64,000 nucleotides of DNA from a virus. Position 1 is the stretch's first letter; each line of letters opens with the position of its first letter. The notes below the pieces were generated by a model, which was not told the origin of the DNA, ran no database searches, and saw only the letters and a program-made list of their open reading frames with translations. Shown piece by piece: positions 1 to 64,000 of this stretch. The stretch covers positions 1-64,000 of IMG/VR virus record IMGVR_UViG_3300042938_001544, one strand, 5' to 3'. A program made the position numbers and the translations under genes.

Positions 1-2
1 AT

Positions 3-89
3 ATGATGGGGTATATTAATAACTACCGTCACATCAATCGTTTACCACAAAATTGTATCAGAGTACAAATCGAACATACTGTAAACTGA
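3..89 (+). CDS. C-terminal end of an upstream protein (partial)
   Basis: An open frame enters from the left edge and stops with TGA at 87-89. Its last residues read like ordinary protein (PQNCIRVQIEHTVN). The true start lies outside the window, and the in-frame ATGs at 3 and 6 are probably internal. No function can be given from 28 residues. Confidence 0.45.
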   Translation: MMGYINNYRHINRLPQNCIRVQIEHTVN

Positions 90-119
90 TAATAAATAAA
101 CAGATAAATAAAACGAAAA

Positions 120-461
120 ATGAAGGTCAATAATAGCGAGTTAAGTGGGAAAGTAATCAGAAATAATGAGACGTATATTGTTGAGGACAATACGTTTCTT
201 AATAATTTAGTGTTATCTAAAACAACACTACATCCTGGTAAAGAAACTACAGGACACTCTCACGAAGGTCTTGAAGAAGTTTATTTCTTTATCAAAGGTG
301 AGGGTAAGATGTTGTTAAAAACAGAAACTACTGAAACTAACCTATCGGTTGGTGAAGGTGACATCGTATTGATTCCTGATGGAGCTTTCCACAAGGTTTT
401 CAATCACGAAGGAAAAGAAGATTTAGAATTTGTTTGCGTATTCCAAAAGTACGAAAGATAA
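120..461 (+). CDS. Small cupin-domain protein
   Basis: A 113-residue single-domain cupin. Both conserved cupin motifs are visible: TGHSHEGLEEVYFFIKGEG around residues 41-60, with two His and a Glu as metal ligands, and GDIVLIPDGAFHKVFN around 80-95, with the third His. Such small cupins bind a metal and act as isomerases, dioxygenases or sugar-binding proteins, and the fold alone does not say which. The stop overlaps the next ATG (TAATG), so the two genes are translationally coupled. Family confident; substrate unknown. Confidence 0.88.
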   Translation: MKVNNSELSGKVIRNNETYIVEDNTFLNNLVLSKTTLHPGKETTGHSHEGLEEVYFFIKGEGKMLLKTETTETNLSVGEGDIVLIPDGAFHKVFNHEGKEDLEFVCVFQKYER

Positions 462-979
462 TGAATATTTTCATTTTAGATTGGGATGTTAAAAAGTGTA
501 CTCAGTATCATGTTGACAAACACGTAGTCAAGATGATACTTGAAACCGCACAATTATTGTGTGGTGTTCATCATGTGACTGACGAAGTAACGACCAAGTA
601 CCGACCAAGTACCGACCAAGTACCGTACAAGTTGTCACATAAAAACCATCCTTGCGCAATTTGGGCTCGTAAGAGTTTATCTAATTATTTGTACTTGTGT
701 GAATTGGGATTAGAATTATCTAAAGAGTATACTCATAGGTACGGTAAACAACATAAATCAGAAATGGTTATTTTATGGTGTATTATGAATAAACCTAACA
801 TTCCTGATATTGGATTTACAGAACCTGCCAAGGCGATGCCTGACGAGTTTAAAGTGGATTCTGTTGTAGAATCCTACAGAAATTATTACATGGGGGCTAA
901 ATCTGATTTGGCCGCTTGGAAAAACAGAGAAAAACCTTTTTGGTTTGAAAAAAAAGAATTAAATTTGCAGTATGATTAA
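461..979 (+). CDS. Conserved phage protein with MNIFxLDxD N-terminus, unknown function
   Basis: 172 residues from the ATG at 461, chosen because it overlaps the cupin stop (TAATG) and starts the conserved block MNIFILDWDVKKCTQYHVDK, followed by HVVKMILETAQLL. I know this N-terminal block from uncharacterised proteins in many T4-like phages; the His/Cys/Asp pattern hints at metal binding, but no activity is established. Codons near 591-623 contain an 11-bp unit repeated three times, read in three different frames. An in-frame start at 434 is possible but would lie inside the cupin gene. Confidence 0.8.
   Translation: MNIFILDWDVKKCTQYHVDKHVVKMILETAQLLCGVHHVTDEVTTKYRPSTDQVPYKLSHKNHPCAIWARKSLSNYLYLCELGLELSKEYTHRYGKQHKSEMVILWCIMNKPNIPDIGFTEPAKAMPDEFKVDSVVESYRNYYMGAKSDLAAWKNREKPFWFEKKELNLQYD
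591..623 (+). repeat. 11-bp direct repeat x3 inside a coding region
   Basis: The unit CGACCAAGTAC occurs three times head to tail. Because 11 is not a multiple of 3, each copy is read in a different frame (roughly TKYR, PSTD, QVP), and only the total of 33 bp keeps the frame. This looks like slippage tolerated in a loop of the protein. Confidence 0.85.
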
Positions 980-1634
980 GATAGATAAAGACTTTAAAGG
1001 TGATGTGTGGATTTTTTCGGACCCACACTACAACCACAAGAATATATGTCGTGGTGTAACGGCATGGCGTTTACCTGATGGGACGGTCCCTGTTTCGCAA
1101 ACTCGTGATTTCGAAACTATCGATAAGATGAACGCGACAATAGTGAATAACATCAACGAAAATGTGATGCAAGATGATATTTTAATTTGTCTTGGTGATT
1201 GGAGTTTCGGAGGTTTTGAATCAATCAAAGAATTTTGGGATAGAATTGTTTGTAAAAACATTCACCTTATTTTAGGTAACCATGACCACCACATTGAAAA
1301 TAACCGAGACGGTTGTCAGGGGTATTTCAAAAGTGTCTCTCACTACAACACTTTAAAAATTGATGAACACACATTCCGTTTGATGCACTACCCGATAAGT
1401 TCTTGGGATGGTTTAAACAAGGGTGTTATGCACCTTCACGGACACTGTCACTTACCAACTAGTTTACGTTTAGGTAAAGGACAACGATTAGATGTTGGTA
1501 TGGATGGTCATCCAGAATTTCGACCATACAATATTCGACGTGAAGTTGTCCCTATGTTACGACACAGAGATAAAGTATCTGAGATGGATAATGACCATCA
1601 CACCGATGAAATAATTAACAAAGATAAAGGATAA
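972..1634 (+). CDS. Calcineurin-like metallophosphoesterase
   Basis: 220 residues carrying the ordered metallophosphoesterase motifs: IFSDPHYNH (Asp/His), CLGDWSFGG (GD), LILGNHDHH (GNHD), MHYP and HLHGHCHLP (GHxH). All two-metal ligands appear intact, so it is probably an active phosphodiesterase or phosphatase in the cytoplasm. It overlaps the preceding gene by 8 bp. Its position just upstream of an RNA ligase suggests trimming of 2',3'-cyclic or other phosphate ends during RNA repair, but that is inference; a role in nucleotide signalling is also possible. The overlapping minus-strand frame 1028-1261 is a shadow. Confidence 0.92.
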   Translation: MIKIDKDFKGDVWIFSDPHYNHKNICRGVTAWRLPDGTVPVSQTRDFETIDKMNATIVNNINENVMQDDILICLGDWSFGGFESIKEFWDRIVCKNIHLILGNHDHHIENNRDGCQGYFKSVSHYNTLKIDEHTFRLMHYPISSWDGLNKGVMHLHGHCHLPTSLRLGKGQRLDVGMDGHPEFRPYNIRREVVPMLRHRDKVSEMDNDHHTDEIINKDKG

Positions 1635-1638
1635 GAAC

Positions 1639-1911
1639 ATGAAACACGATAAAGACATTTTAATTTGTAGTTGTCATTCAACTGACCATCAATTAATTGT
1701 TCTATACGAACAAGATGAGGATTTTCCGATGGTATATTTCCACATTCACTTGAATGAAAGACCTTTTTGGAAAAGATTGGTTTATGGTGTAAAATATATT
1801 TTTGGAAGAAAATCTAGATATGGGGCTTTTGATGAATTTATATTTAATCACGACGATGCTCACAAAATTGAAAGAATTTTAGAATATTTGCGAGATGAAA
1901 AAACCGTGTAA
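1639..1911 (+). CDS. Small conserved phage protein, unknown function
   Basis: 90 residues. The core NERPFWKRLVYGVKYIFGRK is a pattern I have seen in uncharacterised phage proteins; it is basic and aromatic, with alternating hydrophobics that suggest a small beta-sheet fold with a basic face. It lies 4 bp after the phosphoesterase and overlaps the next gene by 17 bp, so it belongs to the same operon. No function can be assigned. Confidence 0.8.
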   Translation: MKHDKDILICSCHSTDHQLIVLYEQDEDFPMVYFHIHLNERPFWKRLVYGVKYIFGRKSRYGAFDEFIFNHDDAHKIERILEYLRDEKTV

Positions 1912-2101
1912 GGAATGTCCTTGGGTTGTTAAAAACAAACATAACGAAATGATTACTAATCATTCGATAAAACATAATAAACCCCATAATTGTCATATGA
2001 TATCACCTGAAAAAAGAGGTGGGTTATGGGAGATAAAAGAAGAAACTAAATGTATAGGGAGAAAATTATATGAACACAGAGAGAAAGTTAGCAAGTATTA
2101 G
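1895..2101 (+). CDS. Small Cys/His-rich protein, probably zinc-binding (DUF6283-like)
   Basis: 68 residues starting MKKPCKECPWVVKNKHN with later NCHM and KCIG. The CxxCPW motif and later Cys/His residues resemble the small phage and bacterial DUF6283 type. The residues could form one zinc site. It overlaps both neighbours (17 bp upstream, 32 bp into the RNA ligase). Function unknown; family match moderate. Confidence 0.72.
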   Translation: MKKPCKECPWVVKNKHNEMITNHSIKHNKPHNCHMISPEKRGGLWEIKEETKCIGRKLYEHREKVSKY

Positions 2102-3092
2102 AATTATCAGCGACATCCAACCTATTGAGGGGGCAGATGTAATTGAATTGGCAATTGTTGACAGTTGGAAGGTTGTTGTTGCTAAGAATGTCGGACATAA
2201 AGTAGGTGATATGGTTATCTACTGTGAAATTGATTCATTCTTACCAATCAGAGATGAGTTTGAATTCTTAAGAAAGACTTCGTATAAAAAAATGTCTGAC
2301 GGAGCGGAAGGATTTCGTTTAAAAACAATTAAAATGAGAGGACAAGTTTCTCAAGGATTAATCTTACCAATGTCTGTTGTAGAATATACTAACGTAGGTT
2401 TTGAAGTTGGTATGGATGTAACTAATTTATTAGGAATTAGTAAATACGAACCACCAATCCCTGCTGAATTATCAGGTAAAGTGAAAGGTTTATTCCCATC
2501 TTTCTTACGTAAGACTGATGAGGAAAGAGTTCAAAACTTGACAAAAGAATATGAACAATACAAATCATTAGGTCGTAAATTTTACGTAACAGAAAAATTG
2601 GATGGTTCTTCCGCAACGTTCTACTACAATGATGGGGTATTTGGCGTTTGTTCTAGAAATTTGGAATTACTTGAGACTGAAGGTAACACTTTTTGGAAAG
2701 TTGCTCGTGAATTAGATTTGGAAAATAAAATGAGAGACTTCGGGGTTAATATCTCACTTCAAGGAGAATTAATTGGTGAAGGTATTCAAGGGAATCCTTA
2801 CAAAATAAAAGGTCAAACTGTGAAATTCTTTAATTTGTTTGACATTGATTTACAAGTATACCATTCTTTGGCTCATTTAGATAGAGCTCTTGGTATTATG
2901 GGGATTAAAATGGTTCCAATTGTTGATGAGTTTTTCGTATTACCTGACACTATTGAAGAGTTATTGAAATACGCCGAAGACAAATCTGTGTTGAATTCAA
3001 AATTTGATAGAGAAGGGGTTGTTATTCGTTCTAATGATAGAACAATCAGTTTCAAAGTTATCAGTAATAAATTCTTATTAAACGAGAAGTAA
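2070..3092 (+). CDS. RNA ligase with N-terminal OB-like domain (DRB0094/Rnl2-type)
   Basis: 340 residues. An N-terminal domain (about 1-105) of OB-like beta pattern precedes a nucleotidyltransferase domain. Motif I is EKLDGSS with the adenylated lysine at about K176; later LQGELIGEG (motif IIIa/IV region), DREGVVIRS and ISFKVIS (motif V, K) complete the ligase set. This architecture matches DRB0094-type ATP-dependent RNA ligases, which can join 3'-OH and 5'-phosphate RNA ends. It would act in the cytoplasm on broken host or phage RNAs. The start is inside the preceding gene and the stop overlaps the next ATG. It may form a repair set with the phosphoesterase at 972 and the second ligase at 3338. 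Confidence 0.92.
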   Translation: MNTERKLASIRIISDIQPIEGADVIELAIVDSWKVVVAKNVGHKVGDMVIYCEIDSFLPIRDEFEFLRKTSYKKMSDGAEGFRLKTIKMRGQVSQGLILPMSVVEYTNVGFEVGMDVTNLLGISKYEPPIPAELSGKVKGLFPSFLRKTDEERVQNLTKEYEQYKSLGRKFYVTEKLDGSSATFYYNDGVFGVCSRNLELLETEGNTFWKVARELDLENKMRDFGVNISLQGELIGEGIQGNPYKIKGQTVKFFNLFDIDLQVYHSLAHLDRALGIMGIKMVPIVDEFFVLPDTIEELLKYAEDKSVLNSKFDREGVVIRSNDRTISFKVISNKFLLNEK

Positions 3093-3310
3093 TGGAAGAG
3101 AAGAAAATAAGAAAAACTATAATTCACGAGGAACTTAATGAGAAACAACAGGAAATGTATGATGAATGGTTATTACACATTAAAGCAATTTATGGTGAAT
3201 ATGGTGCATTCACTTGGAAAGTAACCCCAACAGGAATTGGGAGTGGTCTTGTGGTTTATAGTCACAAAACAAAAACAGAATTAGATTTAACCGACGTTGA
3301 TAGTTGGTAA
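3092..3310 (+). CDS. Hypothetical protein, 72 residues
   Basis: Starts on the A of the ligase stop codon (TAATG). Charged N-terminus (MEEKKIRKTIIHEELNEKQQ), then a compact mixed segment. I do not recognise it. The coupling to the RNA ligase suggests cotranscription and possibly an accessory role. The -33 element of the promoter for the next gene overlaps its last codons. Confidence 0.7.
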   Translation: MEEKKIRKTIIHEELNEKQQEMYDEWLLHIKAIYGEYGAFTWKVTPTGIGSGLVVYSHKTKTELDLTDVDSW

Positions 3311-3333
3311 TTAATAAAAAAGTATTACCTTTG
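3304..3333 (+). promoter_or_regulatory. Host-type (Bacteroidetes) promoter for the Rnl1-like ligase, leaderless start
   Basis: TTG at 3304-3306, 19-nt spacer, TACCTTTG at 3326-3333. This matches the Bacteroidetes housekeeping consensus TTTG-N19-TAnnTTTG. The ATG at 3338 is only 4 nt past the -7 element, so the predicted transcript is leaderless or nearly so. Confidence 0.8.
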
Positions 3334-3337
3334 TGGT

Positions 3338-4420
3338 ATGTTAGAAAGATTGAACAAATATTATGATGAGGGTTTGGTACAAAAACAATCGCACCCAACC
3401 CTTCCTTTAACTATATGGAACTACACTCCAAAAGTACAATATGGGGTGACTGGTGACCAATATAAGTTATGGGATGATATCACTGTGCAATGCCGAGGTT
3501 TAGTTACCGATGATAACGGAGTTGTGGTTGCAAGACCATTTAAAAAATTCTTTAACATAGAAGAAAACCGACATACCTCAACTTCAGATTTTGAAGTATA
3601 TGAAAAAATGGACGGTTCTTTAGGAATCCTATTCAACTATAAAGGAGAATGGGTTCTTGCAACTCGTGGTTCTTTCACTTCTGACCAGGCGGTTAAAGGT
3701 ACTGAGTTACTTCAGAAATACGACTATAATAAATTACATTCTGATTACACTTATTTGTTTGAGATAATCTATCCTGAAAACAGAATAGTTTGTTCTTATG
3801 ATTTTGAGGATTTAGTTTTATTAGGGATGATACACACTGAAAGTGGTGTTGAGGTTGATATCCATTTAGGTAATAATAACGATGTTAGGTTTAAAAATTT
3901 ATTAAATAATCTTGAGTTAAACATTGTTAAAAAATACGACGGTATCAAAGATTATACTTTTTTGAAACGTATGATAGCAGATTCTAAAGAGGGTTTTGTT
4001 GTTAGATTTTCAAATGGTAATAGGATGAAAATAAAAGGTGAAGAATACCTTCGTCTTCATAAAATAATGACTAACGTATCTACAACTGCGGTTTGGGAAG
4101 TTTTAAGTTCTGGTGGTGATATGGAGGAAATAATAAAAGATGTTCCTGATGAGTTCTACAAGAAAATAAAAATGTATGTTCAGGAACTGAATTATCAGTT
4201 TTATCGTTATTCAGAATATGCTGGTAAGACTCATGATTATTTCCGATACGGTAAGTATGGTGATAACGAAAAAGAATATAGTAAAAAAGAATTTGCAGAA
4301 CATTTGGTAAAATGTGATGTTCATCCTAAAGTAAAATCTATCTGTTTTGCTATGTGGGACCAAAAACCATATGACCATATCATATGGAATTTACTCAAAC
4401 CAAAGTTTGAAAAACTATAA
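3338..4420 (+). CDS. rnlA: T4 RNA ligase 1-like enzyme
   Basis: 360 residues of the RNA_lig_T4_1 type. The catalytic motif EKMDGSLG gives the adenylated lysine at about K90; upstream CRGLV and RPFKKFFN (around 52-72) are typical of the family. Later KEGFVVRF and RMKIK supply motifs IV and V. T4 Rnl1 (374 aa) repairs tRNA cut in the anticodon loop by host anticodon nucleases, and the same defence-countering role is likely here. The gene has its own host-type promoter 4 nt upstream and a terminator directly after the stop, so it is an independent, probably early unit, unlike its late neighbours. The symbol refers to homology with T4 rnlA (gene 63). Confidence 0.94.
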   Translation: MLERLNKYYDEGLVQKQSHPTLPLTIWNYTPKVQYGVTGDQYKLWDDITVQCRGLVTDDNGVVVARPFKKFFNIEENRHTSTSDFEVYEKMDGSLGILFNYKGEWVLATRGSFTSDQAVKGTELLQKYDYNKLHSDYTYLFEIIYPENRIVCSYDFEDLVLLGMIHTESGVEVDIHLGNNNDVRFKNLLNNLELNIVKKYDGIKDYTFLKRMIADSKEGFVVRFSNGNRMKIKGEEYLRLHKIMTNVSTTAVWEVLSSGGDMEEIIKDVPDEFYKKIKMYVQELNYQFYRYSEYAGKTHDYFRYGKYGDNEKEYSKKEFAEHLVKCDVHPKVKSICFAMWDQKPYDHIIWNLLKPKFEKL

Positions 4421-4448
4421 AACACGACATAAAGTCGTGTTTTTTTTT
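4421..4448 (+). terminator. Rho-independent terminator after the Rnl1-like ligase
   Basis: Perfect 8-bp stem AACACGAC/GTCGTGTT with a 5-nt loop, followed by eight T. It directly follows the stop codon. Confidence 0.92.
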
Positions 4449-4458
4449 GTTATCATTA

Positions 4459-4465
4459 TATTTAT
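4459..4465 (+). promoter_or_regulatory. Putative late promoter element TATTTAT
   Basis: TATTTATTATAA lies 18 nt before the ATG at 4484 and directly after a terminator, where a new transcript must start. One of the set of sense-oriented TATTTAT elements. Confidence 0.65.
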
Positions 4466-4483
4466 TATAAAAAATTATTGCTA

Positions 4484-5089
4484 ATGTCAACAGAAGTTAT
4501 TGTAGCGTTTATAACAGGTGTATTAGGTCCAGTTATTCTTCTATACGCAAAAAACAAATTTGAGAAGAACAAAGAAAAACCTGATATGGTTAAAGAAGCA
4601 CTACAAGTTAGTGAATTGATTACCTCAAAGATTGAACACATCAAAGAAGAATTCAAAGCCGATAGAGTTTGGATTACTCAATTCCATAATGGAGGTCACT
4701 TTTACCCCACGGGTAAATCAATGGCAAAATTCAGTGTTATTTATGAATCTGTCGCACCATCAGTAAATTCAATCCAATTAAATTTTCAAAATATCCCTGT
4801 TAATTTATTTAGTAAGTCTATTAATCAATTATATGAAAATGATGTAATTGAAATTTCTGACTTTAAAGACGATACAATCTCAACATTTGGTTTAAAATAT
4901 ATTGCTGAAGATACAGGATGCAAATCAGGTTTCTTATTTGCAATTAAAACCATTGACGATAAATTCATTGGTACTTTAGGTATTGATTATACTAAAAGAA
5001 AAACAAAACTTGATATGGAATCTATAAATCACCTACAAGTTCATGCAACCGCAATCGGTGGAGTTCTTATGGGTCACCTAAACGGGTAA
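4484..5089 (+). CDS. Membrane-anchored GAF-like domain protein
   Basis: 201 residues from the ATG at 4484; the in-frame TTG at 4478 adds only two residues. Residues 3-23 (EVIVAFITGVLGPVILLYA) form one transmembrane helix, followed by a charged linker (KNKFEKNKEKPDMV) and a soluble domain from about residue 35. The pattern DRVWITQFHNGGHFYPTG and the later GFLFAIKT, IGTLGIDYT strands suggest a GAF/PAS-like sensor fold. It probably sits in the inner membrane with the domain in the cytoplasm. No output domain is present. Late expression is suggested by its TATTTAT element. Function unknown; fold moderate. Confidence 0.82.
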   Translation: MSTEVIVAFITGVLGPVILLYAKNKFEKNKEKPDMVKEALQVSELITSKIEHIKEEFKADRVWITQFHNGGHFYPTGKSMAKFSVIYESVAPSVNSIQLNFQNIPVNLFSKSINQLYENDVIEISDFKDDTISTFGLKYIAEDTGCKSGFLFAIKTIDDKFIGTLGIDYTKRKTKLDMESINHLQVHATAIGGVLMGHLNG

Positions 5090-5107
5090 CAATTCCGAAT
5101 CTCATTA

Positions 5108-5114
5108 TATTTAT
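5108..5114 (+). promoter_or_regulatory. Putative late promoter element TATTTAT, 4 nt from start
   Basis: TATATTTATTAAG immediately precedes the ATG at 5119. If the element is a -10, the mRNA would be leaderless or carry only a few nucleotides. Confidence 0.68.
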
Positions 5115-5118
5115 TAAG

Positions 5119-5787
5119 ATGAGACGATTCCTAAACGAAACTTTACAAACACCAAACCCTTCAGATTATACTAATACTGACTTCAAACCATTTGTTGTTG
5201 GTAGAAGTAATCCGTTATCGGATAAGATAAATCCATCCTTATTGAAGGATGTTGATACCGCAGCCAAAAAAGCCAATGTTAAGGTTAGTATTACAACCGC
5301 AGTTAGTGGCCACGATAAAGGTTCTCGACATGAAAAAGGTTTAGCCGTTGATATTGCGATGGTTAATGGACAAGGTTTTGGTAGTGAAAAAGCCGCAAAA
5401 CAAAAAGGTATTTACGATGATATTATGAGATTTGTCTCTGAATTAGAGAGTCTTGGGTATGTTAAGAATAGTGAATCAGGTAATGATAAAGCGGTTTTAA
5501 CTTTCGGATTCCCAAACCATCATCACCATGTACACGTCTCAAGAAATTCAGATACAGGGGTATCAGATAGTAACGGTAAGGTTTCACCCGAGGTTAAACC
5601 CGATTCTCAAAAAACACCTGACTCTGGTGAAAATTATGATAATATTGATTTTGAAAGCTCATCAGAGAGTAATAATGTTATTCAAAGTTTTTTAAACCCA
5701 TTATTAAACACATTAGGTTTTAAAGAAGGAGAAGAACCTACAAATAAATTGGTTGAGGATATTAAAAGAATTAAAAATTTATTATAA
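5119..5787 (+). CDS. M15/LAS-type peptidoglycan peptidase, virion-associated or lytic
   Basis: 222 residues. The SxHxxGxAxD zinc motif of LAS peptidases is seen as SRHEKGLAVDI (H71, D78), and the final ligand lies in HHHHVHVS (H139 best aligned). This is the signature of D,D-carboxypeptidases and L-Ala-D-Glu endopeptidases that cut peptide stems of peptidoglycan. There is no signal peptide, so it would need a holin or delivery with the virion. The C-terminal tail after residue 150 is low-complexity and contains QSFLNPLLNTLGFKE, closely like the C-terminus of the M23 fusion at 13879-15174. The next gene overlaps its stop by one base, making a lytic/structural pair. Confidence 0.88.
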   Translation: MRRFLNETLQTPNPSDYTNTDFKPFVVGRSNPLSDKINPSLLKDVDTAAKKANVKVSITTAVSGHDKGSRHEKGLAVDIAMVNGQGFGSEKAAKQKGIYDDIMRFVSELESLGYVKNSESGNDKAVLTFGFPNHHHHVHVSRNSDTGVSDSNGKVSPEVKPDSQKTPDSGENYDNIDFESSSESNNVIQSFLNPLLNTLGFKEGEEPTNKLVEDIKRIKNLL

Positions 5788-6410
5788 TGGAAAGATTTAT
5801 TAATCCAGCACCATACGGTAATATGAAATCATCAATAATGTCAAAATCTGTTGATTTAATTTCATACCCAAATTCAAAATTAATAAATCCATATGATGGT
5901 GTTATTGTTTTTGACAGAACTCCTTCTTGTGAAAACTTAATTAAAATTAAACATGAGTTTAATGGTGATAATGTATATTCTGAATTTTGTAATGTTGGTA
6001 AGTCATTTGTTTCACCAGGAGATAGAATAAAACAAGGTCAAATTATTGGACATTTCACTGACGATAGAATTGGGTACTCAATTAAAAACGATGATGATAA
6101 AAAATTAGACGTGTCAAAATATATGGAAGGGTTTAAACCTAAAAAAGAAGACTCTAAAAAAGAGGGACCAAAAAAAGAAGACCCTAAAAAAGAAGACCCT
6201 AAAAAAGAGATTAATAAAATTGATGTCGGTAATAAAGACGTTGGTTCTGGTAATATATTCTTAGATACTTTACTATCCCCATTTTCAATCGCAAATGATA
6301 TTACAAGTGGTGTTGGTAAAGAGATTAAGAAATCCTTTAAAGAAGATTACGGTGGTAATAAAAGACTTACAGAACAAATAGATAAGATTAAAAAAATTAT
6401 AAAGCATTAA
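5787..6410 (+). CDS. Degenerate M23-like (LytM-fold) protein with Lys/Glu/Pro repeats
   Basis: 207 residues. Residues 30-105 show the lipoyl-like beta pattern of M23 domains (INPYDGVIVFD, VSPGDRIKQGQIIGHF, RIGYSIK), but the HxxxD and HxH zinc ligands are absent, so it is probably not a peptidase. Residues about 115-140 are tandem KKEDP/KKEGP units. The C-terminal 60 residues (FLDTLLSPFSIAND through EQIDKIKKIIKH) end in an amphipathic helix resembling that of the preceding protein. It may bind peptidoglycan or a partner rather than cut it. Its start overlaps the stop of the M15 peptidase gene. Confidence 0.75.
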   Translation: MERFINPAPYGNMKSSIMSKSVDLISYPNSKLINPYDGVIVFDRTPSCENLIKIKHEFNGDNVYSEFCNVGKSFVSPGDRIKQGQIIGHFTDDRIGYSIKNDDDKKLDVSKYMEGFKPKKEDSKKEGPKKEDPKKEDPKKEINKIDVGNKDVGSGNIFLDTLLSPFSIANDITSGVGKEIKKSFKEDYGGNKRLTEQIDKIKKIIKH

Positions 6411-6440
6411 AAAACCCCCTTTTCAGGGGGTTTTGTTTTT
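6411..6440. terminator. Bidirectional terminator between convergent genes
   Basis: Stem CCCCCT/AGGGGG with a TTTC loop, flanked by A-run on the left and T-run on the right, so it can stop both the + gene ending at 6410 and the minus gene ending at 6440. Confidence 0.9.
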
Positions 6441-6622
6441 TACTTAACAGATTGAACTGAAGTGGTGTCTACTAAAGTAGAGTCTACACTGATTTTAGTT
6501 GAGTCTGTGGCTACAGATGTACTGTCTGCCGTTGTTAGAGTTTCCTCAGTTTGAGTTGATTGTCCACAAGATACCATCATCATTGTTCCTGTAACCAACA
6601 TAGCGAAAATTACTTTTTTCAT
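6440..6622 (-). CDS. Small Ser/Thr-rich lipoprotein
   Basis: 60 residues with a signal peptide (MKKVIFAMLVTGTMMM) and lipobox VSCGQ, giving a predicted lipidated Cys19 after signal peptidase II. The mature part is about 40 residues, almost entirely Thr, Ser, Asp and Val (TTADSTSVATDSTKIS and similar). It probably sits in the host outer or inner membrane. Phage lipoproteins of this size often act in superinfection exclusion, but nothing here proves it. A TATTTAT element lies upstream (6642-6652, minus), pointing to late expression. Ser/Thr density could make it an O-glycosylation substrate. Confidence 0.82.
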   Translation of the reverse strand: MKKVIFAMLVTGTMMMVSCGQSTQTEETLTTADSTSVATDSTKISVDSTLVDTTSVQSVK

Positions 6623-6641
6623 GTTATATTTGTTTTTATTG

Positions 6642-6652
6642 ATAAATAAATA
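6642..6652 (-). promoter_or_regulatory. Putative late promoter element for the lipoprotein gene
   Basis: On the minus strand the sequence reads TATTTATTTAT, two overlapping copies of TATTTAT, about 19 nt before the lipoprotein ATG at 6622. Confidence 0.6.
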
Positions 6653-6717
6653 GGTGATTGTTGACGTAAAATCAACTTATACTTTAAAATAATTCAGATT
6701 TTCTTAACAAAGTACAA

Positions 6718-6724
6718 TATTTAT
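6718..6724 (+). promoter_or_regulatory. Putative late promoter element upstream of the giant RNA
   Basis: AATATTTATATAA in the sense orientation, upstream of the three host-type promoters. It could add late transcription to the RNA gene. Confidence 0.4.
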
Positions 6725-6755
6725 ATAAAAAATAAAAAAATATACTGTTTAGGTA

Positions 6756-6785
6756 TTGTCAGAACAGTTTTTTTTATTATCTTTG
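6756..6785 (+). promoter_or_regulatory. Host-type promoter P1 of the giant RNA region
   Basis: TTG at 6756-6758, 19-nt spacer, TATCTTTG at 6778-6785. The first of three tandem promoters of the same class pointing into the RNA gene. Confidence 0.75.
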
Positions 6786-6864
6786 TAAAACAATTCGGGG
6801 TTAGGTTGACAATCTGTTATAAAATCGTGGTTTCCTAAGACTGAAAAAAAAAACAAAAAAAAGA

Positions 6865-6896
6865 TTTGGTAAATCGAAAAACTTTACCTACCTTTG
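6865..6896 (+). promoter_or_regulatory. Host-type promoter P2 of the giant RNA region
   Basis: TTTG at 6865-6868, 20-nt spacer, TACCTTTG at 6889-6896. The 36 nt around it are nearly identical to P3 (GATTTGGTAAATC...TTTACCTACCTTTG), so one is a duplicate of the other. Confidence 0.8.
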
Positions 6897-6905
6897 TACA
6901 ACAAA

Positions 6906-6937
6906 AGAGATAGACAACGATTCAGATACAAATCTCT
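6906..6937 (+). promoter_or_regulatory. Hairpin presenting a 16-nt element shared with the small RNA at 29.6 kb
   Basis: AGAGAT (6906-6911) pairs with ATCTCT (6932-6937). The loop carries AACGATTCAGATACAA (6916-6931), which is identical to a segment of the minus-strand small RNA (complement of 29694-29709). The hairpin is near the 5' end of any transcript from P2 and is followed by an A-run, not a T-run, so it is not a + strand terminator. Confidence 0.7.
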
Positions 6938-6955
6938 AAAAAAAATAAAAAAAGA

Positions 6956-6987
6956 TTTGGTAAATCAAAAAAGTTTACCTACCTTTG
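6956..6987 (+). promoter_or_regulatory. Host-type promoter P3, proximal promoter of the giant RNA
   Basis: TTTG at 6956-6959, 20-nt spacer, TACCTTTG at 6980-6987. The predicted start is near 6993-6996, about 20 nt before the boxA-like sequence. Confidence 0.8.
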
Positions 6988-7012
6988 TAAAACAAATCGG
7001 AAACGTCCGAAG

Positions 7013-7027
7013 AAGTTCTTTGACATA
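7013..7027 (+). promoter_or_regulatory. boxA-like antitermination element in the giant RNA leader
   Basis: AAGTTCTTTGACATA resembles the rRNA-leader boxA (E. coli GCTCTTTAACA). The tmRNA leader on the opposite strand contains the near-identical AGTTCTTTAACATA (complement of 8797-8810). In rRNA operons boxA recruits Nus factors to keep RNA polymerase elongating through untranslated structured RNA, and that need fits here. Confidence 0.62.
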
Positions 7028-8291
7028 TTATTATCCATTATAACACTTCGGTGTTGTATAAACGATAATCGGCCGTATATGGTCGTTAAATAAACCTCGA
7101 AAGGGGGATAAAGTGAAATCATAAGTGTTAATGGTTTTGCGGTTCGGGTAACCGAACTCGAGTATACAAGTGGGATATCAGTGAGCCTGTAGTACCGAGG
7201 ATAACTTCGTAGGGAAATGGAAAACTGAACGGGCAATGTGGATTGTCAGTTTGAGGTGGGAACACCAATAAGAATAACCCATAGGAATCAAGTGAGAAGT
7301 GTACTCCAAATACACAATTGCGGGTTCCAATATAAGAGGTGACTTAAAACCGAAGGGATTAACCTGAAGGTAAGATAGAGAACGAATGGTGTCGCTACTA
7401 TCCTTACCACAGACCCACCAAGGTCTTGGTACGAAGTAATCTTAAAATATGAGAGTGGGGACACTCTACCGAGTAGACAAGTATCTTGTTGTTCAAAAGA
7501 TAACGAGGCTTAAGACGGACCTCTACTTGGAATCATCCACAACACAAAACTTATACTAAATTTAAGTAAAACTAAAAGACATATAAGCAAAAGTGTTCGT
7601 CAGGTTTTGATGAAAGTCGCCTACATAGTCATGAGTTGTTCATGGCATACTGAGACCGCAAGTCGATGTATATTGTTACCAAAAACCTCCAAGGAGTCGA
7701 ATCCTGAGTCAGTTCGCAAGATTGAAGAGAGTAGAGTAGTAATAGAGTAGTTAAAACCTTAAGGAGTGATTGGTCTAACCAATCGGCGATGAGAGTTACC
7801 ATTCAAAAGATGGTGGAAATGAAGGGAACCAAATAATCCTTCTAAAGATTCTCACAAAACGGTGTATTCTCAGCCTTTAGCCAACCAAAACTATGAAAAC
7901 AGTGACTCCAATACAGAGAAAAGAGGTAATTACGGTATATTCCTCAAGGTAATGAGTTTAAACTTTCCCTTAAAAAAGTCCCATAGAGTGTGTGTTTTTG
8001 GTTTTATACTATGTTACAACCTTTATCTGCTCTGATTGATAAATACAAAAAACTAGTGTGTTTGTGTCAAGACAAGACATCTTCGCTAAAAGATAAAAAA
8101 CGTCAACACCGATATTCTTAGGTTGTGGATTTTTGTGATAACCACAGGTTTTTTATAGGTGTCTAAATAAGTAAAAAACCAAAAAACATAGACGTTTAGG
8201 TCGCGGATATTCACCTCACGATAGAAGGTCCCATTCGGTGTCACAAACTGATGGAGTGGTTAAGGTTGTACCACTGAGTAAAAAGCCCAAC

Positions 8292-8324
8292 GGGAATAAC
8301 ATGACGATGTTATTCCCTTTTTTT
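8292..8324 (+). terminator. Intrinsic terminator of the giant RNA
   Basis: Perfect 11-bp stem GGGAATAACAT/ATGTTATTCCC with loop GACG, followed by seven T. It marks a defined 3' end for the RNA. Confidence 0.93.
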
Positions 8325-8374
8325 ATGCACTAAAATATAATAATCATACAACACTAATCTATAATTTTAACGCA

Positions 8375-8403
8375 TAAAAAAACCCCATCCGAAGATGAGG
8401 TTT
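8375..8403 (-). terminator. Intrinsic terminator of the tmRNA gene
   Basis: On the minus strand AAACCTCATC-TTCG-GATGGGGTTT (one U-G pair) is followed by a T-run. It starts 7 nt after the tmRNA 3' end. Confidence 0.88.
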
Positions 8404-8409
8404 AATGAG

Positions 8410-8795
8410 TGGAGGTAGAGGGGTTCGAACCCTCGTGTTGTACACCTTACCTATTAAGGACTACACGCTTAGGATAACATTTTCTAATGTTCCAAAAATA
8501 GTTAGTTCGTTCTTCACCATCGTAAACTAACAACCAATGGATGACTCGATTTTGGGTTCAGTCATTTTTCCACCTTTGTATAGACTTCTGTTCCTAGGTT
8601 GTATGTCCACCGACCCGTATGGTGTTTCCTATATGTTAGGCAACAACCGCAGCTTCTTCACGGATTAATCCGATGGTCGCCATTTTGTCTAAAACGTTTC
8701 CGTTTACAGTTTACATCCGTAGATTTAAGTGATAGGATACATCTCACTGCGTGCCCCGAATAACTAACAATGCCAGTCAATTCCAAGTTACCCCC
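8410..8795 (-). ncRNA. ssrA: Phage-encoded transfer-messenger RNA (tmRNA)
   Basis: 386 nt on the minus strand. The 5' end GGGGGTA pairs with 3' TACCTCC (one G-U) to form the 7-bp tRNA-like acceptor, followed by discriminator A; CCA is not encoded. The T arm GAGGGTTCGAACCCCTC is canonical. The 5' part, ACTTGGAATTGACTGGCA, resembles the conserved D-loop side of tmRNAs. The tag frame ends in TAA at 8638-8636 and reads ATIGLIREEAAVVA from GCG at 8680; an upstream resume at AAA (8686), after UUAGAC, would add K-M. The tag ends VVA instead of the usual LAA. tmRNA with SmpB rescues stalled ribosomes and marks the product for Clp proteolysis. No SmpB gene is in the window, so the host protein would be used. 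It lies convergent with the giant RNA. Confidence 0.93.
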
Positions 8796-8796
8796 A

Positions 8797-8810
8797 TATG
8801 TTAAAGAACT
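8797..8810 (-). promoter_or_regulatory. boxA-like element in the tmRNA leader
   Basis: The minus strand reads AGTTCTTTAACATA directly before the mature 5' end at 8795. It matches the element in the giant RNA leader and the rRNA boxA consensus. Confidence 0.6.
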
Positions 8811-8821
8811 TATTTCTTTTA

Positions 8822-8852
8822 CAAAGATAGTAAAGTTTTACCAATTACCAAA
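8822..8852 (-). promoter_or_regulatory. Host-type promoter of the tmRNA gene
   Basis: On the minus strand TTTG (8852-8849), 19-nt spacer, TATCTTTG (8829-8822). The predicted start is near 8816, giving a leader of about 20 nt. Confidence 0.83.
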
Positions 8853-8860
8853 CTATTTTA

Positions 8861-8867
8861 TATTTAT
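8861..8867 (+). promoter_or_regulatory. Putative late promoter element TATTTAT
   Basis: TATATTTATATG about 16 nt before the GTG start at 8884, in the space between divergent tmRNA and protein genes. Confidence 0.6.
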
Positions 8868-8883
8868 ATGTAAATAAATATTT

Positions 8884-10248
8884 GTGGAGGAATCAAAAAA
8901 CGCTAAGATAATATTTGAGAACGAGTATGTCGTATTGGTACAGGTGTTCAATAAGAACGCAGCGACCTATTACGGACCCCCCAAGGTTACTGAATTGTAT
9001 GACCGAGATTTTAGTCATGGTGATTTATATTTTGCCGTGAGTAAATACAATCCTGGCCCTGAGTATATATACACACTATACAAACCTACCGATGGTGAGC
9101 TTGAATATTATTCAGGTATCGAATTAAAACTTGAAAGTTACGACAACATCACATTTAAGTATCCGTACCTAAAACCCTACGTCCAAGATATTATGGGGAA
9201 TAGTGAGATATACGATTTATTATTAAAAATTAAAAACGGTCAAAAGGTTAATAACTGGGATGCTAATAGATTTGACCCAATTGTATATGATATTAAGTTT
9301 AATGAACAAACACCTGGTAAAAGTAGAGTTAAATTAAAGTTTGATGATTATGAGGATTATTGGAAATTATTTGAGTTAACTGAAGGAGATATTTGGTTTG
9401 GAAATTACGTATATTCTAATTATGATTCCTACCAATTTGAAAGTGAAGATTTCGCTGATGAGGATTGGAAACAGGGTTATTTGTTACGGGAATTAAATGA
9501 CGAAAACCAAATTAAACTAAAAGAAATTTTAAAATTATTATCGCCAGAACTATCTCAGTTACGAAATGATGAAGAATGGGAAAAAGCGTCTAATTTACTA
9601 TTATCAACATTTGAACGTGAATGTGAGGGAATTAAATCTGAATGGTTGTCAGAAAAAAATAACTGTAAAGAACGAGGTGCCCGTAAGATGATTGAAGACG
9701 ACTGTTGTAATTTCTTCCAAAATTATGGAATATTCAATATGGGTAATTGTTTTTATAGTTATGTGACAACAGTGTCGGTATTATTATCTTTATATAAAAT
9801 GGTTGATGAAAGACATTTCACGGTTAGTGAGGTTTTAAGTGATATTGGTCATAAATCAGGAAATCTTGGTGGATGGGAAGAATATTCTTATGAACAGGAT
9901 TGTATTGATTTTGATGATGAATCGTTCAATCGTAGTTGTGGTTGGCAATTAGATAAGATGTTTACTAAACTTGAGGATTCTGACGAATTTGAGGATATTA
10001 AAAAATTCTCAGATAATGCTTCGAAAATTTTAAGTAAGTACGACATGGAAACTAATTACAAATTACCCAAAGACGAAACAAAAACATTTAGTATAATTAA
10101 AATGGACCCAAAAACTAATAAAGTCCATGTTGTTGTTTCAGTTAAGAATTCATATCAAGGCGAACAAAGAAGTTATGATTTTGAAGATTTTGACCAATTT
10201 TTACATCATCCCGAATTATTTGAAAATAGATTTGTCAAAGTAAAGTAA
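8884..10248 (+). CDS. Hypothetical acidic protein, 454 residues
   Basis: A long open frame beginning at GTG 8884; no ATG lies near, and TATTTATA 16 nt upstream supports this start. The product is acidic and rich in aromatic residues (YGPPKVTELYDRDFSHGDLYF; DYEDYWKLFELTEGDIWFGNYVYS), suggesting a globular beta-rich N-terminal half. The central part (about 200-270) is helical, and residues 225-350 hold several Cys (DDCCNFF, GNCFY, RSCGW). I do not recognise a family. It stands between the RNA genes and the zinc peptidase, whose promoter overlaps its 3' end. Confidence 0.82.
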   Translation: MEESKNAKIIFENEYVVLVQVFNKNAATYYGPPKVTELYDRDFSHGDLYFAVSKYNPGPEYIYTLYKPTDGELEYYSGIELKLESYDNITFKYPYLKPYVQDIMGNSEIYDLLLKIKNGQKVNNWDANRFDPIVYDIKFNEQTPGKSRVKLKFDDYEDYWKLFELTEGDIWFGNYVYSNYDSYQFESEDFADEDWKQGYLLRELNDENQIKLKEILKLLSPELSQLRNDEEWEKASNLLLSTFERECEGIKSEWLSEKNNCKERGARKMIEDDCCNFFQNYGIFNMGNCFYSYVTTVSVLLSLYKMVDERHFTVSEVLSDIGHKSGNLGGWEEYSYEQDCIDFDDESFNRSCGWQLDKMFTKLEDSDEFEDIKKFSDNASKILSKYDMETNYKLPKDETKTFSIIKMDPKTNKVHVVVSVKNSYQGEQRSYDFEDFDQFLHHPELFENRFVKVK

Positions 10249-10262
10249 TTTACTTATCTTTG
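10231..10262 (+). promoter_or_regulatory. Host-type promoter for the zinc peptidase, leaderless start
   Basis: TTTG at 10231-10234, 20-nt spacer, TATCTTTG at 10255-10262. The ATG at 10267 is 4 nt downstream. The -33 element lies in the end of the preceding gene. Confidence 0.8.
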
Positions 10263-10266
10263 GCCT

Positions 10267-11097
10267 ATGGAAAGAAACTATCAATTACTAAAGGACGTTT
10301 TGTCGGTCCCAACAAAGACATATAAGGAAGACCGAATGATTGAGTTTTTAGTTAATTGGTTAACCGAAAACCAAATACCATTTCAGGTAGACGAACATCG
10401 AAACATTTATGCTACTAAGACATCTCAGGATATTACTGAAGATTTCTATTTCCCGTGTGTTATTGCTCATACTGATACCGTACATCAATTAGACGTAATT
10501 AACGTTAGAGAAATGGAATTACCTAACGCTCAGGGAGTAATTAAACCATCATTAAAAGCATTCAACGATTTTGGTGAACCAACAGGAATTGGTGGTGATG
10601 ATAAATGCGGTGTTTACGCATGTTTAGAATTATTAAAAGAATTACCAAATCTTAAAGCCGCATTCTTTGTTTCAGAAGAAACAGGTTGCCACGGTTCAAA
10701 ACAAGCGGATAAAAATTTCTTCGAGAATGTTGGATACGGAATTCAATTTGATGCTCCTGAAAACTGGATGGTTAGTGAGTTCTGTATGGGAGTTCAATTA
10801 TTTGGTAGAGAAACCGAGTTCTTTAAATCATGTGATGAGGTTTTAACAGAAACATTCAATCCTGATAGAAAATATCAATCTCACCCATACACAGACGTGT
10901 ACGCTTTGAAGAACACATTTGACTTCTCATGTATTAACTTCTCGATTGGGTACTACGACTACCACACTAGAGAAGAATACGTTGTAATCGAAGATGTTTA
11001 TAATGGAATCAAAACGGGTAAAGAATTAATTGAGAAATTGGGTAATGTGAAATACCCATTCAAATCGAAACCACGATACAGTTATTTATTTGACTAA
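10267..11097 (+). CDS. Zinc peptidase of the M20/M28/M42 type
   Basis: 276 residues. Ordered metal and catalytic motifs of co-catalytic zinc exopeptidases are present: IAHTDTVH (first His and Asp), GGDDKCG (bridging Asp), SEETGCHGS (Glu-Glu) and the late YYDYHTREEYV (final His). It is shorter than the usual 350-400 residues; the dimerisation or lid insertion seen in peptidase T-like enzymes looks reduced. It has no signal peptide, so it probably acts on peptides in the cytoplasm, for example recycling peptides released by Clp proteolysis. It has its own host-type promoter and terminator and is thus an independent, probably early gene. Substrate unknown. Confidence 0.88.
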   Translation: MERNYQLLKDVLSVPTKTYKEDRMIEFLVNWLTENQIPFQVDEHRNIYATKTSQDITEDFYFPCVIAHTDTVHQLDVINVREMELPNAQGVIKPSLKAFNDFGEPTGIGGDDKCGVYACLELLKELPNLKAAFFVSEETGCHGSKQADKNFFENVGYGIQFDAPENWMVSEFCMGVQLFGRETEFFKSCDEVLTETFNPDRKYQSHPYTDVYALKNTFDFSCINFSIGYYDYHTREEYVVIEDVYNGIKTGKELIEKLGNVKYPFKSKPRYSYLFD

Positions 11098-11100
11098 TAA

Positions 11101-11131
11101 AAAACCCCTCCGTAAGGTGGGGTTATTTTTT
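11101..11131 (+). terminator. Terminator after the zinc peptidase
   Basis: Stem AACCCC...GGGGTT around a short interior, then ATTTTTTG. Confidence 0.85.
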
Positions 11132-11147
11132 GCTTATTAATGAACAT

Positions 11148-11174
11148 AAAAAAAGGGGGTTATTCAACCCCTTT
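11148..11174 (-). terminator. Terminator of the ClpC-like gene
   Basis: On the minus strand AAGGGGTTGAATAACCCCCTTTTTTT. The stem overlaps the last codons of the gene ending at 11160. Confidence 0.82.
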
Positions 11175-13202
11175 TCTTTTTCTTGTGACTTTCTTTTCCT
11201 CTTTAAACTTAACATCACCATTTTCACTTATTAACGTGTACTCAGTATTCTCTTGAATGTTACTCTTAAGAACCTCTTCAGATATAAAATCTTCAACTTT
11301 ATCCTGAATAGCTCTTTTCAATGGACGAGCACCATACATTTCATCAAACCCAACCTCAGAAATCATATCTAAAATAGAATCGTCAAATTTAATATTATAT
11401 TTAAGACCTGTCAATCTTTCAGATAAAATACTCAACTCAAGCTTAACAATTTTTTTAACATCTTCTTTCACTAGTGAATTAAAAATAATAACCTCATCAA
11501 TACGGTTTAAAAATTCAGGGGCGAAAAACTTCTTAAGTTCCTTCTTCAAAACTTCTCTTTTTTGTTCTTCTTCAACGTAAGAACTCGAGTTAGTTTTAAA
11601 TCCTACACCCGCACCAAACTCCTGTAGTTTTTTAACTCCAACGTTTGATGTCATGATAATGACACAGTTTTTGAAGTTAATTTTTCTTCCCATACCATCT
11701 GTAAGGTGACCGTCATCCAACACTTGTAATAATGTTGAAAATATGTCTTTGTTTGCCTTTTCAATCTCATCAAATAAAATTACTGAGTAAGGTTTGTTTT
11801 TAACTTGTTCAGTTAATTGACCACCTTCGTCATAACCTACATATCCTGGAGGGGCTCCAATTAATCTTGAGATACTATGTTTTTCTTGGTATTCAGACAT
11901 GTCCACACGAATCATATTCTCCTCACTACCAAACATTTGTTTTGCCAATTGTTTTGCTAAGTAAGTTTTACCTACACCTGTTGAACCAAGGAAAATAAAT
12001 GAACCAATTGGTTTATTAGGGTCTTTAATACCTAATCTGTTTCGTCTGATTGACTTAGCAATTTTCATAACCGCTTCAGATTGGCCAATTACTTTGTCAG
12101 ATAAACTACCCTCTAATTGAGATAGTAACATCGTCTCATTAGCATTCAATTTACTAATAGGAATTTTAGTCATGTTTGAAACGACCTCATAAACCAATTC
12201 GATAGAAACTTCTTTTTTCTTAATCTGAAGTTCCTCCTCAAATTTTTTCTTCTCAATATCTAATTTATTGAGAATACGTTTTTCCTTGTCACGTAGATTT
12301 GCCGCCTCTTCGTAATTTTGTTTTTTAACAACCTCAAGTTTTTCAATTTTAACGTCGGCAGCTTCTTGTTTTAATTTTTCAATAATGTCAGGCATTTTAA
12401 TCTCAACTTGACATCTCGCACCTACCTCATCAATAATGTCGAATGCCTTATCAGGAAACTCTCTGTCGGTGATATATCTTGCCGCCAAATCAACACATAC
12501 TGAAAGTATTTCATCAGTATAAGATACCTTGTGGAATGATTCGTATTTATCTTTAACATTCTTAAGAATCTCCAAAGTCTCTTCTTTAGTCGCCGCGTCA
12601 ACAATTACCTTTTGAAAACGTCTTTCTAATGCTCCGTCTTTCTCAAAGTTCTTACGATACTCATCAAGAGTTGTTGCACCAACACATTGAATTTCTCCAC
12701 GGGCAAGTGCTGGTTTGAAGATGTTTGATGCGTCTAACGAACCTGATGAATTACCTGCACCAACTATTGTGTGAATTTCGTCAATAAAGACAATGATATT
12801 TGGTGCGTTTTGTAACTCCTCGATAATTACTTTCATACGTTCCTCAAACTGACCACGGTATTTTGTACCCGCAACAATCGATGTCATGTCTAACGAAACA
12901 ATTCTTTTATCCATTAAATTTCTTGGACATTCACCGTTAAAAATTTTAATTGCTAATCCTTCTACGATTGCGGTTTTACCACAACCAGGTTCACCAATAA
13001 TAATAGGGTTATTTTTCTTTCTACGAGAAAGGATTTGAGCAATCCTTGTAATTTCTCTTTCTCTACCAACAACAGGGTCTAATTTACCTTGTTCGGCCAA
13101 TTTGATTAAATCTCGGCTGAAGTTATCCAACACAGGTGTTGATGAGTCAGATGTTGATTTAGGTGGGTTATTCTTTCCCCCATTATCCATGGATTCTATC
13201 AT
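11160..13202 (-). CDS. ClpC/ClpA-type AAA+ unfoldase lacking the N-domain
   Basis: 680 residues with two AAA+ modules. D1: Walker A GEPGCGKT (70-77) and Walker B VFIDE (138-142). A UVR-like coiled middle segment (YEEAANLRDKEKRI, about 297-310) as in ClpC. D2: Walker A GSTGVGKT (406-413), Walker B VILFDE (474-479), sensor MTSN and arginine-rich FLNRIDE. The usual Clp N-domain (about 150 residues) is replaced by a short Ser/Asn/Pro segment. FGAGVGF contains VGF (533-535) at the position of the ClpC loop that docks on ClpP, so it probably feeds host ClpP. Loss of the N-domain should remove host adaptor control (MecA or ClpS type). It has a host-type promoter about 50 nt upstream, so it is likely early. 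Its link to the nearby tmRNA is inference. Confidence 0.94.
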   Translation of the reverse strand: MIESMDNGGKNNPPKSTSDSSTPVLDNFSRDLIKLAEQGKLDPVVGREREITRIAQILSRRKKNNPIIIGEPGCGKTAIVEGLAIKIFNGECPRNLMDKRIVSLDMTSIVAGTKYRGQFEERMKVIIEELQNAPNIIVFIDEIHTIVGAGNSSGSLDASNIFKPALARGEIQCVGATTLDEYRKNFEKDGALERRFQKVIVDAATKEETLEILKNVKDKYESFHKVSYTDEILSVCVDLAARYITDREFPDKAFDIIDEVGARCQVEIKMPDIIEKLKQEAADVKIEKLEVVKKQNYEEAANLRDKEKRILNKLDIEKKKFEEELQIKKKEVSIELVYEVVSNMTKIPISKLNANETMLLSQLEGSLSDKVIGQSEAVMKIAKSIRRNRLGIKDPNKPIGSFIFLGSTGVGKTYLAKQLAKQMFGSEENMIRVDMSEYQEKHSISRLIGAPPGYVGYDEGGQLTEQVKNKPYSVILFDEIEKANKDIFSTLLQVLDDGHLTDGMGRKINFKNCVIIMTSNVGVKKLQEFGAGVGFKTNSSSYVEEEQKREVLKKELKKFFAPEFLNRIDEVIIFNSLVKEDVKKIVKLELSILSERLTGLKYNIKFDDSILDMISEVGFDEMYGARPLKRAIQDKVEDFISEEVLKSNIQENTEYTLISENGDVKFKEEKKVTRKRKGVE

Positions 13203-13256
13203 ATTTTGTTTTTTAGTTAATTATAAGGATTAATTTTGTATTTTCAACAACAGGTA

Positions 13257-13287
13257 CAAAGGTAAGTAAAATATCTAAATTAAAAAA
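13257..13287 (-). promoter_or_regulatory. Host-type promoter of the ClpC-like gene
   Basis: The minus strand carries TACCTTTG (13264-13257). The -33 side is T-rich rather than a clear TTTG. A leader of about 50 nt follows. Confidence 0.65.
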
Positions 13288-13302
13288 TTTAATTTTTGGT
13301 TA

Positions 13303-13309
13303 TATTTAT
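13303..13309 (+). promoter_or_regulatory. Putative late promoter element TATTTAT, 4 nt from start
   Basis: TATATTTATGAATATG: the element overlaps a possible ATG at 13308, so the ATG at 13314 is the better start and the mRNA would be almost leaderless. Confidence 0.6.
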
Positions 13310-13313
13310 GAAT

Positions 13314-13649
13314 ATGATAAAACACTACACCAAATATATTGAGACCTTAGGTGCTGATAAAGATATCTTAGAAACATATAGAAATCTTAGACAATCATTC
13401 CAAAGAGAAGGTTGGTCCGAAAAGGATTTGGAGAAACCACCATATTATCCCCAAGATATTATGAGAAACTTCCAAAGGTTTAGTAGTTTACATTCAAAAT
13501 TATTCCAAGAACTAAAAAGTTTTTTCCCTGATGTTGACCACAATGAGTTTGTTGATTATCTTAAAGGTAAATTACAAATAATAGATTCAGAAACACCTTT
13601 ACAAAATGGCAGTAAAAAAAGAAGAGATAATCGGGACGAAGATTATTAA
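13314..13649 (+). CDS. Hypothetical protein, 111 residues
   Basis: A small helical protein (MIKHYTKYIETLGADKDILE; FQRFSSLHSKLFQELKSFF) with a basic C-terminus. Starts upstream at 13296 (TTG) and 13308 are in frame, but both fall in or before the TATTTAT element. It overlaps the next gene by 44 bp. I do not recognise it. Confidence 0.72.
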   Translation: MIKHYTKYIETLGADKDILETYRNLRQSFQREGWSEKDLEKPPYYPQDIMRNFQRFSSLHSKLFQELKSFFPDVDHNEFVDYLKGKLQIIDSETPLQNGSKKRRDNRDEDY

Positions 13650-13848
13650 CGAGATAGATTCAAGTAACTTAGTAAAAACTGAGTATGATACCGAAACCAA
13701 ATTAATGGTGGTGGAATTTAAAAACGGTATGAAATACCAATATGACGCGGTTCCTCATGAGGTTTACACTAGATTTAGAATGAATGAGTCTCAAGGTAAA
13801 TTCTTTAACACAGAAATCTCTAAAAAATTCAAATATACTAAACTTTAA
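13606..13848 (+). CDS. KTSC-domain protein
   Basis: 80 residues matching the KTSC domain: short strands TKLMVVEFKNGMKYQYDAVP, then VYTRFRMNESQGKFFNTEISKKFKYTKL. The aromatic-PxxVY and S-x-G-x-FFN pattern is diagnostic. KTSC modules are small RNA/DNA-associated or unknown-function domains frequent in phages and in lysyl-tRNA synthetase fusions. It overlaps the previous gene and ends before the TATTTAT element at 13867. Confidence 0.88.
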   Translation: MAVKKEEIIGTKIINEIDSSNLVKTEYDTETKLMVVEFKNGMKYQYDAVPHEVYTRFRMNESQGKFFNTEISKKFKYTKL

Positions 13849-13866
13849 TTATTATCAATACTCGAC

Positions 13867-13873
13867 TATTTAT
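13867..13873 (+). promoter_or_regulatory. Putative late promoter element TATTTAT, 5 nt from start
   Basis: CTATTTATTAGTAATG: the element sits 5 nt before the ATG at 13879. Confidence 0.68.
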
Positions 13874-13878
13874 TAGTA

Positions 13879-15174
13879 ATGAGTGATTTAAAAAGTATAT
13901 TAACTAGTTTTCACGTACAAGACGAATTAAATCCTAAGATTTGGGATGGGTCAATGGAAAAGATGTCACCTAAAGTTAGGTCACGTCTACTTGAGATTGC
14001 TTATGAGTTTATAGAATTTTTAAACGTTGATATTTTTGTGTCAGACGTTATAATGACAGGTTCATTAGCCAATTATAACTGGTCAAAATTTTCAGACATT
14101 GATTTACACATCTTAGTTGACTTTAATCAATTCTCAAAAACTGAATTACCTTTATACGAAGAATTATTCCAATTAAAAAAAACCATATATAACGACAAAC
14201 ACGATATCACCATCTACGGATATGAAGTTGAGTTATATGTTCAAAATGAAATTGAGTCTCACTTTAGTAGTGGAGTGTATTCTGTTTTATTTGATACATG
14301 GGAAAATGAACCTAAAAAAGAAAATGTTAAAATTGACCTTGAACTGATTAAAAACAAATCAAAACAATGGATGGACATTATTGACGGTGTTATTGAAAGT
14401 GTTAAGGATGAATCTATTGATGACACTAAAAAAATTATCGACAAGTATAAGAAAAAACTTAAAAAATATAGAACTTGCGGATTAGAAGAAGGTGGAGAAT
14501 ATTCTGATGAAAACTTAGTATTTAAAGTATTGAGAAGAAATGGATATATTGAAAAATTATATCAATATCAAGATAATCGTATTGATAAAGAATTATCCTT
14601 GAAAGAATCTACAACAACTATTGGTGGTAATTTTAAAACTGATTTAGAGAACGGTCCAAAAAATCATGGTAGTAGAAAATTAGGTAATTGGCAATCAGAT
14701 AATGCTTGGGATATTTTTGCCCCTCCGAATACAGTTGTTAATTCATATACTAACGGTACTGTAACTAAAATAAGAGATACTGGTAAAAATTCTGGAAAAA
14801 TTTATGGAACACAAGTATCGATTAAAGGGTCTGACGGATTTCCTGATATTTTTTACACTCACGTTAAAAATGTAAAATTAAAGAACGGAGATACAATTAA
14901 AGTTGGTGATTACATTGGAGTTGTTTCTGAATGGGTTGGACATGACACAATGACTCATGTGCACATAGGATTACCTTATGGGGAACATATTAGAGAATTG
15001 TTAAAAAATTCTGGAAAAATTTTCACTAATAAATTGGGTACTGATTATAAAGATGATAGTAATAATGACGAAACTGATTACGACGAGACTGTTATCACCA
15101 AAGGTATCGAAGGAAGTAATAAAGAAGTTAGTAATTGGTTAGAACCATTATTATCGACATTAGGATTTAAATAA
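13879..15174 (+). CDS. Fusion of a nucleotidyltransferase domain and an M23-type peptidase domain
   Basis: 431 residues. The N-terminal domain (about 25-190) has the polymerase-beta-like nucleotidyltransferase signature GSLANYNWSKFSDIDLHI (G61-S62, D73, D75), with a third acidic residue probably in YEVELYV. A linker of charged helices follows. From about 250 a LytM/M23 fold is seen: SDNAWDIFAPPNTVV (metal Asp; the usual first His is Asp/Asn here), YTHVKNVKLKNGDTIKVGDYIG and THVHIGLPYG (HxH). The C-terminus SNWLEPLLSTLGFK matches the tail of the M15 protein at 5119. It is probably a virion-associated cell-wall enzyme; what the nucleotidyltransferase does is unknown. Either domain could be inactive. 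Confidence 0.87.
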   Translation: MSDLKSILTSFHVQDELNPKIWDGSMEKMSPKVRSRLLEIAYEFIEFLNVDIFVSDVIMTGSLANYNWSKFSDIDLHILVDFNQFSKTELPLYEELFQLKKTIYNDKHDITIYGYEVELYVQNEIESHFSSGVYSVLFDTWENEPKKENVKIDLELIKNKSKQWMDIIDGVIESVKDESIDDTKKIIDKYKKKLKKYRTCGLEEGGEYSDENLVFKVLRRNGYIEKLYQYQDNRIDKELSLKESTTTIGGNFKTDLENGPKNHGSRKLGNWQSDNAWDIFAPPNTVVNSYTNGTVTKIRDTGKNSGKIYGTQVSIKGSDGFPDIFYTHVKNVKLKNGDTIKVGDYIGVVSEWVGHDTMTHVHIGLPYGEHIRELLKNSGKIFTNKLGTDYKDDSNNDETDYDETVITKGIEGSNKEVSNWLEPLLSTLGFK

Positions 15175-15218
15175 ATGATTCAATTACGTTAGAACGATAA
15201 CATTTTTGATTCTGAATA

Positions 15219-15225
15219 TATTTAT
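15219..15225 (+). promoter_or_regulatory. Putative late promoter element TATTTAT
   Basis: ATATATTTATATATAA, 32 nt before the ATG at 15258. It would drive the gene block 15258-21033. Confidence 0.68.
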
Positions 15226-15257
15226 ATATAAAATAATTTTAAAAAAAAAACAAAATA

Positions 15258-16598
15258 ATGGGAAACTTAAAACCAATTGGAAGTGAAAAATTACAAGGTA
15301 TGGATAAAATCAACCGTATCATTGAAATTTCTAGATATAATGAAAATACTCCGACGCCTATAAATGAAGATAAATCAATCGAATATAGAAAGACTTTATC
15401 TGACGGAAACAATTATCAAATTGTTAAAGAAAAAAATGGGTACGTAATTAAAAAATCACTAACTGAATCTGTTGGTGAAAATGATTACTTAGAACCAATG
15501 AAAAATAGAAAATACTATTCTTCTTATTCGCAAGCGTTCAAACGTCTTAACTTAATTGCTAAAGAGGTTAATATTAATGAAGGATATGAATCAAATGTTT
15601 CATTATTTGGTGAGAGCGATATTGATGAAAAAGCGGCGACAAAATACATTTTGAAAATGGGGGAAACTAAGGAACAAGCGGCACCCGCTCCTGCACCCGC
15701 TCCCGCTCCTGCACCCGCTCCCGCTCCTGCACCCTCACCCGCTCCTGCACCGACAGACGATTTAGGTATGGAAGATGATATGAGTATGGAAGAACCTGAA
15801 GGTGAAGAAATGGAACAACCTGAAGAAGATGAAGTTATTACATTAAAAGTTATTCAAAAATTAACAGGTAAATTAGCTCAGAAATTAAGAGCTTTCCAAG
15901 ACACTCAAGAAGATGAGGAACCAATGACATCTAAAGACATTAAATATGTTATTAATTCTATCTTATCAGCATTGAATTTAGAATCATTGGATGAAGAAGA
16001 TAAAGAAGATATTTTAAATAAACTTGAGGGTATTGAATCTGAGGAAGAATTTGGTGGTGAAGAAATGGATATGGAAGAACCTGAGGGTGACGAAATGGGT
16101 ATGGAAGAACCTGAAGGTGAAATGGCTGAGGGTGATTCTGGCATGTTTGATGATGAAGACGAAGCACTTTCTGCGGGTAAAAAATTAGCAGATAATATTT
16201 TTGGTGAAGGTCATGATGAAGAAGATGGTGAAGAATATCGTTCAAAAATTAAAGGTGTTAACCCAAAACATGGTAAACACATGGAAGATGTTATCGAAGG
16301 ACTTTTTACCGAATCTAAAGTTGATGACATATTAAAAAAATACTTCAAGGTTGAGGAAAACGAACGTAATTTAATCGAAGCTAAAAAACAAAAACTTAAT
16401 TTAATTAAAGAAAACAAATCAAAAACGATTAGTAAAATTAAGATTGTTTCTGAAAGTATTTCTCAAGAAGTTGCATCAACTAAATTGGTTTCCAAATACC
16501 CTAACGCTAAATTAGTGGGTAAAACAAATCACAAAAATTTAGTTTTTGAAATGAATAATAAACAACTTAGAGTTACGGTTAAAGGTCAGATACTATAA
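15258..16598 (+). CDS. Acidic low-complexity protein with Pro-Ala repeats, probable virion or prohead protein
   Basis: 446 residues. The N-terminal 130 residues are structured (SYSQAFKRLNLIAKEVN). Residues about 140-168 are a run of Pro-Ala dipeptides, followed by an acidic Met/Glu/Pro/Gly-rich region (MEEPEGEEMEQPEEDE, repeated GDEMGMEEPEG). The last 130 residues are basic and helical with a C-terminal beta segment (NLVFEMNNKQLRVTVKG). The composition resembles the gp22-like scaffold at 25722 and its position is upstream of terminase, so a head or neck assembly role is plausible, but I know no homologue. Its stop overlaps the next ATG. Confidence 0.8.
   Translation: MGNLKPIGSEKLQGMDKINRIIEISRYNENTPTPINEDKSIEYRKTLSDGNNYQIVKEKNGYVIKKSLTESVGENDYLEPMKNRKYYSSYSQAFKRLNLIAKEVNINEGYESNVSLFGESDIDEKAATKYILKMGETKEQAAPAPAPAPAPAPAPAPAPSPAPAPTDDLGMEDDMSMEEPEGEEMEQPEEDEVITLKVIQKLTGKLAQKLRAFQDTQEDEEPMTSKDIKYVINSILSALNLESLDEEDKEDILNKLEGIESEEEFGGEEMDMEEPEGDEMGMEEPEGEMAEGDSGMFDDEDEALSAGKKLADNIFGEGHDEEDGEEYRSKIKGVNPKHGKHMEDVIEGLFTESKVDDILKKYFKVEENERNLIEAKKQKLNLIKENKSKTISKIKIVSESISQEVASTKLVSKYPNAKLVGKTNHKNLVFEMNNKQLRVTVKGQIL
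15680..15755 (+). repeat. Pro-Ala coding repeat (CCCGCTCCTGCA-type units)
   Basis: Tandem 6-12 bp units encode alternating Pro-Ala. This local GC-rich block stands out in an AT-rich genome and makes a rigid linker. Confidence 0.85.
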
Positions 16599-17008
16599 TG
16601 AGTTATTTAATATATGTTAATGAATTAGGCCCTAATTATAAGGGAGATAACATATATGAATTCATATTTTCTGATACTTTAGAAAAAATATGGGGGGATA
16701 ATTGGGAGTCAAAACCATCAAATGGTTACCCACTACCACCTGATTTAGAATTTATACGAAAAGTAGGAACTCTAAAAGATGACCAAGTTACATTATCAGT
16801 TATCCAAAATTCTGATTACTTCTCAATGATGGATTCTATGGATGGAGTAATTGCGATGGCTTGGGAGAACGAAAGTGATGATGTCGATTTTGACCATCAA
16901 AAAAGATTAGTGTTTAGATTCGGTGACGAAGAAACCACAGTCAAAGATAAATTATATGAACGTGATATCGTTTTAGAATTTGAAAAAAAGGTTGTCTATG
17001 AAAACTAA
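16598..17008 (+). CDS. Hypothetical protein, 136 residues
   Basis: Starts on the last A of the preceding stop (TAATG). The sequence (MSYLIYVNELGPNYKGDNIYEFIFSD, then GDNWESKPSNGYPLPPD) looks globular and acidic, without recognisable motifs. Conserved-looking segments MDSMDGVIAMAWE and RLVFRFGDEE suggest a small alpha/beta fold. Cotranscribed with head genes and therefore likely a minor virion or assembly protein. Confidence 0.78.
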   Translation: MSYLIYVNELGPNYKGDNIYEFIFSDTLEKIWGDNWESKPSNGYPLPPDLEFIRKVGTLKDDQVTLSVIQNSDYFSMMDSMDGVIAMAWENESDDVDFDHQKRLVFRFGDEETTVKDKLYERDIVLEFEKKVVYEN

Positions 17009-17927
17009 CCAAAAACAATTAAAATTAATACAACACGGGTTGAAGGCTTCCACTGTCACTAAATTAAGTGAATCACAAGTGGATATTTTGTTTAACAGAC
17101 TGAATGAGTCTAAAAAAGAAAATAAAGAACAAGTTACCAAAACTACTGAGCCCGCTAAAGAAATTGTTAATATAGGAACTCAAGGAGGTGAATTACCAAA
17201 TAACCCAACAGGAAAGGGATATAAGGTTGAGAAAAAACCTGATGGTACTATGAAAGCAACACCTATGGAGACTGAAATGACCGAAGACACTGATTCTGAA
17301 ATGAATTGGTTAATGAAAGGTGATACACAAGACCCAGTTCAAAAAGGACCTACAGGTGACGGTGACCCTGATTCATTACAAGAGTATAAAAATCTTGCGG
17401 AAAAATTTGAGTCTAAAAAACAACAAAAATATTTCTTCGCCAAATGCGGTGATGGTAAAACAAAAGAACAAAAAAAATGGTGTAAAATGGCTGAAGAATT
17501 TGCCGATAAAACAAACTTTAAAAAGTTACCTGAAAAGAAAAAAACTGAAGCTAAAGAAAGCGGTTTAAATAATTTAGTTAATAAAGTTTCTGCGGCATAT
17601 GCTGGTGGAGTAAAAAATAAGTTGAATTCCATCTCCCCAAGCGTTACATTTGGTGAGAACGAAATAGAGAAAAAAATTATGAAGTTAGTGGAAAAACATA
17701 TCACACCAAAAATGACTAAGCAGGAATTCCTTAATTTAGTTAAAGAACAAGGTACTAAAACGGCGCCATCAAGACCAGGGGTTAAACCTGATGTTGATAC
17801 CCCAACAAGACCCTCAAAACCTGCAACACCGTACCAACCTAAGCCAGGAGTTAAACCAGCCCCTAAAGCGAAAACAAAGGTACCAAGTTGGTTATCATTT
17901 AAATCATTAGGAATTAAATTAAAGTAA
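16998..17927 (+). CDS. Hypothetical basic protein of the head gene block, 309 residues
   Basis: The start ATG 16998 overlaps the preceding gene by 11 bp; a TTG at 16980 would add six residues and is less likely. The N-terminus (QLKLIQHGLKASTVTKLSESQVDILFNRLNES) is helical, the middle is Lys/Glu-rich, and the C-terminus is a Pro/Lys tail (SRPGVKPDVDTPTRPSKP) ending SWLSFKSLGIKLK. No family recognised. The long minus-strand frame across it is a shadow. Confidence 0.78.
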   Translation: MKTNQKQLKLIQHGLKASTVTKLSESQVDILFNRLNESKKENKEQVTKTTEPAKEIVNIGTQGGELPNNPTGKGYKVEKKPDGTMKATPMETEMTEDTDSEMNWLMKGDTQDPVQKGPTGDGDPDSLQEYKNLAEKFESKKQQKYFFAKCGDGKTKEQKKWCKMAEEFADKTNFKKLPEKKKTEAKESGLNNLVNKVSAAYAGGVKNKLNSISPSVTFGENEIEKKIMKLVEKHITPKMTKQEFLNLVKEQGTKTAPSRPGVKPDVDTPTRPSKPATPYQPKPGVKPAPKAKTKVPSWLSFKSLGIKLK

Positions 17928-17931
17928 GAAA

Positions 17932-19257
17932 ATGAGTCTAAATCCAAATACAGAAAAAAATCTAAAAGTTAAAAAATTTTTAGAAAAAAAATTAGTTAGT
18001 GAAGGTTTAACTAATAGTGAACGTAGTCTTTTAAGTGAGTTAAAAAATAACTTAAAAGAAGCTCCTATTGATTATGAAGGCCCTGAAAGAATGGAACCTG
18101 GTATTGAAAGAAAAATTACATCCAAAGGGACTCCTTATAATAACTTTCCAGCAATCCCTAATATGGATATGGATAAGGATTATATTGAATTAATCTCCTC
18201 AAAAAGATTTAAAGATTCTGTAGATAAAGTTAGAAGAGCCATGGGTGATACCAGAGCAATCCAAGGAGCGAATCCATTAAATTCATTAATGATGACCGCA
18301 ATGCAATCGCTACAAACAGTTGTGTCGATTCAAATGCAAAACAAAGAAGTTTTAGAACAACTTGCGGTTGATTTAGTTATTAAAGAAATGGGTATTCCTG
18401 AAGGAGCGATGCAGTTTGATGCTAAATTGGTTATGCAACCAATGGGAGCGTCTCAAGGAATGCAAGAAGAACCTGAAATGCCAAGTGAAGAAGAAATCGA
18501 AGAGTTTATGGGTGATGCCGAAACATTTGATTTGGAGAGAGCGAAAAGAAGATTTATTAACTCACTTATTCAAGGGGCCGCCTTCAAAGGGGGACATATG
18601 TTTAATTTAGTTTCAAGAGAACTTAATGACGTTGACCCTAGATTAATGAATTTATACACCGTGTCGCAATCTTTAATGGAACACGCATATTGGTTATTCC
18701 CTGATATGGAAGGAATGGCTGGCGGTGGCGGTGGTCAAATGGGACAATCAGAAGTTGATACCGAAACAGACCCACCAACAGTAAAAGCGAGGGCAATGAC
18801 GTTCCCACTTTTAGTTCATGAATTGGTTAAAGGTGTTTATGAAATATTTGGTACTCACGGTTTACCTGATGACCCAAGACAACAAGAAATGATTATGAAG
18901 GCTGAGGATACTTTACCAGCTGAGATTTGGGATTCTCGTTTAGGACCAATTTTTTGGGAAAAATTCTTAGAGGCTTACCCGATGGAATTGTTTGATGAGG
19001 ATATGAAACATATCCAACACTACTTATTTATGAGATTTTCTAAATTAAATGCTGAAGAATTTTTCAGAGTTGCTAAACTTATACTTTCAGGTAACCCACA
19101 AGGAACTCAATTTATTCAGAGAATGGTTAATGAAATCGTTACTGAACTGAAACAATATGATGCTGAAGAAGCGTTAAGTGGTGGTGATGATGAAGAAGAT
19201 GACGATGATGGATTAGATGATTTCTTAAGTGGTTTAGGTATATCAAGACCAAAATAA
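17932..19257 (+). CDS. Hypothetical head-module protein, 441 residues, upstream of terminase
   Basis: Mostly alpha-helical and Met/Glu-rich (MQFDAKLVMQPMGASQGMQEEPEMPSEEEIEEFMGD), with a conserved-looking core (FINSLIQGAAFKGGHMFNLV; AMTFPLLVHELVKGVYEIFGTHGL) and an acidic tail (GGDDEEDDDDGLDD). It lies 4 bp after the previous gene and 6 bp before the large terminase. The place corresponds to where small terminase (gp16) or neck genes lie in T4, but I cannot match it to gp16; the length is too large for a typical small terminase. Confidence 0.8.
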   Translation: MSLNPNTEKNLKVKKFLEKKLVSEGLTNSERSLLSELKNNLKEAPIDYEGPERMEPGIERKITSKGTPYNNFPAIPNMDMDKDYIELISSKRFKDSVDKVRRAMGDTRAIQGANPLNSLMMTAMQSLQTVVSIQMQNKEVLEQLAVDLVIKEMGIPEGAMQFDAKLVMQPMGASQGMQEEPEMPSEEEIEEFMGDAETFDLERAKRRFINSLIQGAAFKGGHMFNLVSRELNDVDPRLMNLYTVSQSLMEHAYWLFPDMEGMAGGGGGQMGQSEVDTETDPPTVKARAMTFPLLVHELVKGVYEIFGTHGLPDDPRQQEMIMKAEDTLPAEIWDSRLGPIFWEKFLEAYPMELFDEDMKHIQHYLFMRFSKLNAEEFFRVAKLILSGNPQGTQFIQRMVNEIVTELKQYDAEEALSGGDDEEDDDDGLDDFLSGLGISRPK

Positions 19258-19263
19258 TGAAAC

Positions 19264-21033
19264 ATGTCAAATTTAACCAGAGAACAGGTACTAATAGAGT
19301 ACGTAAAATGTCATAAGGACGTACAATATGCGTTAAAAACATATCTACAAACATACGATAACACAGTTTCTAAATACGTACCGTTAGAATTATTTCCTGA
19401 CCAAGTATCATTACTTGAGGATTACGAAAATTACAACGAAAATATTGCCTTAAAATATCGACAAGCGGGTGTATCTACGGTTACCGCAGCTTGGGCTTCG
19501 ATGAAACTTTCTTTTGCTAAGAAAAACAAACCCGAAAAAATCCTTATAATAGCCAATAAACTTGATACGTCATTAGAGATGGCTAACAAGATTAGAGCTT
19601 TTATCAGTCAATGGCCAAGTTGGGTCGGTATTGATTTTGCGGTAGAAAAAAACTCACAAAAACATTATAAACTAAATAACGGTAGTGAGGTTAAAGCCGT
19701 TGCAACATCTAAAGATGCCTTACGTGGATTTACACCAACAATACTTGTATTTGATGAGGCGGCATTTATCGAGGCCGACAGTGATTTTTGGGCAGCTTGT
19801 ATGGCGTCCTTATCTACAGGTGGTAAAGTAATCGTAGTCTCAACACCAAATGGTTATGACCGAATTTATTATGAGATATACGACCAAGCGTTAAGGAATA
19901 TGAATGACTTCAGGATTTCTGAAATGTATTGGTACCGTGACCCTCGTTACACAAAAGATTTATATTTGGTTAAAACCGACGATATGATTCACTATCTTTT
20001 AAATAAAGAAGAATACAGTGAAAAAGATATACTCAGTTGGTCCCATATACCCGCACACGAAAGAGATTATAAAGAACTGAGAGAATTAATGAATCAAGGT
20101 TATAAACCTTGCTCGTCTTGGTTTGAAGCGATGGTTAAGAAATTAAAATATGATAAACGTAAAGTATCTCAGGAGTTGGAATGTAACTTCTTAGGTTCAG
20201 GTGATAACGTATTTGATTCTAAAATGTTACAAACAATTAGAGAAAATTCTATTGTAGAACCCAAGAATAAAATGATGGGTAATGCTTTGTGGATTTGGAA
20301 AGAACCTGTCGTTGGACATAAATACATTATGGGGGTCGACGTTTCTCGTGGGGATAGTGAAGACTTTAGTTCGTTCCAAATCATTGATTTTGACGAAAGA
20401 GAACAAGTTGCGGAATATGTTGGTAAATTACCTCCTGATACTATGGCGGAAATTTGTTATAAATGGGCCAACATGTATTCATGTTTTATTGTGATTGATA
20501 TCACAGGTGGAATGGGAGTTTCCACCTCAAGAAAATTACAGGAAATGGGTTATAAAGACTTATATGTTGATGGTGTTGACACCGCTAATAAGTGGAAATA
20601 CGATTCTAAGTCCCATGAAAAAATACCAGGAATTAATTTTAATAATAAAAGAGTTCAAATTATTGCTTCATTTGAAGAAGGGATGAGACATGGGTTTAAA
20701 ATCTACAGTTCAAGACTTTTCAATGAAATGAATACTTTCATTTACATTAATGGTCGTCCTGACCACCAAAAAGGACATCATGATGACTTAATTATGTCAG
20801 TCGCCATGGCAACTTATGTTGCTGAGTCGTCATTTAGTAATTTAACTAAAGTTGTCGAACATACTAAGGCAATGATTGAGTCTTGGGCGGTTAGCAATAA
20901 TGACCAAGTTGCGAAAAATTTAGAATTTAATCCTGTTATACCACACATGTCAGAAAGAATAGGTCAATATAATAATCAGAACATGTCTAAAGAAGATTAT
21001 CAAAAGTACGGTTGGTTATTTGGTATTAGATAA
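19264..21033 (+). CDS. terL: Large terminase subunit (T4 gp17-like)
   Basis: 589 residues. N-terminal packaging ATPase: Walker A-like RQAGVST (66-72), Walker B LVFDEA (161-166) and the coupling motif VVSTPNG. C-terminal RNase H-like nuclease: GVDVSRGDSED (about 357-367, first acidic residue), FIVIDITGG and HHDDLIMSVAMA near residue 505. It pumps DNA into the prohead through the portal and cuts the concatemer at headful. Length is close to T4 gp17 (610). No intron or inserted endonuclease is seen. Confidence 0.97.
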   Translation: MSNLTREQVLIEYVKCHKDVQYALKTYLQTYDNTVSKYVPLELFPDQVSLLEDYENYNENIALKYRQAGVSTVTAAWASMKLSFAKKNKPEKILIIANKLDTSLEMANKIRAFISQWPSWVGIDFAVEKNSQKHYKLNNGSEVKAVATSKDALRGFTPTILVFDEAAFIEADSDFWAACMASLSTGGKVIVVSTPNGYDRIYYEIYDQALRNMNDFRISEMYWYRDPRYTKDLYLVKTDDMIHYLLNKEEYSEKDILSWSHIPAHERDYKELRELMNQGYKPCSSWFEAMVKKLKYDKRKVSQELECNFLGSGDNVFDSKMLQTIRENSIVEPKNKMMGNALWIWKEPVVGHKYIMGVDVSRGDSEDFSSFQIIDFDEREQVAEYVGKLPPDTMAEICYKWANMYSCFIVIDITGGMGVSTSRKLQEMGYKDLYVDGVDTANKWKYDSKSHEKIPGINFNNKRVQIIASFEEGMRHGFKIYSSRLFNEMNTFIYINGRPDHQKGHHDDLIMSVAMATYVAESSFSNLTKVVEHTKAMIESWAVSNNDQVAKNLEFNPVIPHMSERIGQYNNQNMSKEDYQKYGWLFGIR

Positions 21034-21040
21034 TATTTAT
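21034..21040 (+). promoter_or_regulatory. Putative late promoter element TATTTAT
   Basis: TAATATTTATTAATAA lies just after the terminase stop and 14 nt before the small ORF at 21055. Confidence 0.65.
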
Positions 21041-21054
21041 TAATAAAATATCAC

Positions 21055-21210
21055 ATGGGACTAACTTCTAGAAAAAAATCGGGGAACAAACTTAATGGTA
21101 GTAAATTAAACGTACCTGGTCAGGGTATTAGTAATGTTAGACCTGGTGGTGATAATAAAATAAACCAACAAAAGGGTGACCCTAATGGAAAGAAAGGTAA
21201 ACAAAATTAA
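21055..21210 (+). CDS. Small basic Gly/Lys/Asn-rich protein, 51 residues
   Basis: An intact short frame from ATG 21055 to TAA 21210 between terminase and portal. The product starts MGLTSRKKSGNKLNGSKLNV and ends in a KGKQN tail. It is basic and probably disordered. The good start context (TATTTAT element upstream) and lack of any competing frame support it. It could bind DNA or the acidic scaffold, but no homologue is known to me. Confidence 0.68.
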   Translation: MGLTSRKKSGNKLNGSKLNVPGQGISNVRPGGDNKINQQKGDPNGKKGKQN

Positions 21211-21247
21211 CTATTTAATTATAGATAATTAGAATTAAATTTATTAC

Positions 21248-23092
21248 ATGGAAAACAATCAAAATAATCAATTTACAGTTTGGCAGAGGCTATCTCAAGC
21301 CTTCGGTCCTAACGCCCTGTTAAATCAAGATTATCCAACATATAAGTTAGACAAGACTGAGTTATTAAAAACGACATCAAAACAGGAATACGATAAAGAA
21401 AAATTACAAGCTCAACAAACGTATTACTTAGCCAATCAATGGACTAAAATTGAGAGTAACTTATACACTCAAGCGGTTTATTATGAACCAACAAGATTAG
21501 CATCATTCTATGATTATGAATCAATGGAATATACTCCTGAAATTTCGGCGGCTTTAGATATCTACGGTGAAGAATCAACAACTGTTGACCAAAATGGTTA
21601 CATGTTACAAATATATTCAGAATCTAAACGTATTAAATCAATCTTAATTGACTTGTTTAATAATGTTTTAGATATCAATACTAATTTACCGATGTGGACA
21701 AGAAATACCGCAAAATACGGTGATAATTTTGTTTATTTAAAATTAGATGCTGAAAAAGGTATTGTTGGATGTATGCAATTACCAAATATTGAGATTGAAC
21801 GACTTGAAAGAGGTATGGCGGCAAAATCGGCAAACGTCGAGGAACCCGCAGAAAATAAAGGTTTAAGATTTAAGTGGAAGGCTAAAGACATGGAATTTAA
21901 TTCATGGGAAATTGCCCACTTTAGATTATTAGGTGATGATAGAAAATTACCTTATGGTACTTCTATGTTAGAAAAAGCGAGACGTATTTGGAAACAATTA
22001 TTATTATCGGAAGACGCAATGTTAATCTATCGTACCTCAAGAGCCCCTGAAAGACGTGTCTTTAAAGTCTTTGTAGGTAATATGGACGATAAAGATGTTG
22101 AGTCGTATGTACAACGTGTTGCGAACAAATTCAAACGTAGTCAGGTTGTTGATAGTCAATCAGGTAATGTTGATATGAGATTTAATCAAATGGCGGTTGA
22201 CCAAGATTATTTTATTCCTGTACGTGACCCTGCTCAAGCATCTCCAATTGAGACTCTACCAGGTGCACAGAATTTAGCGGAGATTGCCGATATTGAATAC
22301 ATCCAAAAGAAATTATTAACCGCCCTTAGAGTTCCTAAAGCGTTTTTAGGGTTTGAGGAAGTTGTTGGTGATGGTAAGAATTTATCATTACAAGATATCC
22401 GTTTCGCAAGAACAATTAATAGAATTCAAAAATCTATGATTGCGGAAATGAATAAAATAGCTATCATCCATTTATTCTTATTAGGGTTTGAAGATGAATT
22501 GTCAAACTTTACATTAGGTTTAACTAACCCATCAACACAGGCCGATTTATTAAAAATTGATGTTTGGAAAGAAAAAGTTTTATTATATAAAGATGCAGTA
22601 ACGGCAATCGAAGGTATTGCACCAGTTTCTGTAACTTGGGCTAAGAAACACGTATTAGGATTCTCTGATGAAGAAATTAAATTAGATTTACAACAACAAC
22701 GTATTGAAAAAGCGGTTGGTGCTGAATTAACTAACACGGCGACTATTATCAGTCATACAGGTGTATTTGACAATATTGATAAACTATATGGTGTTAAATC
22801 AGGCGCAACTCAAACTGTGGGAGCAACCCCACCACCTCCAGGAGGTGAATCAAGTGGTGGAGGATTAGGAGCACCTGAAGATATGGGTGGAGGGGCTCCA
22901 ATACCACCACCACCAGGACCTGAACCAGGAGGTGAAGCGGAGATAACACCTGAATCATATAAACGTGATAACTTAACAATTTTATTAGAAAGTGATAACT
23001 TAACAGATTCGGATTCATTTATTGATTTGTCTAAAGCAAGAAATTCTTTAGGTGAAATGGAAAAAGAGTTAAACAAACTTCTAAAAGACTGA
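21248..23092 (+). CDS. Portal protein (T4 gp20-like)
   Basis: 614 residues. Motifs typical of gp20-type portals include EYTPEISAALDIYGEES near 95-110, the RNTAKYGDNFVYL region, and the clip/stem helices around 300-420 (RVPKAFLGFEEVVGDGKNLSLQDIRFARTINRIQKSMIAEMNK). The C-terminal 100 residues are Gly/Pro-rich (GATPPPPGGESSGGGLG) and end in an acidic helix. It forms the dodecameric DNA gate and head assembly initiator at one capsid vertex. An AATTTAT variant of the late element is at 21238-21244. Confidence 0.95.
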   Translation: MENNQNNQFTVWQRLSQAFGPNALLNQDYPTYKLDKTELLKTTSKQEYDKEKLQAQQTYYLANQWTKIESNLYTQAVYYEPTRLASFYDYESMEYTPEISAALDIYGEESTTVDQNGYMLQIYSESKRIKSILIDLFNNVLDINTNLPMWTRNTAKYGDNFVYLKLDAEKGIVGCMQLPNIEIERLERGMAAKSANVEEPAENKGLRFKWKAKDMEFNSWEIAHFRLLGDDRKLPYGTSMLEKARRIWKQLLLSEDAMLIYRTSRAPERRVFKVFVGNMDDKDVESYVQRVANKFKRSQVVDSQSGNVDMRFNQMAVDQDYFIPVRDPAQASPIETLPGAQNLAEIADIEYIQKKLLTALRVPKAFLGFEEVVGDGKNLSLQDIRFARTINRIQKSMIAEMNKIAIIHLFLLGFEDELSNFTLGLTNPSTQADLLKIDVWKEKVLLYKDAVTAIEGIAPVSVTWAKKHVLGFSDEEIKLDLQQQRIEKAVGAELTNTATIISHTGVFDNIDKLYGVKSGATQTVGATPPPPGGESSGGGLGAPEDMGGGAPIPPPPGPEPGGEAEITPESYKRDNLTILLESDNLTDSDSFIDLSKARNSLGEMEKELNKLLKD

Positions 23093-23099
23093 TATTTAT
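23093..23099 (+). promoter_or_regulatory. Putative late promoter element TATTTAT
   Basis: GATATTTATAAATAAAA directly after the portal stop and 13 nt before the ATG at 23113. Confidence 0.66.
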
Positions 23100-23112
23100 A
23101 AATAAAAAAGAG

Positions 23113-23832
23113 ATGACAAATTTTGGAATAATTAAATCGAAGATAGAAGATGTGTTATTAGAATCATATAAAAACAACACATTTAAACAAGAATTCAAAA
23201 ACTTTAAAAAGTTAGTTTTAGAAAATAAAAAAATATGCAAACTTTTTTATTTATATGATGATTTATCTTCTAATAAAGGATTATCGGAATCTATCGTTAA
23301 TGAATATGTGAATGAATGTATAACCATTTATGAAAATACCATTAATAAAATACAAGAGTCGGATATTACACCATTAAAGTCTTGGATTAAAAATTCTAAG
23401 GTTGACAATCAGTATAATAATATTGATAATTTATTCTCGAGAGATGTCCTAACAATCGAATCAAGAATAACTAGTAAAAAATACATTTCAGAATCTCTTA
23501 AGAAATTACCTATCAAGAAAGCAGATACTGTTCAAATATCGCTAACTTCTATGGTTAATGTTGCAAATAAAACAATCACAAATTTTATTGATTCATTAAC
23601 TGAGTCAGATAAAAAAGAATTAACAAAACTTTTATCTGAAGATGACGTTACTTTAAACCAAAAATTTGATGATGTTAAAAAAAGTGTTGTAACTAAATTA
23701 ACTGAAATGAAAAATAATAATGAAGATAACTCAACTCAAACAAGAATTGATGAAACTCTTGATAAAGTAATTTCAGAAAAATACGACAAGTTAACTTATT
23801 TCAAACTTAAAAGTTTGAATGAGAATCTTTAA
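23113..23832 (+). CDS. Helical protein between portal and protease, possible prohead core component
   Basis: 239 residues, almost wholly helical and charged (KIEDVLLESYKNNTFKQEFKNF; SESLKKLPIKKADTVQISLTSM). In T4 the small core proteins gp67 and gp68 lie between portal and protease genes, so position suggests a prohead core role. Sequence similarity to them is not evident by eye. It is convergent with the bS21 gene and their ends overlap by 4 bp. Confidence 0.75.
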   Translation: MTNFGIIKSKIEDVLLESYKNNTFKQEFKNFKKLVLENKKICKLFYLYDDLSSNKGLSESIVNEYVNECITIYENTINKIQESDITPLKSWIKNSKVDNQYNNIDNLFSRDVLTIESRITSKKYISESLKKLPIKKADTVQISLTSMVNVANKTITNFIDSLTESDKKELTKLLSEDDVTLNQKFDDVKKSVVTKLTEMKNNNEDNSTQTRIDETLDKVISEKYDKLTYFKLKSLNENL

Positions 23833-24023
23833 TCGTTATTTGATTTATATTTTTTCTGAACGTATTTCGCTTTTGAAATCATATTCCTATTTTTAACAGA
23901 TTTTTTTTGGAATTCTTTTCGTTCATTTAATTCCTTACTTTGCCTTGTCTTTATGACTTTGCTTTTGTAAATTTTTAACGCTTTTTCAAGAGTTACATTT
24001 TTTTCTACCTTTATGATTAACAT
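23829..24023 (-). CDS. rpsU: Ribosomal protein bS21 homologue
   Basis: 64 residues with the bS21 pattern: MLIIKVEKNVTLEKALKIYK, then basic helices through NERKEFQKKSVKNRN and KAKYVQKKYK. The start LIIxV and ending YVQK are especially like Bacteroidetes bS21. Tyr54 falls at the position that, as I recall from the Flavobacterium johnsoniae ribosome structure, helps sequester the 16S anti-Shine-Dalgarno. Phage-encoded bS21 is known from metagenomic phages and is thought to enter host ribosomes and bias translation. It is the only minus-strand gene within the head module and its 3' end overlaps the upstream + gene. No clear promoter is seen; TATATTTA lies about 43 nt upstream on the minus strand. 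Confidence 0.87.
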   Translation of the reverse strand: MLIIKVEKNVTLEKALKIYKSKVIKTRQSKELNERKEFQKKSVKNRNMISKAKYVQKKYKSNND

Positions 24024-24038
24024 GTTTTTGTGAGTTTA

Positions 24039-24045
24039 TATTTAT
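24039..24045 (+). promoter_or_regulatory. Putative late promoter element TATTTAT
   Basis: TTATATTTATTTTGAC, 65 nt before the ATG at 24111 and within the bS21 leader on the other strand. It is farther from the start than other members, so less certain. Confidence 0.45.
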
Positions 24046-24110
24046 TTTGACTATTGCAGTAAATATACCTATTTTTATTAAAACAATAAACTTAGAAATT
24101 ATGAAATTTA

Positions 24111-24581
24111 ATGAAAAAGGGTAAAACCTCACACATTCACGGATTCAACACTGCCAAGGTAGTATATGGAACAGTTGATTCGATGAATTTAAAGTCACTC
24201 TATCTTAACATCCAAACATGGGTAGAACCAACTACAGAGTGCGAAAATTGGACAAGGACAGTTCTCAATATGAGCAGAGCCATAAAACATTCGGTCTACG
24301 AATCCTTAGATAAAGAGTTATTTGATGATAAATTTATAGTAGATTTAGATTTAAGGTCCAGCGGATTAAATCAAGGTAAAAAATCTTTTATGAACTTAGA
24401 GATTAATTTCTTTTTAAATCATGAAGGACATGACTTTAAATCAAAAGAAATTAAAGATTCACTTAAAGATATTACTAATAGAATTTTTTACGAAAACTTT
24501 ATCGGTAACGATTACTTCAACTTTTATCTAACTAAAAAAATCAAAACAAACGATGATACGCTACAATTAGAGAATGTTTAA
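24111..24581 (+). CDS. Hypothetical protein, 156 residues
   Basis: An intact frame between bS21 and the prohead protease. The segment NLKSLYLNIQTWVEPTTECENW followed by RTVLNMSRAIKHSVYESL reads as a globular alpha/beta protein. It lies in the T4 gp21 neighbourhood, but no match is recognised. An ATG at 24101 gives only a 7-codon frame. Overlaps the upstream-extended frame of the next gene. Confidence 0.8.
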   Translation: MKKGKTSHIHGFNTAKVVYGTVDSMNLKSLYLNIQTWVEPTTECENWTRTVLNMSRAIKHSVYESLDKELFDDKFIVDLDLRSSGLNQGKKSFMNLEINFFLNHEGHDFKSKEIKDSLKDITNRIFYENFIGNDYFNFYLTKKIKTNDDTLQLENV

Positions 24582-24588
24582 TATTTAT
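24582..24588 (+). promoter_or_regulatory. Putative late promoter element TATTTAT
   Basis: TAATATTTATAATAAAAC, 15 nt before the ATG at 24604. It argues against the upstream in-frame ATG at 24574 as protease start. Confidence 0.65.
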
Positions 24589-24603
24589 AATAAAACATTT
24601 GAG

Positions 24604-25332
24604 ATGAATTTAAGAATTTTACAACCAACTGAAATAGGTAAAGGTATATTAATAGAATACGATGCGGGTTACGTATCACCAACAGATACACATAATGCTA
24701 AGGTTATTAAAGAATCTAAAGGTAATATGTTAGACCACTCTAAACCATTTGAATTTTATGCGGTATTACAGAAATATAATACCCCAAACAGAAATGGTAG
24801 AATATACCCTGAACGTATTTTAAAAAGAGAATCAGAAAACTATAAAAAAATGATAGAAAAGGGCACCGCTCTTTCAGAGTTAAATCACCCTGAATCGTCA
24901 TTAATTGATTTAGATAGAGTTTCTCATGCAATAACTGAAATATGGTGGGAAGGTCCTGTACTAATGGGTAAGATACAATTACTTACATCACCAGGATTCC
25001 ACGAAAGAGGTATTGTATCAACTAAAGGAGATTTAGCCGCTAATTACCTAAGACAAGGAGTTACGTTAGGAATCTCTTCAAGAGGAGTTGGTTCCCTTAA
25101 AAAAGTTGGTGAACAGAATGAGGTCCAAGAAGATTTTGAATTAATCTGTTTTGACTTAGTATCCTCACCATCAACACCAGGAGCGTATTTATTCCAAAAT
25201 CCTGAAGATAGATTTAACTTTGAGGAGAACTTGGAAGAGGAGAAAAAAATGAAAGTCGAAAGACAAGTTGGGGAAAGTGGAAATAAATCACTTGACTTAA
25301 TGAAAAAATTGAACGATTATTTAGGATATTAA
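24604..25332 (+). CDS. Prohead core protease (T4 gp21-like)
   Basis: 242 residues from ATG 24604. The gp21-type serine protease signature is present: YNTPNRNGRIYP near the start, ELNHPESS with the catalytic His, and GISSRGVGS with the catalytic Ser; LVSSPSTPGA follows. It cleaves the scaffold and the N-termini of capsid proteins during head maturation and then itself. Lying directly upstream of the scaffold and capsid genes matches T4. The alternative start at 24574 would place the TATTTAT element inside the coding sequence. Confidence 0.93.
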   Translation: MNLRILQPTEIGKGILIEYDAGYVSPTDTHNAKVIKESKGNMLDHSKPFEFYAVLQKYNTPNRNGRIYPERILKRESENYKKMIEKGTALSELNHPESSLIDLDRVSHAITEIWWEGPVLMGKIQLLTSPGFHERGIVSTKGDLAANYLRQGVTLGISSRGVGSLKKVGEQNEVQEDFELICFDLVSSPSTPGAYLFQNPEDRFNFEENLEEEKKMKVERQVGESGNKSLDLMKKLNDYLGY

Positions 25333-25346
25333 AAAAAAATTATAAC

Positions 25347-25556
25347 ATGGACGAAAAGTATTTTATTGCAAAAATCACAACCGATATGATTGATGAAAAA
25401 TCGGGAAAACTTAAAAAATTAAGAGAAGAAAAATTAGTAAAAGGTTATAACCCTACTGATGTTGAGGCCAAAGTAACGAAAGTTTTTGAGAACTACACAC
25501 AGGATTGGAGACTAACTGCAATTGTTGAAAGTAAAATAGATGAAGTGATAGAATAA
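25347..25556 (+). CDS. DUF4494-like small protein
   Basis: 69 residues: YFIAKITTDMIDEKSGKLKK followed by VKGYNPTDVEAKVTKVFENY. The layout (strand, K-rich turn, strand with LVxGxxxTDVEAK) matches the short DUF4494 family common in Bacteroidetes and their phages. Function unknown. It is followed by a terminator that closes the protease transcript. Confidence 0.78.
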   Translation: MDEKYFIAKITTDMIDEKSGKLKKLREEKLVKGYNPTDVEAKVTKVFENYTQDWRLTAIVESKIDEVIE

Positions 25557-25580
25557 AATCTTTACATTTCAATAATAATA

Positions 25581-25613
25581 AAAGGGGGACATTTGTCCCC
25601 TTTTTTGTTTTTT
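25581..25613 (+). terminator. Terminator between the protease and scaffold-capsid units
   Basis: AAAGGGGGACATTTGTCCCCTTTTTT: strong GC stem with a T-run. Confidence 0.92.
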
Positions 25614-25626
25614 ATCAAAATGGTAA

Positions 25627-25699
25627 TATTTATAATAAATAAAAAACCAATTATCAAATTAGTTTAATTAAAACTTTTTTGATATTGGGAGATATTTAT
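25627..25699 (+). promoter_or_regulatory. Tandem putative late promoter elements of the scaffold-capsid operon
   Basis: Two TATTTAT copies, at 25627-25633 and 25693-25699, lie in the 165-bp gap before the scaffold gene, after a strong terminator. A double promoter fits the very high expression needed for scaffold and capsid. Confidence 0.7.
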
Positions 25700-25721
25700 A
25701 TAGTAAATTAAAAACATACAA

Positions 25722-27221
25722 ATGGCGAAAGAAAAATCTTTAGTGGAAGAAGCAATCATCCAAATGAAAAATTTGGAAGAAGCGGTTGCGGAAAATGCAA
25801 AAGGAATACTTGCTTCAACTATGAAGGAAGAAATCAAAGAACTAGTAAAAGAATCTCTAACTGAACAAGAAGACGAGATTGAAACGGATGTTGAAATGGA
25901 CGAGCCTGAAATGGAAGACGATATGTCTGACGACGAAGGAATGGAAATGGATACTGATAATTTAGATATGGATATGGATGATGAAGATTCTATGGAGGAT
26001 GACTTTATGGATGACGATGAAACTATTGACCTTACCGACGTTGACGACGAAGATGAAATCTTACGTGTATTTAGTTTAATGGGACCTGAAGATAATATCG
26101 TGGTTACCAAAGATAATTCAGGTAATATCAATCTTAAAGATTCTGAAAAAGAATATATGATTGTTGGTGAAGGTGAAGAATTTATGGATGATTCTGAAGA
26201 AATGTTTGAAATGGATGATATGTCAGATTTTGGTATGGAAGACGATGAAGACGAAGACATCAATAGCATCATTGATAGAGTATTTAAAAAAGATAACGAC
26301 GAATTAGAAGAAATGGATTTTGAAAAAGATGAATTAGAGTTCGGAGAAGAAGAAGGAATGGACAGTGAAGAAATTGTTTATGAAATTGAATTCAACGAAG
26401 AAGAAGGTGAAGAAGATATGGGTCTATCTGAAGAAGATGAAGTAGAAGAAGAAATGTACGAATCTTACGAAGAAGAAGACGAGGATATGGAAGAAGAACC
26501 TGTTATGGAATCTAAAAAGATGTCAATCAAACCTAAGGGTGTTGGCATGGGAAATCCAAATAAGAAAAAAGTATACTCAAACAAACCTAACCAAGAAGGT
26601 GGTTTCAAAACTGTGAAAAAAACAGTTAATAAAACTATGGGTACTGGTAAAGCGAAATTTGAATACAAAGACGGTGAAAATCTTGACGGTGATATGAAAA
26701 CTGTTAAAAAGGTTGAAACCAAAGAAGCATCAAGAACTTTAGGAAACGGTTCTAACTTTAGAAAGGGTGGTTTATCAAAACCAAGAGCTCACTCTAAATT
26801 TAATACCGCAATCCAAAAAGAGAGTGTTGATAACAAAGAATTACAAGTTCTTAGAGAAAAAAATGAAGAGTACAGAAAAGCACTTAACGTTTTCAGAAAT
26901 AAATTAAACGAAGTTGCAGTGTTTAATTCAAACTTAGCTTATGCTACACGTTTGTTTACAGAACATTCGACATCAAAACAAGAGAAGATTAATATCTTAA
27001 GACGTTTTGATAGTGTTGAAACTATTAAAGAATCTAAAAACTTGTATAAGACATTAAAAGATGACCTTTCGGCTACGACAAGTCAACCAATGAATGAATC
27101 AATGGAAAGAACCATTCAAAGTTCTCCATCAACAGGTTCTTCGGCTAACTTGATTGAGTCTAAAACATACGAAAATCCTCAGTTCTTAAGAATGAAAGAT
27201 TTAATGTCAAAATTAAAATAA
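25722..27221 (+). CDS. Prohead scaffold protein (T4 gp22-like)
   Basis: 499 residues. Residues about 50-260 are extremely acidic (Asp/Glu/Met), the middle is basic and Gly/Lys-rich, and the C-terminal 110 residues are the conserved helical part: YRKALNVFRNKLNEVAVFNS, then LAYATRLFTEHSTSKQEKINILRRFDSVETIKE. That block is characteristic of gp22-type major scaffold proteins. T4 gp22 is about half this size; the extra length is the acidic repeat region. It directs capsid shell assembly and is degraded by the gp21-like protease. The gene is immediately upstream of the capsid gene, as in T4. Confidence 0.9.
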   Translation: MAKEKSLVEEAIIQMKNLEEAVAENAKGILASTMKEEIKELVKESLTEQEDEIETDVEMDEPEMEDDMSDDEGMEMDTDNLDMDMDDEDSMEDDFMDDDETIDLTDVDDEDEILRVFSLMGPEDNIVVTKDNSGNINLKDSEKEYMIVGEGEEFMDDSEEMFEMDDMSDFGMEDDEDEDINSIIDRVFKKDNDELEEMDFEKDELEFGEEEGMDSEEIVYEIEFNEEEGEEDMGLSEEDEVEEEMYESYEEEDEDMEEEPVMESKKMSIKPKGVGMGNPNKKKVYSNKPNQEGGFKTVKKTVNKTMGTGKAKFEYKDGENLDGDMKTVKKVETKEASRTLGNGSNFRKGGLSKPRAHSKFNTAIQKESVDNKELQVLREKNEEYRKALNVFRNKLNEVAVFNSNLAYATRLFTEHSTSKQEKINILRRFDSVETIKESKNLYKTLKDDLSATTSQPMNESMERTIQSSPSTGSSANLIESKTYENPQFLRMKDLMSKLK

Positions 27222-27253
27222 AATAAACTAAAAAATTAATAAAAACCAAAAAA

Positions 27254-29125
27254 ATGGGAGCATTATTAGAATCAGGTCTTGTTGGTAACATCGGGTTAAA
27301 ACACCTTAAAGTTATCAAAGAAGATACTATCAACAAATGGGATAAATTAGGATTCCTAGAAGGCCTTAAAGGTCACCTAAAAGAAAACGTAGCTCAGTTA
27401 TATGAGAACCAAGCGTCTTTCTTAATTAACGAAGCAACGTCTGACGGGTCTTCAGGTTCATTTGAAACTGTTGTATTCCCTATCGTAAGACGTGTATTCT
27501 CTAAATTATTAGCGAATGACATCGTATCAGTACAAGCGATGAATTTACCAATCGGTAAATTATTCTTCTTTGTACCTAAAATTCAAGGGTATTCAGGTGG
27601 TACTAACACTCCATGGAGTGATGTATCTTCAGGAGACCACTACGCACCACTAGGAGCACCAAACGGACCAACATCTCAAAATGCAGGTTACACAGGAACT
27701 GGAGCGGTTGCTAAAAACCTTTATGACTTATTCTACGAAGGAACTGAACCAGGTTTAGACCCAGCAGGTTTATTCGATTATTCAAAAGGTCGTTGGTCAG
27801 CAATCACTGCAAGTACGTTGATTCAAGCATGGTCAAATGGGTCATTAGTTGATGCAACTATTAATGATGGTGCACCAGCAAATGGTATTGAAATTGCTTC
27901 AGGTAACACAAGAAAAGTTATTGTTAAAATGTGTGGTTTCGCTGATACAGGAGCTGGTAAATTAATCGGACCTGACGGTAATGAAATGGATACAGAATCT
28001 TTCTTATCTGATTTAGTTATCTTTACAGGTGCTGGTTTAACAGTTGCTGAAGGTTCTCCATGTACAGTTTCAACAGGAGCATTATTGTTCAGAGTTGTTA
28101 CTCAACAATATGGTAAAGGAATCGTTTCTTACGGTAATACAGTTCAAACTAATTGGCCAGCGGCATCAGGTAATAACCCTGCAGGTAACGGTGGTTCGTT
28201 TAAAACCGTATGTGACGCTAACGGATGTATCTACTTAGAAGTTGATTTATCTTGTCCAGTATGTGCTGATTGTGATTCTACATCTTTAGATGGTTACACA
28301 GGTACTACTATTACTGAAGCGTCTTCAGGAACATCATTCTACGCAGCGTTCAGACGTTACGAACAATTAGAATTTGAAGATAAAATCGGTGAGGTTTCTT
28401 TCGACTTAGATTCAGTTACTGTATCTGTTACAGAAAGAAAATTAAGAGCACAATGGTCTCCTGAGTTAGCTCAAGACGTTGCTGCATTCCACAACATCGA
28501 TGCTGAAGCTGAATTAACGGCTTTATTATCTGAACAAGTTGCTGCTGAAATCGACCGTGAAATCTTAAGAGATTTACGTAAAGGTGCGGCATGGAACTTA
28601 CGTTGGGATTACAACGGATGGAGAAGAATTTCTCAAACTACATCTTATACTCAAAAAGATTGGAATCAAACATTAATTACTGCAATTAACCAATTGTCAG
28701 CACAAATCCACAAATCTACATTAAGAGGTGGAGCTAACTGGATTGTAGTTTCTTCTGAGATTTCGGCTATTTTTGATGATTTAGAGTACTTCCACGTATC
28801 TAACGCGTCTCCAGAGCAAGACCAATACAACATGGGTATTGAAAGAGTTGGAACATTAGCAGGTCGTTACCAAGTTTACCGTGACCCTTACTTCCCAGCT
28901 AACACAGTGTTAGTAGGACATAAAGGAACGTCATTGTTAGACACAGGTTACATCTACGCACCGTATGTACCATTACAATTAACACCTACAATGTATAACC
29001 CATTCAACTTCACACCTATTAAAGGTATTATGACACGTTACGCTAAGAAAATGGTTAACAACCGTTTCTACGGACGTATCACAGTTGATGGAGTTAGAAC
29101 ATTCGACTTAAGAGAATTGAGATAA
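27254..29125 (+). CDS. Major capsid protein (T4 gp23-like)
   Basis: 623 residues, longer than T4 gp23 (521). The HK97-fold T4-type core is recognisable: FPIVRRVFSKLLANDIVSVQ, the glycine-rich PKIQGYSGG region, RAQWSPELAQDVAAFHNIDAEAELTALLSEQVAAEIDRE and the C-terminal KKMVNNRFYGRITVDG. An inserted Cys-containing region (residues about 310-360, CPVCADCDS) has no clear T4 counterpart and may be a surface domain. The N-terminus would be trimmed by the prohead protease. It is followed by a strong terminator. Confidence 0.96.
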   Translation: MGALLESGLVGNIGLKHLKVIKEDTINKWDKLGFLEGLKGHLKENVAQLYENQASFLINEATSDGSSGSFETVVFPIVRRVFSKLLANDIVSVQAMNLPIGKLFFFVPKIQGYSGGTNTPWSDVSSGDHYAPLGAPNGPTSQNAGYTGTGAVAKNLYDLFYEGTEPGLDPAGLFDYSKGRWSAITASTLIQAWSNGSLVDATINDGAPANGIEIASGNTRKVIVKMCGFADTGAGKLIGPDGNEMDTESFLSDLVIFTGAGLTVAEGSPCTVSTGALLFRVVTQQYGKGIVSYGNTVQTNWPAASGNNPAGNGGSFKTVCDANGCIYLEVDLSCPVCADCDSTSLDGYTGTTITEASSGTSFYAAFRRYEQLEFEDKIGEVSFDLDSVTVSVTERKLRAQWSPELAQDVAAFHNIDAEAELTALLSEQVAAEIDREILRDLRKGAAWNLRWDYNGWRRISQTTSYTQKDWNQTLITAINQLSAQIHKSTLRGGANWIVVSSEISAIFDDLEYFHVSNASPEQDQYNMGIERVGTLAGRYQVYRDPYFPANTVLVGHKGTSLLDTGYIYAPYVPLQLTPTMYNPFNFTPIKGIMTRYAKKMVNNRFYGRITVDGVRTFDLRELR

Positions 29126-29146
29126 TCAACATCTTAAATAATATGA

Positions 29147-29174
29147 AAAGGGACGAGTAATCGTCCCTTTTTTT
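29147..29174 (+). terminator. Terminator after the major capsid gene
   Basis: 10-bp stem AAAGGGACGA/TCGTCCCTTT with a GTAA loop and T-run. Confidence 0.93.
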
Positions 29175-29184
29175 GTTTTACAAG

Positions 29185-29191
29185 TATTTAT
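29185..29191 (+). promoter_or_regulatory. Putative late promoter element TATTTAT, 5 nt from start
   Basis: AAGTATTTATATTATATG immediately follows the capsid terminator and places the ATG at 29197 five nucleotides downstream. Confidence 0.68.
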
Positions 29192-29196
29192 ATTAT

Positions 29197-29610
29197 ATGA
29201 GCGAATTACGTAGATTAATCAAAGAACATTTATTATTAGAAAAGAAAATTGGGCATATTATGGCCAAAATAGAAATTGCCTTTGGTTTTGAGATTGATAG
29301 AACTACCCACGCATATGAAAGAAAAAACAGAACTGATATTCCTGATTATAATGATAGAGAAATATCTAACGGTGAATTAAAATATATAATTGAGAGTTGT
29401 AGACGAGAAATTGCGGAAGGAATTACCACAGGAGAGATTAAAGATGATGTAGCATTTGTTATTAAATCAAAAGAAAAAGAAATCGCTATGGTCATAGTAC
29501 CAAAACATGGTGGTGGCTCCTATTGGAAATTACTTATAATTACCGTTTTTAGAGAATCGTATGATTTATCTTTTAGAGTTGGTAAAGACCAATTTGTTAT
29601 TTGGATTTAA
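29197..29610 (+). CDS. Hypothetical protein with LIKEHLLLE N-terminal helix
   Basis: 137 residues from ATG 29197; an upstream ATG at 29173 lies before the TATTTAT element and is rejected. The N-terminus MSELRRLIKEHLLLEKK resembles short N-terminal helices of other proteins here (for example 31823 and 53087). The rest (HAYERKNRTDIPDYNDREIS; FVIKSKEKEIAMVIVPKHGGGSYWKLLIITVFRES) looks like a small RelE/barnase-like or DUF4258-type beta fold, though I cannot confirm it. It converges on the small RNA at 29608. Confidence 0.78.
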   Translation: MSELRRLIKEHLLLEKKIGHIMAKIEIAFGFEIDRTTHAYERKNRTDIPDYNDREISNGELKYIIESCRREIAEGITTGEIKDDVAFVIKSKEKEIAMVIVPKHGGGSYWKLLIITVFRESYDLSFRVGKDQFVIWI

Positions 29611-29720
29611 AAAAGAACGGGACTTAGTATCTAAATCGTTTCTATCCCGTTCAAATTAGGAGGTTTTCGTCCTAACCATTATGATTGATTTAGTTGTATC
29701 TGAATCGTTTCCCTCAACCA
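29608..29720 (-). ncRNA. Small non-coding RNA with its own promoter and terminator
   Basis: On the minus strand a perfect host-type promoter precedes about 113 nt without a usable frame, ending in an 8-bp GAACGGGA/TCCCGTTC hairpin plus T-run. Inside are AACGATTCAGATACAA (complement of 29694-29709) and, in the terminator loop, the near copy AACGATTTAGATACTAA (complement of 29624-29640). The first copy is identical over 16 nt to a loop in the giant RNA leader (6916-6931). A middle hairpin TTAGGA-CGAAAACC-TCCTAA exposes ACCTCCT, the 16S anti-Shine-Dalgarno core. I do not recognise the RNA. Confidence 0.75.
29615..29652 (-). terminator. Terminator of the small RNA
   Basis: 8-bp perfect stem with a 22-nt loop that contains the repeated AACGATTTAGATAC element, then T-run. 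The loop is larger than usual, which suggests it has a function of its own. Confidence 0.82.
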
Positions 29721-29725
29721 CATTA

Positions 29726-29755
29726 CAAAGATAAGTAAATATACTGAATCCACAA
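29726..29755 (-). promoter_or_regulatory. Host-type promoter of the small RNA
   Basis: On the minus strand TTG (29755-29753), 19-nt spacer, TATCTTTG (29733-29726). Confidence 0.82.
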
Positions 29756-29776
29756 CTTTTTTTTCGAAAAAACAGA

Positions 29777-29783
29777 TATTTAT
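29777..29783 (+). promoter_or_regulatory. Putative late promoter element TATTTAT
   Basis: AGATATTTATATATTAA, 19 nt before the ATG at 29803. Confidence 0.66.
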
Positions 29784-29802
29784 ATATTAAACAGAAATAG
29801 GT

Positions 29803-30678
29803 ATGAAAAAATTATATTTTTTAAATGAAGAAGAATCTAAAAGAATTCTAAATCTTCATAAAGAAGCAACTAAAAAACAATATCTTAAAGAAGACGACAC
29901 TATGATGTCATCTGAAAATGAGTTAGCCGAAGATGGTGTAATGGCGTCAATGGCAACAGGTGCTGCAATTGGTGGAGCCGTTGGTTTAGTTCCAGGAGCA
30001 ATTATCGGTGGAGCGATTGGATTAATTAACGGATTAATTAATGGTGGGAATTATTCTTACAAAGGTGCCGAAAAAATTTTACAAGCTTGTGGAAATTTAA
30101 AAGAAGTTGGTAAATCAACACTGAGTAGAGCCACATTAAATGGTATTGCCGATGGTATTAACGCAGCGGTTGATGGTATGGGTACTGATGAGGATGCAAT
30201 TAAAAGTAATCTACAAAAAATCACAACAATTCCTGATTTATGTGCGATGTCAAACATATATAATACAAGACATGGTGAAAGTTTATTCGCAGCAATTGAT
30301 GGGGACATCGATTCTGAGGGTGAATGGAAACAATATGTTTTTTTACCATTATTAGACGCATATGAAAACAGTGTTGACCTTGGTAAAAAATTGGCGGCAC
30401 AAAAGGAATCAAGTGTCGTAAAGGGATTTGAAAAATTTCCTTGTATTCCAAGTAACCCAAAAGCGAAATCATCAAAATTGAGTGACGGTAGTATTGCTTA
30501 CATAATTGATGGGGTGGTTTATTACGGGAATGGTAGAAAAAAATTGGTCGACGGAACTATGGCCAGTTATTCTTGTGGTAAAGAATCGTCTAATACTAAG
30601 ACAAATACTAAGACAAAAGTTAAACAACCAACAATACCTTCAGATACAGATTTAGATATGGTATTGACTAAACTTTAA
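29803..30678 (+). CDS. Virion-type protein with glycine-zipper helix and an annexin-like repeat
   Basis: 291 residues. The N-terminus (FLNEEESKRILNLHKEATKK) closely resembles that of the next gene. Residues 47-82 are a Gly/Ala-rich hydrophobic hairpin (ATGAAIGGAVGLVPGAIIGG) that could insert in a membrane. Residues 118-170 contain DGMGTDEDAIKSNLQKI followed by LCAMSNIYNTRHGESLFAAIDGDI, which matches the annexin repeat GxGTDE-x-loop and its YxxxxGxxLxxxIxxD continuation; annexin repeats bind calcium and phospholipid. The C-terminal half has three Cys and a Thr/Lys tail. It may help cross or bind the host membrane during DNA entry. Annexin similarity is by eye. Confidence 0.78.
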   Translation: MKKLYFLNEEESKRILNLHKEATKKQYLKEDDTMMSSENELAEDGVMASMATGAAIGGAVGLVPGAIIGGAIGLINGLINGGNYSYKGAEKILQACGNLKEVGKSTLSRATLNGIADGINAAVDGMGTDEDAIKSNLQKITTIPDLCAMSNIYNTRHGESLFAAIDGDIDSEGEWKQYVFLPLLDAYENSVDLGKKLAAQKESSVVKGFEKFPCIPSNPKAKSSKLSDGSIAYIIDGVVYYGNGRKKLVDGTMASYSCGKESSNTKTNTKTKVKQPTIPSDTDLDMVLTKL

Positions 30679-30694
30679 ATTATTAATTATTAAA

Positions 30695-31177
30695 ATGAAG
30701 AAAATTATAAAAATAACTGAATCTGAAAAAGAGTCTATTTTAAATTTACATAACACGTATAAAAATAGATTAATGGAACAAACACCAGCTCCTGTAACTG
30801 CAGCTCCTGCAACCGCAACTCCTGCAACCGCAGCTCCTGCAACCGCAGCTCCTGCATCCCAAGATAGAAAAGTAGATTGTACAACAACTAAAAATCCTAC
30901 AAGATGTAAACAAAAAGTTTTAGATGTACAAGTTAAAATTAACGATAAATGTACTAAGATATCTAAAAAATTAGTTGAGGATGGTATATACGGTACTAAT
31001 ACTATGAACGCAATTAATGCTTGTACGGGTATTGATTTGAGTAAAAGTTCGGGAACTCAAACACCCGCAGGAGTACAAACACCTGCAGGAGTACAAACAC
31101 CCGCAGGAGTACAAACACCCGCTGGAACTACAGTTGCGTCAGCAACAGATGAACCTGTTGATAGCTTAACGGTTTAA
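30695..31177 (+). CDS. Protein with peptidoglycan-binding-like domain and Pro/Ala/Thr linkers
   Basis: 160 residues. N-terminus IKITESEKESILNLHNTYKN pairs with that of the preceding protein. Residues 29-55 are PAT/APA repeats. Residues about 60-110 (VLDVQVKINDKCTKISKKLVEDGIYGTNTMNAINACTGI) have the DGxYGxxTxxAI pattern of PG_binding_1 domains with four Cys. Residues 120-140 are four TPAGVQ repeats encoded by an 18-bp unit. Probably a virion protein touching the cell wall. It ends 4 bp inside the converging minus-strand gene. Confidence 0.78.
   Translation: MKKIIKITESEKESILNLHNTYKNRLMEQTPAPVTAAPATATPATAAPATAAPASQDRKVDCTTTKNPTRCKQKVLDVQVKINDKCTKISKKLVEDGIYGTNTMNAINACTGIDLSKSSGTQTPAGVQTPAGVQTPAGVQTPAGTTVASATDEPVDSLTV
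31064..31127 (+). repeat. 18-bp tandem repeat encoding TPAGVQ
   Basis: The unit ACACCCGCAGGAGTACAA recurs about three and a half times with single-base changes. It forms a Pro-containing linker. Confidence 0.85.
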
Positions 31178-31557
31178 TCTTCTAAGGGACTGATTAATCT
31201 ACTAGCGGTAGAATAATTCGTAGCGATTGCAATGTCATGGACATTACAAATTCTTAATAACATACTAACATCTACTTGATGTGGATGAACTTCTAAGGGG
31301 TCGATAAAGAATATAACTATATCGACTTCTTTGTTTACAATCATTGACGCAATCTGAGCGTCACCACCCATAGGACCACTTAACATCGTCTCAACCTTAG
31401 TTAATCCAGCATGTTTTAAATGTTTTCCTGTTGTACCTGTGGCAACTACTTCAACATTATCTGAAGTGAAGAAAGGTAGTCGTTTCATTACGAATGATAC
31501 CATATCGGCCTTCTTACCGTCGTGAGCGATTAACGCTAATTTAATCTTCTGTTTCAT
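31174..31557 (-). CDS. mgsA: Methylglyoxal synthase
   Basis: 127 residues from the ATG at 31557; the longer frame to 31614 overlaps the upstream gene and precedes the conserved start MKQKIKLALIAHDG. All signature residues are present: H12-D13 (AHDGKK), phosphate loop TGTTGK (40-45), GPMGGD with catalytic D66, D86 (FFIDP), H93 and D96 (HPHQVD). Their spacing matches E. coli MgsA (D71, D91, H98, D101) with a constant offset. The enzyme turns dihydroxyacetone phosphate into methylglyoxal and phosphate, bypassing lower glycolysis and relieving sugar-phosphate stress. As a phage metabolic gene it may rebalance phosphate or restrict host carbon flow. It overlaps the end of the upstream gene by 17 bp. 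Confidence 0.95.
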   Translation of the reverse strand: MKQKIKLALIAHDGKKADMVSFVMKRLPFFTSDNVEVVATGTTGKHLKHAGLTKVETMLSGPMGGDAQIASMIVNKEVDIVIFFIDPLEVHPHQVDVSMLLRICNVHDIAIATNYSTASRLISPLED

Positions 31558-31774
31558 TTTTAATTTCCTGTTTTGACATAACTCTAATTGCTCTTGATAC
31601 AACCTCTGCCTCACCTAAAGAATAAACCCCCTCGTGGTATGCCTTCTTAACCGCTTGTATTAATAGGTATGAAGCATTGTCTTTATCCATAGATTGTAGT
31701 AGCACGTCTAAATGGTCCTCAGTTAGTAGAGGTATTGTGTCGAATAGTTTTCCAAATAATTGTTGTTCTTCCAT
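31541..31774 (-). CDS. Small conserved phage protein, unknown function
   Basis: 77 residues, helical (MEEQQLFGKLFDTIPLLTED, then LDVLLQSMDKDNASYLLIQAVKKAYHEGVYSLGEAEVVSRAIRV). I recognise the pattern from uncharacterised proteins in T4-like phages but know no function. It is the first gene of a two-gene unit with methylglyoxal synthase. No clear promoter of either class was seen in the 48 bp to the divergent gene. Confidence 0.8.
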   Translation of the reverse strand: MEEQQLFGKLFDTIPLLTEDHLDVLLQSMDKDNASYLLIQAVKKAYHEGVYSLGEAEVVSRAIRVMSKQEIKNETED

Positions 31775-31797
31775 TGTGAAAATATCTTTTTTTGATA

Positions 31798-31804
31798 TAT
31801 TTAT
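31798..31804 (+). promoter_or_regulatory. Putative late promoter element TATTTAT
   Basis: GATATATTTATAAGTATAC, 18 nt before the ATG at 31823. Confidence 0.65.
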
Positions 31805-31822
31805 AAGTATACTAAAATATCT

Positions 31823-33268
31823 ATGCTAAATCAATTAATAAAGAAAGTATTACTCGAGGCAACTTCTGACAGTAATGGGGGTAGAGGGTCCTATGTTTCT
31901 CCTTTACAACCTGGTGTTAGAGAATTTAGTAAAGAGTCGTTACAACCATTTATAACACCCGTATCAAAGTATGTCAATACTGAGTTGGGATACGACAGTT
32001 ATGACGGTAAAATGAGTACCCCTAAAAAGAAAATTAAAAAGATGGAAAATAAAGCAAAAAACATCTCCAATTATATTAAGAATCACCCTACTTTAACATC
32101 TGGTGATGATGAAGGTAATAATATAAACCAAACACCTGGAGGTAAAAAAAGTATTGTACCAATCACAACTCTAAAAGAGTGGATTGAAATAAAAAAAGAC
32201 ACTGTAGTTGTTGGTGAAAAGAAAGTAATTAAACTTAACGAAGGTGATATTATTCGAATGGTAAAAAGAATTTTATCTGAACAAGATGATGAAAAAACTT
32301 ATTATAAGTTAGGTGCAACAGGTTTAGGATTTAAAATTATTGATGGAAAATTATACACGGTATTATTTAATAAATCAACAGGTGAAGTAAAACCAGACTA
32401 CGCATTAAACGGGGAGTTATACGACTTCAAAGTAGATGTTAAAACAGGTGAAGTACTTGACGAGGACTATAGAACAAATATCGAATTCACAGAGTTTTAT
32501 TGGAATGATATAGTTCGTTCTGATATACAACCTGGACAATATAATAATGTAAGATACAAATTTATTGCCGTGGCACCTGAAGGTGTTCCTAATAAGGCCT
32601 CAATCGGTAAACCAGTTGTTTACACGGGTAATATTGTTGCAGAGGACATAAGTGTCTTAAAATCAATCGGAATGACCGAATCTAAAGATACTACCATTTC
32701 ACCTATGATGTATTATAAGAAGGGTGGAAAAGGGTATTATGTGATGTTATATCCTGGCGCAAGACCTGGTACTGAAGTTACAATTGGTGGGTCATCAAAA
32801 AAAACAACACCAACACCGACTAATATTAGTTTGGATATTACAGAACCGTTCGTATTTGACAAAACAGAATTAAAACCTGAAGCTCAAGATAAGATTGATA
32901 AATTTATTTCTAATTTAAATGGTTACTTGAAAACATATCCTAAGTATGGTAAATTCTTATTACAAAACGTCCCATTAATTATCGGATATTCATCAAGAGA
33001 TAAAGACCCTAACGATAGAATAATTGGTAAATTACCTGCATGTCAATCATCTAAAACTATTGGTGAGTATAATCAATGTTTATCACAACAAAGAGCAAAT
33101 ACAATCGCTAATATGATTAAAGAGAAAACGGGTATTGTTATGACCCCTATTGGTAAAGGTGAAACGACTGAGTTCGGGCCAGGATGGACAAAAGAAAAAT
33201 CAACTACTACTGACCAAACACAACCTAATAGAAGGTTTGTAATTAAAATTAAAGATTATACAGAATAA
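31823..33268 (+). CDS. Large protein with C-terminal OmpA-like peptidoglycan-binding domain
   Basis: 481 residues. N-terminus LNQLIKKVLLEATSD, with a second similar helix IIRMVKRILSEQDDEK near 140. The middle is a beta-rich region (YYKLGATGLGFKIIDGKLYTVLFN). After a Thr/Pro linker the last 140 residues have OmpA-family features: EPFVFDKTELKPEAQDKIDKF, then LSQQRANTIANMI, a GKGET turn and NRRFVIKI. The family binds meso-diaminopimelate of Gram-negative peptidoglycan. No signal peptide is present, so it is more likely a virion protein than a host-envelope protein. Confidence 0.85.
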   Translation: MLNQLIKKVLLEATSDSNGGRGSYVSPLQPGVREFSKESLQPFITPVSKYVNTELGYDSYDGKMSTPKKKIKKMENKAKNISNYIKNHPTLTSGDDEGNNINQTPGGKKSIVPITTLKEWIEIKKDTVVVGEKKVIKLNEGDIIRMVKRILSEQDDEKTYYKLGATGLGFKIIDGKLYTVLFNKSTGEVKPDYALNGELYDFKVDVKTGEVLDEDYRTNIEFTEFYWNDIVRSDIQPGQYNNVRYKFIAVAPEGVPNKASIGKPVVYTGNIVAEDISVLKSIGMTESKDTTISPMMYYKKGGKGYYVMLYPGARPGTEVTIGGSSKKTTPTPTNISLDITEPFVFDKTELKPEAQDKIDKFISNLNGYLKTYPKYGKFLLQNVPLIIGYSSRDKDPNDRIIGKLPACQSSKTIGEYNQCLSQQRANTIANMIKEKTGIVMTPIGKGETTEFGPGWTKEKSTTTDQTQPNRRFVIKIKDYTE

Positions 33269-33269
33269 A

Positions 33270-33299
33270 AAAAAAAGAGGTCATTAGACCTCTTTTTTA
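33270..33299. terminator. Bidirectional terminator
   Basis: AAAAGAGGTC/GACCTCTTTT stem with an ATTA loop, A-run left and T-run right, between convergent genes ending at 33268 and 33301. Confidence 0.92.
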
Positions 33300-33300
33300 T

Positions 33301-33696
33301 TTAGAACACTTTGATGTTGATAATTTTCTTATCAGTGTAGTCATCAAAGCAGTAGATTAAAACATACTTACCTAACTTAGGATGAGTATTAGTATGTGGA
33401 ATACTATCTAATGTGACAACCCCTGTTTTCTTATCTTGGATATATACGTATGAATCGTATGTGAATTCATTATGTAACGTTTGATTAAGTTTGAAGTCCT
33501 TGAAAAATCTAACTGAATCAAGATTAGTGATATCAATCTTGTATGTGTTAAGTAACAACTTAACGGATACGGAATCTTTAACCCATAAATCACTTAACTC
33601 ATAGAAGTTCCCCGCCTTCTTAATAGAGGATTCAACCTGAGCGAAACCAACACATGTGGTTAAGACTAAAACGATGAGTGTGATTAATTTTTTCAT
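33301..33696 (-). CDS. Secreted protein with Sec signal peptide, unknown function
   Basis: 131 residues. MKKLITLIVLVLTTCVGFAQ is a clear Sec signal with predicted cleavage after FAQ (no lipobox at the right place). The mature part is a small beta-rich domain (YELSDLWVKDSVSVKLLLNT; YVLIYCFDDYTDKKIINIKV). It would be exported to the periplasm or beyond. The start is 4 nt from a TAACTTTG promoter element, predicting a leaderless mRNA. Possible roles are superinfection exclusion or envelope change. No family recognised. Confidence 0.8.
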   Translation of the reverse strand: MKKLITLIVLVLTTCVGFAQVESSIKKAGNFYELSDLWVKDSVSVKLLLNTYKIDITNLDSVRFFKDFKLNQTLHNEFTYDSYVYIQDKKTGVVTLDSIPHTNTHPKLGKYVLIYCFDDYTDKKIINIKVF

Positions 33697-33700
33697 ATTA

Positions 33701-33708
33701 CAAAGTTA
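33701..33708 (-). promoter_or_regulatory. Host-type -7 element, leaderless start of the secreted protein
   Basis: The minus strand reads TAACTTTG 4 nt before the ATG at 33696. A good -33 TTTG at the usual spacing is not evident. Confidence 0.55.
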
Positions 33709-34116
33709 AGCAATTTTTTCTAATATTGATGATAAAGAATGAACTATTTGTGATTTTATTTCATCTTCGTACCCTTGTCTCATAATCTCTGTTTTGTTAT
33801 CATACAAAACATTTAATTTTTCCCAATCTCTCTGAGACAAAACTATATCATAATGGTATACGTGATTGGTAATACTAATTTTTCTATCGTCCATAAGGAT
33901 AAATAAACCTAACGTAACATTCTTGATATATTTCTTACCTGATAGTGGAGCAATTAAAAATTTAGAATCAGGATGATTAATAAGTCTACGACAAATTGCG
34001 GTACAAATCTTTTCATTTTCCGATAGTCGACTTTTTTCTGTGAAAAATCGATACTTGTGCCAAAGAGTAAATTTAGTGTACCATCTCTTTAGAACCCTCT
34101 TTAAATATATTTTCAT
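33706..34116 (-). CDS. Hypothetical basic protein, 136 residues
   Basis: A strongly basic N-terminus (MKIYLKRVLKRWYTKFTLWH) precedes a mixed domain (FLIAPLSGKKYIKNVTLGLFILMDD; ISITNHVYHYDIVLSQRDWEKL). No known motif. It has a host-type -7 element about 36 nt upstream and lies 9 bp before the secreted protein gene, so both may be expressed early. Confidence 0.75.
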   Translation of the reverse strand: MKIYLKRVLKRWYTKFTLWHKYRFFTEKSRLSENEKICTAICRRLINHPDSKFLIAPLSGKKYIKNVTLGLFILMDDRKISITNHVYHYDIVLSQRDWEKLNVLYDNKTEIMRQGYEDEIKSQIVHSLSSILEKIA

Positions 34117-34151
34117 TTTTTTGTTGTATGTTGATTACATTATCTTAAGTA

Positions 34152-34159
34152 CAAAGATA
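34152..34159 (-). promoter_or_regulatory. Host-type -7 element upstream of 34116
   Basis: TATCTTTG on the minus strand. The T-rich tract at the -33 position is partly a terminator T-run, so the -33 element is unclear. Confidence 0.58.
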
Positions 34160-34172
34160 GTAAAAATATTGA

Positions 34173-34208
34173 CAAAAAAAAATAACCTTAAAATAATTAA
34201 GGTTATTT
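34173..34208 (-). terminator. Terminator after the tail-module gene ending at 34238
   Basis: AATAACCTTAA/TTAAGGTTATT stem with a 5-nt loop, followed on the minus strand by nine T. Confidence 0.88.
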
Positions 34209-34237
34209 CTTGTATTTTTTATTATTAGTCTTACTAA

Positions 34238-34840
34238 TTACCCGTTTAATCCGTTACCACCAATAAGAACCGCGTTCATTTGAACAACTTCTCTACCAGC
34301 ACTATTTGTATAGGTTGGATGTGGAGGAATTATTGTAATTACCGAATTGTCGCATATTTCCTGGCATATGGTGGTTTCAGTGTTAGACGATAATGGTGGT
34401 AGATTTTTACAATCTTCACAATCTAAAAATGGCCCTGAACTGTAATGATAATTTGTTTCACCCGTTAGTGATAACTCATCAAAAGTAGCACAAAATGGTG
34501 TTTCAGAACCAAATTGTATTTCATAAGTAATACCTGTTGTAGGAGTACCATATTCACGACAAAAATTAGTTGCTTCAATATTAAACACTTCTAAGTCATT
34601 ACATCCTATAAATTTAAAATTTAAAGACTCTGTAAGACCACTTAAACACGTACAACAATCGTCGTGTAATTGAACAAAGGATATATTTAGAGTTTCCGCG
34701 CTTTCTGTTACTGCCCCAACAGTACCACAAAATCGAGCCTCGCTAATATCGAACTCTACTGTGGCCCCCAAAGTTAACGTTGCTGCAGAAAGAATGTATA
34801 CATCATTAGTTAAACATTCATTTATAATATAATTTGCCAT
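34238..34840 (-). CDS. Cysteine-rich virion-type protein, 200 residues
   Basis: Beta-rich sequence with many Cys, several adjacent (DDCCTCLSG, DCEDCKN, CQEICDN), and a Gly/Asn ending (VLIGGNGLNG). In layout it resembles part of the large adhesin at 55166, which shares Cys pairs and short Thr-rich strands. Probably an exposed tail or fibre protein stabilised by metal or disulphides after release. It is the most downstream gene of the tail block, with its own TATTTAT element 86 nt upstream. Confidence 0.75.
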   Translation of the reverse strand: MANYIINECLTNDVYILSAATLTLGATVEFDISEARFCGTVGAVTESAETLNISFVQLHDDCCTCLSGLTESLNFKFIGCNDLEVFNIEATNFCREYGTPTTGITYEIQFGSETPFCATFDELSLTGETNYHYSSGPFLDCEDCKNLPPLSSNTETTICQEICDNSVITIIPPHPTYTNSAGREVVQMNAVLIGGNGLNG

Positions 34841-34926
34841 ATCTTTTGTGTTATTTTTTTTTTAATTTTTATAGGTTATAATGTAAAATTTAATAATTTT
34901 ATATTATTTAACATTTTGTTTTTATT

Positions 34927-34933
34927 ATAAATA
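34927..34933 (-). promoter_or_regulatory. Putative late promoter element for 34840
   Basis: The minus strand reads AGATATTTATAATAAAAAC. The leader of about 80 nt is unusually long and very AT-rich. Confidence 0.58.
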
Positions 34934-34938
34934 TCTTA

Positions 34939-36414
34939 TTAATCTAAATACTTCATATTAACGATTTGAAATTTAACTTGTCGTTTGTATGTATTTATCT
35001 CTCCACTACTATCCACCTTAATATCTATATAATACTCGTTAGGTATTTTATCCCTAGTGTCAAACATAAAATAATATTCGTTTGGCGTCCTGTTGATTTT
35101 GGTCCAACCTTGAACCTCAACCTCAGTCTGGCCTTCTCTAACATATACTCTGTAGTGAGCGTCAACATTTTGTAAAAGTTTTTGAGTTGTGTAAGCTTGT
35201 TTAATGACAACACCAACTTTTCTAATATCAGTATTGTATATTTTTTCATCTTGTTTAATACCATAAAAGTCAAACCCATATAATTTAGGGTCGACTGAAT
35301 TAGTACCAATCTGAATTGAATTTTTTAATGGTTGTATTGTAAACTCATTAAACGATTGGGGTAATGGGAAACCATTGTAATTTAAGTTGTACCATTTATC
35401 AGTAAACATACATGGTGTTTTATAACCAATTATTGGTGGTATAACAATTTCATAAACACCTTTAGTTCTTTGACAAGCGGTTAACCCTGTTAATCCAGGA
35501 ATGTCATTTCCCGATGAATCCATAATAGTAACACTTGGATTATTGTCTAAATTGATTGGGTTACCGTTATCAAACAAGTACAAATAAAGTTTGTTTGTTC
35601 TACCTAAAGAAAATAAGTTTCTATCATCTTCAATAAGGTCATTATAGTTTGTTTCTAAAAATGGTTCGTAAAATGTTTGAGTATGTCTTGTAAAAAATTG
35701 AGTTTCATAGGTATCAGTAAGACCTGATAAGTTTTCGACCTGAGGTTTGTAAGCAATTCCCCATCCTGTGACATTAGTTAATGAACCATCAATAATTGAA
35801 TTAATTTCACTAGTCATGTCAAAACTAACGTTCTCATTACCAAATTCAAAATGTTGTGTGTCAACGATAGTTAATGAGCTAAAAGGAACAACCCCACTGT
35901 TTAAGTTATTGTAGACACCAGGCTCAGTCCAAACACCAATTGTCGTTGTTTGAAACCAATTCGAGGGTCTATCAGAAAAAGATTTGTCCGTATCACTATA
36001 TTCATAAACTAAATCAGCAAAATCATAACCAACACCTTCATCCCAAATCTGTGGGTTTAGTGGGTTGTTATTAATGTATGGGATTCTGAATAAAATTAAA
36101 TCAAATGACGTGGCTCTTTTTCTACCTTGAGATGTTGAGGTGTTTAATAACTCAATATCAAAGGTTGAGGTATTCACCATTCTTAAAGTGTGAACAATTG
36201 TGTCGTTACAAGTTGTAGAAATTGTACCGTCATTTATCTTCTGAAATAGTAATGAAAGGTCTAAATCGAATATGAATCTACTATACCCACTAGGATATTG
36301 AGACACTGCGGTAGAACCATAAAACAATTCCGTAACTGGGTTTCTACCAGTATTGGTGAAACTGTTGGATATGATAGTATTGTTCTTACTAAAGTAGGAG
36401 TTATTAATTGACAT
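34939..36414 (-). CDS. Tail/fibre-type beta-rich protein, 491 residues
   Basis: N-terminal half has a beta-sandwich pattern like DNRLRE-type domains of surface proteins (RFIFDLDLSLLFQKINDGTIST; HTLRMVNTSTFDIELLNTSTSQGRKRA). The C-terminal part has repeated Ig-like strands (YRVYVREGQTEVEVQGWTKI; YIDIKVDSSGEINTYKRQVKF). No chaperone-dependent T4 fibre motifs are seen. The context among baseplate genes and a late element suggests a baseplate-attached fibre or wedge protein. Identity moderate to low. Confidence 0.78.
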   Translation of the reverse strand: MSINNSYFSKNNTIISNSFTNTGRNPVTELFYGSTAVSQYPSGYSRFIFDLDLSLLFQKINDGTISTTCNDTIVHTLRMVNTSTFDIELLNTSTSQGRKRATSFDLILFRIPYINNNPLNPQIWDEGVGYDFADLVYEYSDTDKSFSDRPSNWFQTTTIGVWTEPGVYNNLNSGVVPFSSLTIVDTQHFEFGNENVSFDMTSEINSIIDGSLTNVTGWGIAYKPQVENLSGLTDTYETQFFTRHTQTFYEPFLETNYNDLIEDDRNLFSLGRTNKLYLYLFDNGNPINLDNNPSVTIMDSSGNDIPGLTGLTACQRTKGVYEIVIPPIIGYKTPCMFTDKWYNLNYNGFPLPQSFNEFTIQPLKNSIQIGTNSVDPKLYGFDFYGIKQDEKIYNTDIRKVGVVIKQAYTTQKLLQNVDAHYRVYVREGQTEVEVQGWTKINRTPNEYYFMFDTRDKIPNEYYIDIKVDSSGEINTYKRQVKFQIVNMKYLD

Positions 36415-36429
36415 TTAAGTGTTTTACTT

Positions 36430-36436
36430 ATAAATA
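36430..36436 (-). promoter_or_regulatory. Putative late promoter element for 36414
   Basis: The minus strand reads GATATTTATAAGTAAAAC, 15 nt before the ATG at 36414. Confidence 0.65.
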
Positions 36437-38017
36437 TCAATTAATTCGGATATTTTGATTTAGGATGGTATTTTCTGCGTCAGCAAGAATTGCATTAATT
36501 TCTGCGGAGGTTTGTCCGTTACCTGCGGCAACAGGAATAGGTGGTGCCGTAGCCACAGGATGTACGTGACCAGTAACAAATGAAAATATTTTTCTAAGTA
36601 GTTTCATTAACTCATCACCTCTTGTTGTTGGGTATGTCTTATTAAAAATACTACTTTCGTCACCAATAAATTTATCTTGTGGTATACCATATAAAGTTTG
36701 ACTTAAACTAATCTTACCTTTAGGTCCTGTAGAGTCTTGAGATAGTAAATAAATTTTTTGAGCTCCTAAGACACCATAAGTGACATCTGAAGGTACAAAC
36801 TCGGATGGAGTAACTGTTTCAGTTTTAATATCCCCTTGAGGTCCAATAAGTGCAGTTCCATTTTTGTTTTCCCAAACTAAAAACCACCCACTATTAACTA
36901 ACCCCATATTTAATTTAATTTTACTATAAAAATTAACATAATTAGTTAGTTCCGCAACATCATTTACAACTTGTGATGGTGAGAATTTAACACCTTTTTC
37001 ATAAGTTAATTTTGATGGGGTAACAACAAATGGAAATATTTGGTCTTGAGGTATATTACGTAATTGGTTGTTAACAACATAATTAGGTAAATCAATAAAT
37101 TTTTTAAAAACTCCATCACTAAATTTATTAATTAAAGTTAATGATTCGTTAAAACTTTTGGCGGTAAATTTTACTTCCTCAATAGGGCCACTATAATCGG
37201 TACCAACACTTAAGTTAAGGATAGTGTCGGACTTAAAATTTTTACTGTTAACTTTCTGACTTGGTATTACATTGTATAATCCAACAGACCCATTAAAAAC
37301 ATTTTGAGTGTTTTCTAAATTTTCAATATCCCAGATTATTATTTTTTTAACTACCTTTACATTTTCAACTAATCTAGCTTGACTTTCTTGGGGTAATAAA
37401 ACTTTTTGTTGGGTAAAATTTGAAAGTTGTAAGAATGACCTCATCGCATTTCCAACAGGTAATTGTGTTGTACTTAATACTTTTGTTTTACCCGCTCTAA
37501 TTAAAACCTCATTTTCTTTAACAACTACATCGGCGGAACCACGTCCTAACAATGCGTTATCACCAGGTTCGGGAAATACACCATAACTATCTTTGTTACG
37601 ATATTGCCCATCACTATTTTTAATCGAAATACCTTGTTTAATTCTATCTCCCGCAGCTAAAAATTTCTTAGCGCCTTGATAATACTCAAAAGGTGTTGTC
37701 ATTGGTGACGAAAACGGTCCTTGAATATAAAATTGACTTTGGAAATTAAATTTTTTATTTTGATATATAATATGTACGTACTCGTCTTTTTTCGGTACTT
37801 GGCTAAAATAAAAAGGTAGTAATGGTAAAAAAATTAACGGGTCTTTAGAAGTCCATTTATCTATTTCCTCATTCCAATCAGGAACTGAAGCTAAAATATC
37901 ACTATATGTTTGTGTTTCAGGTATTACTCTAAGTCTACCTAACATCATCGGGTCTTGGTTATCGTAAACGATACCAGGAAATATAATTTGATACTTATTA
38001 GATTGGTCTATTTTCAT
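36437..38017 (-). CDS. Baseplate protein with N-terminal OB-like domain (gp5/hub-like)
   Basis: 526 residues. The N-terminal region [20 protein letters not shown], followed by [12 protein letters not shown], has the strand layout of the OB-fold in T4 gp5 and other hub or spike proteins, including GRLRV. A long middle segment is unfamiliar. The C-terminus has [20 protein letters not shown], a His/Pro-rich segment common in phage baseplate proteins. No lysozyme domain is present. Likely a hub or central baseplate component; exact T4 counterpart uncertain. Its start overlaps the stop of the small gene 38017-38229. Confidence 0.78.
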
Positions 38018-38229
38018 TATTTAATAGTTCTGTTTTGATATTCTTTAAGAATAGTATTGTAAGTTAATTCTAATTTATCTAAATGTTCGGTCATTTTAAT
38101 GACCGCATCTTTGGTAAATTTAAAATCTTCCTGAATAAAATCCATAACAAAAGTCAAATCTTTATTTGAGTGTGATTTGTAGTCTTTTATTATTTTTACG
38201 GCTTTTTCCGATTGTTCTTTTTTTGTCAT
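38017..38229 (-). CDS. Small helical protein, 70 residues
   Basis: Charged helical sequence ([40 protein letters not shown]) between two baseplate-size genes. It lies 2 bp after the upstream gene and overlaps the next by 1 bp, so it is clearly within the operon. Could be an assembly chaperone or small wedge protein. Not recognised. Confidence 0.75.
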
Positions 38230-38231
38230 AA

Positions 38232-40139
38232 TTACATTTTTTTACCGAAAGCACTCGAAGGAACTGTCAGACCTGCTGGTGTCATTGTTAATGGTGGTAT
38301 TGCAATTTGTACCTTACCATTTTCAGCCTCTTCCGATGACATAGATTTCATTTGCCCTAACATTTTTAGAACATCTAAATTAGGACTTCCATCTGGCATT
38401 GTACCTGTTGGGATACCAAGTTTTTGCATTTCCTCAATAGCTCCAATAAACGCACGAGATTCAGAATATCCATCCATAAATTGAGATGCAAATAATAGAG
38501 GTAATGGTATTTCACCACCCCATCCAGAAGTCGCAATCTTTAACAATGATAGAATTTCATCAATAACACTCTTACATTTACGCCAATCCGATATAAACTG
38601 AGCCACAACAATTATAAGTTGGATTAACTTTAAAATCATAATAATTCTTTTATCCATTTTTTCTCTAGCAACATCTTGAATTACTGATTGGATTAAATTT
38701 AAAATATCTTTTTTAATTATTTCAAAAAGTTCCTTAACAAATAAAGCTCCTATTTTTGACATTAAGTTTATAAAAAACTTTTTAAATGTTTTCATGAAAG
38801 CGACGAATGAGTTAACACCATCAACAAATGTTTGACCTAATGATTTTAACATTACAAATATTGGTAATAATACTTTTGGAGATAGTAACGACGCGGCAAT
38901 TCCTTGAACGATTAATTTAAGGAAGTTTAAATCTACCGTGGCTTTAATATTCCCCTCAATAGCAAAACCTTGCCATTCAGGATTGTTAATTAATGTTTGA
39001 GTTAATGCGTCAGCAGCATCGACTAAATCCTTATCCTCAATAAAATTTAATGTACCTAAATCATTTAGAATGTCATCATAATTAACGGGTAATTTAACAT
39101 TACCACAATCCTCAAATTCAATCACACCATTTTTAATGTTAGTTACTCTTTGGTCAATATTACGTAAATCAATATCTGTGAATTCAAAAAACGACTCATC
39201 AATATCATCGAGTTCGGCTAATTTTGCAATACCACTAACATCGATTTCTTTTTTATTATCAAAACATAAACCTAAAACCCTTTGGATGATTAACATAAGT
39301 TTATTAGTGTCTTCGGCTTGAGCTACTCCAACATTTGCACTAATAGATATGGCTCCACTTAATGACTCCATAATATTTGCCATAATATTTGTGAACTCAA
39401 CAACTTTAGTTGTTCTATAATAATCGGCTAAAAAAGTACCAACTTTATTAATATTGTTTGCTCTATTAGGTAGAGTTACCTTAAACCACGGACCAGTTTC
39501 TCCTAAGTTATTTGTGTCAACGTATTGAATATCAAATAACGCTTGTCCTGATTGACCAATATATTGTTGACCGTTGTCAGTTGAGTAAGGTTGACCACTT
39601 TGAATTCTTTGATACAACTCTTTGTTCATTGAGAATGGATAAAGTTGTACGTTAACAGGATTTCTTTCGTATAAGACTTTACCTTCTTTACTTGACGGGT
39701 CTTTTTTTAATAGGTTAATCAAGTCTATTGAACTTACTTTAACATACACCACCTGAGCCGCATATGTTTGTTGTTGGTCACAACCAACCGCATTTATTGC
39801 TTCTTCCATAAGAAGCTCAATAATTTTAGGTTCAATATTCTTAATAACCCTAATTAATGTTTTTTTAACGTAACTAATTGAACTACCTCCCTTACCACCA
39901 GTAAGATTATTAATATCTAGTAATTGTTCAAATTGATTTTTGATTTCCCTTTGAAATCTTTTAGTCTGTTCTTTGACTTTATCTATAGACTCAGTAACGT
40001 TTTGTTTGGCAGTATCAAAAGACTCTCCAGCTTTTTTAGAAGTGTCATCATATTGAGTTTTTAAATCCTTATATGTGGTGGTCGCCGCAATCTTTTTTTG
40101 TGCGTCTTTATAATCAAGACCTAAATCTAATGATGCCAT
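38232..40139 (-). CDS. Large tail/baseplate protein with hydrophobic helices, 635 residues
   Basis: N-terminal 75 residues are coiled-coil-like (KKAGESFDTAKQNVTESIDK). The middle (about 95-300) has a soluble structural domain. From about 405 to 550 there are several long hydrophobic helices (LIVQGIAASLLSPKVLLPIF; IIMILKLIQLIIVVAQFISD). These could insert in the host membrane during infection or pack inside the baseplate. I do not recognise it, though proteins of this size and mix occur next to gp5-like genes in T4-like phages of Bacteroidetes. Lies 5 bp downstream of the next gene. Confidence 0.78.
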   Translation of the reverse strand: MASLDLGLDYKDAQKKIAATTTYKDLKTQYDDTSKKAGESFDTAKQNVTESIDKVKEQTKRFQREIKNQFEQLLDINNLTGGKGGSSISYVKKTLIRVIKNIEPKIIELLMEEAINAVGCDQQQTYAAQVVYVKVSSIDLINLLKKDPSSKEGKVLYERNPVNVQLYPFSMNKELYQRIQSGQPYSTDNGQQYIGQSGQALFDIQYVDTNNLGETGPWFKVTLPNRANNINKVGTFLADYYRTTKVVEFTNIMANIMESLSGAISISANVGVAQAEDTNKLMLIIQRVLGLCFDNKKEIDVSGIAKLAELDDIDESFFEFTDIDLRNIDQRVTNIKNGVIEFEDCGNVKLPVNYDDILNDLGTLNFIEDKDLVDAADALTQTLINNPEWQGFAIEGNIKATVDLNFLKLIVQGIAASLLSPKVLLPIFVMLKSLGQTFVDGVNSFVAFMKTFKKFFINLMSKIGALFVKELFEIIKKDILNLIQSVIQDVAREKMDKRIIMILKLIQLIIVVAQFISDWRKCKSVIDEILSLLKIATSGWGGEIPLPLLFASQFMDGYSESRAFIGAIEEMQKLGIPTGTMPDGSPNLDVLKMLGQMKSMSSEEAENGKVQIAIPPLTMTPAGLTVPSSAFGKKM

Positions 40140-40144
40140 TTTAG

Positions 40145-40522
40145 TTAGTTTTTCATTTTGTAAGACCCGTCAGGTTTAGACGCGTCTTTTAGTATTAAAT
40201 TTTCTAATAAATCATCATCCACACCTAAATCAGTAATTGAGAAACTACCACTTCCTGCGGTATTAGATTTTTCCCACATAGTAGATTGCAGTTTAGATAA
40301 TGTTAATTTCTTTTCAACACAATCGTTAATGATTTTTTGTTGCTTTTCAATAACAGGACCTATTAGAGTCATATCTTCAGGTTCTTTCATCATTGTCAAC
40401 ATTTTATTTTGTATTCTAATCGCAGTGTTTCTTTGTTCAACAAGTTCATTATAGATTTCTTGCATCAAAGATAACATCGACTCTTTAGTTAAATTAATTT
40501 CTTTTTTTTGTGGTCTTCCCAT
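40145..40522 (-). CDS. Hypothetical helical protein heading the tail operon, 125 residues
   Basis: Mostly helical (TKESMLSLMQEIYNELVEQR; GPVIEKQQKIINDCVEKKLTLS) with a basic start (MGRPQKKEINL). A TATTTAT element is 4 nt before its ATG, so it is the first gene of the tail/baseplate transcript. Function unknown. Confidence 0.78.
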   Translation of the reverse strand: MGRPQKKEINLTKESMLSLMQEIYNELVEQRNTAIRIQNKMLTMMKEPEDMTLIGPVIEKQQKIINDCVEKKLTLSKLQSTMWEKSNTAGSGSFSITDLGVDDDLLENLILKDASKPDGSYKMKN

Positions 40523-40526
40523 TACA

Positions 40527-40533
40527 ATAAATA
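40527..40533 (-). promoter_or_regulatory. Putative late promoter element, 4 nt from start
   Basis: The minus strand reads TTAATATTTATTGTAATG. It heads the minus-strand tail/baseplate block. Confidence 0.68.
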
Positions 40534-40547
40534 TTAACTATAAAATT

Positions 40548-41297
40548 TTATTTAACCATATTCTCCACTAAAGTATAATACATTGTTTTGTATTTCTTCA
40601 TTGACCCCCTAATTTCTTTGGTTGACAAATTAGTCATTTCCCTTAATGAGAGTAGTATAATATTTTTATTAAATTTATTATTATCGTTACCGATAAAAAT
40701 AGATTCATAATTCTCAAAAAGGTCATGTAACGCATGACCTAGTTTGATTTCGTTTTCCGATAAACTCTCATTTTCTAGCAAATTATCTAACTCAAGTAAA
40801 AAGTTTTTAATTACTTTTTCTGAATCAATACCTTCTTTTTCTATACTGTAAGAAAAGTTAGGGTTATTTTCTATACTCGTTGAGATATCTTCATATGATA
40901 TTTTTCGGTTAGTTTCTTTTTGGTCCTTAATAATTTGACCCATAAGATAATTCTTACAGATTGTACCAAAATATGAATAAGCTTTTTTCTCTCTAGAGGG
41001 TTTAAACTTTTCAATTTTTGTCATTAAGAATGAGTGAGTGTCTACATGTATCTCCGTAAAGTCCATGTCTTTTCTATATAATTTGTATCTTCGAATTATC
41101 GAAGATATCATCTTATCTAAAGGTTTTTTTAAAAAATCATTATAAATTTTATTTCGTTCTTCGTAGGAGGTTGATTCTAAAAATCTAACAACGGCCTGCT
41201 CTTCGGGAACATCAAAATAATTTAATTGTGTTGGTTTTCTACCTTTCTTTTTTAACTCAACATTGGTGTTTCCTGTTAAATTAATAATTTCTGTCAT
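40548..41297 (-). CDS. Late-transcription sigma factor (T4 gp55-like, sigma-70 region 2)
   Basis: 249 residues. Region 2 of the sigma-70 family is visible at about 60-125: IIRRYKLYRKDMDFTEIHVD, then FLMTKIEKFKPSREKKAYSYFGTICKNYLMGQIIKDQ, matching gp55-type factors that read a -10 element only. A helical C-terminal part follows (NIILLSLREMTNLSTKEIRGSMKKYK) with HTH-like character; T4 gp55 (185 aa) lacks a canonical region 4. It probably redirects host RNA polymerase to the TATTTAT late promoters. It starts 1 bp inside the end of the glycosyltransferase gene upstream and precedes the tail operon. Confidence 0.9.
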   Translation of the reverse strand: MTEIINLTGNTNVELKKKGRKPTQLNYFDVPEEQAVVRFLESTSYEERNKIYNDFLKKPLDKMISSIIRRYKLYRKDMDFTEIHVDTHSFLMTKIEKFKPSREKKAYSYFGTICKNYLMGQIIKDQKETNRKISYEDISTSIENNPNFSYSIEKEGIDSEKVIKNFLLELDNLLENESLSENEIKLGHALHDLFENYESIFIGNDNNKFNKNIILLSLREMTNLSTKEIRGSMKKYKTMYYTLVENMVK

Positions 41298-42109
41298 TAA
41301 ACTGTTTGGGGTTCATACTTTATGGCCCTGTCGTTAATAAAAAAGTATTCTTTTTTGGCCGAGTCAATCCAAAATCTTACTTCACCTTCCGTTAATCTAT
41401 CGTCACCATTTTTATAATTCCAAAAAATAGACCCGTCTCTCAAGTTAACATGTTTATACCCAATCTTAGGTATTGACATAATCTTAACTGAGTTATGTGT
41501 CATTCTTAAGAAAAATTCATATCCAAATGTTAATTTGAATGATGGTTTAATTAAACCAAAATCAATAAAAGATGATGTTTTAATAACCATACCTGAAGTT
41601 TGAAAATTCTGATATTCTAATAAAGTTTCATGAGTTAAAATACCCATTTCTGGTGTGAAGTTTGCTGCGAATGTTGCCTCATTTGTAAATCCTGCAAATT
41701 TACCTGTTTGGTCTGTATCAACAACGATAGGTAAGAATGCGTCAACATCAGGATATGAGTTAGCGTAGACCTCAACGTTTTTAAACCAAATACTTGAATA
41801 CTCATCGTCAAACTCAAATAGAGAAACCCATTTAGATTTTGCCGACCTCACACCATGATTTATTTGTGATGCGTAGTTAGCGTCTTTTGTCCACGCAACT
41901 TTAACTACATTTAAAGTACCAAAATCAAATTGATTTAAGTAATCTACAATATGTGTTTCGTTAGTGTGAACTATAATTAATTCATTGATACCAACTTTTT
42001 GATTTTTTAATGACTCAATACATTTTTCAAAATATTCAGTAAATCCGTTTGCTTTTCCTGACTTAATTGGTAAAATAACCGATACGTCAAATTTTTGTGT
42101 GTTTTCCAT
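41297..42109 (-). CDS. GT-A fold (family 2-like) glycosyltransferase
   Basis: 270 residues starting FDVSVILPIKSGKANGFTEY, the usual first strand of GT2 enzymes. The nucleotide-sugar metal motif is probably FEFDDEYS (EFDD in place of DxD). A later VNLRDGSIFWNYKNGDDRL region may hold the catalytic base. It transfers sugar from a nucleotide-sugar to an acceptor in the cytoplasm. It is the downstream end of the glycan cluster and overlaps the sigma factor gene. Confidence 0.85.
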   Translation of the reverse strand: MENTQKFDVSVILPIKSGKANGFTEYFEKCIESLKNQKVGINELIIVHTNETHIVDYLNQFDFGTLNVVKVAWTKDANYASQINHGVRSAKSKWVSLFEFDDEYSSIWFKNVEVYANSYPDVDAFLPIVVDTDQTGKFAGFTNEATFAANFTPEMGILTHETLLEYQNFQTSGMVIKTSSFIDFGLIKPSFKLTFGYEFFLRMTHNSVKIMSIPKIGYKHVNLRDGSIFWNYKNGDDRLTEGEVRFWIDSAKKEYFFINDRAIKYEPQTV

Positions 42110-42110
42110 A

Positions 42111-43175
42111 TTACTCTTCGATAGTTTCTAGTTTAGTTAATTGTTCTTGAAATGAGGCAAATCTTGTGTTAATATAATCAGTAAATAATTTTACCGAAAC
42201 CTCATTGAATTCTTTTTTTGTTGGTAAATTCTCAACTGTTTTAATCATTTCCTCATATAAATTAGGGTTAACATTGTCCTCCAACCAATTTTGTAAGAAG
42301 TCAGCAACAAAATCAACCATTTGATTTTTATTGTTAATCCATATACCATTATCCTCTGACATCCAAGATGGTAGTAAGTTTGGTGTTAAACCTAAAACAG
42401 GTACCCCGCAAGTCATTGATTCTAATGGGAATGTACCATAAGCACTTGTTTCATCAATCCATACAGATAAGAAACTTTCTTTTAATGATTTAGAAAATTC
42501 TTCTTCGGATAAACCTCTCATATCTCTAAAAGTGACCCATCTATATTGAGGGAATTTTATGTAGAAAGATTTAATTAAATTAACCGAATCTCTTTGGTCT
42601 CTTGAATGGACTGCAACAATTGGTTTTGGTGGTAATGTTTGTTTGGTGAATGATTCCGAAATGAATGGTTTTAAAACATCATAAGAAATACCTTTCATTA
42701 AGTTTTCTAAAAACTCCATTTGGGTTTCTGATGTAGTAATACATTTGTAAAACCCTAATTGTGACCAAGATTGACCTGGTTGTAATGTTTCCAATACGTG
42801 GTCATAAGCTTGACATAACACAATTTTACCACAAGGTAATTTAGCGATTTGACTCATTACAAATCCGTATAATTCAGGGATAACAATAAAATCTTCAGGT
42901 GAAACCTCTAAGTTTTGACCTTCGATAGATTTATGAGGTAATGATGTCATGTATGATTCACCTAACCATCCTGATACTCCTGTATAATCAGGTTTCTCAT
43001 GTAAAATGATTGGGTTATATCCTTCGTTTAATAATGCCATTCCTAAATTATAAATGTAGGCGATTGATGCTTTGGCATTACCCTTAGTATCCTGAACTAA
43101 AAGATAGATTCTTGATTTCTTATCTTTCATGTTTTGAACTGACTGTTCTAATTTTGAAATTTGTTCTTTATTCAT
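42111..43175 (-). CDS. GT-B fold glycosyltransferase-like protein
   Basis: 354 residues. A Rossmann-like start (KSRIYLLVQDTKGNAKASIAY) and a C-terminal GT-B donor region with FLSVWIDETSAYGTFPLESMTCGVPVLGL, which has the E-x-M-x-x-G-x-P-V-L nucleotide-sugar binding signature. Lacks signal or membrane anchors. It is 2 bp upstream of the GT-A gene and they likely work together. Acceptor and donor unknown. Confidence 0.87.
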   Translation of the reverse strand: MNKEQISKLEQSVQNMKDKKSRIYLLVQDTKGNAKASIAYIYNLGMALLNEGYNPIILHEKPDYTGVSGWLGESYMTSLPHKSIEGQNLEVSPEDFIVIPELYGFVMSQIAKLPCGKIVLCQAYDHVLETLQPGQSWSQLGFYKCITTSETQMEFLENLMKGISYDVLKPFISESFTKQTLPPKPIVAVHSRDQRDSVNLIKSFYIKFPQYRWVTFRDMRGLSEEEFSKSLKESFLSVWIDETSAYGTFPLESMTCGVPVLGLTPNLLPSWMSEDNGIWINNKNQMVDFVADFLQNWLEDNVNPNLYEEMIKTVENLPTKKEFNEVSVKLFTDYINTRFASFQEQLTKLETIEE

Positions 43176-43179
43176 TGTA

Positions 43180-43455
43180 TTAGTATTTATTTAGTAATTT
43201 TTTATTTAAAAGTGTGTTAAAGGCTAATTTAAATGGAATTGTAATCTCTGACCCTTTACCTGCTAAAGTTTCGTCGACTTCATCTCCATCATCCATAATA
43301 ACATCTAACATGAGTTTAATCGTTTCGTATTTTACGATATTAATTTGTGTACTATCGGTTTCACCCGAAGAAGATGACGGCTCTTGTTTTATTTGGATAT
43401 ATTCGTCAATCTTATCTAAATCCAAATAGTAATGTTCTCCTAATATTTTTAACAT
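43180..43455 (-). CDS. Hypothetical protein, 91 residues
   Basis: Starts MLKILGEHYYLDLDKIDEYI, then a Ser-rich turn and acidic linker (DVIMDDGDEVDETLAGKGSE). The end ITIPFKLAFNTLLNKKLLNKY is helical. It overlaps the upstream gene by 1 bp. Not recognised. Confidence 0.72.
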   Translation of the reverse strand: MLKILGEHYYLDLDKIDEYIQIKQEPSSSSGETDSTQINIVKYETIKLMLDVIMDDGDEVDETLAGKGSEITIPFKLAFNTLLNKKLLNKY

Positions 43456-44051
43456 TATAAAATAATTTTTAATTTATCTTCCAATTCTTTGATTGTGTTT
43501 ATTGTGTATTCCGATTCAACATTATTGTTATAAATTGTTTCATATTTAATTAATGTTTTATCTGATGGATGGTCTAATAATAGTGCGGGATTTGCGGTAA
43601 GTAAAACATCAATTTCATCCCACATAGAGTTAATTGTTAAATTACTATAGAATTTTACCTTTTCAAATTCGCATCCAAATTTAGATAAGAAAAATAATGA
43701 AGCGGGTTTTGATTTATTAATTTCGTCAGAAATAATAATTAAATCATGTTCATTTCTTAATTTTAAGTAGATTTCATTTAAATCGTTAAATGTTGAGTAT
43801 TCTGCTGATTGAGCATGTCCAAAAATTTCCATAGGAAATTCTTCATACAAGAATGAGTATAACTCCTCATCATTTTCAAAACTAAAATGTTTTTTTAAAT
43901 CAAGACTATCAACAGGTGTTGTTATCTCGTAATTGAAGGTGTTTTCTTCCTCAATACCGTCAGTCTTATCAATCATGAATTTTTGATAAGTTTGTTCTAT
44001 TTTGTCTAAAGTGTTTCGTAGAACACCATTAATTTCTATACCTATTCTCAT
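43455..44051 (-). CDS. HAD-like protein with altered catalytic motif
   Basis: 198 residues. The start MRIGIEINGVLRNT aligns with the HAD motif I of nucleotidase-like phage proteins (typically IGxDxDGVLRD), but the nucleophile Asp is Glu and the second Asp is Asn. Later segments DLIIISDEINKSKPASLFFL and EIDVLLTANPALLLDHPSDK resemble motifs II-III. It may be a non-catalytic derivative of a 5'-nucleotidase-like enzyme. Family inference moderate. Confidence 0.75.
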   Translation of the reverse strand: MRIGIEINGVLRNTLDKIEQTYQKFMIDKTDGIEEENTFNYEITTPVDSLDLKKHFSFENDEELYSFLYEEFPMEIFGHAQSAEYSTFNDLNEIYLKLRNEHDLIIISDEINKSKPASLFFLSKFGCEFEKVKFYSNLTINSMWDEIDVLLTANPALLLDHPSDKTLIKYETIYNNNVESEYTINTIKELEDKLKIIL

Positions 44052-44068
44052 ATACGTAAAAAAATATG

Positions 44069-44115
44069 TAAAAAACCCAATAAGTAAATTAAATTGAATT
44101 TATACTTATTGGGTT
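44069..44115 (-). terminator. Terminator after the PhoH-like gene
   Basis: 13-bp perfect stem AACCCAATAAGTA/TACTTATTGGGTT with a 16-nt loop, followed on the minus strand by a T-run. Confidence 0.88.
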
Positions 44116-44125
44116 CGTAATTATT

Positions 44126-44863
44126 TTAGTTTTCGTATCTTTTTAGGATTTTACTAATTAATGGGTTTCTAACCACATCTTCAGGTTTGAATTCGAATGT
44201 TCCAATATCATCCATATTTTGAAACTTTTGTAGTGCGTCCCACAACCCTGTCTGAGTTTTATCTTTATGTCGGTCAAATTGTTCTAAGTCACCTGAAAGG
44301 AAGAATTTAGAATTAAACCCAATCCTTGTTAATAATAATTTCATTTGACTTGGTGTTGAGTTCTGAGCCTCCTCGAATAGTAGAATTGAATTGTCGATGT
44401 TCATACCTCTCATGTAGGCCAATGCAAAAACTTCGATAGCTTCAATCTCTTTTAATTTTTCTCTCGCTTCTTTACCAATAATCTTATTTAATAAATAATA
44501 CGATGGGAAAATGTAAGGGTCTAATTTCTCTTCAACATTACCAGGGAGTGAACCTAATTTTTCTTCGGCCTCAACTGCGGGTCTTACAATAATGATTTTT
44601 TCATAAGGTGTTGTAGGGTCTGCGAGTAAATCTACCGCCGCTTTCATCGCTATGTAACTTTTACCAACACCTGCAGGTCCTGAACAAATGGTAATTTGAC
44701 TATTAGTTAAAATGTCATAATACTTTCTTTGACTTTCCGAAAGAAACTTCTCTTTAGATTTTTTCTTTATGATTTGTGATATTAATTCTTTTTTTGTTAG
44801 TCTTGGTTTGTACTCATCAACTGGTTTTGGTGGTACTGTACTTCTTTTTTTTCTTTCTGTCAT
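44126..44863 (-). CDS. phoH: PhoH-like ATPase
   Basis: 245 residues. P-loop SGPAGVGKS (61-69), phosphate-sensor region RPAVEAEEKLGSLPG and Walker B LLFEEAQN (161-168; usual DEAQN with Asp replaced by Glu), then LLTRIGFNSKFFLSGD. The core matches the PhoH family, found in many phages and thought to be an RNA-linked helicase/ATPase rather than strictly phosphate-starvation related. An N-terminal basic helix (about 20-45) precedes it. It ends at a strong terminator, so it closes a transcript from upstream genes. Confidence 0.93.
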   Translation of the reverse strand: MTERKKRSTVPPKPVDEYKPRLTKKELISQIIKKKSKEKFLSESQRKYYDILTNSQITICSGPAGVGKSYIAMKAAVDLLADPTTPYEKIIIVRPAVEAEEKLGSLPGNVEEKLDPYIFPSYYLLNKIIGKEAREKLKEIEAIEVFALAYMRGMNIDNSILLFEEAQNSTPSQMKLLLTRIGFNSKFFLSGDLEQFDRHKDKTQTGLWDALQKFQNMDDIGTFEFKPEDVVRNPLISKILKRYEN

Positions 44864-44922
44864 GTTAAAAACTTAAATGTTAATTGTTTTTTAAAATATA
44901 CTTTAGTTACTGTTTATGTAAA

Positions 44923-45633
44923 TCAATTTCTTTCAAATCCTTCTTCATCATGGTGACAGGTTATTGAGTTAATTAAATAACTTTTTAAGTTATTTTTTAA
45001 TATATGTTCTCTACATCTATTCCATAATTCACCATCAGAGGGTAACCCAACAACCCCTGTTTCATCAAATAAATCACGATATTTAAATGGTATTGTATTA
45101 AAATTCATACATACTGAAGAATGGATTAATGTCGCATAACTTGGTAGAAAATTAATATAATGATTTTCGATACCAATTATTTTTGGCATAGTTTTTTCTG
45201 GTGACAAGTAAGTTGACTTAGTACAAACCCAATCGGCGTTTGTATTTAATAGACATTTATTAATTACTTCTAAATGATTTGGTTCCCATACGTCGTCATG
45301 GTCCAAATGACAAATATAATAGTTTCCATCGTCTAATGATTTATCAATTCCGTAGTTAACCGCGTTAACACCACCGTAAGACCAAAGAGCATACCCTTTA
45401 CCATAACGGTCCCTTTCTTTAGCAAACGGGAGGTTTTCAAAATAGAGTTTATCTTTATCGTAACTTTTACATATGTTAATAAACTCTTCATTATCTTCGT
45501 ACTTGTCTCCAATAACGTAAACTTTAAAATCTTCATGAGTTTGATTAAAAACACAATCTAACGCTCTTTTTAAGTAAAAAGGTGTTGAGTTATCTGTTCT
45601 TTGGTATGTTGATATTATAATTGATAGTTTCAT
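44923..45633 (-). CDS. GT-A (family 2) glycosyltransferase
   Basis: 236 residues. MKLSIIISTYQRTDN is a textbook GT2 start and YICHLDHDDVWEPNHL supplies the DxD metal motif. Compact size suggests a single-domain inverting enzyme. It lies 18 bp downstream of the MaoC-like gene. Probably adds one sugar in the phage-specified glycan. Confidence 0.9.
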   Translation of the reverse strand: MKLSIIISTYQRTDNSTPFYLKRALDCVFNQTHEDFKVYVIGDKYEDNEEFINICKSYDKDKLYFENLPFAKERDRYGKGYALWSYGGVNAVNYGIDKSLDDGNYYICHLDHDDVWEPNHLEVINKCLLNTNADWVCTKSTYLSPEKTMPKIIGIENHYINFLPSYATLIHSSVCMNFNTIPFKYRDLFDETGVVGLPSDGELWNRCREHILKNNLKSYLINSITCHHDEEGFERN

Positions 45634-45651
45634 GATTATTTAGTTTTTACT

Positions 45652-46020
45652 TTATTTTTTTAAAACTATCGCATTACCATCAATAATTTCTACATCGTCT
45701 CTTATTATTTTTGTTTTTAAAAAATACTTATTATTTTCTTTTTTGTCTAACTCAATCACAATTTCAATCTCATCATTAATGTAACAAGGGTTTTTAAAAT
45801 TTAAATCTTGTTTTAAATATATTGAACCTTCACCAGGGTAATAGGTTGCAATTATCTTAGAAAAAAAGGAAGATAATAACATTCCATGTGCAATTCTTTT
45901 TCCAAATATACTATTTTTGGAATACTCATCATCTAAGTGGATTGGATTTTTATCTCCAGACAGTTCGGAAAAATCCCTCACCATTTTATCTGTTATAGTT
46001 ATTTTTTCAGAAACTCGCAT
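45652..46020 (-). CDS. MaoC-like hotdog hydratase
   Basis: 122 residues with the R-hydratase signature DFSELSGDKNPIHLDDEYSK (catalytic D23 and H28), then FGKRIAHGML. The MaoC family hydrates trans-2-enoyl-CoA to (R)-3-hydroxyacyl-CoA. In bacterial O-antigen clusters such proteins can accompany acyltransferases that place hydroxyacyl groups on amino sugars. It overlaps the acyltransferase gene by 22 bp, which supports a shared pathway. Unusual for a phage. Confidence 0.9.
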   Translation of the reverse strand: MRVSEKITITDKMVRDFSELSGDKNPIHLDDEYSKNSIFGKRIAHGMLLSSFFSKIIATYYPGEGSIYLKQDLNFKNPCYINDEIEIVIELDKKENNKYFLKTKIIRDDVEIIDGNAIVLKK

Positions 46021-46556
46021 TCTAAACTGTATAAATTATTTTCTCTATTTTTTATGACCTTAGATGGTATACCAACAACAATTTTAGACTTTTCAACATC
46101 TTTAGTCACTAATGATAACGAACCAACAGAACTATGGTCATCAATATTAACATTTGGTAATATCACACTCCCCGCACCAACAATAACGTGTTTACCTAAC
46201 CTAACATCACCTGATATAACATTAGTGTATTCTTTACTTACTGTTGGATTTGTTAAAAAATTACCACTATAATCATCAGTTGAACTGTATATTGATACTC
46301 TTGATGATAATCCTGAAAAATCGTCAAGTGTTATTTTACCGTTCCCGATTAAACTACAAAAAACGGCAATGTGAACATAGTTACCTATTTTAATTCCACC
46401 TTCACCAGCGCTAATCACACAAAAATCATCAATTCTAACATTGTTACCTATCGATATGTTCCGTGGATTGTAAATTGAACATTTGTTTGAAATCAAAACA
46501 TTTTCCCCAATTGATTTAAATCCAATTAATTTTAATTCTTCTTTAGTATAAAACAT
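45999..46556 (-). CDS. Left-handed beta-helix (hexapeptide) acyltransferase
   Basis: 185 residues of hexapeptide repeats ([IV]-G-x-x-[VC]-x): IGENVLISNKCSIYNPRNIS, IGNNVRIDDFCVI, LGKHVIVGAGSVILPNVNIDDH. A catalytic His is likely in the DRVS/KEYTN region or in LGKHVIVG. This family acetylates or acylates sugars using acyl-CoA. Coupled with MaoC, amino-sugar aminotransferase and glycosyltransferases, it probably N- or O-acylates a phage-specified sugar. The last residues overlap the MaoC start. Confidence 0.9.
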   Translation of the reverse strand: MFYTKEELKLIGFKSIGENVLISNKCSIYNPRNISIGNNVRIDDFCVISAGEGGIKIGNYVHIAVFCSLIGNGKITLDDFSGLSSRVSIYSSTDDYSGNFLTNPTVSKEYTNVISGDVRLGKHVIVGAGSVILPNVNIDDHSSVGSLSLVTKDVEKSKIVVGIPSKVIKNRENNLYSLECEFLKK

Positions 46557-46643
46557 AGTTATTTTAATTAATTTTTATAGACAGTAAAGAAAGATTATTA
46601 CTCACTTTCCTTCCAAACTCACCTGTACCTATTCTCGATTTTT

Positions 46644-47261
46644 TTATTTTATTTTTTTAATTATTTTACGGTAATTTGAATGTAATTCGGTAATATAGTC
46701 AGAAAAGGTTAACATAAAATAGTCTACAGATTCTTTCGGTCTTAAGTTTGTTGGCCGACTCATTTCCCATAAGTAATCGTCAAAAATAATAATACCATTA
46801 TCATTTAATAATTCCCATGACATAATCGCATCCATCATAACATATGGTGCGGTATGATTACCGTCAATAAAAATTATATCGTACATTTTTCCTTCAGTAA
46901 TTAAAAATGGTAAGACTTTATTTGAAAGACCTTCCCTAACGATTACCTTATTGGCGTTTGTACTTTCATTAATATTATGTAAAAACATTTCTTTAGTTTT
47001 TCTTTCACTTAATAACCATTCAGCGTTATCTTTAAAGTAAGAATTTAAACTATTATTATCTTGACTAAAATTAGTCCATGGGTCGACACAAGTTATCGTT
47101 GATTTGTCGTTTTGTAAAATATTATCTAAAAACCAAATAGTGGATTTACCCTCAAAACAACCTATCTCAAGGATATGAATTTCTTTTGTTGGGTCTAAAT
47201 TATTTAATACGGATAACCCATCGTTGGTAAACCATTCTTCTGTAAATTTGTAATTTTTCAT
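46644..47261 (-). CDS. SAM-dependent methyltransferase (class I, Methyltransf_24-like)
   Basis: 205 residues. SAM-binding glycine motif ILEIGCFEGKST (about 29-40), acidic post-II residue in TITCVDPW, and IIFIDGNHTAPYVMMDA followed by GIIIFDDY, the pattern of Methyltransf_24 enzymes found in cephalosporin hydroxylase and O-antigen clusters. It likely methylates a sugar hydroxyl. It overlaps the upstream aminotransferase-like gene by 4 bp. Confidence 0.9.
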   Translation of the reverse strand: MKNYKFTEEWFTNDGLSVLNNLDPTKEIHILEIGCFEGKSTIWFLDNILQNDKSTITCVDPWTNFSQDNNSLNSYFKDNAEWLLSERKTKEMFLHNINESTNANKVIVREGLSNKVLPFLITEGKMYDIIFIDGNHTAPYVMMDAIMSWELLNDNGIIIFDDYLWEMSRPTNLRPKESVDYFMLTFSDYITELHSNYRKIIKKIK

Positions 47262-47887
47262 TGTTGATATATTTTAAAATTTGATAAATCTGGATAAGGT
47301 AATTCTAAATCCTCATTATGTTTTGGAGTCCCATCCATATTATAGAACTGATTCATTAATAAATAACCTCTCGCGGCTAATTCGGGCATCATATAAAAAT
47401 TCCAACCTAACATATCAAAATGGTCGTCATGGTATGAACATTCTCTTCTCCCACTATATCTTGCTCGTTTGAACCAAAGATACGCATCATAGTCGTCTGT
47501 TAAAATTGCACCACCCTTAGACAGTTTAAAGTGTTTGTATGGTCCTGTGAATGAGATACACATATGAGTGTTAGGTATGTACATATTACTAGTAAACCTA
47601 AGTGCCGAATCCCAAACTTTTGTTGGGGACAACTGGTACGCACCTTTTATAGTTTTACCCTCAACAGGGGTAAATTTAACCTTACCTCCCGCATGAATAA
47701 TCTCACATGGTACCGATGGGTATGTTCTGGATGGAATCTCAATTTCCATACCTTTAATATTCTCATACATTAGTGATAAGAATAATGCGTTACTTTGATT
47801 ATCCACTGTTACAACGTACTTCGCACCTGTATATTCGGATAGTTTAGTTTCAAAATTTTCTGTTATTTGGTAAATTCCTTGTGCCAT
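47258..47887 (-). CDS. Compact DegT/DnrJ/EryC1-type aminotransferase-like protein
   Basis: 209 residues, about half the usual 370-400. Recognisable blocks: FETKLSEYTGAKYVVTVDNQSNALFLSL, IEIPSRTYPSVPCEIIHAGGKVKF, VWDSALRF (for the D-A-A of the PLP Asp) and CISFTGPYKHFKLSKGGAILTDD, where K118 aligns with the PLP lysine. The segment between strands is shortened and the C-terminal small domain seems missing. It may be a minimal sugar aminotransferase or a sugar-binding derivative. It begins 1 bp inside the upstream glycosyltransferase stop. Confidence 0.83.
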   Translation of the reverse strand: MAQGIYQITENFETKLSEYTGAKYVVTVDNQSNALFLSLMYENIKGMEIEIPSRTYPSVPCEIIHAGGKVKFTPVEGKTIKGAYQLSPTKVWDSALRFTSNMYIPNTHMCISFTGPYKHFKLSKGGAILTDDYDAYLWFKRARYSGRRECSYHDDHFDMLGWNFYMMPELAARGYLLMNQFYNMDGTPKHNEDLELPYPDLSNFKIYQQ

Positions 47888-49386
47888 TAGTTTAATTTAA
47901 ATATAAAAGGTTTAATATTGTTTTCGTTTTTAATCATAAAAGGATAAAAAGTGTTAATGTAATCTTGACGGTAATTATCATCATTATCTCCTCTGGTTTG
48001 ACTCTCATAGTGATAAGCAACTAAATTACCGTCATAATAATTATTTAGACCTAATGAAAGACATTTGATGTTTAATTCCGCATCCTCTAAACAAGTTTGA
48101 TAATTTTCGTTAAAATAACCACACTTTTCAAATATGGTTTTATTAATCATTAATAGAGCTGCAGTAGACCCCAATACTTTTTTTATTGATGGTGTATAAG
48201 TATAATATCCTTTTAATCCCGAATGTGTTAATTGTATTATATTGTTATGAATATAAATTACCATACCATCATGTTGTACGGTATTATCTAAATAATGTAG
48301 ACGACAACCGACAGTACCAACTTTTGGAGTTGTTTTGAATATTTTTAACATACCATAAATAACGTTGTTTAATAATTTAATATCATTATTACAAAATAAC
48401 AAATATTCGTGAGTGTTATTTAGATGGTTTTTAACCACATCATTATTAATTTTTGCAAAATTATAATAATCATATTCAATTAATTTAATATTATTATAAT
48501 CAGAAATAAATGATTTAAGTTTTTCTTTATTTTCATCAGTTGACCCAGTGTCGGCGATAAAAATGTCAAATAAATTAGGGTTACAATGTTCGTAAAAAGA
48601 TAGAATACATTCACTTATTAATTCGAACTTATCTTTTGTTGGTATAATTACCGAAACTTTACCAATATTTTTAGTTGGTTTTTCGTTTATTTTAGGAACG
48701 TAAATACTGTTTGGTTTTAAGTCTAATGGCAATTTAGACGAGAACTTCTCTAAAAATTTAGTTTTACTTTCAAAAAATTCCTCATTTGGTCGTCCAACTG
48801 ATTGGTGGGTAATATCAAAAGAAAATGTAACCCCAATTTTTACCCCGTCTAAATAATTACTTAAACAGAATGGGTGGTCATAAAAATGAAACTTACCAAT
48901 AGTCTCATTAAAATTATGTTTTATTTTTGTTTTATCGAATGAAATGAATAAACCATCAATAGTCACTACTGGTGTTAATTCATCTAATTTTGCGGAATAC
49001 TTATTAACCCATTTTTTACGACCCTCAGGTTGGTGATATACATGACCAACCATTGTTTGAGCCATTCGTTCCCAATAGACTCCTGATTCAGGAAAATATG
49101 TTGACCCTGCCTTCCCAATGATTCCGTAATCAGGGTTATTTTCGAAATCTTTAAATAATTTCTTACCCCAATTATTTTCTAATTTGATGTCGTTATGACA
49201 ACAAACCACAATATCATAAATTGATTGTGATATACCTTTGTTATATACCTCAGCCAAACTGTATTGATTATTGTTCTGAAACTCTAAAATCTGAACATGT
49301 TTTAATCCAACAGTTTGTAACAAATGTTGTTTAAATTTGTTATTATAAGTTTCGTCTTTATGGGTTGAATAAATTATTGTTATCAT
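47887..49386 (-). CDS. Two-domain glycosyltransferase (tandem GT-A domains)
   Basis: 499 residues with two GT-A-like modules. Module 1 (about 1-215): MITIIYSTHKDE, then IVVCCHNDIKLENNW. Module 2 (about 240-490): GKVSVIIPTKDKFELISECI, with LLFCNNDIKLLNN as the DxD equivalent, TVQHDGMVIY, GSTAALLMINKTIFEKCGYF and ED near CLEDAELNI. Module 2 is a clear GT2 enzyme of the rhamnosyltransferase type; module 1 may transfer a second sugar or serve as an acceptor domain. Confidence 0.9.
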   Translation of the reverse strand: MITIIYSTHKDETYNNKFKQHLLQTVGLKHVQILEFQNNNQYSLAEVYNKGISQSIYDIVVCCHNDIKLENNWGKKLFKDFENNPDYGIIGKAGSTYFPESGVYWERMAQTMVGHVYHQPEGRKKWVNKYSAKLDELTPVVTIDGLFISFDKTKIKHNFNETIGKFHFYDHPFCLSNYLDGVKIGVTFSFDITHQSVGRPNEEFFESKTKFLEKFSSKLPLDLKPNSIYVPKINEKPTKNIGKVSVIIPTKDKFELISECILSFYEHCNPNLFDIFIADTGSTDENKEKLKSFISDYNNIKLIEYDYYNFAKINNDVVKNHLNNTHEYLLFCNNDIKLLNNVIYGMLKIFKTTPKVGTVGCRLHYLDNTVQHDGMVIYIHNNIIQLTHSGLKGYYTYTPSIKKVLGSTAALLMINKTIFEKCGYFNENYQTCLEDAELNIKCLSLGLNNYYDGNLVAYHYESQTRGDNDDNYRQDYINTFYPFMIKNENNIKPFIFKLN

Positions 49387-49387
49387 A

Positions 49388-49990
49388 TTAAATTCCTGTT
49401 GAACCGAATCCGTTACTATTACGGTCTTTTTTTGTTACTTCATTTCTCTCATCCAAATAAACCCAACCACCATTAACTACGGGACATAAAACTGCTTGAG
49501 CAACTTTCATACCTTTAGTAATTGTAAAAGGTTCTTTATTTGTATTAAATATAATTACTTTTACTTCACCTGTATATCCATTATCTACCGTTCCTGGAGA
49601 GTTTAAACACATTAAACCTTGATTAATGGCTAACCCACTTTTAGACCTAACTTGAATTTCATATCCATCTTTAATGTCAAATGATAATCCTGTCGGAACT
49701 AAACCTCTACCAAGTCCCTCAATTGTAATATCTTCAACTGAGTATAAATCAAATCCAGAATCACTTGGGTAGTTATAACTTGGGGTTACGGCATCAAGAT
49801 GTAGTTTATTAAAACCTAATTCTAACTGAGCTTTATAGTTTTTCATATCAACTTCTAATTGTTTAACATCAACACCAAACTCCTCAAGGATTTGATTATA
49901 ATCAATATCATTGTTTTCTGACATTGATAGTATTGATTTTAGCTCTTCGGCTTTTTTCTTTAAAAAATCTAAATCTATTTCTTCTGACAT
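49388..49990 (-). CDS. dut: dUTPase (trimeric type) with N-terminal extension
   Basis: 200 residues. Five motifs in order: SDSGFDLYS (76-84), RSKSGLA (115-121), NSPGTVDNGYTGEVKV (130-145, catalytic D136), MKVAQAV (161-167) and NSNGFGSTG (191-199). It hydrolyses dUTP to dUMP, lowering uracil incorporation and supplying dTMP synthesis. About 60 extra helical residues at the N-terminus are unusual and may mediate contacts. It starts 1 bp inside the end of the exonuclease gene. Confidence 0.95.
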   Translation of the reverse strand: MSEEIDLDFLKKKAEELKSILSMSENNDIDYNQILEEFGVDVKQLEVDMKNYKAQLELGFNKLHLDAVTPSYNYPSDSGFDLYSVEDITIEGLGRGLVPTGLSFDIKDGYEIQVRSKSGLAINQGLMCLNSPGTVDNGYTGEVKVIIFNTNKEPFTITKGMKVAQAVLCPVVNGGWVYLDERNEVTKKDRNSNGFGSTGI

Positions 49991-50709
49991 TATTTAAGTT
50001 CTTTTAATTTTTTTATCACCTCAATTAATACGTTAACGTCTCGTTCACAGTATTCTGAGATTTCTTTTAATTTACCATGGTTCCAATATGAATTATGTAC
50101 TTTATCTCCTGTGATTTCACCTTCTTTTGGTGATGGAATCTCCATTGAGGTACACATTAAATCTAATGAACCAATCGCCGTATAAGCACCATATTGCCAA
50201 ATTTCTTTAGTGTCGATGGCTTTAATTTCCCATGGTTTTGTATCGTATGACGGTAAAATTGATGGTGGAAGTAATCCATTAATAATCATTCTTTTAGCCA
50301 TCATTGGAATATCAAAATTCTTTAGATTATGCCCACACAGAAAGAAATCCAATCTTCCACAACGGTCCAATAATTTCTGACAATCACGTAATAATTGTTC
50401 CTCATCATCACCAGAAAACGTTTGTTTTTTAACTTCACCATTATCCATAACAAAGGCAACACTAACACATACAATCTTTGCAAATTCGGGTACCAGCGCG
50501 GTTCTTGTTGAGAATATAATATTTTTTCTTTCATCTTCGTTTTCCCCTTTAATTGCGTCTTCAGGGAATCGTTTTAAAAACCAATCGAAATACTTATCGA
50601 ATTGATGTGCAATTTCAGGACGTTTTTCAACACAAGTATCGAAGTCTTTTTCAATCCCAACTGTTTCTATATCAAGAAACAAAATTTTAGTAATAGGTAT
50701 TTTAATCAT
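49990..50709 (-). CDS. DnaQ-like 3'-5' exonuclease (DNA polymerase B exonuclease type)
   Basis: 239 residues. Exo I ILFLDIETVG (D13, E15), Exo II FLCGHNLKNFDIPMMAKRM and Exo III YCERDVNVLIEVI correspond to the DEDDy-type PolB exonuclease family (DNA_pol_B_exo2). It would remove mismatched 3' ends or degrade DNA. No polymerase domain is fused. Its start overlaps the cytidylyltransferase gene by 8 bp. Confidence 0.9.
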   Translation of the reverse strand: MIKIPITKILFLDIETVGIEKDFDTCVEKRPEIAHQFDKYFDWFLKRFPEDAIKGENEDERKNIIFSTRTALVPEFAKIVCVSVAFVMDNGEVKKQTFSGDDEEQLLRDCQKLLDRCGRLDFFLCGHNLKNFDIPMMAKRMIINGLLPPSILPSYDTKPWEIKAIDTKEIWQYGAYTAIGSLDLMCTSMEIPSPKEGEITGDKVHNSYWNHGKLKEISEYCERDVNVLIEVIKKLKELK

Positions 50710-51160
50710 TTGTCTCTAAATTTTTTAAAATTTCAGGGTTTTGTTTCAATGTTTGTATTGTGATTAAATCTTTGATTTTAGTTGTTGACCAATTGTGAGA
50801 CCTTGTGGTGTAAACTACCTCAATTGGTAGATGGTCTCCAGTAAACCTCTTACCAATATAATCGTCACCTAAAATTCTAACATCAGGTTTATAAAACTCA
50901 ATAAGTTTTATTAAATCCTCTTCAGTTTGATATGTCACAACTTCATCAACATACTTTATTGACATTAAAGTTTTATATCTTTCATATAATGGAACGACTG
51001 GTTTATACTTTGTAAATCTTGTCTCAGACGGGTCTCTTTGTAAAAAGACCATAAAGTAATCACACTTTTCTTTTGCCGCTTCAAAAGTGTAAATATAACC
51101 TGGGTGTAATAAATCAAAATTACCTGCGGTGAACCCAACTTTACCTTTTTTATTATACAT
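50702..51160 (-). CDS. Cytidylyltransferase-like nucleotidyltransferase (TagD/HldE type)
   Basis: 152 residues. GNFDLLHPGYI (14-24) is the HxGH motif with the last His replaced by Tyr, and RSHNWSTTKIKDLI near 120-133 is the second conserved ISTTxIK motif. The family activates glycerol-3-phosphate, heptose-phosphate or similar with CTP/ATP. Here it probably makes an activated building block for the glycan cluster. The first His-to-Tyr change may reduce activity. Two bp separate it from the glycosyltransferase upstream. Confidence 0.9.
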   Translation of the reverse strand: MYNKKGKVGFTAGNFDLLHPGYIYTFEAAKEKCDYFMVFLQRDPSETRFTKYKPVVPLYERYKTLMSIKYVDEVVTYQTEEDLIKLIEFYKPDVRILGDDYIGKRFTGDHLPIEVVYTTRSHNWSTTKIKDLITIQTLKQNPEILKNLETND

Positions 51161-51161
51161 A

Positions 51162-52382
51162 TTATTTAATTAATGATTTATAAAATTCTGCTCTATTTTT
51201 TGTTACGGTATTTAAATCGTATTTGTCTTTAACCGTTTCATATAATCTTTCTCCCATATCTGTAATCAAATTAGGGTTTTGAACTAACTTTTTGATGTGT
51301 TTCGACCAATCACTATGATTTCTTTGCTCACCGACTAATAAAGCATTACCATCAACAAAGTTACCATTCTTCATACAATGTTTCAAGTCGATTGTATATG
51401 GACCTATTTCAGACGCGATTAACGCTTTCTTATAAAATCCTGCTTCAATAACTTTTAACTGAGATTTCATTCTATTAAAGACGTGATTTTTGATTGGAGC
51501 TAATGAAATATCAAATTTAGAATAATTCATTGCATATGTGGTAACAGGTTTTGTCCAAACTCTAAGATAAGGTAATTCTTTATTTGAAACATAATCTTGT
51601 TCTTTATATTCCATTAAGAATTTTTTATAATCCTCATCAACTAAATTATAATTGTTTGTAAAAATCTCTTCATATTTTGCCCACACAGTTTCGTGAGGTA
51701 AAATGTCTCTACGTTTTTGTTCCCCCGTTTGTGGATTAATCTCAGTAACAGTACCACGAGTATCAAACCCACAAATAACATATTGAATTTTGTCATTAAT
51801 GTCCTTACCATTTCTTTGAGTGAACCCTTGTAGTAACATTAAATCATGTAAGTGAGATGAGCCACCTAACCACCCAACTCTAATTCTATCTGATTCAACG
51901 GTTGGTTGATTGAATTGAGGTTCTTTTGGGTTAATTGCATTGGGGAATACAACAACATTTTTATTAAACCTTCTAATTTCATTTGCAAAAATATCTGTTG
52001 TTGTTGTAACATAATCAGCTTCTTTTAAGTTTGCAACAATTTTTTCGTTAATTTTTTGTTGAACAATTATTTGATGAATAGGATGTTCTTTTGTTGGTAA
52101 CCAATAATCATCAATGTCAACAATAACGATAATTCCTAGTGATTTTAACTTTCTAATGATTAGTGGAGTATTGTCGTAATTACTACCAATATTTCTATGT
52201 ACGTGAACGATTTGATATTTTTTCCAATAATTTGGGTCATTGATTTTTGGTTCGTAGTCAATGTCTAAATGGAAGTCGTCAGGATATAAATTTTGTAAAT
52301 GTACGTGAGGGTCGATAGAACGAAATTTCCCAACACCACTTTTATCACTTGGTAGTACTAAAACATTAATTTTTTCTTTCAT
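51162..52382 (-). CDS. GT-B glycosyltransferase (group 1-like)
   Basis: 406 residues. Starts KINVLVLPSDKSGVGKFRSI, with a later VHVHRNIGSNYDNTPLIIRKL, an acceptor-side IVIVDIDDYW, and a donor region IRVGWLGGSSHLHDL and QLKVIEAGFYKKALIAS (E-x7-E equivalent EAGFYKKALIA). It heads the minus-strand glycan cluster. No promoter of either class was seen immediately upstream. Confidence 0.9.
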   Translation of the reverse strand: MKEKINVLVLPSDKSGVGKFRSIDPHVHLQNLYPDDFHLDIDYEPKINDPNYWKKYQIVHVHRNIGSNYDNTPLIIRKLKSLGIIVIVDIDDYWLPTKEHPIHQIIVQQKINEKIVANLKEADYVTTTTDIFANEIRRFNKNVVVFPNAINPKEPQFNQPTVESDRIRVGWLGGSSHLHDLMLLQGFTQRNGKDINDKIQYVICGFDTRGTVTEINPQTGEQKRRDILPHETVWAKYEEIFTNNYNLVDEDYKKFLMEYKEQDYVSNKELPYLRVWTKPVTTYAMNYSKFDISLAPIKNHVFNRMKSQLKVIEAGFYKKALIASEIGPYTIDLKHCMKNGNFVDGNALLVGEQRNHSDWSKHIKKLVQNPNLITDMGERLYETVKDKYDLNTVTKNRAEFYKSLIK

Positions 52383-52442
52383 AATATAAAATTGTCTTAG
52401 AAAATATAATAAGAAAATAATAGAATATCAACCTTATAAAAT

Positions 52443-52474
52443 AAAAAACCCCCACATAGTTATGAGGGGGGTTT
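52443..52474. terminator. Strong, likely bidirectional terminator
   Basis: AACCCCC/GGGGGGTT stem flanked by A-run and T-run. It ends the minus-strand unit 52495-55115. Confidence 0.9.
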
Positions 52475-52494
52475 TCTTTAGAGTAAACTTGTTT

Positions 52495-53079
52495 TTAAGA
52501 TATTTTTTTTATCTTAGTAACCTTACCTTCAAATATATGCTTACCTACCTTAAAAGAAAATACTTCATTTGATTTTTGGGTTGATTCGGCGATTAATCCA
52601 TTTTCTAATAAAACCTCTTCAACAACTTCTCTTAACAATTCTTTTAAACTTGACAAATCTTGAGTCGGTATTGATTGTTCGGTAACTCTTTTTGGTTGAG
52701 GTCCTCTTGGAGTTCCTTTAGCGTCAACATTCATCAATCTTGCGGCTTTATCAATCAAATCATTAGATAATGAAGGTCCTGCCATTGAGTTTGGTTGATT
52801 GATTGGATGTTCTATCATTAACCTTTTAATCTCATCAGGTAATTTAGATGACATAACCCTATCTTTGGTTATTGGTTGTTGTGTTGAAGGAACTGATTGA
52901 GTTACAGATTCCTGCATAAATTCTTGTGGTAAGTTATACTTGGCTTGTGGGGCTTCGTAATCCTGAACCATTGGACTTGTCATATTTAAATTATTACCCG
53001 CTCTTGGGGTATTATTATGTTTATCCATAATAGCCTTAGATACCATTAATTTTTGTATTAAGTCGTTTTCGTTTGTCAT
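52495..53079 (-). CDS. Hypothetical virion-type protein, 194 residues
   Basis: Gln/Pro/Asn-rich, disordered N-terminal 120 residues, then a helix LKELLREVVEEVLLENGLIAE and a C-terminal beta hairpin FSFKVGKHIFEGKVTKIKK. This helix-plus-hairpin ending recurs in uncharacterised structural proteins of T4-like phages. It is last in the unit before a terminator. Confidence 0.78.
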   Translation of the reverse strand: MTNENDLIQKLMVSKAIMDKHNNTPRAGNNLNMTSPMVQDYEAPQAKYNLPQEFMQESVTQSVPSTQQPITKDRVMSSKLPDEIKRLMIEHPINQPNSMAGPSLSNDLIDKAARLMNVDAKGTPRGPQPKRVTEQSIPTQDLSSLKELLREVVEEVLLENGLIAESTQKSNEVFSFKVGKHIFEGKVTKIKKIS

Positions 53080-53086
53080 ATCTTAA

Positions 53087-53521
53087 TTATTGTATTGGTT
53101 CCGTTGGTTCCGTTGGTTCCGTTGGTTCCGTTGGTTGTTGATTAAACACTGCGTTAATAATAACTCTATTCATACTTTTGTCCCCTGATGGATTATATCC
53201 TGGTTTAGATGAATCAAAATTTTCTCCCGTTGGTTTAAATGATAATATTTTATCAACTCTGAATAATCTCCACCCAGGTAAAGGTTGTTCGCCTTTATAC
53301 GCGGTATGAGAAGACCCTTCATTATCCCAAGCTCTTAAAACAGGATTATCTGACTTACTATACCCAAGACAAACAGGTTCGATTTCTCTTAACCCTCTAC
53401 CACCTGGCTCATCACCATCATAGTAAATTACTATCTTATTTCTTTTTTTTATAGCATCAACGATTGAGTCAATCGACGCTACTTCTAAAATAAGAGATTT
53501 AACTGTGTTGTAAAGTTTCAT
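53087..53521 (-). CDS. WYL-like domain protein, 144 residues
   Basis: N-terminal helix KLYNTVKSLILEVAS, then DAIKKRNKIVIYYDGDEPGGRGLREIEPVCLGYS, AWDNEGSSHTAYKG and WRLFRVDKILSFKP: the strand order, IEP and RxFRxDKI features match a WYL domain, normally a ligand sensor in transcription regulators. No HTH is present. The C-terminus is four TEP repeats encoded by 9-bp units. In this virion-gene context the WYL-like fold may serve as a structural or nucleic-acid-binding module. Confidence 0.75.
   Translation of the reverse strand: MKLYNTVKSLILEVASIDSIVDAIKKRNKIVIYYDGDEPGGRGLREIEPVCLGYSKSDNPVLRAWDNEGSSHTAYKGEQPLPGWRLFRVDKILSFKPTGENFDSSKPGYNPSGDKSMNRVIINAVFNQQPTEPTEPTEPTEPIQ
53096..53134 (-). repeat. 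9-bp tandem repeat encoding Pro-Thr-Glu
   Basis: The unit GGTTCCGTT (plus-strand view) repeats about four times and encodes the TEP tail of the WYL-like protein. Confidence 0.88.
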
Positions 53522-53814
53522 TATGCACTTGGTGTAGTATACGGTGAGTTGGGTTTAAATTCATTAATAACTACCTCGGCCTTTCTCTCTAAAATGTCTT
53601 GGATTGCTCCCGCACCTTGATTATAAACATCTAAAAATCCTCCAGTACCTTTACCTTGAGCATCTCCATCGGCAATAGCGTCAGGATTAACCGCAGAATA
53701 TTGGTTTGTTGGTTTATAATCATTCTTTGGGAATAATTTTGCTCTCTCCATCTCAGCAATTGATGATAAATCATTTTTAGGTTGCTCGAAACTAATTGGT
53801 TCTGTTGTTGGCAT
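53521..53814 (-). CDS. Hypothetical small virion-type protein, 97 residues
   Basis: Pro/Asn/Asp-rich N-terminus, a Gly/Ala segment (ADGDAQGKGTGGFLDVYNQG) and a helix IQDILERKAEVVINEFKPN. No family. Starts and stops abut both neighbours within a few bases. Confidence 0.72.
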   Translation of the reverse strand: MPTTEPISFEQPKNDLSSIAEMERAKLFPKNDYKPTNQYSAVNPDAIADGDAQGKGTGGFLDVYNQGAGAIQDILERKAEVVINEFKPNSPYTTPSA

Positions 53815-53815
53815 A

Positions 53816-54286
53816 TTATATTATTTTTTTAATTAAATCGTTTATTCTAGTTAAATTTTCCATGATAGCAGTGTCATATTTATCAACGGTTGATTTGTGA
53901 CTTTTACTAGGTCTATTAATCGTTGTCATGTCATTCTTCTCATGTGGCTGAATAAATTGATTAGGTAAAACCTCAGATTTATTCTTTTTAGTATTGTGTA
54001 CATTATCTCTCATTGAAGTTAAGGTGTTGTGAACCCAATTTTTAACATAATGACCCCCATTTAAAATATAAGATAAATCATTTTCGTCACCCTCAAACTT
54101 ATCAAACCAATTTTTCATTCGTTTTAATTGTTGATATGTAACTTCACGACTATCTCTTAGTTCTTTGTTTCTCTTATAACCCTCAACACTTTCGTCAGCA
54201 CCTCCCGCGGCATCATGACACTGTTGTAAATAACTTACAACCTCCTCAGGTAGAGAAAATTTATTTCCATATAAATCTTTATTCAT
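53816..54286 (-). CDS. Conserved phage protein of the LYGNKFxLPxEV type
   Basis: 156 residues. MNKDLYGNKFSLPEEVVSYL, EGYKRNKELRDSREVTYQQLKRMKNWFDKFEG and SYILNGGHYVKNWV are blocks I recognise from uncharacterised proteins of T4-like phages, where the gene lies among head or tail genes. The C-terminal 50 residues are variable and end in a helix (ENLTRINDLIKKII). It overlaps the upstream gene by 8 bp. Confidence 0.8.
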   Translation of the reverse strand: MNKDLYGNKFSLPEEVVSYLQQCHDAAGGADESVEGYKRNKELRDSREVTYQQLKRMKNWFDKFEGDENDLSYILNGGHYVKNWVHNTLTSMRDNVHNTKKNKSEVLPNQFIQPHEKNDMTTINRPSKSHKSTVDKYDTAIMENLTRINDLIKKII

Positions 54287-55115
54287 TTGATTTTAATATG
54301 TTAATTAATTTAGAAATACTGATACCTTCTTTATCTGCTAATTTTTTAATTGATTGTAAATTTTTAACTAATATCTTACTAACGCTTTCATCACGTTTTA
54401 CAACGTCTGAACTATCTTTAGATTTCTTAGTTAAGATGTCCTCAACCATTTTAATCATTTTTTCTTTTTGTTGTTCTTCAATACTATCTTTTTCAGAAAG
54501 TCTTTGTTTTAATTTACCACCAACTTTCTTAGCTTTGGGTAATTTACCAAATTCTTTTGCTCTTTGTACGGGATTCTCAACACCCATCTTTTTTAATATA
54601 TTTATAGTTTCTTTAAAATCTTTTCCTTCAGTCTCAACATATCCAAAGGCTTCTGAATAGTCAACTTCTGACACAATATTTTCTTTTTCTTCTTCACTCT
54701 CACCATAATAAACACGGTAACCTCTTGTTACAGGGTCATTTGTTGTTCTAGCCATAACAACAGTTTGGTCCATTGTTTTTCTTGGGGAAAGGGTTAAATT
54801 TATCAAAGGAATTCTTGAACTTAACATAGTTCCGTCAGAATCAACTAACTCACCAATCTCACCCGAAGATTTTTTTACACCTTTTAATTTATCCTCAATA
54901 TCAATTGTTGTTTGTTTTTCTTTTGATTTTAAAATATTATTTACAACATCTTTAACTTTTTTCGAATCTTTTTTATCGAAGTCCATTTTTTTGTCTTTTT
55001 TTCTAGATTCGGTTAAAGTGTCAGCAATAGAATAGTATAAGGAGATTTGGTCTCCTCTATCTTTTAAAAAGAAGTAATAATTATTACTGTAGTATTCTTT
55101 GTTAAAATTTATCAT
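54279..55115 (-). CDS. Hypothetical Lys/Glu-rich protein, 278 residues
   Basis: N-terminal aromatic segment (YYSNNYYFFLKDRGDQISLYYSI), Lys-rich helices, a central beta domain (MLSSRIPLINLTLSPRKTMDQTVVMARTTNDPVTRGYRVYYGES) and helical C-terminus (SKILVKNLQSIKKLADKEGI). It heads the minus-strand unit 52495-55115 and is preceded by a TATTTAT element divergent from that of the large adhesin. Function unknown. Confidence 0.77.
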   Translation of the reverse strand: MINFNKEYYSNNYYFFLKDRGDQISLYYSIADTLTESRKKDKKMDFDKKDSKKVKDVVNNILKSKEKQTTIDIEDKLKGVKKSSGEIGELVDSDGTMLSSRIPLINLTLSPRKTMDQTVVMARTTNDPVTRGYRVYYGESEEEKENIVSEVDYSEAFGYVETEGKDFKETINILKKMGVENPVQRAKEFGKLPKAKKVGGKLKQRLSEKDSIEEQQKEKMIKMVEDILTKKSKDSSDVVKRDESVSKILVKNLQSIKKLADKEGISISKLINILKSNE

Positions 55116-55128
55116 AACACATTTTCCA

Positions 55129-55135
55129 ATAAATA
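55129..55135 (-). promoter_or_regulatory. Putative late promoter element for the 55115-52495 unit
   Basis: The minus strand reads GAAGTATTTATTGGAAAATG, 13 nt before the ATG at 55115. It is part of a divergent pair with the element at 55149. Confidence 0.68.
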
Positions 55136-55148
55136 CTTCGATTTAGAG

Positions 55149-55155
55149 TATTTAT
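55149..55155 (+). promoter_or_regulatory. Putative late promoter element for the adhesin gene
   Basis: GAGTATTTATCATAAAAAAG, 10 nt before the ATG at 55166. Confidence 0.68.
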
Positions 55156-55165
55156 CATAAAAAAG

Positions 55166-58100
55166 ATGGCAAGTCAAAATATAAATCAATACGTCCGCTC
55201 AAATTGGTCTCTAAAACTTAATTTAGATTCCAATGATATGTCTTTGACCTCAGATGAACAAGACTACAATCAAGAGGTTGTTTTCTCCCCATATTTGATT
55301 GCACAAACATACGGAAACCGACTTCCTGTTTATTTTGACATTAACAATCCTTTAAGTGTTCAAAACCAAACACTTTCATATAAACAATACAATAATAATA
55401 ATATTTTTGTATCTCAAAATTATTACAATCCAAATAATGATGATTTGACTTGTTACTCATCATCAACATCATGTGATATTGGGTTAACAGGTGTTGACAA
55501 CGGATTAGTCAACCAAATGACGGGTGAAACGATAACATTCACTAAAGGTTTATATTCTGATTATTTAAAATTCAATAGAATGTATTACGACCGAAGATTA
55601 AAGTTACATCAAGTTACAGGTCACACCAATTTACCTAACGTAAGATTTTCGGGGTTTAATAAAACCGTTTTATACGAAGTGGTTAGTAAATCAAGCCCTT
55701 TTGAGGGTAGATACCACGAATTATATGGTGGTTTTTATCAAGGGTTTTATAAATTATTTGGTTTTGATTATGAGATTTTTCCTGAAAGAATGAATAAAGG
55801 ATGGTCCGTTGAAATGGTTTTGAAACCAAGACTTATCAATGAGTATTCTCCATTACCTAATGAAACAACTCTTAATGAAATTTATCCAAACAATAAGAAT
55901 ACTTTTTTTTATTTTGGAACTAGAGCTGAAAATAAATTTTATCACCACGCCAGTGGTAGTCCATTGTGTTTTTCGGGGTACAATCGAGTAACATCAGGTC
56001 TAACTCAACTACAAACATGTGCTTGTTGTAATAGAACAATTACGGATAGTAGATGTGTATTTGTTTATCCGCCAAGGTCAGTAAATAATATTCATGACCC
56101 TCACGTTAATTATGGGTGTAGTAGTTGTAATGGAGACCCAGAAAAGAAAATTACTTGTGGTTGTGATTGTAATTTAGACCCTTGTGAAACTTGTGGGTGG
56201 GAATGTCAAACACACATATGCGACACTATAATTATCCCAACACCAACACCAACACCCCCTCCAACGCCAATACCTGATTGTGAACTACCACCTGTTTGCA
56301 CACCATCATGTGATGTTTGTACAACAACCACAACTTGTTATAACTGTAATACAGGATTTACATCAATCGAAAATACTTGTGAAACAAATCCAATATATGA
56401 TTCTATGTCAAACGCATTATCTTTTAGATTATGTGGTGACCCAAAAAATCCTGGTATCGGAGTTAGAATGTTAAAATTCACAGGAGACTGTGTTACTACG
56501 GGTTCTTGTGAAACAAGTGGAATTACGTACACTACAGGACACACTATTGTTGATTATTGTACACCCCCAATTTACCCTACATGTTTATTAGAGAATCCCG
56601 CGTGGTTAGAGGAGGAACATTGGTTTCAAGTAGATGCGGTATGGGAAAGATATACATGGTTAGATACGTGTGATTTATGGTATCGAGGAGGACTTGGTGA
56701 TATAACTGAAAAACTTTATTTAGAATCATTAGCAAATAATGCAACATCATTAATTACAATACCATACACTCAAATTGGTGGTAAAACATCAGAACAAATT
56801 GAGTTGGTTAGATTAAATGAAAAATGGTTAATTGATAAATTATATCGAAATGGGAGACTTAAGATTTACGTTAATGGTAAATTATTTCATACAATTGAAA
56901 ATTTTGAGGAGATTATCCCAAGAGGGTTAGATACCGACAAAGAAAAACAAGTTGGTGTTCCATTTAATATATCGTGGGGTGGAGGTACCCAAGGACTTAG
57001 AGAAAATTTAACTTTTTCATCTATGACGCAACCTTACGGACCTTATATTCAAGACCCTGAAAATTTCCCAATTAATGATTTATCGGGGACAACATTTAAT
57101 GGGTTAAAAACTAATATATTAATTGAACAGAATTTTGCGGGAACTTTTGATGGTGCCATTTCACAATTTAGAATGTATGTTACCCCATTATCGGCTCCTG
57201 AGGTAAAACACAACTTTAATTTATTAAAAAATACTTTCAGAATGTTTAACCCTGATTGTCCTGACTGCTCGACATCGGTTTGTTTACCTAACGACTTTAC
57301 ATACCAAATATCTGGAGAAACAACAACAACCACCACCACAAATTTAACCACAACGACAACAACAACCTCAAATTTAACGACAACAACTACAACCTCAAAT
57401 TTAACAACAACAACTACAACCTCAAATTTAACAACAACTACAACCACATATTCACCGACCCCAACACCAACTAACACCCCAACACCAACACCGACTAACA
57501 CTTCAACACCAACTTCAACACCAACTTCAACACCAACACCTACACCTACACCTACACCTACGGTTTATACACCTGGAGAGTGTATTCGTTTTATTGATGA
57601 TTTAACGGATTGTACTGGTACAATTGCATTACCATCAAATATAAGTCCTTCAACTCAGATTAATGGTAAATCATCATATTATTTCACTTATTACTCTATC
57701 GCCCCACCCACCGTATTAATGAGGATTTCTTGGGATAATATAAATAATTATTGGATTTTAGAGGATATGTCCACATATTATCCATTACCTAACCCACTCG
57801 CATATCTTCCTATAAATAGTCTTACACCAATTGGGGGAATGAATAATTGGGTACCACTACCAAATATTATAGGTAGTTGTCTATATGGAGGCGGTGCAGG
57901 AATACAGCATATAAATTTTCTGACGTATACGGTTATTGGAGATTGTTCATCTTGTTGCAAAACATTCCAATTATATAGTGGATTTGGACCTGGAACTGGT
58001 TCAACGTATCAAATTTTATATTGTGATAATACTGTCGAAGTTATTGATGTACCATTATATGTTACCATAACTTATAAATGTGCCATCAATGTAATTAAAC

Positions 58101-58171
58101 TTAATGGTGGAGGAACTGTAACAGTTGTTGATATCAATTGTGATTGTGACCCAAATAATTTAAGTATATGA
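55166..58171 (+). CDS. Large cysteine-rich adhesin/fibre protein with mucin-like Thr/Pro region
   Basis: 1001 residues. The N-terminal 270 residues are a structural domain ([20 protein letters not shown]) with lectin/LamG-like elements ([10 protein letters not shown]; later [20 protein letters not shown] and [20 protein letters not shown], the usual end of a concanavalin-like sandwich). A Cys cluster occupies about 285-465 ([31 protein letters not shown]) and may bind metals. Residues about 717-800 are [14 protein letters not shown] then TPTPT repeats, a probable O-glycosylated stalk. The C-terminus is a further beta domain with Cys. Likely a host-recognition protein. The next gene overlaps by 4 bp. 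Confidence 0.85.
57317..57570 (+). repeat. Thr-rich and Thr-Pro coding repeats
   Basis: Short units (ACAACAACAACTACAACCTC; CCAACACCAACACCTACA) code for (T)nSNL(T)n and then (TP)n. The minus-strand frame through it is a compositional shadow. Confidence 0.88.
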
Positions 58172-58665
58172 ATGAAACAATTGTAATATCTAGTATCAAT
58201 TATAATGGTCAAATTGCTAATGTTGTTTTTAAACCTGACAACAGTATGGACGCTATTAATTTAGGTGATGTATTATTACCTTTTTTATTTGAACCTAACT
58301 TATTAACTCCCCCAAGAGAGGTTTATGGTGTTTATACTATATTAGTTATTAATTCTGACTGCCCTAACTTCTTAACTGTTGTTAGACCAATTCCATCACC
58401 AACACCTACACCAACACCTACAAGTACCCCAACTCCTATTCCTACAAGTACGCCAACACCAACACCAACAGACACTCCTTGCCCCCCACAACCAACTAAA
58501 ACGCCTAAACCAACCAAAACACCAACTCCAACACTACACCCAACACCAACCCCTACTTTTGACCCTTGCGCCACCCCAACACCAACCCCAAAACCAACTC
58601 GTGCTCCAAGACCAACACCAACATTAACTCGCACCCCTTGTGTAACACCAACAATTGGTTTATAA
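58168..58665 (+). CDS. Thr/Pro-rich virion protein, 165 residues
   Basis: ATGA overlap with the adhesin. Residues 1-72 form a small beta domain ([39 protein letters not shown]). Residues 75-160 are TP repeats with a few Cys, Lys and Arg ([20 protein letters not shown]), matching the stalk of the preceding protein. It may be a separate arm of the same fibre. The beta domain resembles the protein at 59849. Confidence 0.8.
58390..58650 (+). repeat. Thr-Pro coding repeats in the second adhesin gene
   Basis: Mostly CCAACACCNACA-type 6-bp units encoding (TP)n. Confidence 0.85.
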
Positions 58666-58698
58666 TATTAAGTTTAAGAATAAAATAAAAATAAAAGA

Positions 58699-58705
58699 TA
58701 TTTAT
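58699..58705 (+). promoter_or_regulatory. Putative late promoter element TATTTAT
   Basis: AGATATTTATTAAATAAAA, 17 nt before the ATG at 58723. Confidence 0.66.
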
Positions 58706-58722
58706 TAAATAAAAAAAAAACT

Positions 58723-59757
58723 ATGTCAACATCAAGACCATTTGCATATAATCCAACATTATCACTAATCAATGGGGCTATCCGAGTATTTAATAGTACA
58801 TTAACTATTGGGGTTGACGACCAAGACTACACATTACAACCAGGTGGAATTCAATGGTGGAACGGACCCGATGAAGACCTTGGGTATGTAATCGCTCACT
58901 CAGTTCCAACAGGAACACAACCAAATCCGTTAGGGATTTCTGCGTATGTAGGATTTTGGAGGTCGTTGTCGTTAAATGAAATTTCATTTGTTGAAAAGGC
59001 GGGATTTGTTAGTAGTAAAACTTACACAACAGGTGACGAGGCGTATATTTGGATGAACGGTTTTGGACATTGGTCTTCTTGGGAAGTAAATCCAGGTTCG
59101 TTAATATTTCCAAATAGTTCTAATACGGCAAGGATTATTCCTACTCATATTGGTACAGTTAATGAATTCTTTACAATTGAATTTTGGTATTTTGGAAATC
59201 CAGTATCAACAGGTAGTAACCAATACATATTTAGTCAAAGTGCTTCATTTGGTGGTGGTGATTTAAATTTATATATTGACCCATCAGATAGTTGTCTTCA
59301 CGGATTATCCACTGGTAATGCGATATCTCTACCATTGTCAACAAATGTTTGGCAACACATTGCAATTACATGTGACAATGGTCAAGTTAAAGTCTATTTT
59401 GATGGTAATGACAAAACTGCCGTTGGAATACCTAACACTCTGATTAGTAACACTATTGGTTTAATTTATTTTGGCTCTTTACTATCGAGTAGTAATTTTT
59501 TAGATGCGAAACTTACTGATATAAGGATATGTAGAAATATTGTATATACAAGTGGGTTTACAACCCCCAAAAGTTCATTATTACCAATACAAGGTGCAAA
59601 TCCTTACGGAGGTGCGTCCACTAATCAAATTAATGATGGTGACTGTGTTCTTTTAATTGACTCATTAAATTCACCCTCTTTTCAACAAGACCTTAGTAAT
59701 TTAGGTAGTACCGTTATTGTTGGGGCAATAACACGTAGTTCTGACACTCCTTATTAA
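58723..59757 (+). CDS. LamG/concanavalin-like lectin-domain protein, probable fibre
   Basis: 344 residues. N-terminal 110 residues form a distinct beta module (YNPTLSLINGAIRVFNSTLTI; DYTLQPGGIQWWNGPDEDLG). Residues about 128-300 are a LamG_3-type sandwich: VNEFFTIEFWYFGNP, DLNLYIDPSD, NVWQHIAITCDNGQVKVYFDGNDK, FLDAKLTDIRICRNIVYTSGF. Such domains bind glycans, so a receptor-binding or fibre role is likely. Followed by a terminator. Confidence 0.88.
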   Translation: MSTSRPFAYNPTLSLINGAIRVFNSTLTIGVDDQDYTLQPGGIQWWNGPDEDLGYVIAHSVPTGTQPNPLGISAYVGFWRSLSLNEISFVEKAGFVSSKTYTTGDEAYIWMNGFGHWSSWEVNPGSLIFPNSSNTARIIPTHIGTVNEFFTIEFWYFGNPVSTGSNQYIFSQSASFGGGDLNLYIDPSDSCLHGLSTGNAISLPLSTNVWQHIAITCDNGQVKVYFDGNDKTAVGIPNTLISNTIGLIYFGSLLSSSNFLDAKLTDIRICRNIVYTSGFTTPKSSLLPIQGANPYGGASTNQINDGDCVLLIDSLNSPSFQQDLSNLGSTVIVGAITRSSDTPY

Positions 59758-59780
59758 TAACTATAAAAACATAAATAAAG

Positions 59781-59806
59781 TCCTCCAACCCTTGGGGGAT
59801 TTTTTG
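59781..59806 (+). terminator. Terminator after the LamG-domain gene
   Basis: TCCTCCAA-CCC-TTGGGGGA stem (with G-T pairs) and a T-run. Confidence 0.87.
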
Positions 59807-59836
59807 TTTTAAAAAAGAGTTAAAGTAAATACTAAC

Positions 59837-59843
59837 TATTTAT
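59837..59843 (+). promoter_or_regulatory. Putative late promoter element TATTTAT, 5 nt from start
   Basis: AACTATTTATTCAATATG right before the ATG at 59849. Confidence 0.67.
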
Positions 59844-59848
59844 TCAAT

Positions 59849-60151
59849 ATGACACAAATTGAGATTACTGGAGTTTCTGGAGTTACATTACCGTATGATT
59901 TATATGCGTGTGATGTGTATGGGAATCAATGTGTTTTAATTTCAACTATTAACACTCAAGTACCTCCATCAATATCTATTGTACTACCAACCACATTCAA
60001 TTCAGCCCCCGCCGTTGGAATAAAAATCATAGACTCTTTGGGGTGCGAAAAGTTCGGAATAATTTATTGTGACGAGAAAGGTAAGATTTATCAAGACGGA
60101 GAAATCTTTATTTTCATGGATGCAAATATTTATATATTCGAAGACCAATAA
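59849..60151 (+). CDS. Small beta-rich virion-type protein, 100 residues
   Basis: MTQIEITGVSGVTLPYDLYACDVYGNQCVLISTI suggests an Ig-like or fibre-cap domain with paired Cys; the ending EIFIFMDANIYIFEDQ is hydrophobic and acidic. It lies between the LamG protein and the collagen-like gene, so it is likely a fibre-associated protein. Not otherwise recognised. Confidence 0.77.
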   Translation: MTQIEITGVSGVTLPYDLYACDVYGNQCVLISTINTQVPPSISIVLPTTFNSAPAVGIKIIDSLGCEKFGIIYCDEKGKIYQDGEIFIFMDANIYIFEDQ

Positions 60152-60174
60152 AAACCAAATTATGAAAAGATTCA

Positions 60175-60181
60175 TATTTAT
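60175..60181 (+). promoter_or_regulatory. Putative late promoter element of the collagen-like gene
   Basis: TTCATATTTATACATATAG, 17 nt before the ATG at 60199. Confidence 0.66.
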
Positions 60182-60198
60182 ACATATAGACTAAAAAG

Positions 60199-63100
60199 AT
60201 GCCGAATTATCAAAGACTGACCGACAGAACCCAAGCTCCGATAGTATCTCCAGATGACATTGTACACATTGTCATTACGGGTGATACATCACAAAACCCC
60301 GCAGGTTCATCATATAAAGCAAGTATCCAACAAATTGCGGATGCTCTATCCCTTGCTGGTACTTCAGGTACTGCAGGAACAAGTGGTGTTAATGGTTCAT
60401 CAGGAACAAGTGGTGTTAATGGTTCGTCAGGTTCAAGTGGTCAAAATGGTACTTCAGGTTTAAGTGGTTCTTCAGGAAGTAGTGGAACATCAGGAAGTAG
60501 CGGTTCTTCGGGTAGTTCAGGAACTAAAGGAACATCAGGTTCAAGTGGTACTTCAGGAATATCAGGTTCTAGTGGAACAAGTGGTTCATCAGGAAGTTCA
60601 GGTTCAAGTGGTTCATCAGGAAGTTCAGGTTCAAGTGGTTCTTCTGGTAGTAGTGGTTCTTCAGGAACTAACGGTTCTTCAGGAACTAACGGTTCTTCAG
60701 GAACTAACGGTTCATCGGGTTCATCGGGTTCTTCGGGTGAAAGTGGTTCATCAGGAACATCGGGTACGTCAGGTAGTAGTGGTTCTTCTGGTAGTAGTGG
60801 TTCTTCAGGAACTAACGGCTCTTCAGGGACTAACGGCTCTTCAGGGACTAACGGCTCTTCAGGGACTAGTGGAAGTTCGGGTACTGATGGTTCATCAGGT
60901 ACTTCAGGTACTGATGGTAGTTCAGGAACAAGTGGGACTGACGGTTCTTCAGGAACGTCAGGTTCTTCAGGAACAAGTGGGATTGACGGTTCTTCAGGAA
61001 CTTCAGGAACTGACGGTAGTTCGGGAACTTCAGGTGCTGATGGTTCTTCGGGAACTTCAGGGTCTAGTGGTATAAGTGGTGTTAATGGTTCTTCAGGGAC
61101 TTCAGGTATTAGTGGGACCGATGGTAGTTCAGGTACGTCAGGAAATAGTGGGTCTTCAGGAACATCAGGAACAGATGGTTCTTCAGGAACATCGGGCTCA
61201 AGCGGAACAAGTGGTACCAATGGTAGTTCAGGTACAAGTGGAACTGACGGTAGTTCAGGTACAAGTGGAACTGACGGTAGTTCAGGAACTAGTGGTATTG
61301 ACGGTTCTTCAGGAACAAGCGGTACTGACGGTAGTTCAGGAACAGATGGTTCATCAGGAACTAGTGGAACAGATGGTTCTTCAGGAACATCGGGCTCAAG
61401 TGGTACAGATGGTAGTTCAGGTACAAGCGGAACTGACGGTAGTTCAGGAACTTCAGGAACAGATGGTTCATCAGGAACTAGCGGAAGTTCAGGAACAGAT
61501 GGTTCATCAGGAACAAGTGGAACTGACGGAAGTTCAGGCACTTCGGGTTCAAGCGGATTAAGTGGTGTTGATGGTTCTTCAGGAACAAGTGGAACTGACG
61601 GTAGTTCAGGAACAGATGGTTCATCAGGAACTAGCGGAACTGACGGTAGTTCAGGAACAAGCGGAAGTTCAGGAACAGATGGTTCTTCAGGAACAAGTGG
61701 AACGGATGGTTCTTCAGGGACTAGCGGTTCTTCAGGAACAAGTGGGAGTTCAGGTACTTCAGGAACTGATGGTTCTTCAGGAACAAGTGGAACTGACGGT
61801 AGTTCAGGAACAAGTGGTACCGATGGTTCAAGTGGTACCTCGGGTTCAAGTGGAATTAGTGGTGTTAACGGAACTAATGGTACGTCAGGTTCTTCAGGAA
61901 CAAGCGGAACAGATGGTTCATCAGGGACAAGCGGTAGTTCAGGAACAGATGGTTCATCAGGAACTAGTGGTACTAACGGTTCTTCAGGAACTAGCGGAAC
62001 AGATGGTTCATCAGGAACAAGTGGAACTAGCGGAACAGATGGGTCATCGGGAACAAGTGGAACATCAGGTTCAAGTGGATTAAGTGGTGTTGACGGTTCT
62101 TCAGGAACAAGCGGAACAGACGGTTCTTCAGGAACTAGCGGTACTGATGGTTCTTCAGGAACAAGCGGAACTGATGGTTCTTCAGGTACTAGTGGAACAA
62201 GCGGAACAGATGGTTCTTCAGGAACAAGTGGAACATCAGGTTCAAGTGGATTAAGTGGTGTTGATGGTTCTTCAGGTACTTCAGGAACAGATGGTTCTTC
62301 AGGAACAAGTGGAAGTTCAGGTACTTCAGGAACAGATGGTTCATCAGGAACTAGCGGTACTGACGGTAGTTCAGGTACTTCAGGAACATCGGGGTCAAGT
62401 GGTTCTTCAGGAACTAGCGGTACTGATGGTTCTTCAGGAACAAGCGGAACTGATGGTTCTTCAGGTACAAGTGGAAGTTCGGGTACTGATGGTTCTTCAG
62501 GTACAAGTGGAAGTTCTGGTACAAGCGGTTCTTCAGGTTCAGGCGGTTCCTCAGGAACAAGTGGAACAGATGGTAGTTCAGGTACTAGTGGAACAGATGG
62601 TTCTTCAGGTACTTCAGGGACAGATGGTTCATCAGGTACTTCAGGAACAGATGGGTCATCGGGAACAAGTGGAAGTTCGGGTACTGACGGTAGTTCAGGA
62701 ACTAGCGGAACTGATGGTTCTTCAGGAACATCGGGGTCAAGCGGATTAAGCGGTGTTGATGGTTCTTCAGGTACAAGCGGAACTGACGGTTCTTCAGGGA
62801 CTAGTGGGAGTTCAGGAACTGATGGTTCTTCAGGAACTAGTGGTACATCAGGTACAGACGGCTCTTCAGGAACTAGCGGTACATCAGGTACAAGTGGGAC
62901 AGATGGTAGTTCAGGAACCTCGGGTTCAAGTGGATTAAGTGGTGTTGATGGTTCTTCAGGAACTAGCGGAACTGACGGTAGTTCAGGAACAGATGGTTCT
63001 TCAGGAACTAGTGGAAGTTCAGGAACTAGTGGAAGTTCAGGTACAGATGGTTCTTCAGGAACAAGTGGAACGGATGGTTCTTCAGGGACTAGCGGTTCTT

Positions 63101-64000
63101 CAGGAAGTTCAGGAACAAGTGGTACTGACGGTTCTTCAGGAACTAGCGGGACAGATGGCTCGTCAGGTTCAAGTGGTATTAGTGGTGTGAATGGTTCATC
63201 AGGAACAAGCGGTACTAACGGTTCATCGGGGACCAGTGGTTCTTCAGGAACAGATGGTTCATCAGGAACAAGTGGTTCGTCAGGAACAAGTGGGACTGAT
63301 GGTAGTTCAGGAACAAGCGGTACGGATGGTAGTTCAGGAACAAGCGGAACTGACGGTTCTTCAGGCACTAGCGGAACAGATGGTTCATCAGGTACTTCAG
63401 GTACTAGTGGAACAGATGGTTCATCAGGAACTAGCGGAACAGATGGTTCATCAGGAACAGATGGTTCTTCAGGAACTTCGGGAACAGATGGCTCTTCAGG
63501 TACTAGTGGAACTTCAGGAACAGATGGTAGTTCAGGAACAAGTGGAACTAATGGGAGTAGTGGAACATCAGGTTCAAGTGGATTAAGTGGTGTTGACGGT
63601 TCTTCAGGAACAAGCGGAACAGATGGTTCTTCAGGAACAAGTGGAAGTTCAGGTACTTCAGGAACAGATGGTTCTTCAGGAACAAGCGGAACAGATGGTT
63701 CTTCAGGGACTAGTGGGAGTTCAGGAACTGATGGTTCTTCAGGAACTAGTGGTACATCAGGTACAGACGGCTCTTCAGGAACTAGCGGTACATCAGGTAC
63801 AGACGGCTCTTCAGGAACTAGCGGAAGTTCGGGAACTGATGGTTCTTCAGGAAGTAGTGGTACTTCAGGTACAGACGGCTCTTCAGGAACATCAGGTACT
63901 AGTGGAACCGATGGTTCTTCAGGAACAAGTGGAACCGATGGTTCTTCAGGAACAAGTGGAACTTCAGGAACAGACGGTTCTTCAGGAACATCAGGAACAG
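60199..64000 (+). CDS. Very long collagen-like (Gly-X-Y) fibre protein, truncated by the window end
   Basis: An open frame from ATG 60199 to the window edge (at least 1267 codons, no stop seen). Residues 1-52 form a non-repetitive head (MPNYQRLTDRTQAPIVSPDD, then YKASIQQIADALSL) that looks like a fibre attachment domain. From about residue 53 every third residue is Gly: GTSGTDGSSGTSG-type triplets, very poor in Pro and rich in Ser/Thr/Asp, with regular GLSGVDG or GISGVNG variants. Such phage collagen-like stretches form trimeric triple helices in tail fibres. The dense Ser/Thr could carry glycans. Long frames on other strands or frames here are compositional shadows. The C-terminal domain lies outside the window. 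Confidence 0.93.
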   Translation, partial: MPNYQRLTDRTQAPIVSPDDIVHIVITGDTSQNPAGSSYKASIQQIADALSLAGTSGTAGTSGVNGSSGTSGVNGSSGSSGQNGTSGLSGSSGSSGTSGSSGSSGSSGTKGTSGSSGTSGISGSSGTSGSSGSSGSSGSSGSSGSSGSSGSSGSSGTNGSSGTNGSSGTNGSSGSSGSSGESGSSGTSGTSGSSGSSGSSGSSGTNGSSGTNGSSGTNGSSGTSGSSGTDGSSGTSGTDGSSGTSGTDGSSGTSGSSGTSGIDGSSGTSGTDGSSGTSGADGSSGTSGSSGISGVNGSSGTSGISGTDGSSGTSGNSGSSGTSGTDGSSGTSGSSGTSGTNGSSGTSGTDGSSGTSGTDGSSGTSGIDGSSGTSGTDGSSGTDGSSGTSGTDGSSGTSGSSGTDGSSGTSGTDGSSGTSGTDGSSGTSGSSGTDGSSGTSGTDGSSGTSGSSGLSGVDGSSGTSGTDGSSGTDGSSGTSGTDGSSGTSGSSGTDGSSGTSGTDGSSGTSGSSGTSGSSGTSGTDGSSGTSGTDGSSGTSGTDGSSGTSGSSGISGVNGTNGTSGSSGTSGTDGSSGTSGSSGTDGSSGTSGTNGSSGTSGTDGSSGTSGTSGTDGSSGTSGTSGSSGLSGVDGSSGTSGTDGSSGTSGTDGSSGTSGTDGSSGTSGTSGTDGSSGTSGTSGSSGLSGVDGSSGTSGTDGSSGTSGSSGTSGTDGSSGTSGTDGSSGTSGTSGSSGSSGTSGTDGSSGTSGTDGSSGTSGSSGTDGSSGTSGSSGTSGSSGSGGSSGTSGTDGSSGTSGTDGSSGTSGTDGSSGTSGTDGSSGTSGSSGTDGSSGTSGTDGSSGTSGSSGLSGVDGSSGTSGTDGSSGTSGSSGTDGSSGTSGTSGTDGSSGTSGTSGTSGTDGSSGTSGSSGLSGVDGSSGTSGTDGSSGTDGSSGTSGSSGTSGSSGTDGSSGTSGTDGSSGTSGSSGSSGTSGTDGSSGTSGTDGSSGSSGISGVNGSSGTSGTNGSSGTSGSSGTDGSSGTSGSSGTSGTDGSSGTSGTDGSSGTSGTDGSSGTSGTDGSSGTSGTSGTDGSSGTSGTDGSSGTDGSSGTSGTDGSSGTSGTSGTDGSSGTSGTNGSSGTSGSSGLSGVDGSSGTSGTDGSSGTSGSSGTSGTDGSSGTSGTDGSSGTSGSSGTDGSSGTSGTSGTDGSSGTSGTSGTDGSSGTSGSSGTDGSSGSSGTSGTDGSSGTSGTSGTDGSSGTSGTDGSSGTSGTSGTDGSSGTSGT
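60355..64000 (+). repeat. 9-bp-based tandem repeat array encoding Gly-X-Y
   Basis: Units such as GGTTCTTCA, GGAACAAGT, GGAACAGAT are mixed without fixed order over more than 3.6 kb. Some long copies are exact, for example 62788-62892 equals 63697-63801 (105 bp, 909 bp apart). Confidence 0.95.

Follow-up and report, generated by a model that had tools for sequence, protein, structure and literature searches.

A GOLLD-family RNA with a conserved 3′ tail lies next to a tmRNA gene in a phage genome

Positions 6994–8324 on the plus strand of the window, the 64,000-nucleotide stretch of viral DNA analyzed here (positions 1 to 64,000 of IMG/VR record IMGVR_UViG_3300042938_001544), encode a structured RNA that belongs to the GOLLD family. 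We read it as one GOLLD RNA of about 1.33 kb, comprising a core (6994–7876), a conserved 3′ domain (7877–8291, hereafter the tail) and a terminator, and we assign a probability of roughly 0.8 to this reading, taken together with the cage and ribosome rescue proposals set out below. Among natural RNAs, GOLLD has a striking structure but no established function. Each of GOLLD, phage tmRNA and phage SmpB had been described before; what is new is the tail and this genomic neighborhood. The main new point is the link between GOLLD and trans-translation, which hints at a role for the cage: the kept place beside a tmRNA gene, often smpB, and the gene for a Clp unfoldase is the first concrete and testable functional setting found for this RNA. 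No report joining GOLLD with tmRNA or SmpB as neighbors was found in the literature library searched; the consulted part of one paper treats GOLLD and tmRNA separately, in mycobacteria (PMC6582537).

The locus is a non-coding stretch of about 1.33 kb that is served by two clear promoters of the Bacteroidota type and ends in a single terminator. Both promoters, an upstream one (6865–6896) and a proximal one (6956–6987), lie on the plus strand and match the pattern TTTG-N20-TAnnTTTG, which we take to be the Bacteroidota promoter consensus and which occurs eight times on the plus strand and seven times on the minus strand of the whole window. The initial annotation had counted three tandem promoters; two of these hold, and the third, near 6779, has only the -7 half by eye. 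Relatives such as L062, L061 and L014 likewise have tandem near-copies of the promoter cassette ahead of GOLLD. Transcription probably starts near 6994, downstream of the proximal promoter, and the predicted transcript (6994–8324) measures 1331 nt, in agreement with the unit of about 1.3 kb (6996–8324) proposed earlier. The intrinsic terminator (8292–8324, plus strand) is as clean as had been claimed, with an 11-bp stem (8292–8317) followed by TTTTTTT; one base pair of the stem is A-T in the window and G-C in L014. A terminator scan detected no other terminator-like site on the plus strand between 6435 and 8291.

A protein-coding reading of the locus was rejected, given stops in all six frames of the tail and the presence of only short ORFs of at least 50 aa overlapping 6996–8324 (ORF list for positions 1–16000). 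The longest of these has 85 aa, is antisense and starts with TTG, which agrees with the earlier statement that the region holds no protein frame of any length. Terminase, portal and major head protein families were found in the virus record of 90,538 bases; together with the covariation described below, this bears out the description of a large structured non-coding RNA in a phage genome. Directly upstream of the GOLLD promoters lies a small lipoprotein-like ORF (6440–6622, minus strand), with similar ORFs in 29 loci, all of which have GOLLD. Further upstream, the window carries two different RNA ligase genes (2070–3092 and 3338–4420, plus strand; PF09414 and PF09511).

Membership of the GOLLD family was established with the Rfam covariance model RF02032, which matches positions 7469–7876 (plus strand) over its whole length (model 1–416 of 416) with 326.8 bits (E 7.3e-93), against a gathering cut-off of 150 bits. 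This segment is the GOLLD 3′ domain, and the match overturns the assertion in the initial annotation that no resemblance to GOLLD could be seen. Like ROOL, the RNA is a large phage RNA, and ROOL is described as forming cages (PMC12286853). Unlike ROOL, it gives no match to the Rfam ROOL model at the gathering score in the window, nor in 6700–8900 up to E 5, as the initial annotation had anticipated.

In the GOLLD env-38, the 5′ region comprises residues 1–420 and the 3′ region residues 421–833 (PMC12286853). From this split and the position of the RF02032 match it follows that 6994–7468 (plus strand) should be the 5′ domain. We aligned window positions 6989–7468 with 35 relatives, using 36 of 41 cluster representatives and leaving out five that had no BLAST match to the 5′ half of the window, and obtained a structure with 21 helices. 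In the RNAalifold structure of these 36 sequences, 90 of the 108 pairs show two-sided changes, and 96.8% of the cells are paired, compared with 76.9% in shuffles and 36–41% when partners were slid; the structure tested was predicted from the same alignment, as was that of the tail, which favors both. Covariation among homologues, named in the initial annotation as a check, is present. Folding energy alone is weak evidence for structure: with 60 shuffles each, z is -3.3 in the 5′ domain, -1.0 in the 3′ domain and, terminator excluded, -0.95 in the tail. The structure of the RNA exceeds chance.

The core thus resembles GOLLD env-38 in matching the whole 3′ model and in having a 5′ domain that shows covariation and is of comparable size (475 nt here, 420 in env-38), the two 5′ domains being likened by position and length (PMC12286853). 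By analogy, 6994–7468 would be the counterpart of the env-38 cage cap. Further features shared with GOLLD are a variable linker, a palindromic GC/CG loop and carriage by a phage; tRNAs lie nearby in relatives. The linker of the 3′ domain was placed at approximately 7545–7590 (plus strand) from the Rfam alignment position relative to env-38 nucleotides 497–538, a linker that is disordered in the cage (PMC12286853); 7 of its 46 sites differ between the window and L014. Divergence from L014 is 8.4% in both GOLLD domains. Going by the numbering, we infer that the hairpin at 7691–7705 (plus strand; loop dinucleotide CG at 7698–7699, from the letters and the alignment) corresponds to L21a, a symmetric kissing loop in which GC and CG are reported to replace each other (PMC12286853). 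Among 92 distinct 3′ domains, 87 have GC or CG at this place and five could not be aligned there. By analogy with env-38, the GOLLD of the window would likely form a cage as well.

Convergent with GOLLD we identified a tmRNA gene (8407–8795, minus strand), which matches RF00023 over the whole model (1–374 of 374) with 65.9 bits (cut-off 47). By reading, its acceptor stem contains G3-U70, and CCA is not encoded. ARAGORN found no tmRNA in the window, so that annotation pipelines based on it may miss phage tmRNAs of this kind. The gene has a promoter of the same type as those of GOLLD (8822–8852, minus strand, pattern match). The proposed tag frame of this tmRNA, GNVLDKMATIGLIREEAAVVA plus a stop, has 21 codons read from 8701 to 8636 (8636–8701, minus strand). 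Across 102 loci we found 24 distinct tags of 20–22 residues each, with a pattern that demanded a start of G[NDE][VIT], a final A and 16–29 residues and that limits what could be found. The tags of the relatives share a conserved GNVL..K....GL.R and a V-rich end. In 23 of the 24 the last two residues are V-A, A-A or T-A, V being close by, unlike the tag of E. coli, which ends in LAA. The commonest length in the tmRNA database is 10 residues (PMC11915505), against 21 in the window. Over all same-length pairs we counted 1713 synonymous and 3495 nonsynonymous codon differences, and such counts do not by themselves demonstrate that the peptide is under selection. From the length of these tags it seems that phages may mark proteins in a manner of their own. 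tmRNAs and SmpB have been reported in huge phages (PMC7162821), with GOLLD unmentioned in the text examined of that report; here, the tmRNA adjoins GOLLD and escapes ARAGORN.

GOLLD records were collected with two DNA patterns. In the first set, 45 of 65 records (our own, two phage records and 62 contigs) were scanned, near-identical copies being left out; 37 matched RF02032, and the eight without a GOLLD match were not carried forward. The second set comprised 50 of 61 new loci, all of which matched, giving 87 counted records in 46 clusters at 95% identity. With a tmRNA threshold set at the cut-off in the first set and at E 1e-12 in the second (where two lie just under the cut-off), 48 of the 87 records have a tmRNA. 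In 43 of these 48 it is convergent and at most 3 kb downstream, whereas 2.3 would be expected under uniform placement; the exceptions are G017, G042, G060, G061 and G086. Counted by cluster, the arrangement is found in 18 of 46. The other 39 records have no tmRNA at the thresholds used, and several of these 39 are short or cut.

Of the 87 records, 20 have the gene smpB, which in 15 lies on the same strand and at most 3 kb downstream. A second count came from an SmpB-based search, in which 46 of the 80 viral loci listed carry GOLLD, each upstream and on the same strand; for 22 of the GOLLDs the distance to the start of smpB is no more than 100 nt. A tmRNA is present in 41 of the 80 loci. As the queries were all GOLLD-linked, this sample is biased, and it includes many near-copies and some loci on known contigs. 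TAnnTTTG occurs near the smpB start in 46 of 65 cases, and smpB seems to have its own promoter. The smpB of the closest smpB-bearing relative (L037/L127; L127 2237–2671, minus strand) seems to start with GTG and lies directly behind GOLLD and its terminator. Phage relatives of 642 and 635 kb (LR756502, LR745206) also carry GOLLD and SmpB. The window's own 90.5-kb record gave no SmpB match, so that the SmpB of the host would have to serve there.

Another kept neighbor is a Clp-type AAA+ unfoldase (11160–13202, minus strand; phrog_4871, PF07724, PF10431), with homologues in 64 loci, 62 of which have GOLLD. No Clp N-terminal domain is among the 25 Pfam families listed for it; its GVGF motif could be the ClpP-binding loop.

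The company of GOLLD may have another cause. GOLLD and the trans-translation genes could be neighbors merely because one Bacteroidota phage clade inherited them as a block, GOLLD itself being unrelated to rescue, and we give this account even odds. Other genes are kept in the same way, ORF 8884 in 88 loci and ORF 10267 in 84, next to the 64 with Clp. Outside the clade, in Streptococcus, the association is not seen: a host genome search with a specific GOLLD pattern yielded 7 contigs, each titled Streptococcus and none Bacteroidota, and neither tmRNA nor SmpB is near the prophage GOLLD in any of seven Streptococcus genome loci (8 kb each). Association also falls off with SmpB divergence, GOLLD being present with 42 of 46 SmpBs at 72% identity or more but with just 4 of 34 at 62% or less among the matches listed. 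An Rfam scan of divergent SmpB loci, covering 16 of the 34 without a GOLLD match, found no GOLLD and two tmRNAs, and L201 and L203 have tmRNA and SmpB without GOLLD. On the other hand, the partners stay together although what lies between GOLLD and tmRNA is very variable and may be a tRNA, the tail, small ORFs, smpB or still other genes, and L169 keeps GOLLD, tmRNA and smpB within about 2.5 kb despite a rearranged order. In L003, L071 and L083, moreover, the Clp gene lies 2–3.5 kb downstream in the other orientation with no tmRNA detected there. The link between GOLLD and trans-translation is clade-bound and part of a wider synteny, which makes a functional reading of it tentative.

A canonical GOLLD would end near 7876, and the RNA of the window runs on for 415 nt to the terminator. 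In this it is unlike the 833-nt env-38 (PMC12286853): with 1331 nt it is longer, as the initial annotation had held in comparison with known phage giant RNAs, and it bears one more conserved 3′ domain, about 415 nt in length. The tail (7877–8291, plus strand) matches no Rfam family at or above the gathering score, with sub-threshold matches only, and the same is true of its homologue in L170. It recurs full length behind GOLLD in two further phage lineages and weakly in another, and is a candidate new RNA domain. Closest to the window, L014, L032 and L046 share it at 93%; the L062 group, whose 3′ domain is 95.8% identical to that of the window, lacks it. Full-length homologues came up in a sensitive search in L170, L172, L173 and L174 (E 4.5e-7 to 7e-6), which have GOLLD, tRNA, tail, terminator, smpB and tmRNA in this order. 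A pattern search for the tail in viral contigs gave 11 stretches and then 17, the latter including L213 and L216, a new tail lineage (motif scan) with the order GOLLD, tRNA, tail, tmRNA. L075 and L092 are probably a fourth lineage: the scores are weak (for L075, a profile match of 13.6 bits, E 0.011, and E 0.066 against a covariance model limited to the 3′ portion of the tail), but the place is right and the motifs GTGACYC and GATAACCAC or GATACCACA occur at similar spacing. The profile was built from the tail lineages themselves, and the L075 match is the sole independent one. The best conserved hairpin of the tail, GUGG...UGUGAUAACCAC (8125–8145, plus strand; alignment and covariation), has its motif in L075 too. 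Two other candidates were discarded, a match of L055 to the tail covariance model (E 0.74), likely due to chance, and a GTGACTCC match in L103, which sits in tRNA-like sequence.

Whether core and tail act as one molecule is less certain. GOLLD could end near 7876 and the tail be cut from the common transcript as a separate small RNA, which is less likely than not. A tRNA separates core and tail in L170, L172, L173, L174, L213 and L216, and its processing should part the two; the tail also has its own terminator at its end. A 3′ tRNA appears to be a recurrent attachment of GOLLD, because among L218, L223 and other Streptococcus loci there are two in which the Rfam model places the start of a tRNA-like sequence 4–9 nt beyond the 3′ end of GOLLD, and a tRNA-like motif lies within 145 nt downstream of GOLLD in 20 of 97 distinct downstream sequences. 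The window differs from such GOLLDs, as the tRNA model found no tRNA in its own 90.5-kb record and a convergent tmRNA is present instead. Against a separate small RNA, no tRNA, terminator or promoter pattern lies between 7876 and the tail in the window lineage, and pattern and local searches found the tail nowhere except behind GOLLD.

That the tail is a functionless, decaying insert, for instance a dead smpB or tRNA, is very improbable. It does sit where relatives have smpB or other genes, and its folding energy is unremarkable. Divergence from L014 speaks both ways: at 6.3%, the tail is less diverged than the adjoining spacer (8325–8400, 17.1%) but more so than the non-coding stretch 6651–6770 (3.3%), so that low divergence alone proves little; the tmRNA differs by 1.3%, and dS in neighboring ORFs is 0.11–0.70. 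Constraint on the tail is for this reason plausible and not proven. A dead smpB was rejected on sequence, the best tblastn piece being 11 residues long (E 0.008). The insert account is at odds with the full-length homologues in other lineages and with two-sided changes in 14 of the 49 predicted tail pairs (six sequences, three lineages; a small set, in which MAFFT alignments are uncertain at such divergence), compared with 6.3 in shuffles, none of 500 of which reached 14, and 0–2 with partners slid.

A new ornate RNA class unrelated to GOLLD, as first proposed, has next to no probability left in spite of the unusual length and the tail without a family, being already refuted for the core by the whole-model match and by the RF02032 matches of the related records; what is left of the novelty is the tail and the genomic company of the RNA.

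For the single GOLLD RNA that we favor, a course of events can be proposed. Copies of the RNA would join through their kissing loops into a hollow 14-mer cage, as in the cryo-EM structure of env-38. Where a tail lineage has a tRNA(CAT)-like sequence between GOLLD and tail, processing of that tRNA would release the tail; since the window lacks this tRNA, its tail probably stays joined, and a cage would carry up to 14 tails. The cage would then hold tRNAs, tmRNA-SmpB or ribosomes, or raise their local concentration, in the course of lytic takeover. That it serves phage-run translation and ribosome rescue is a tentative proposal, to which we give slightly less than even odds. It is suggested by the genomic company, namely a phage tmRNA that has its own long tag, phage SmpB in relatives, a Clp unfoldase nearby and the likeness of the GOLLD and tmRNA promoters. 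Ribosomes are reported to bind GOLLD in pull-downs, as stated in PMC12286853 with reference to another source. A more specific version, rather unlikely as it stands, is that GOLLD cages would be the RNA scaffold of a phage ribosome rescue and tagging system made up of GOLLD, SmpB, the tmRNA with the 21-residue tag and the Clp unfoldase, with the tail as a docking domain by which tRNA, tmRNA-SmpB or ribosomes would be presented at the cage or within it.

Far from this locus, a very long proline- and valine-rich repetitive frame (60441–63368) was observed on the minus strand, lying over plus-strand frames; it is probably a collagen-like repeat region read antisense.
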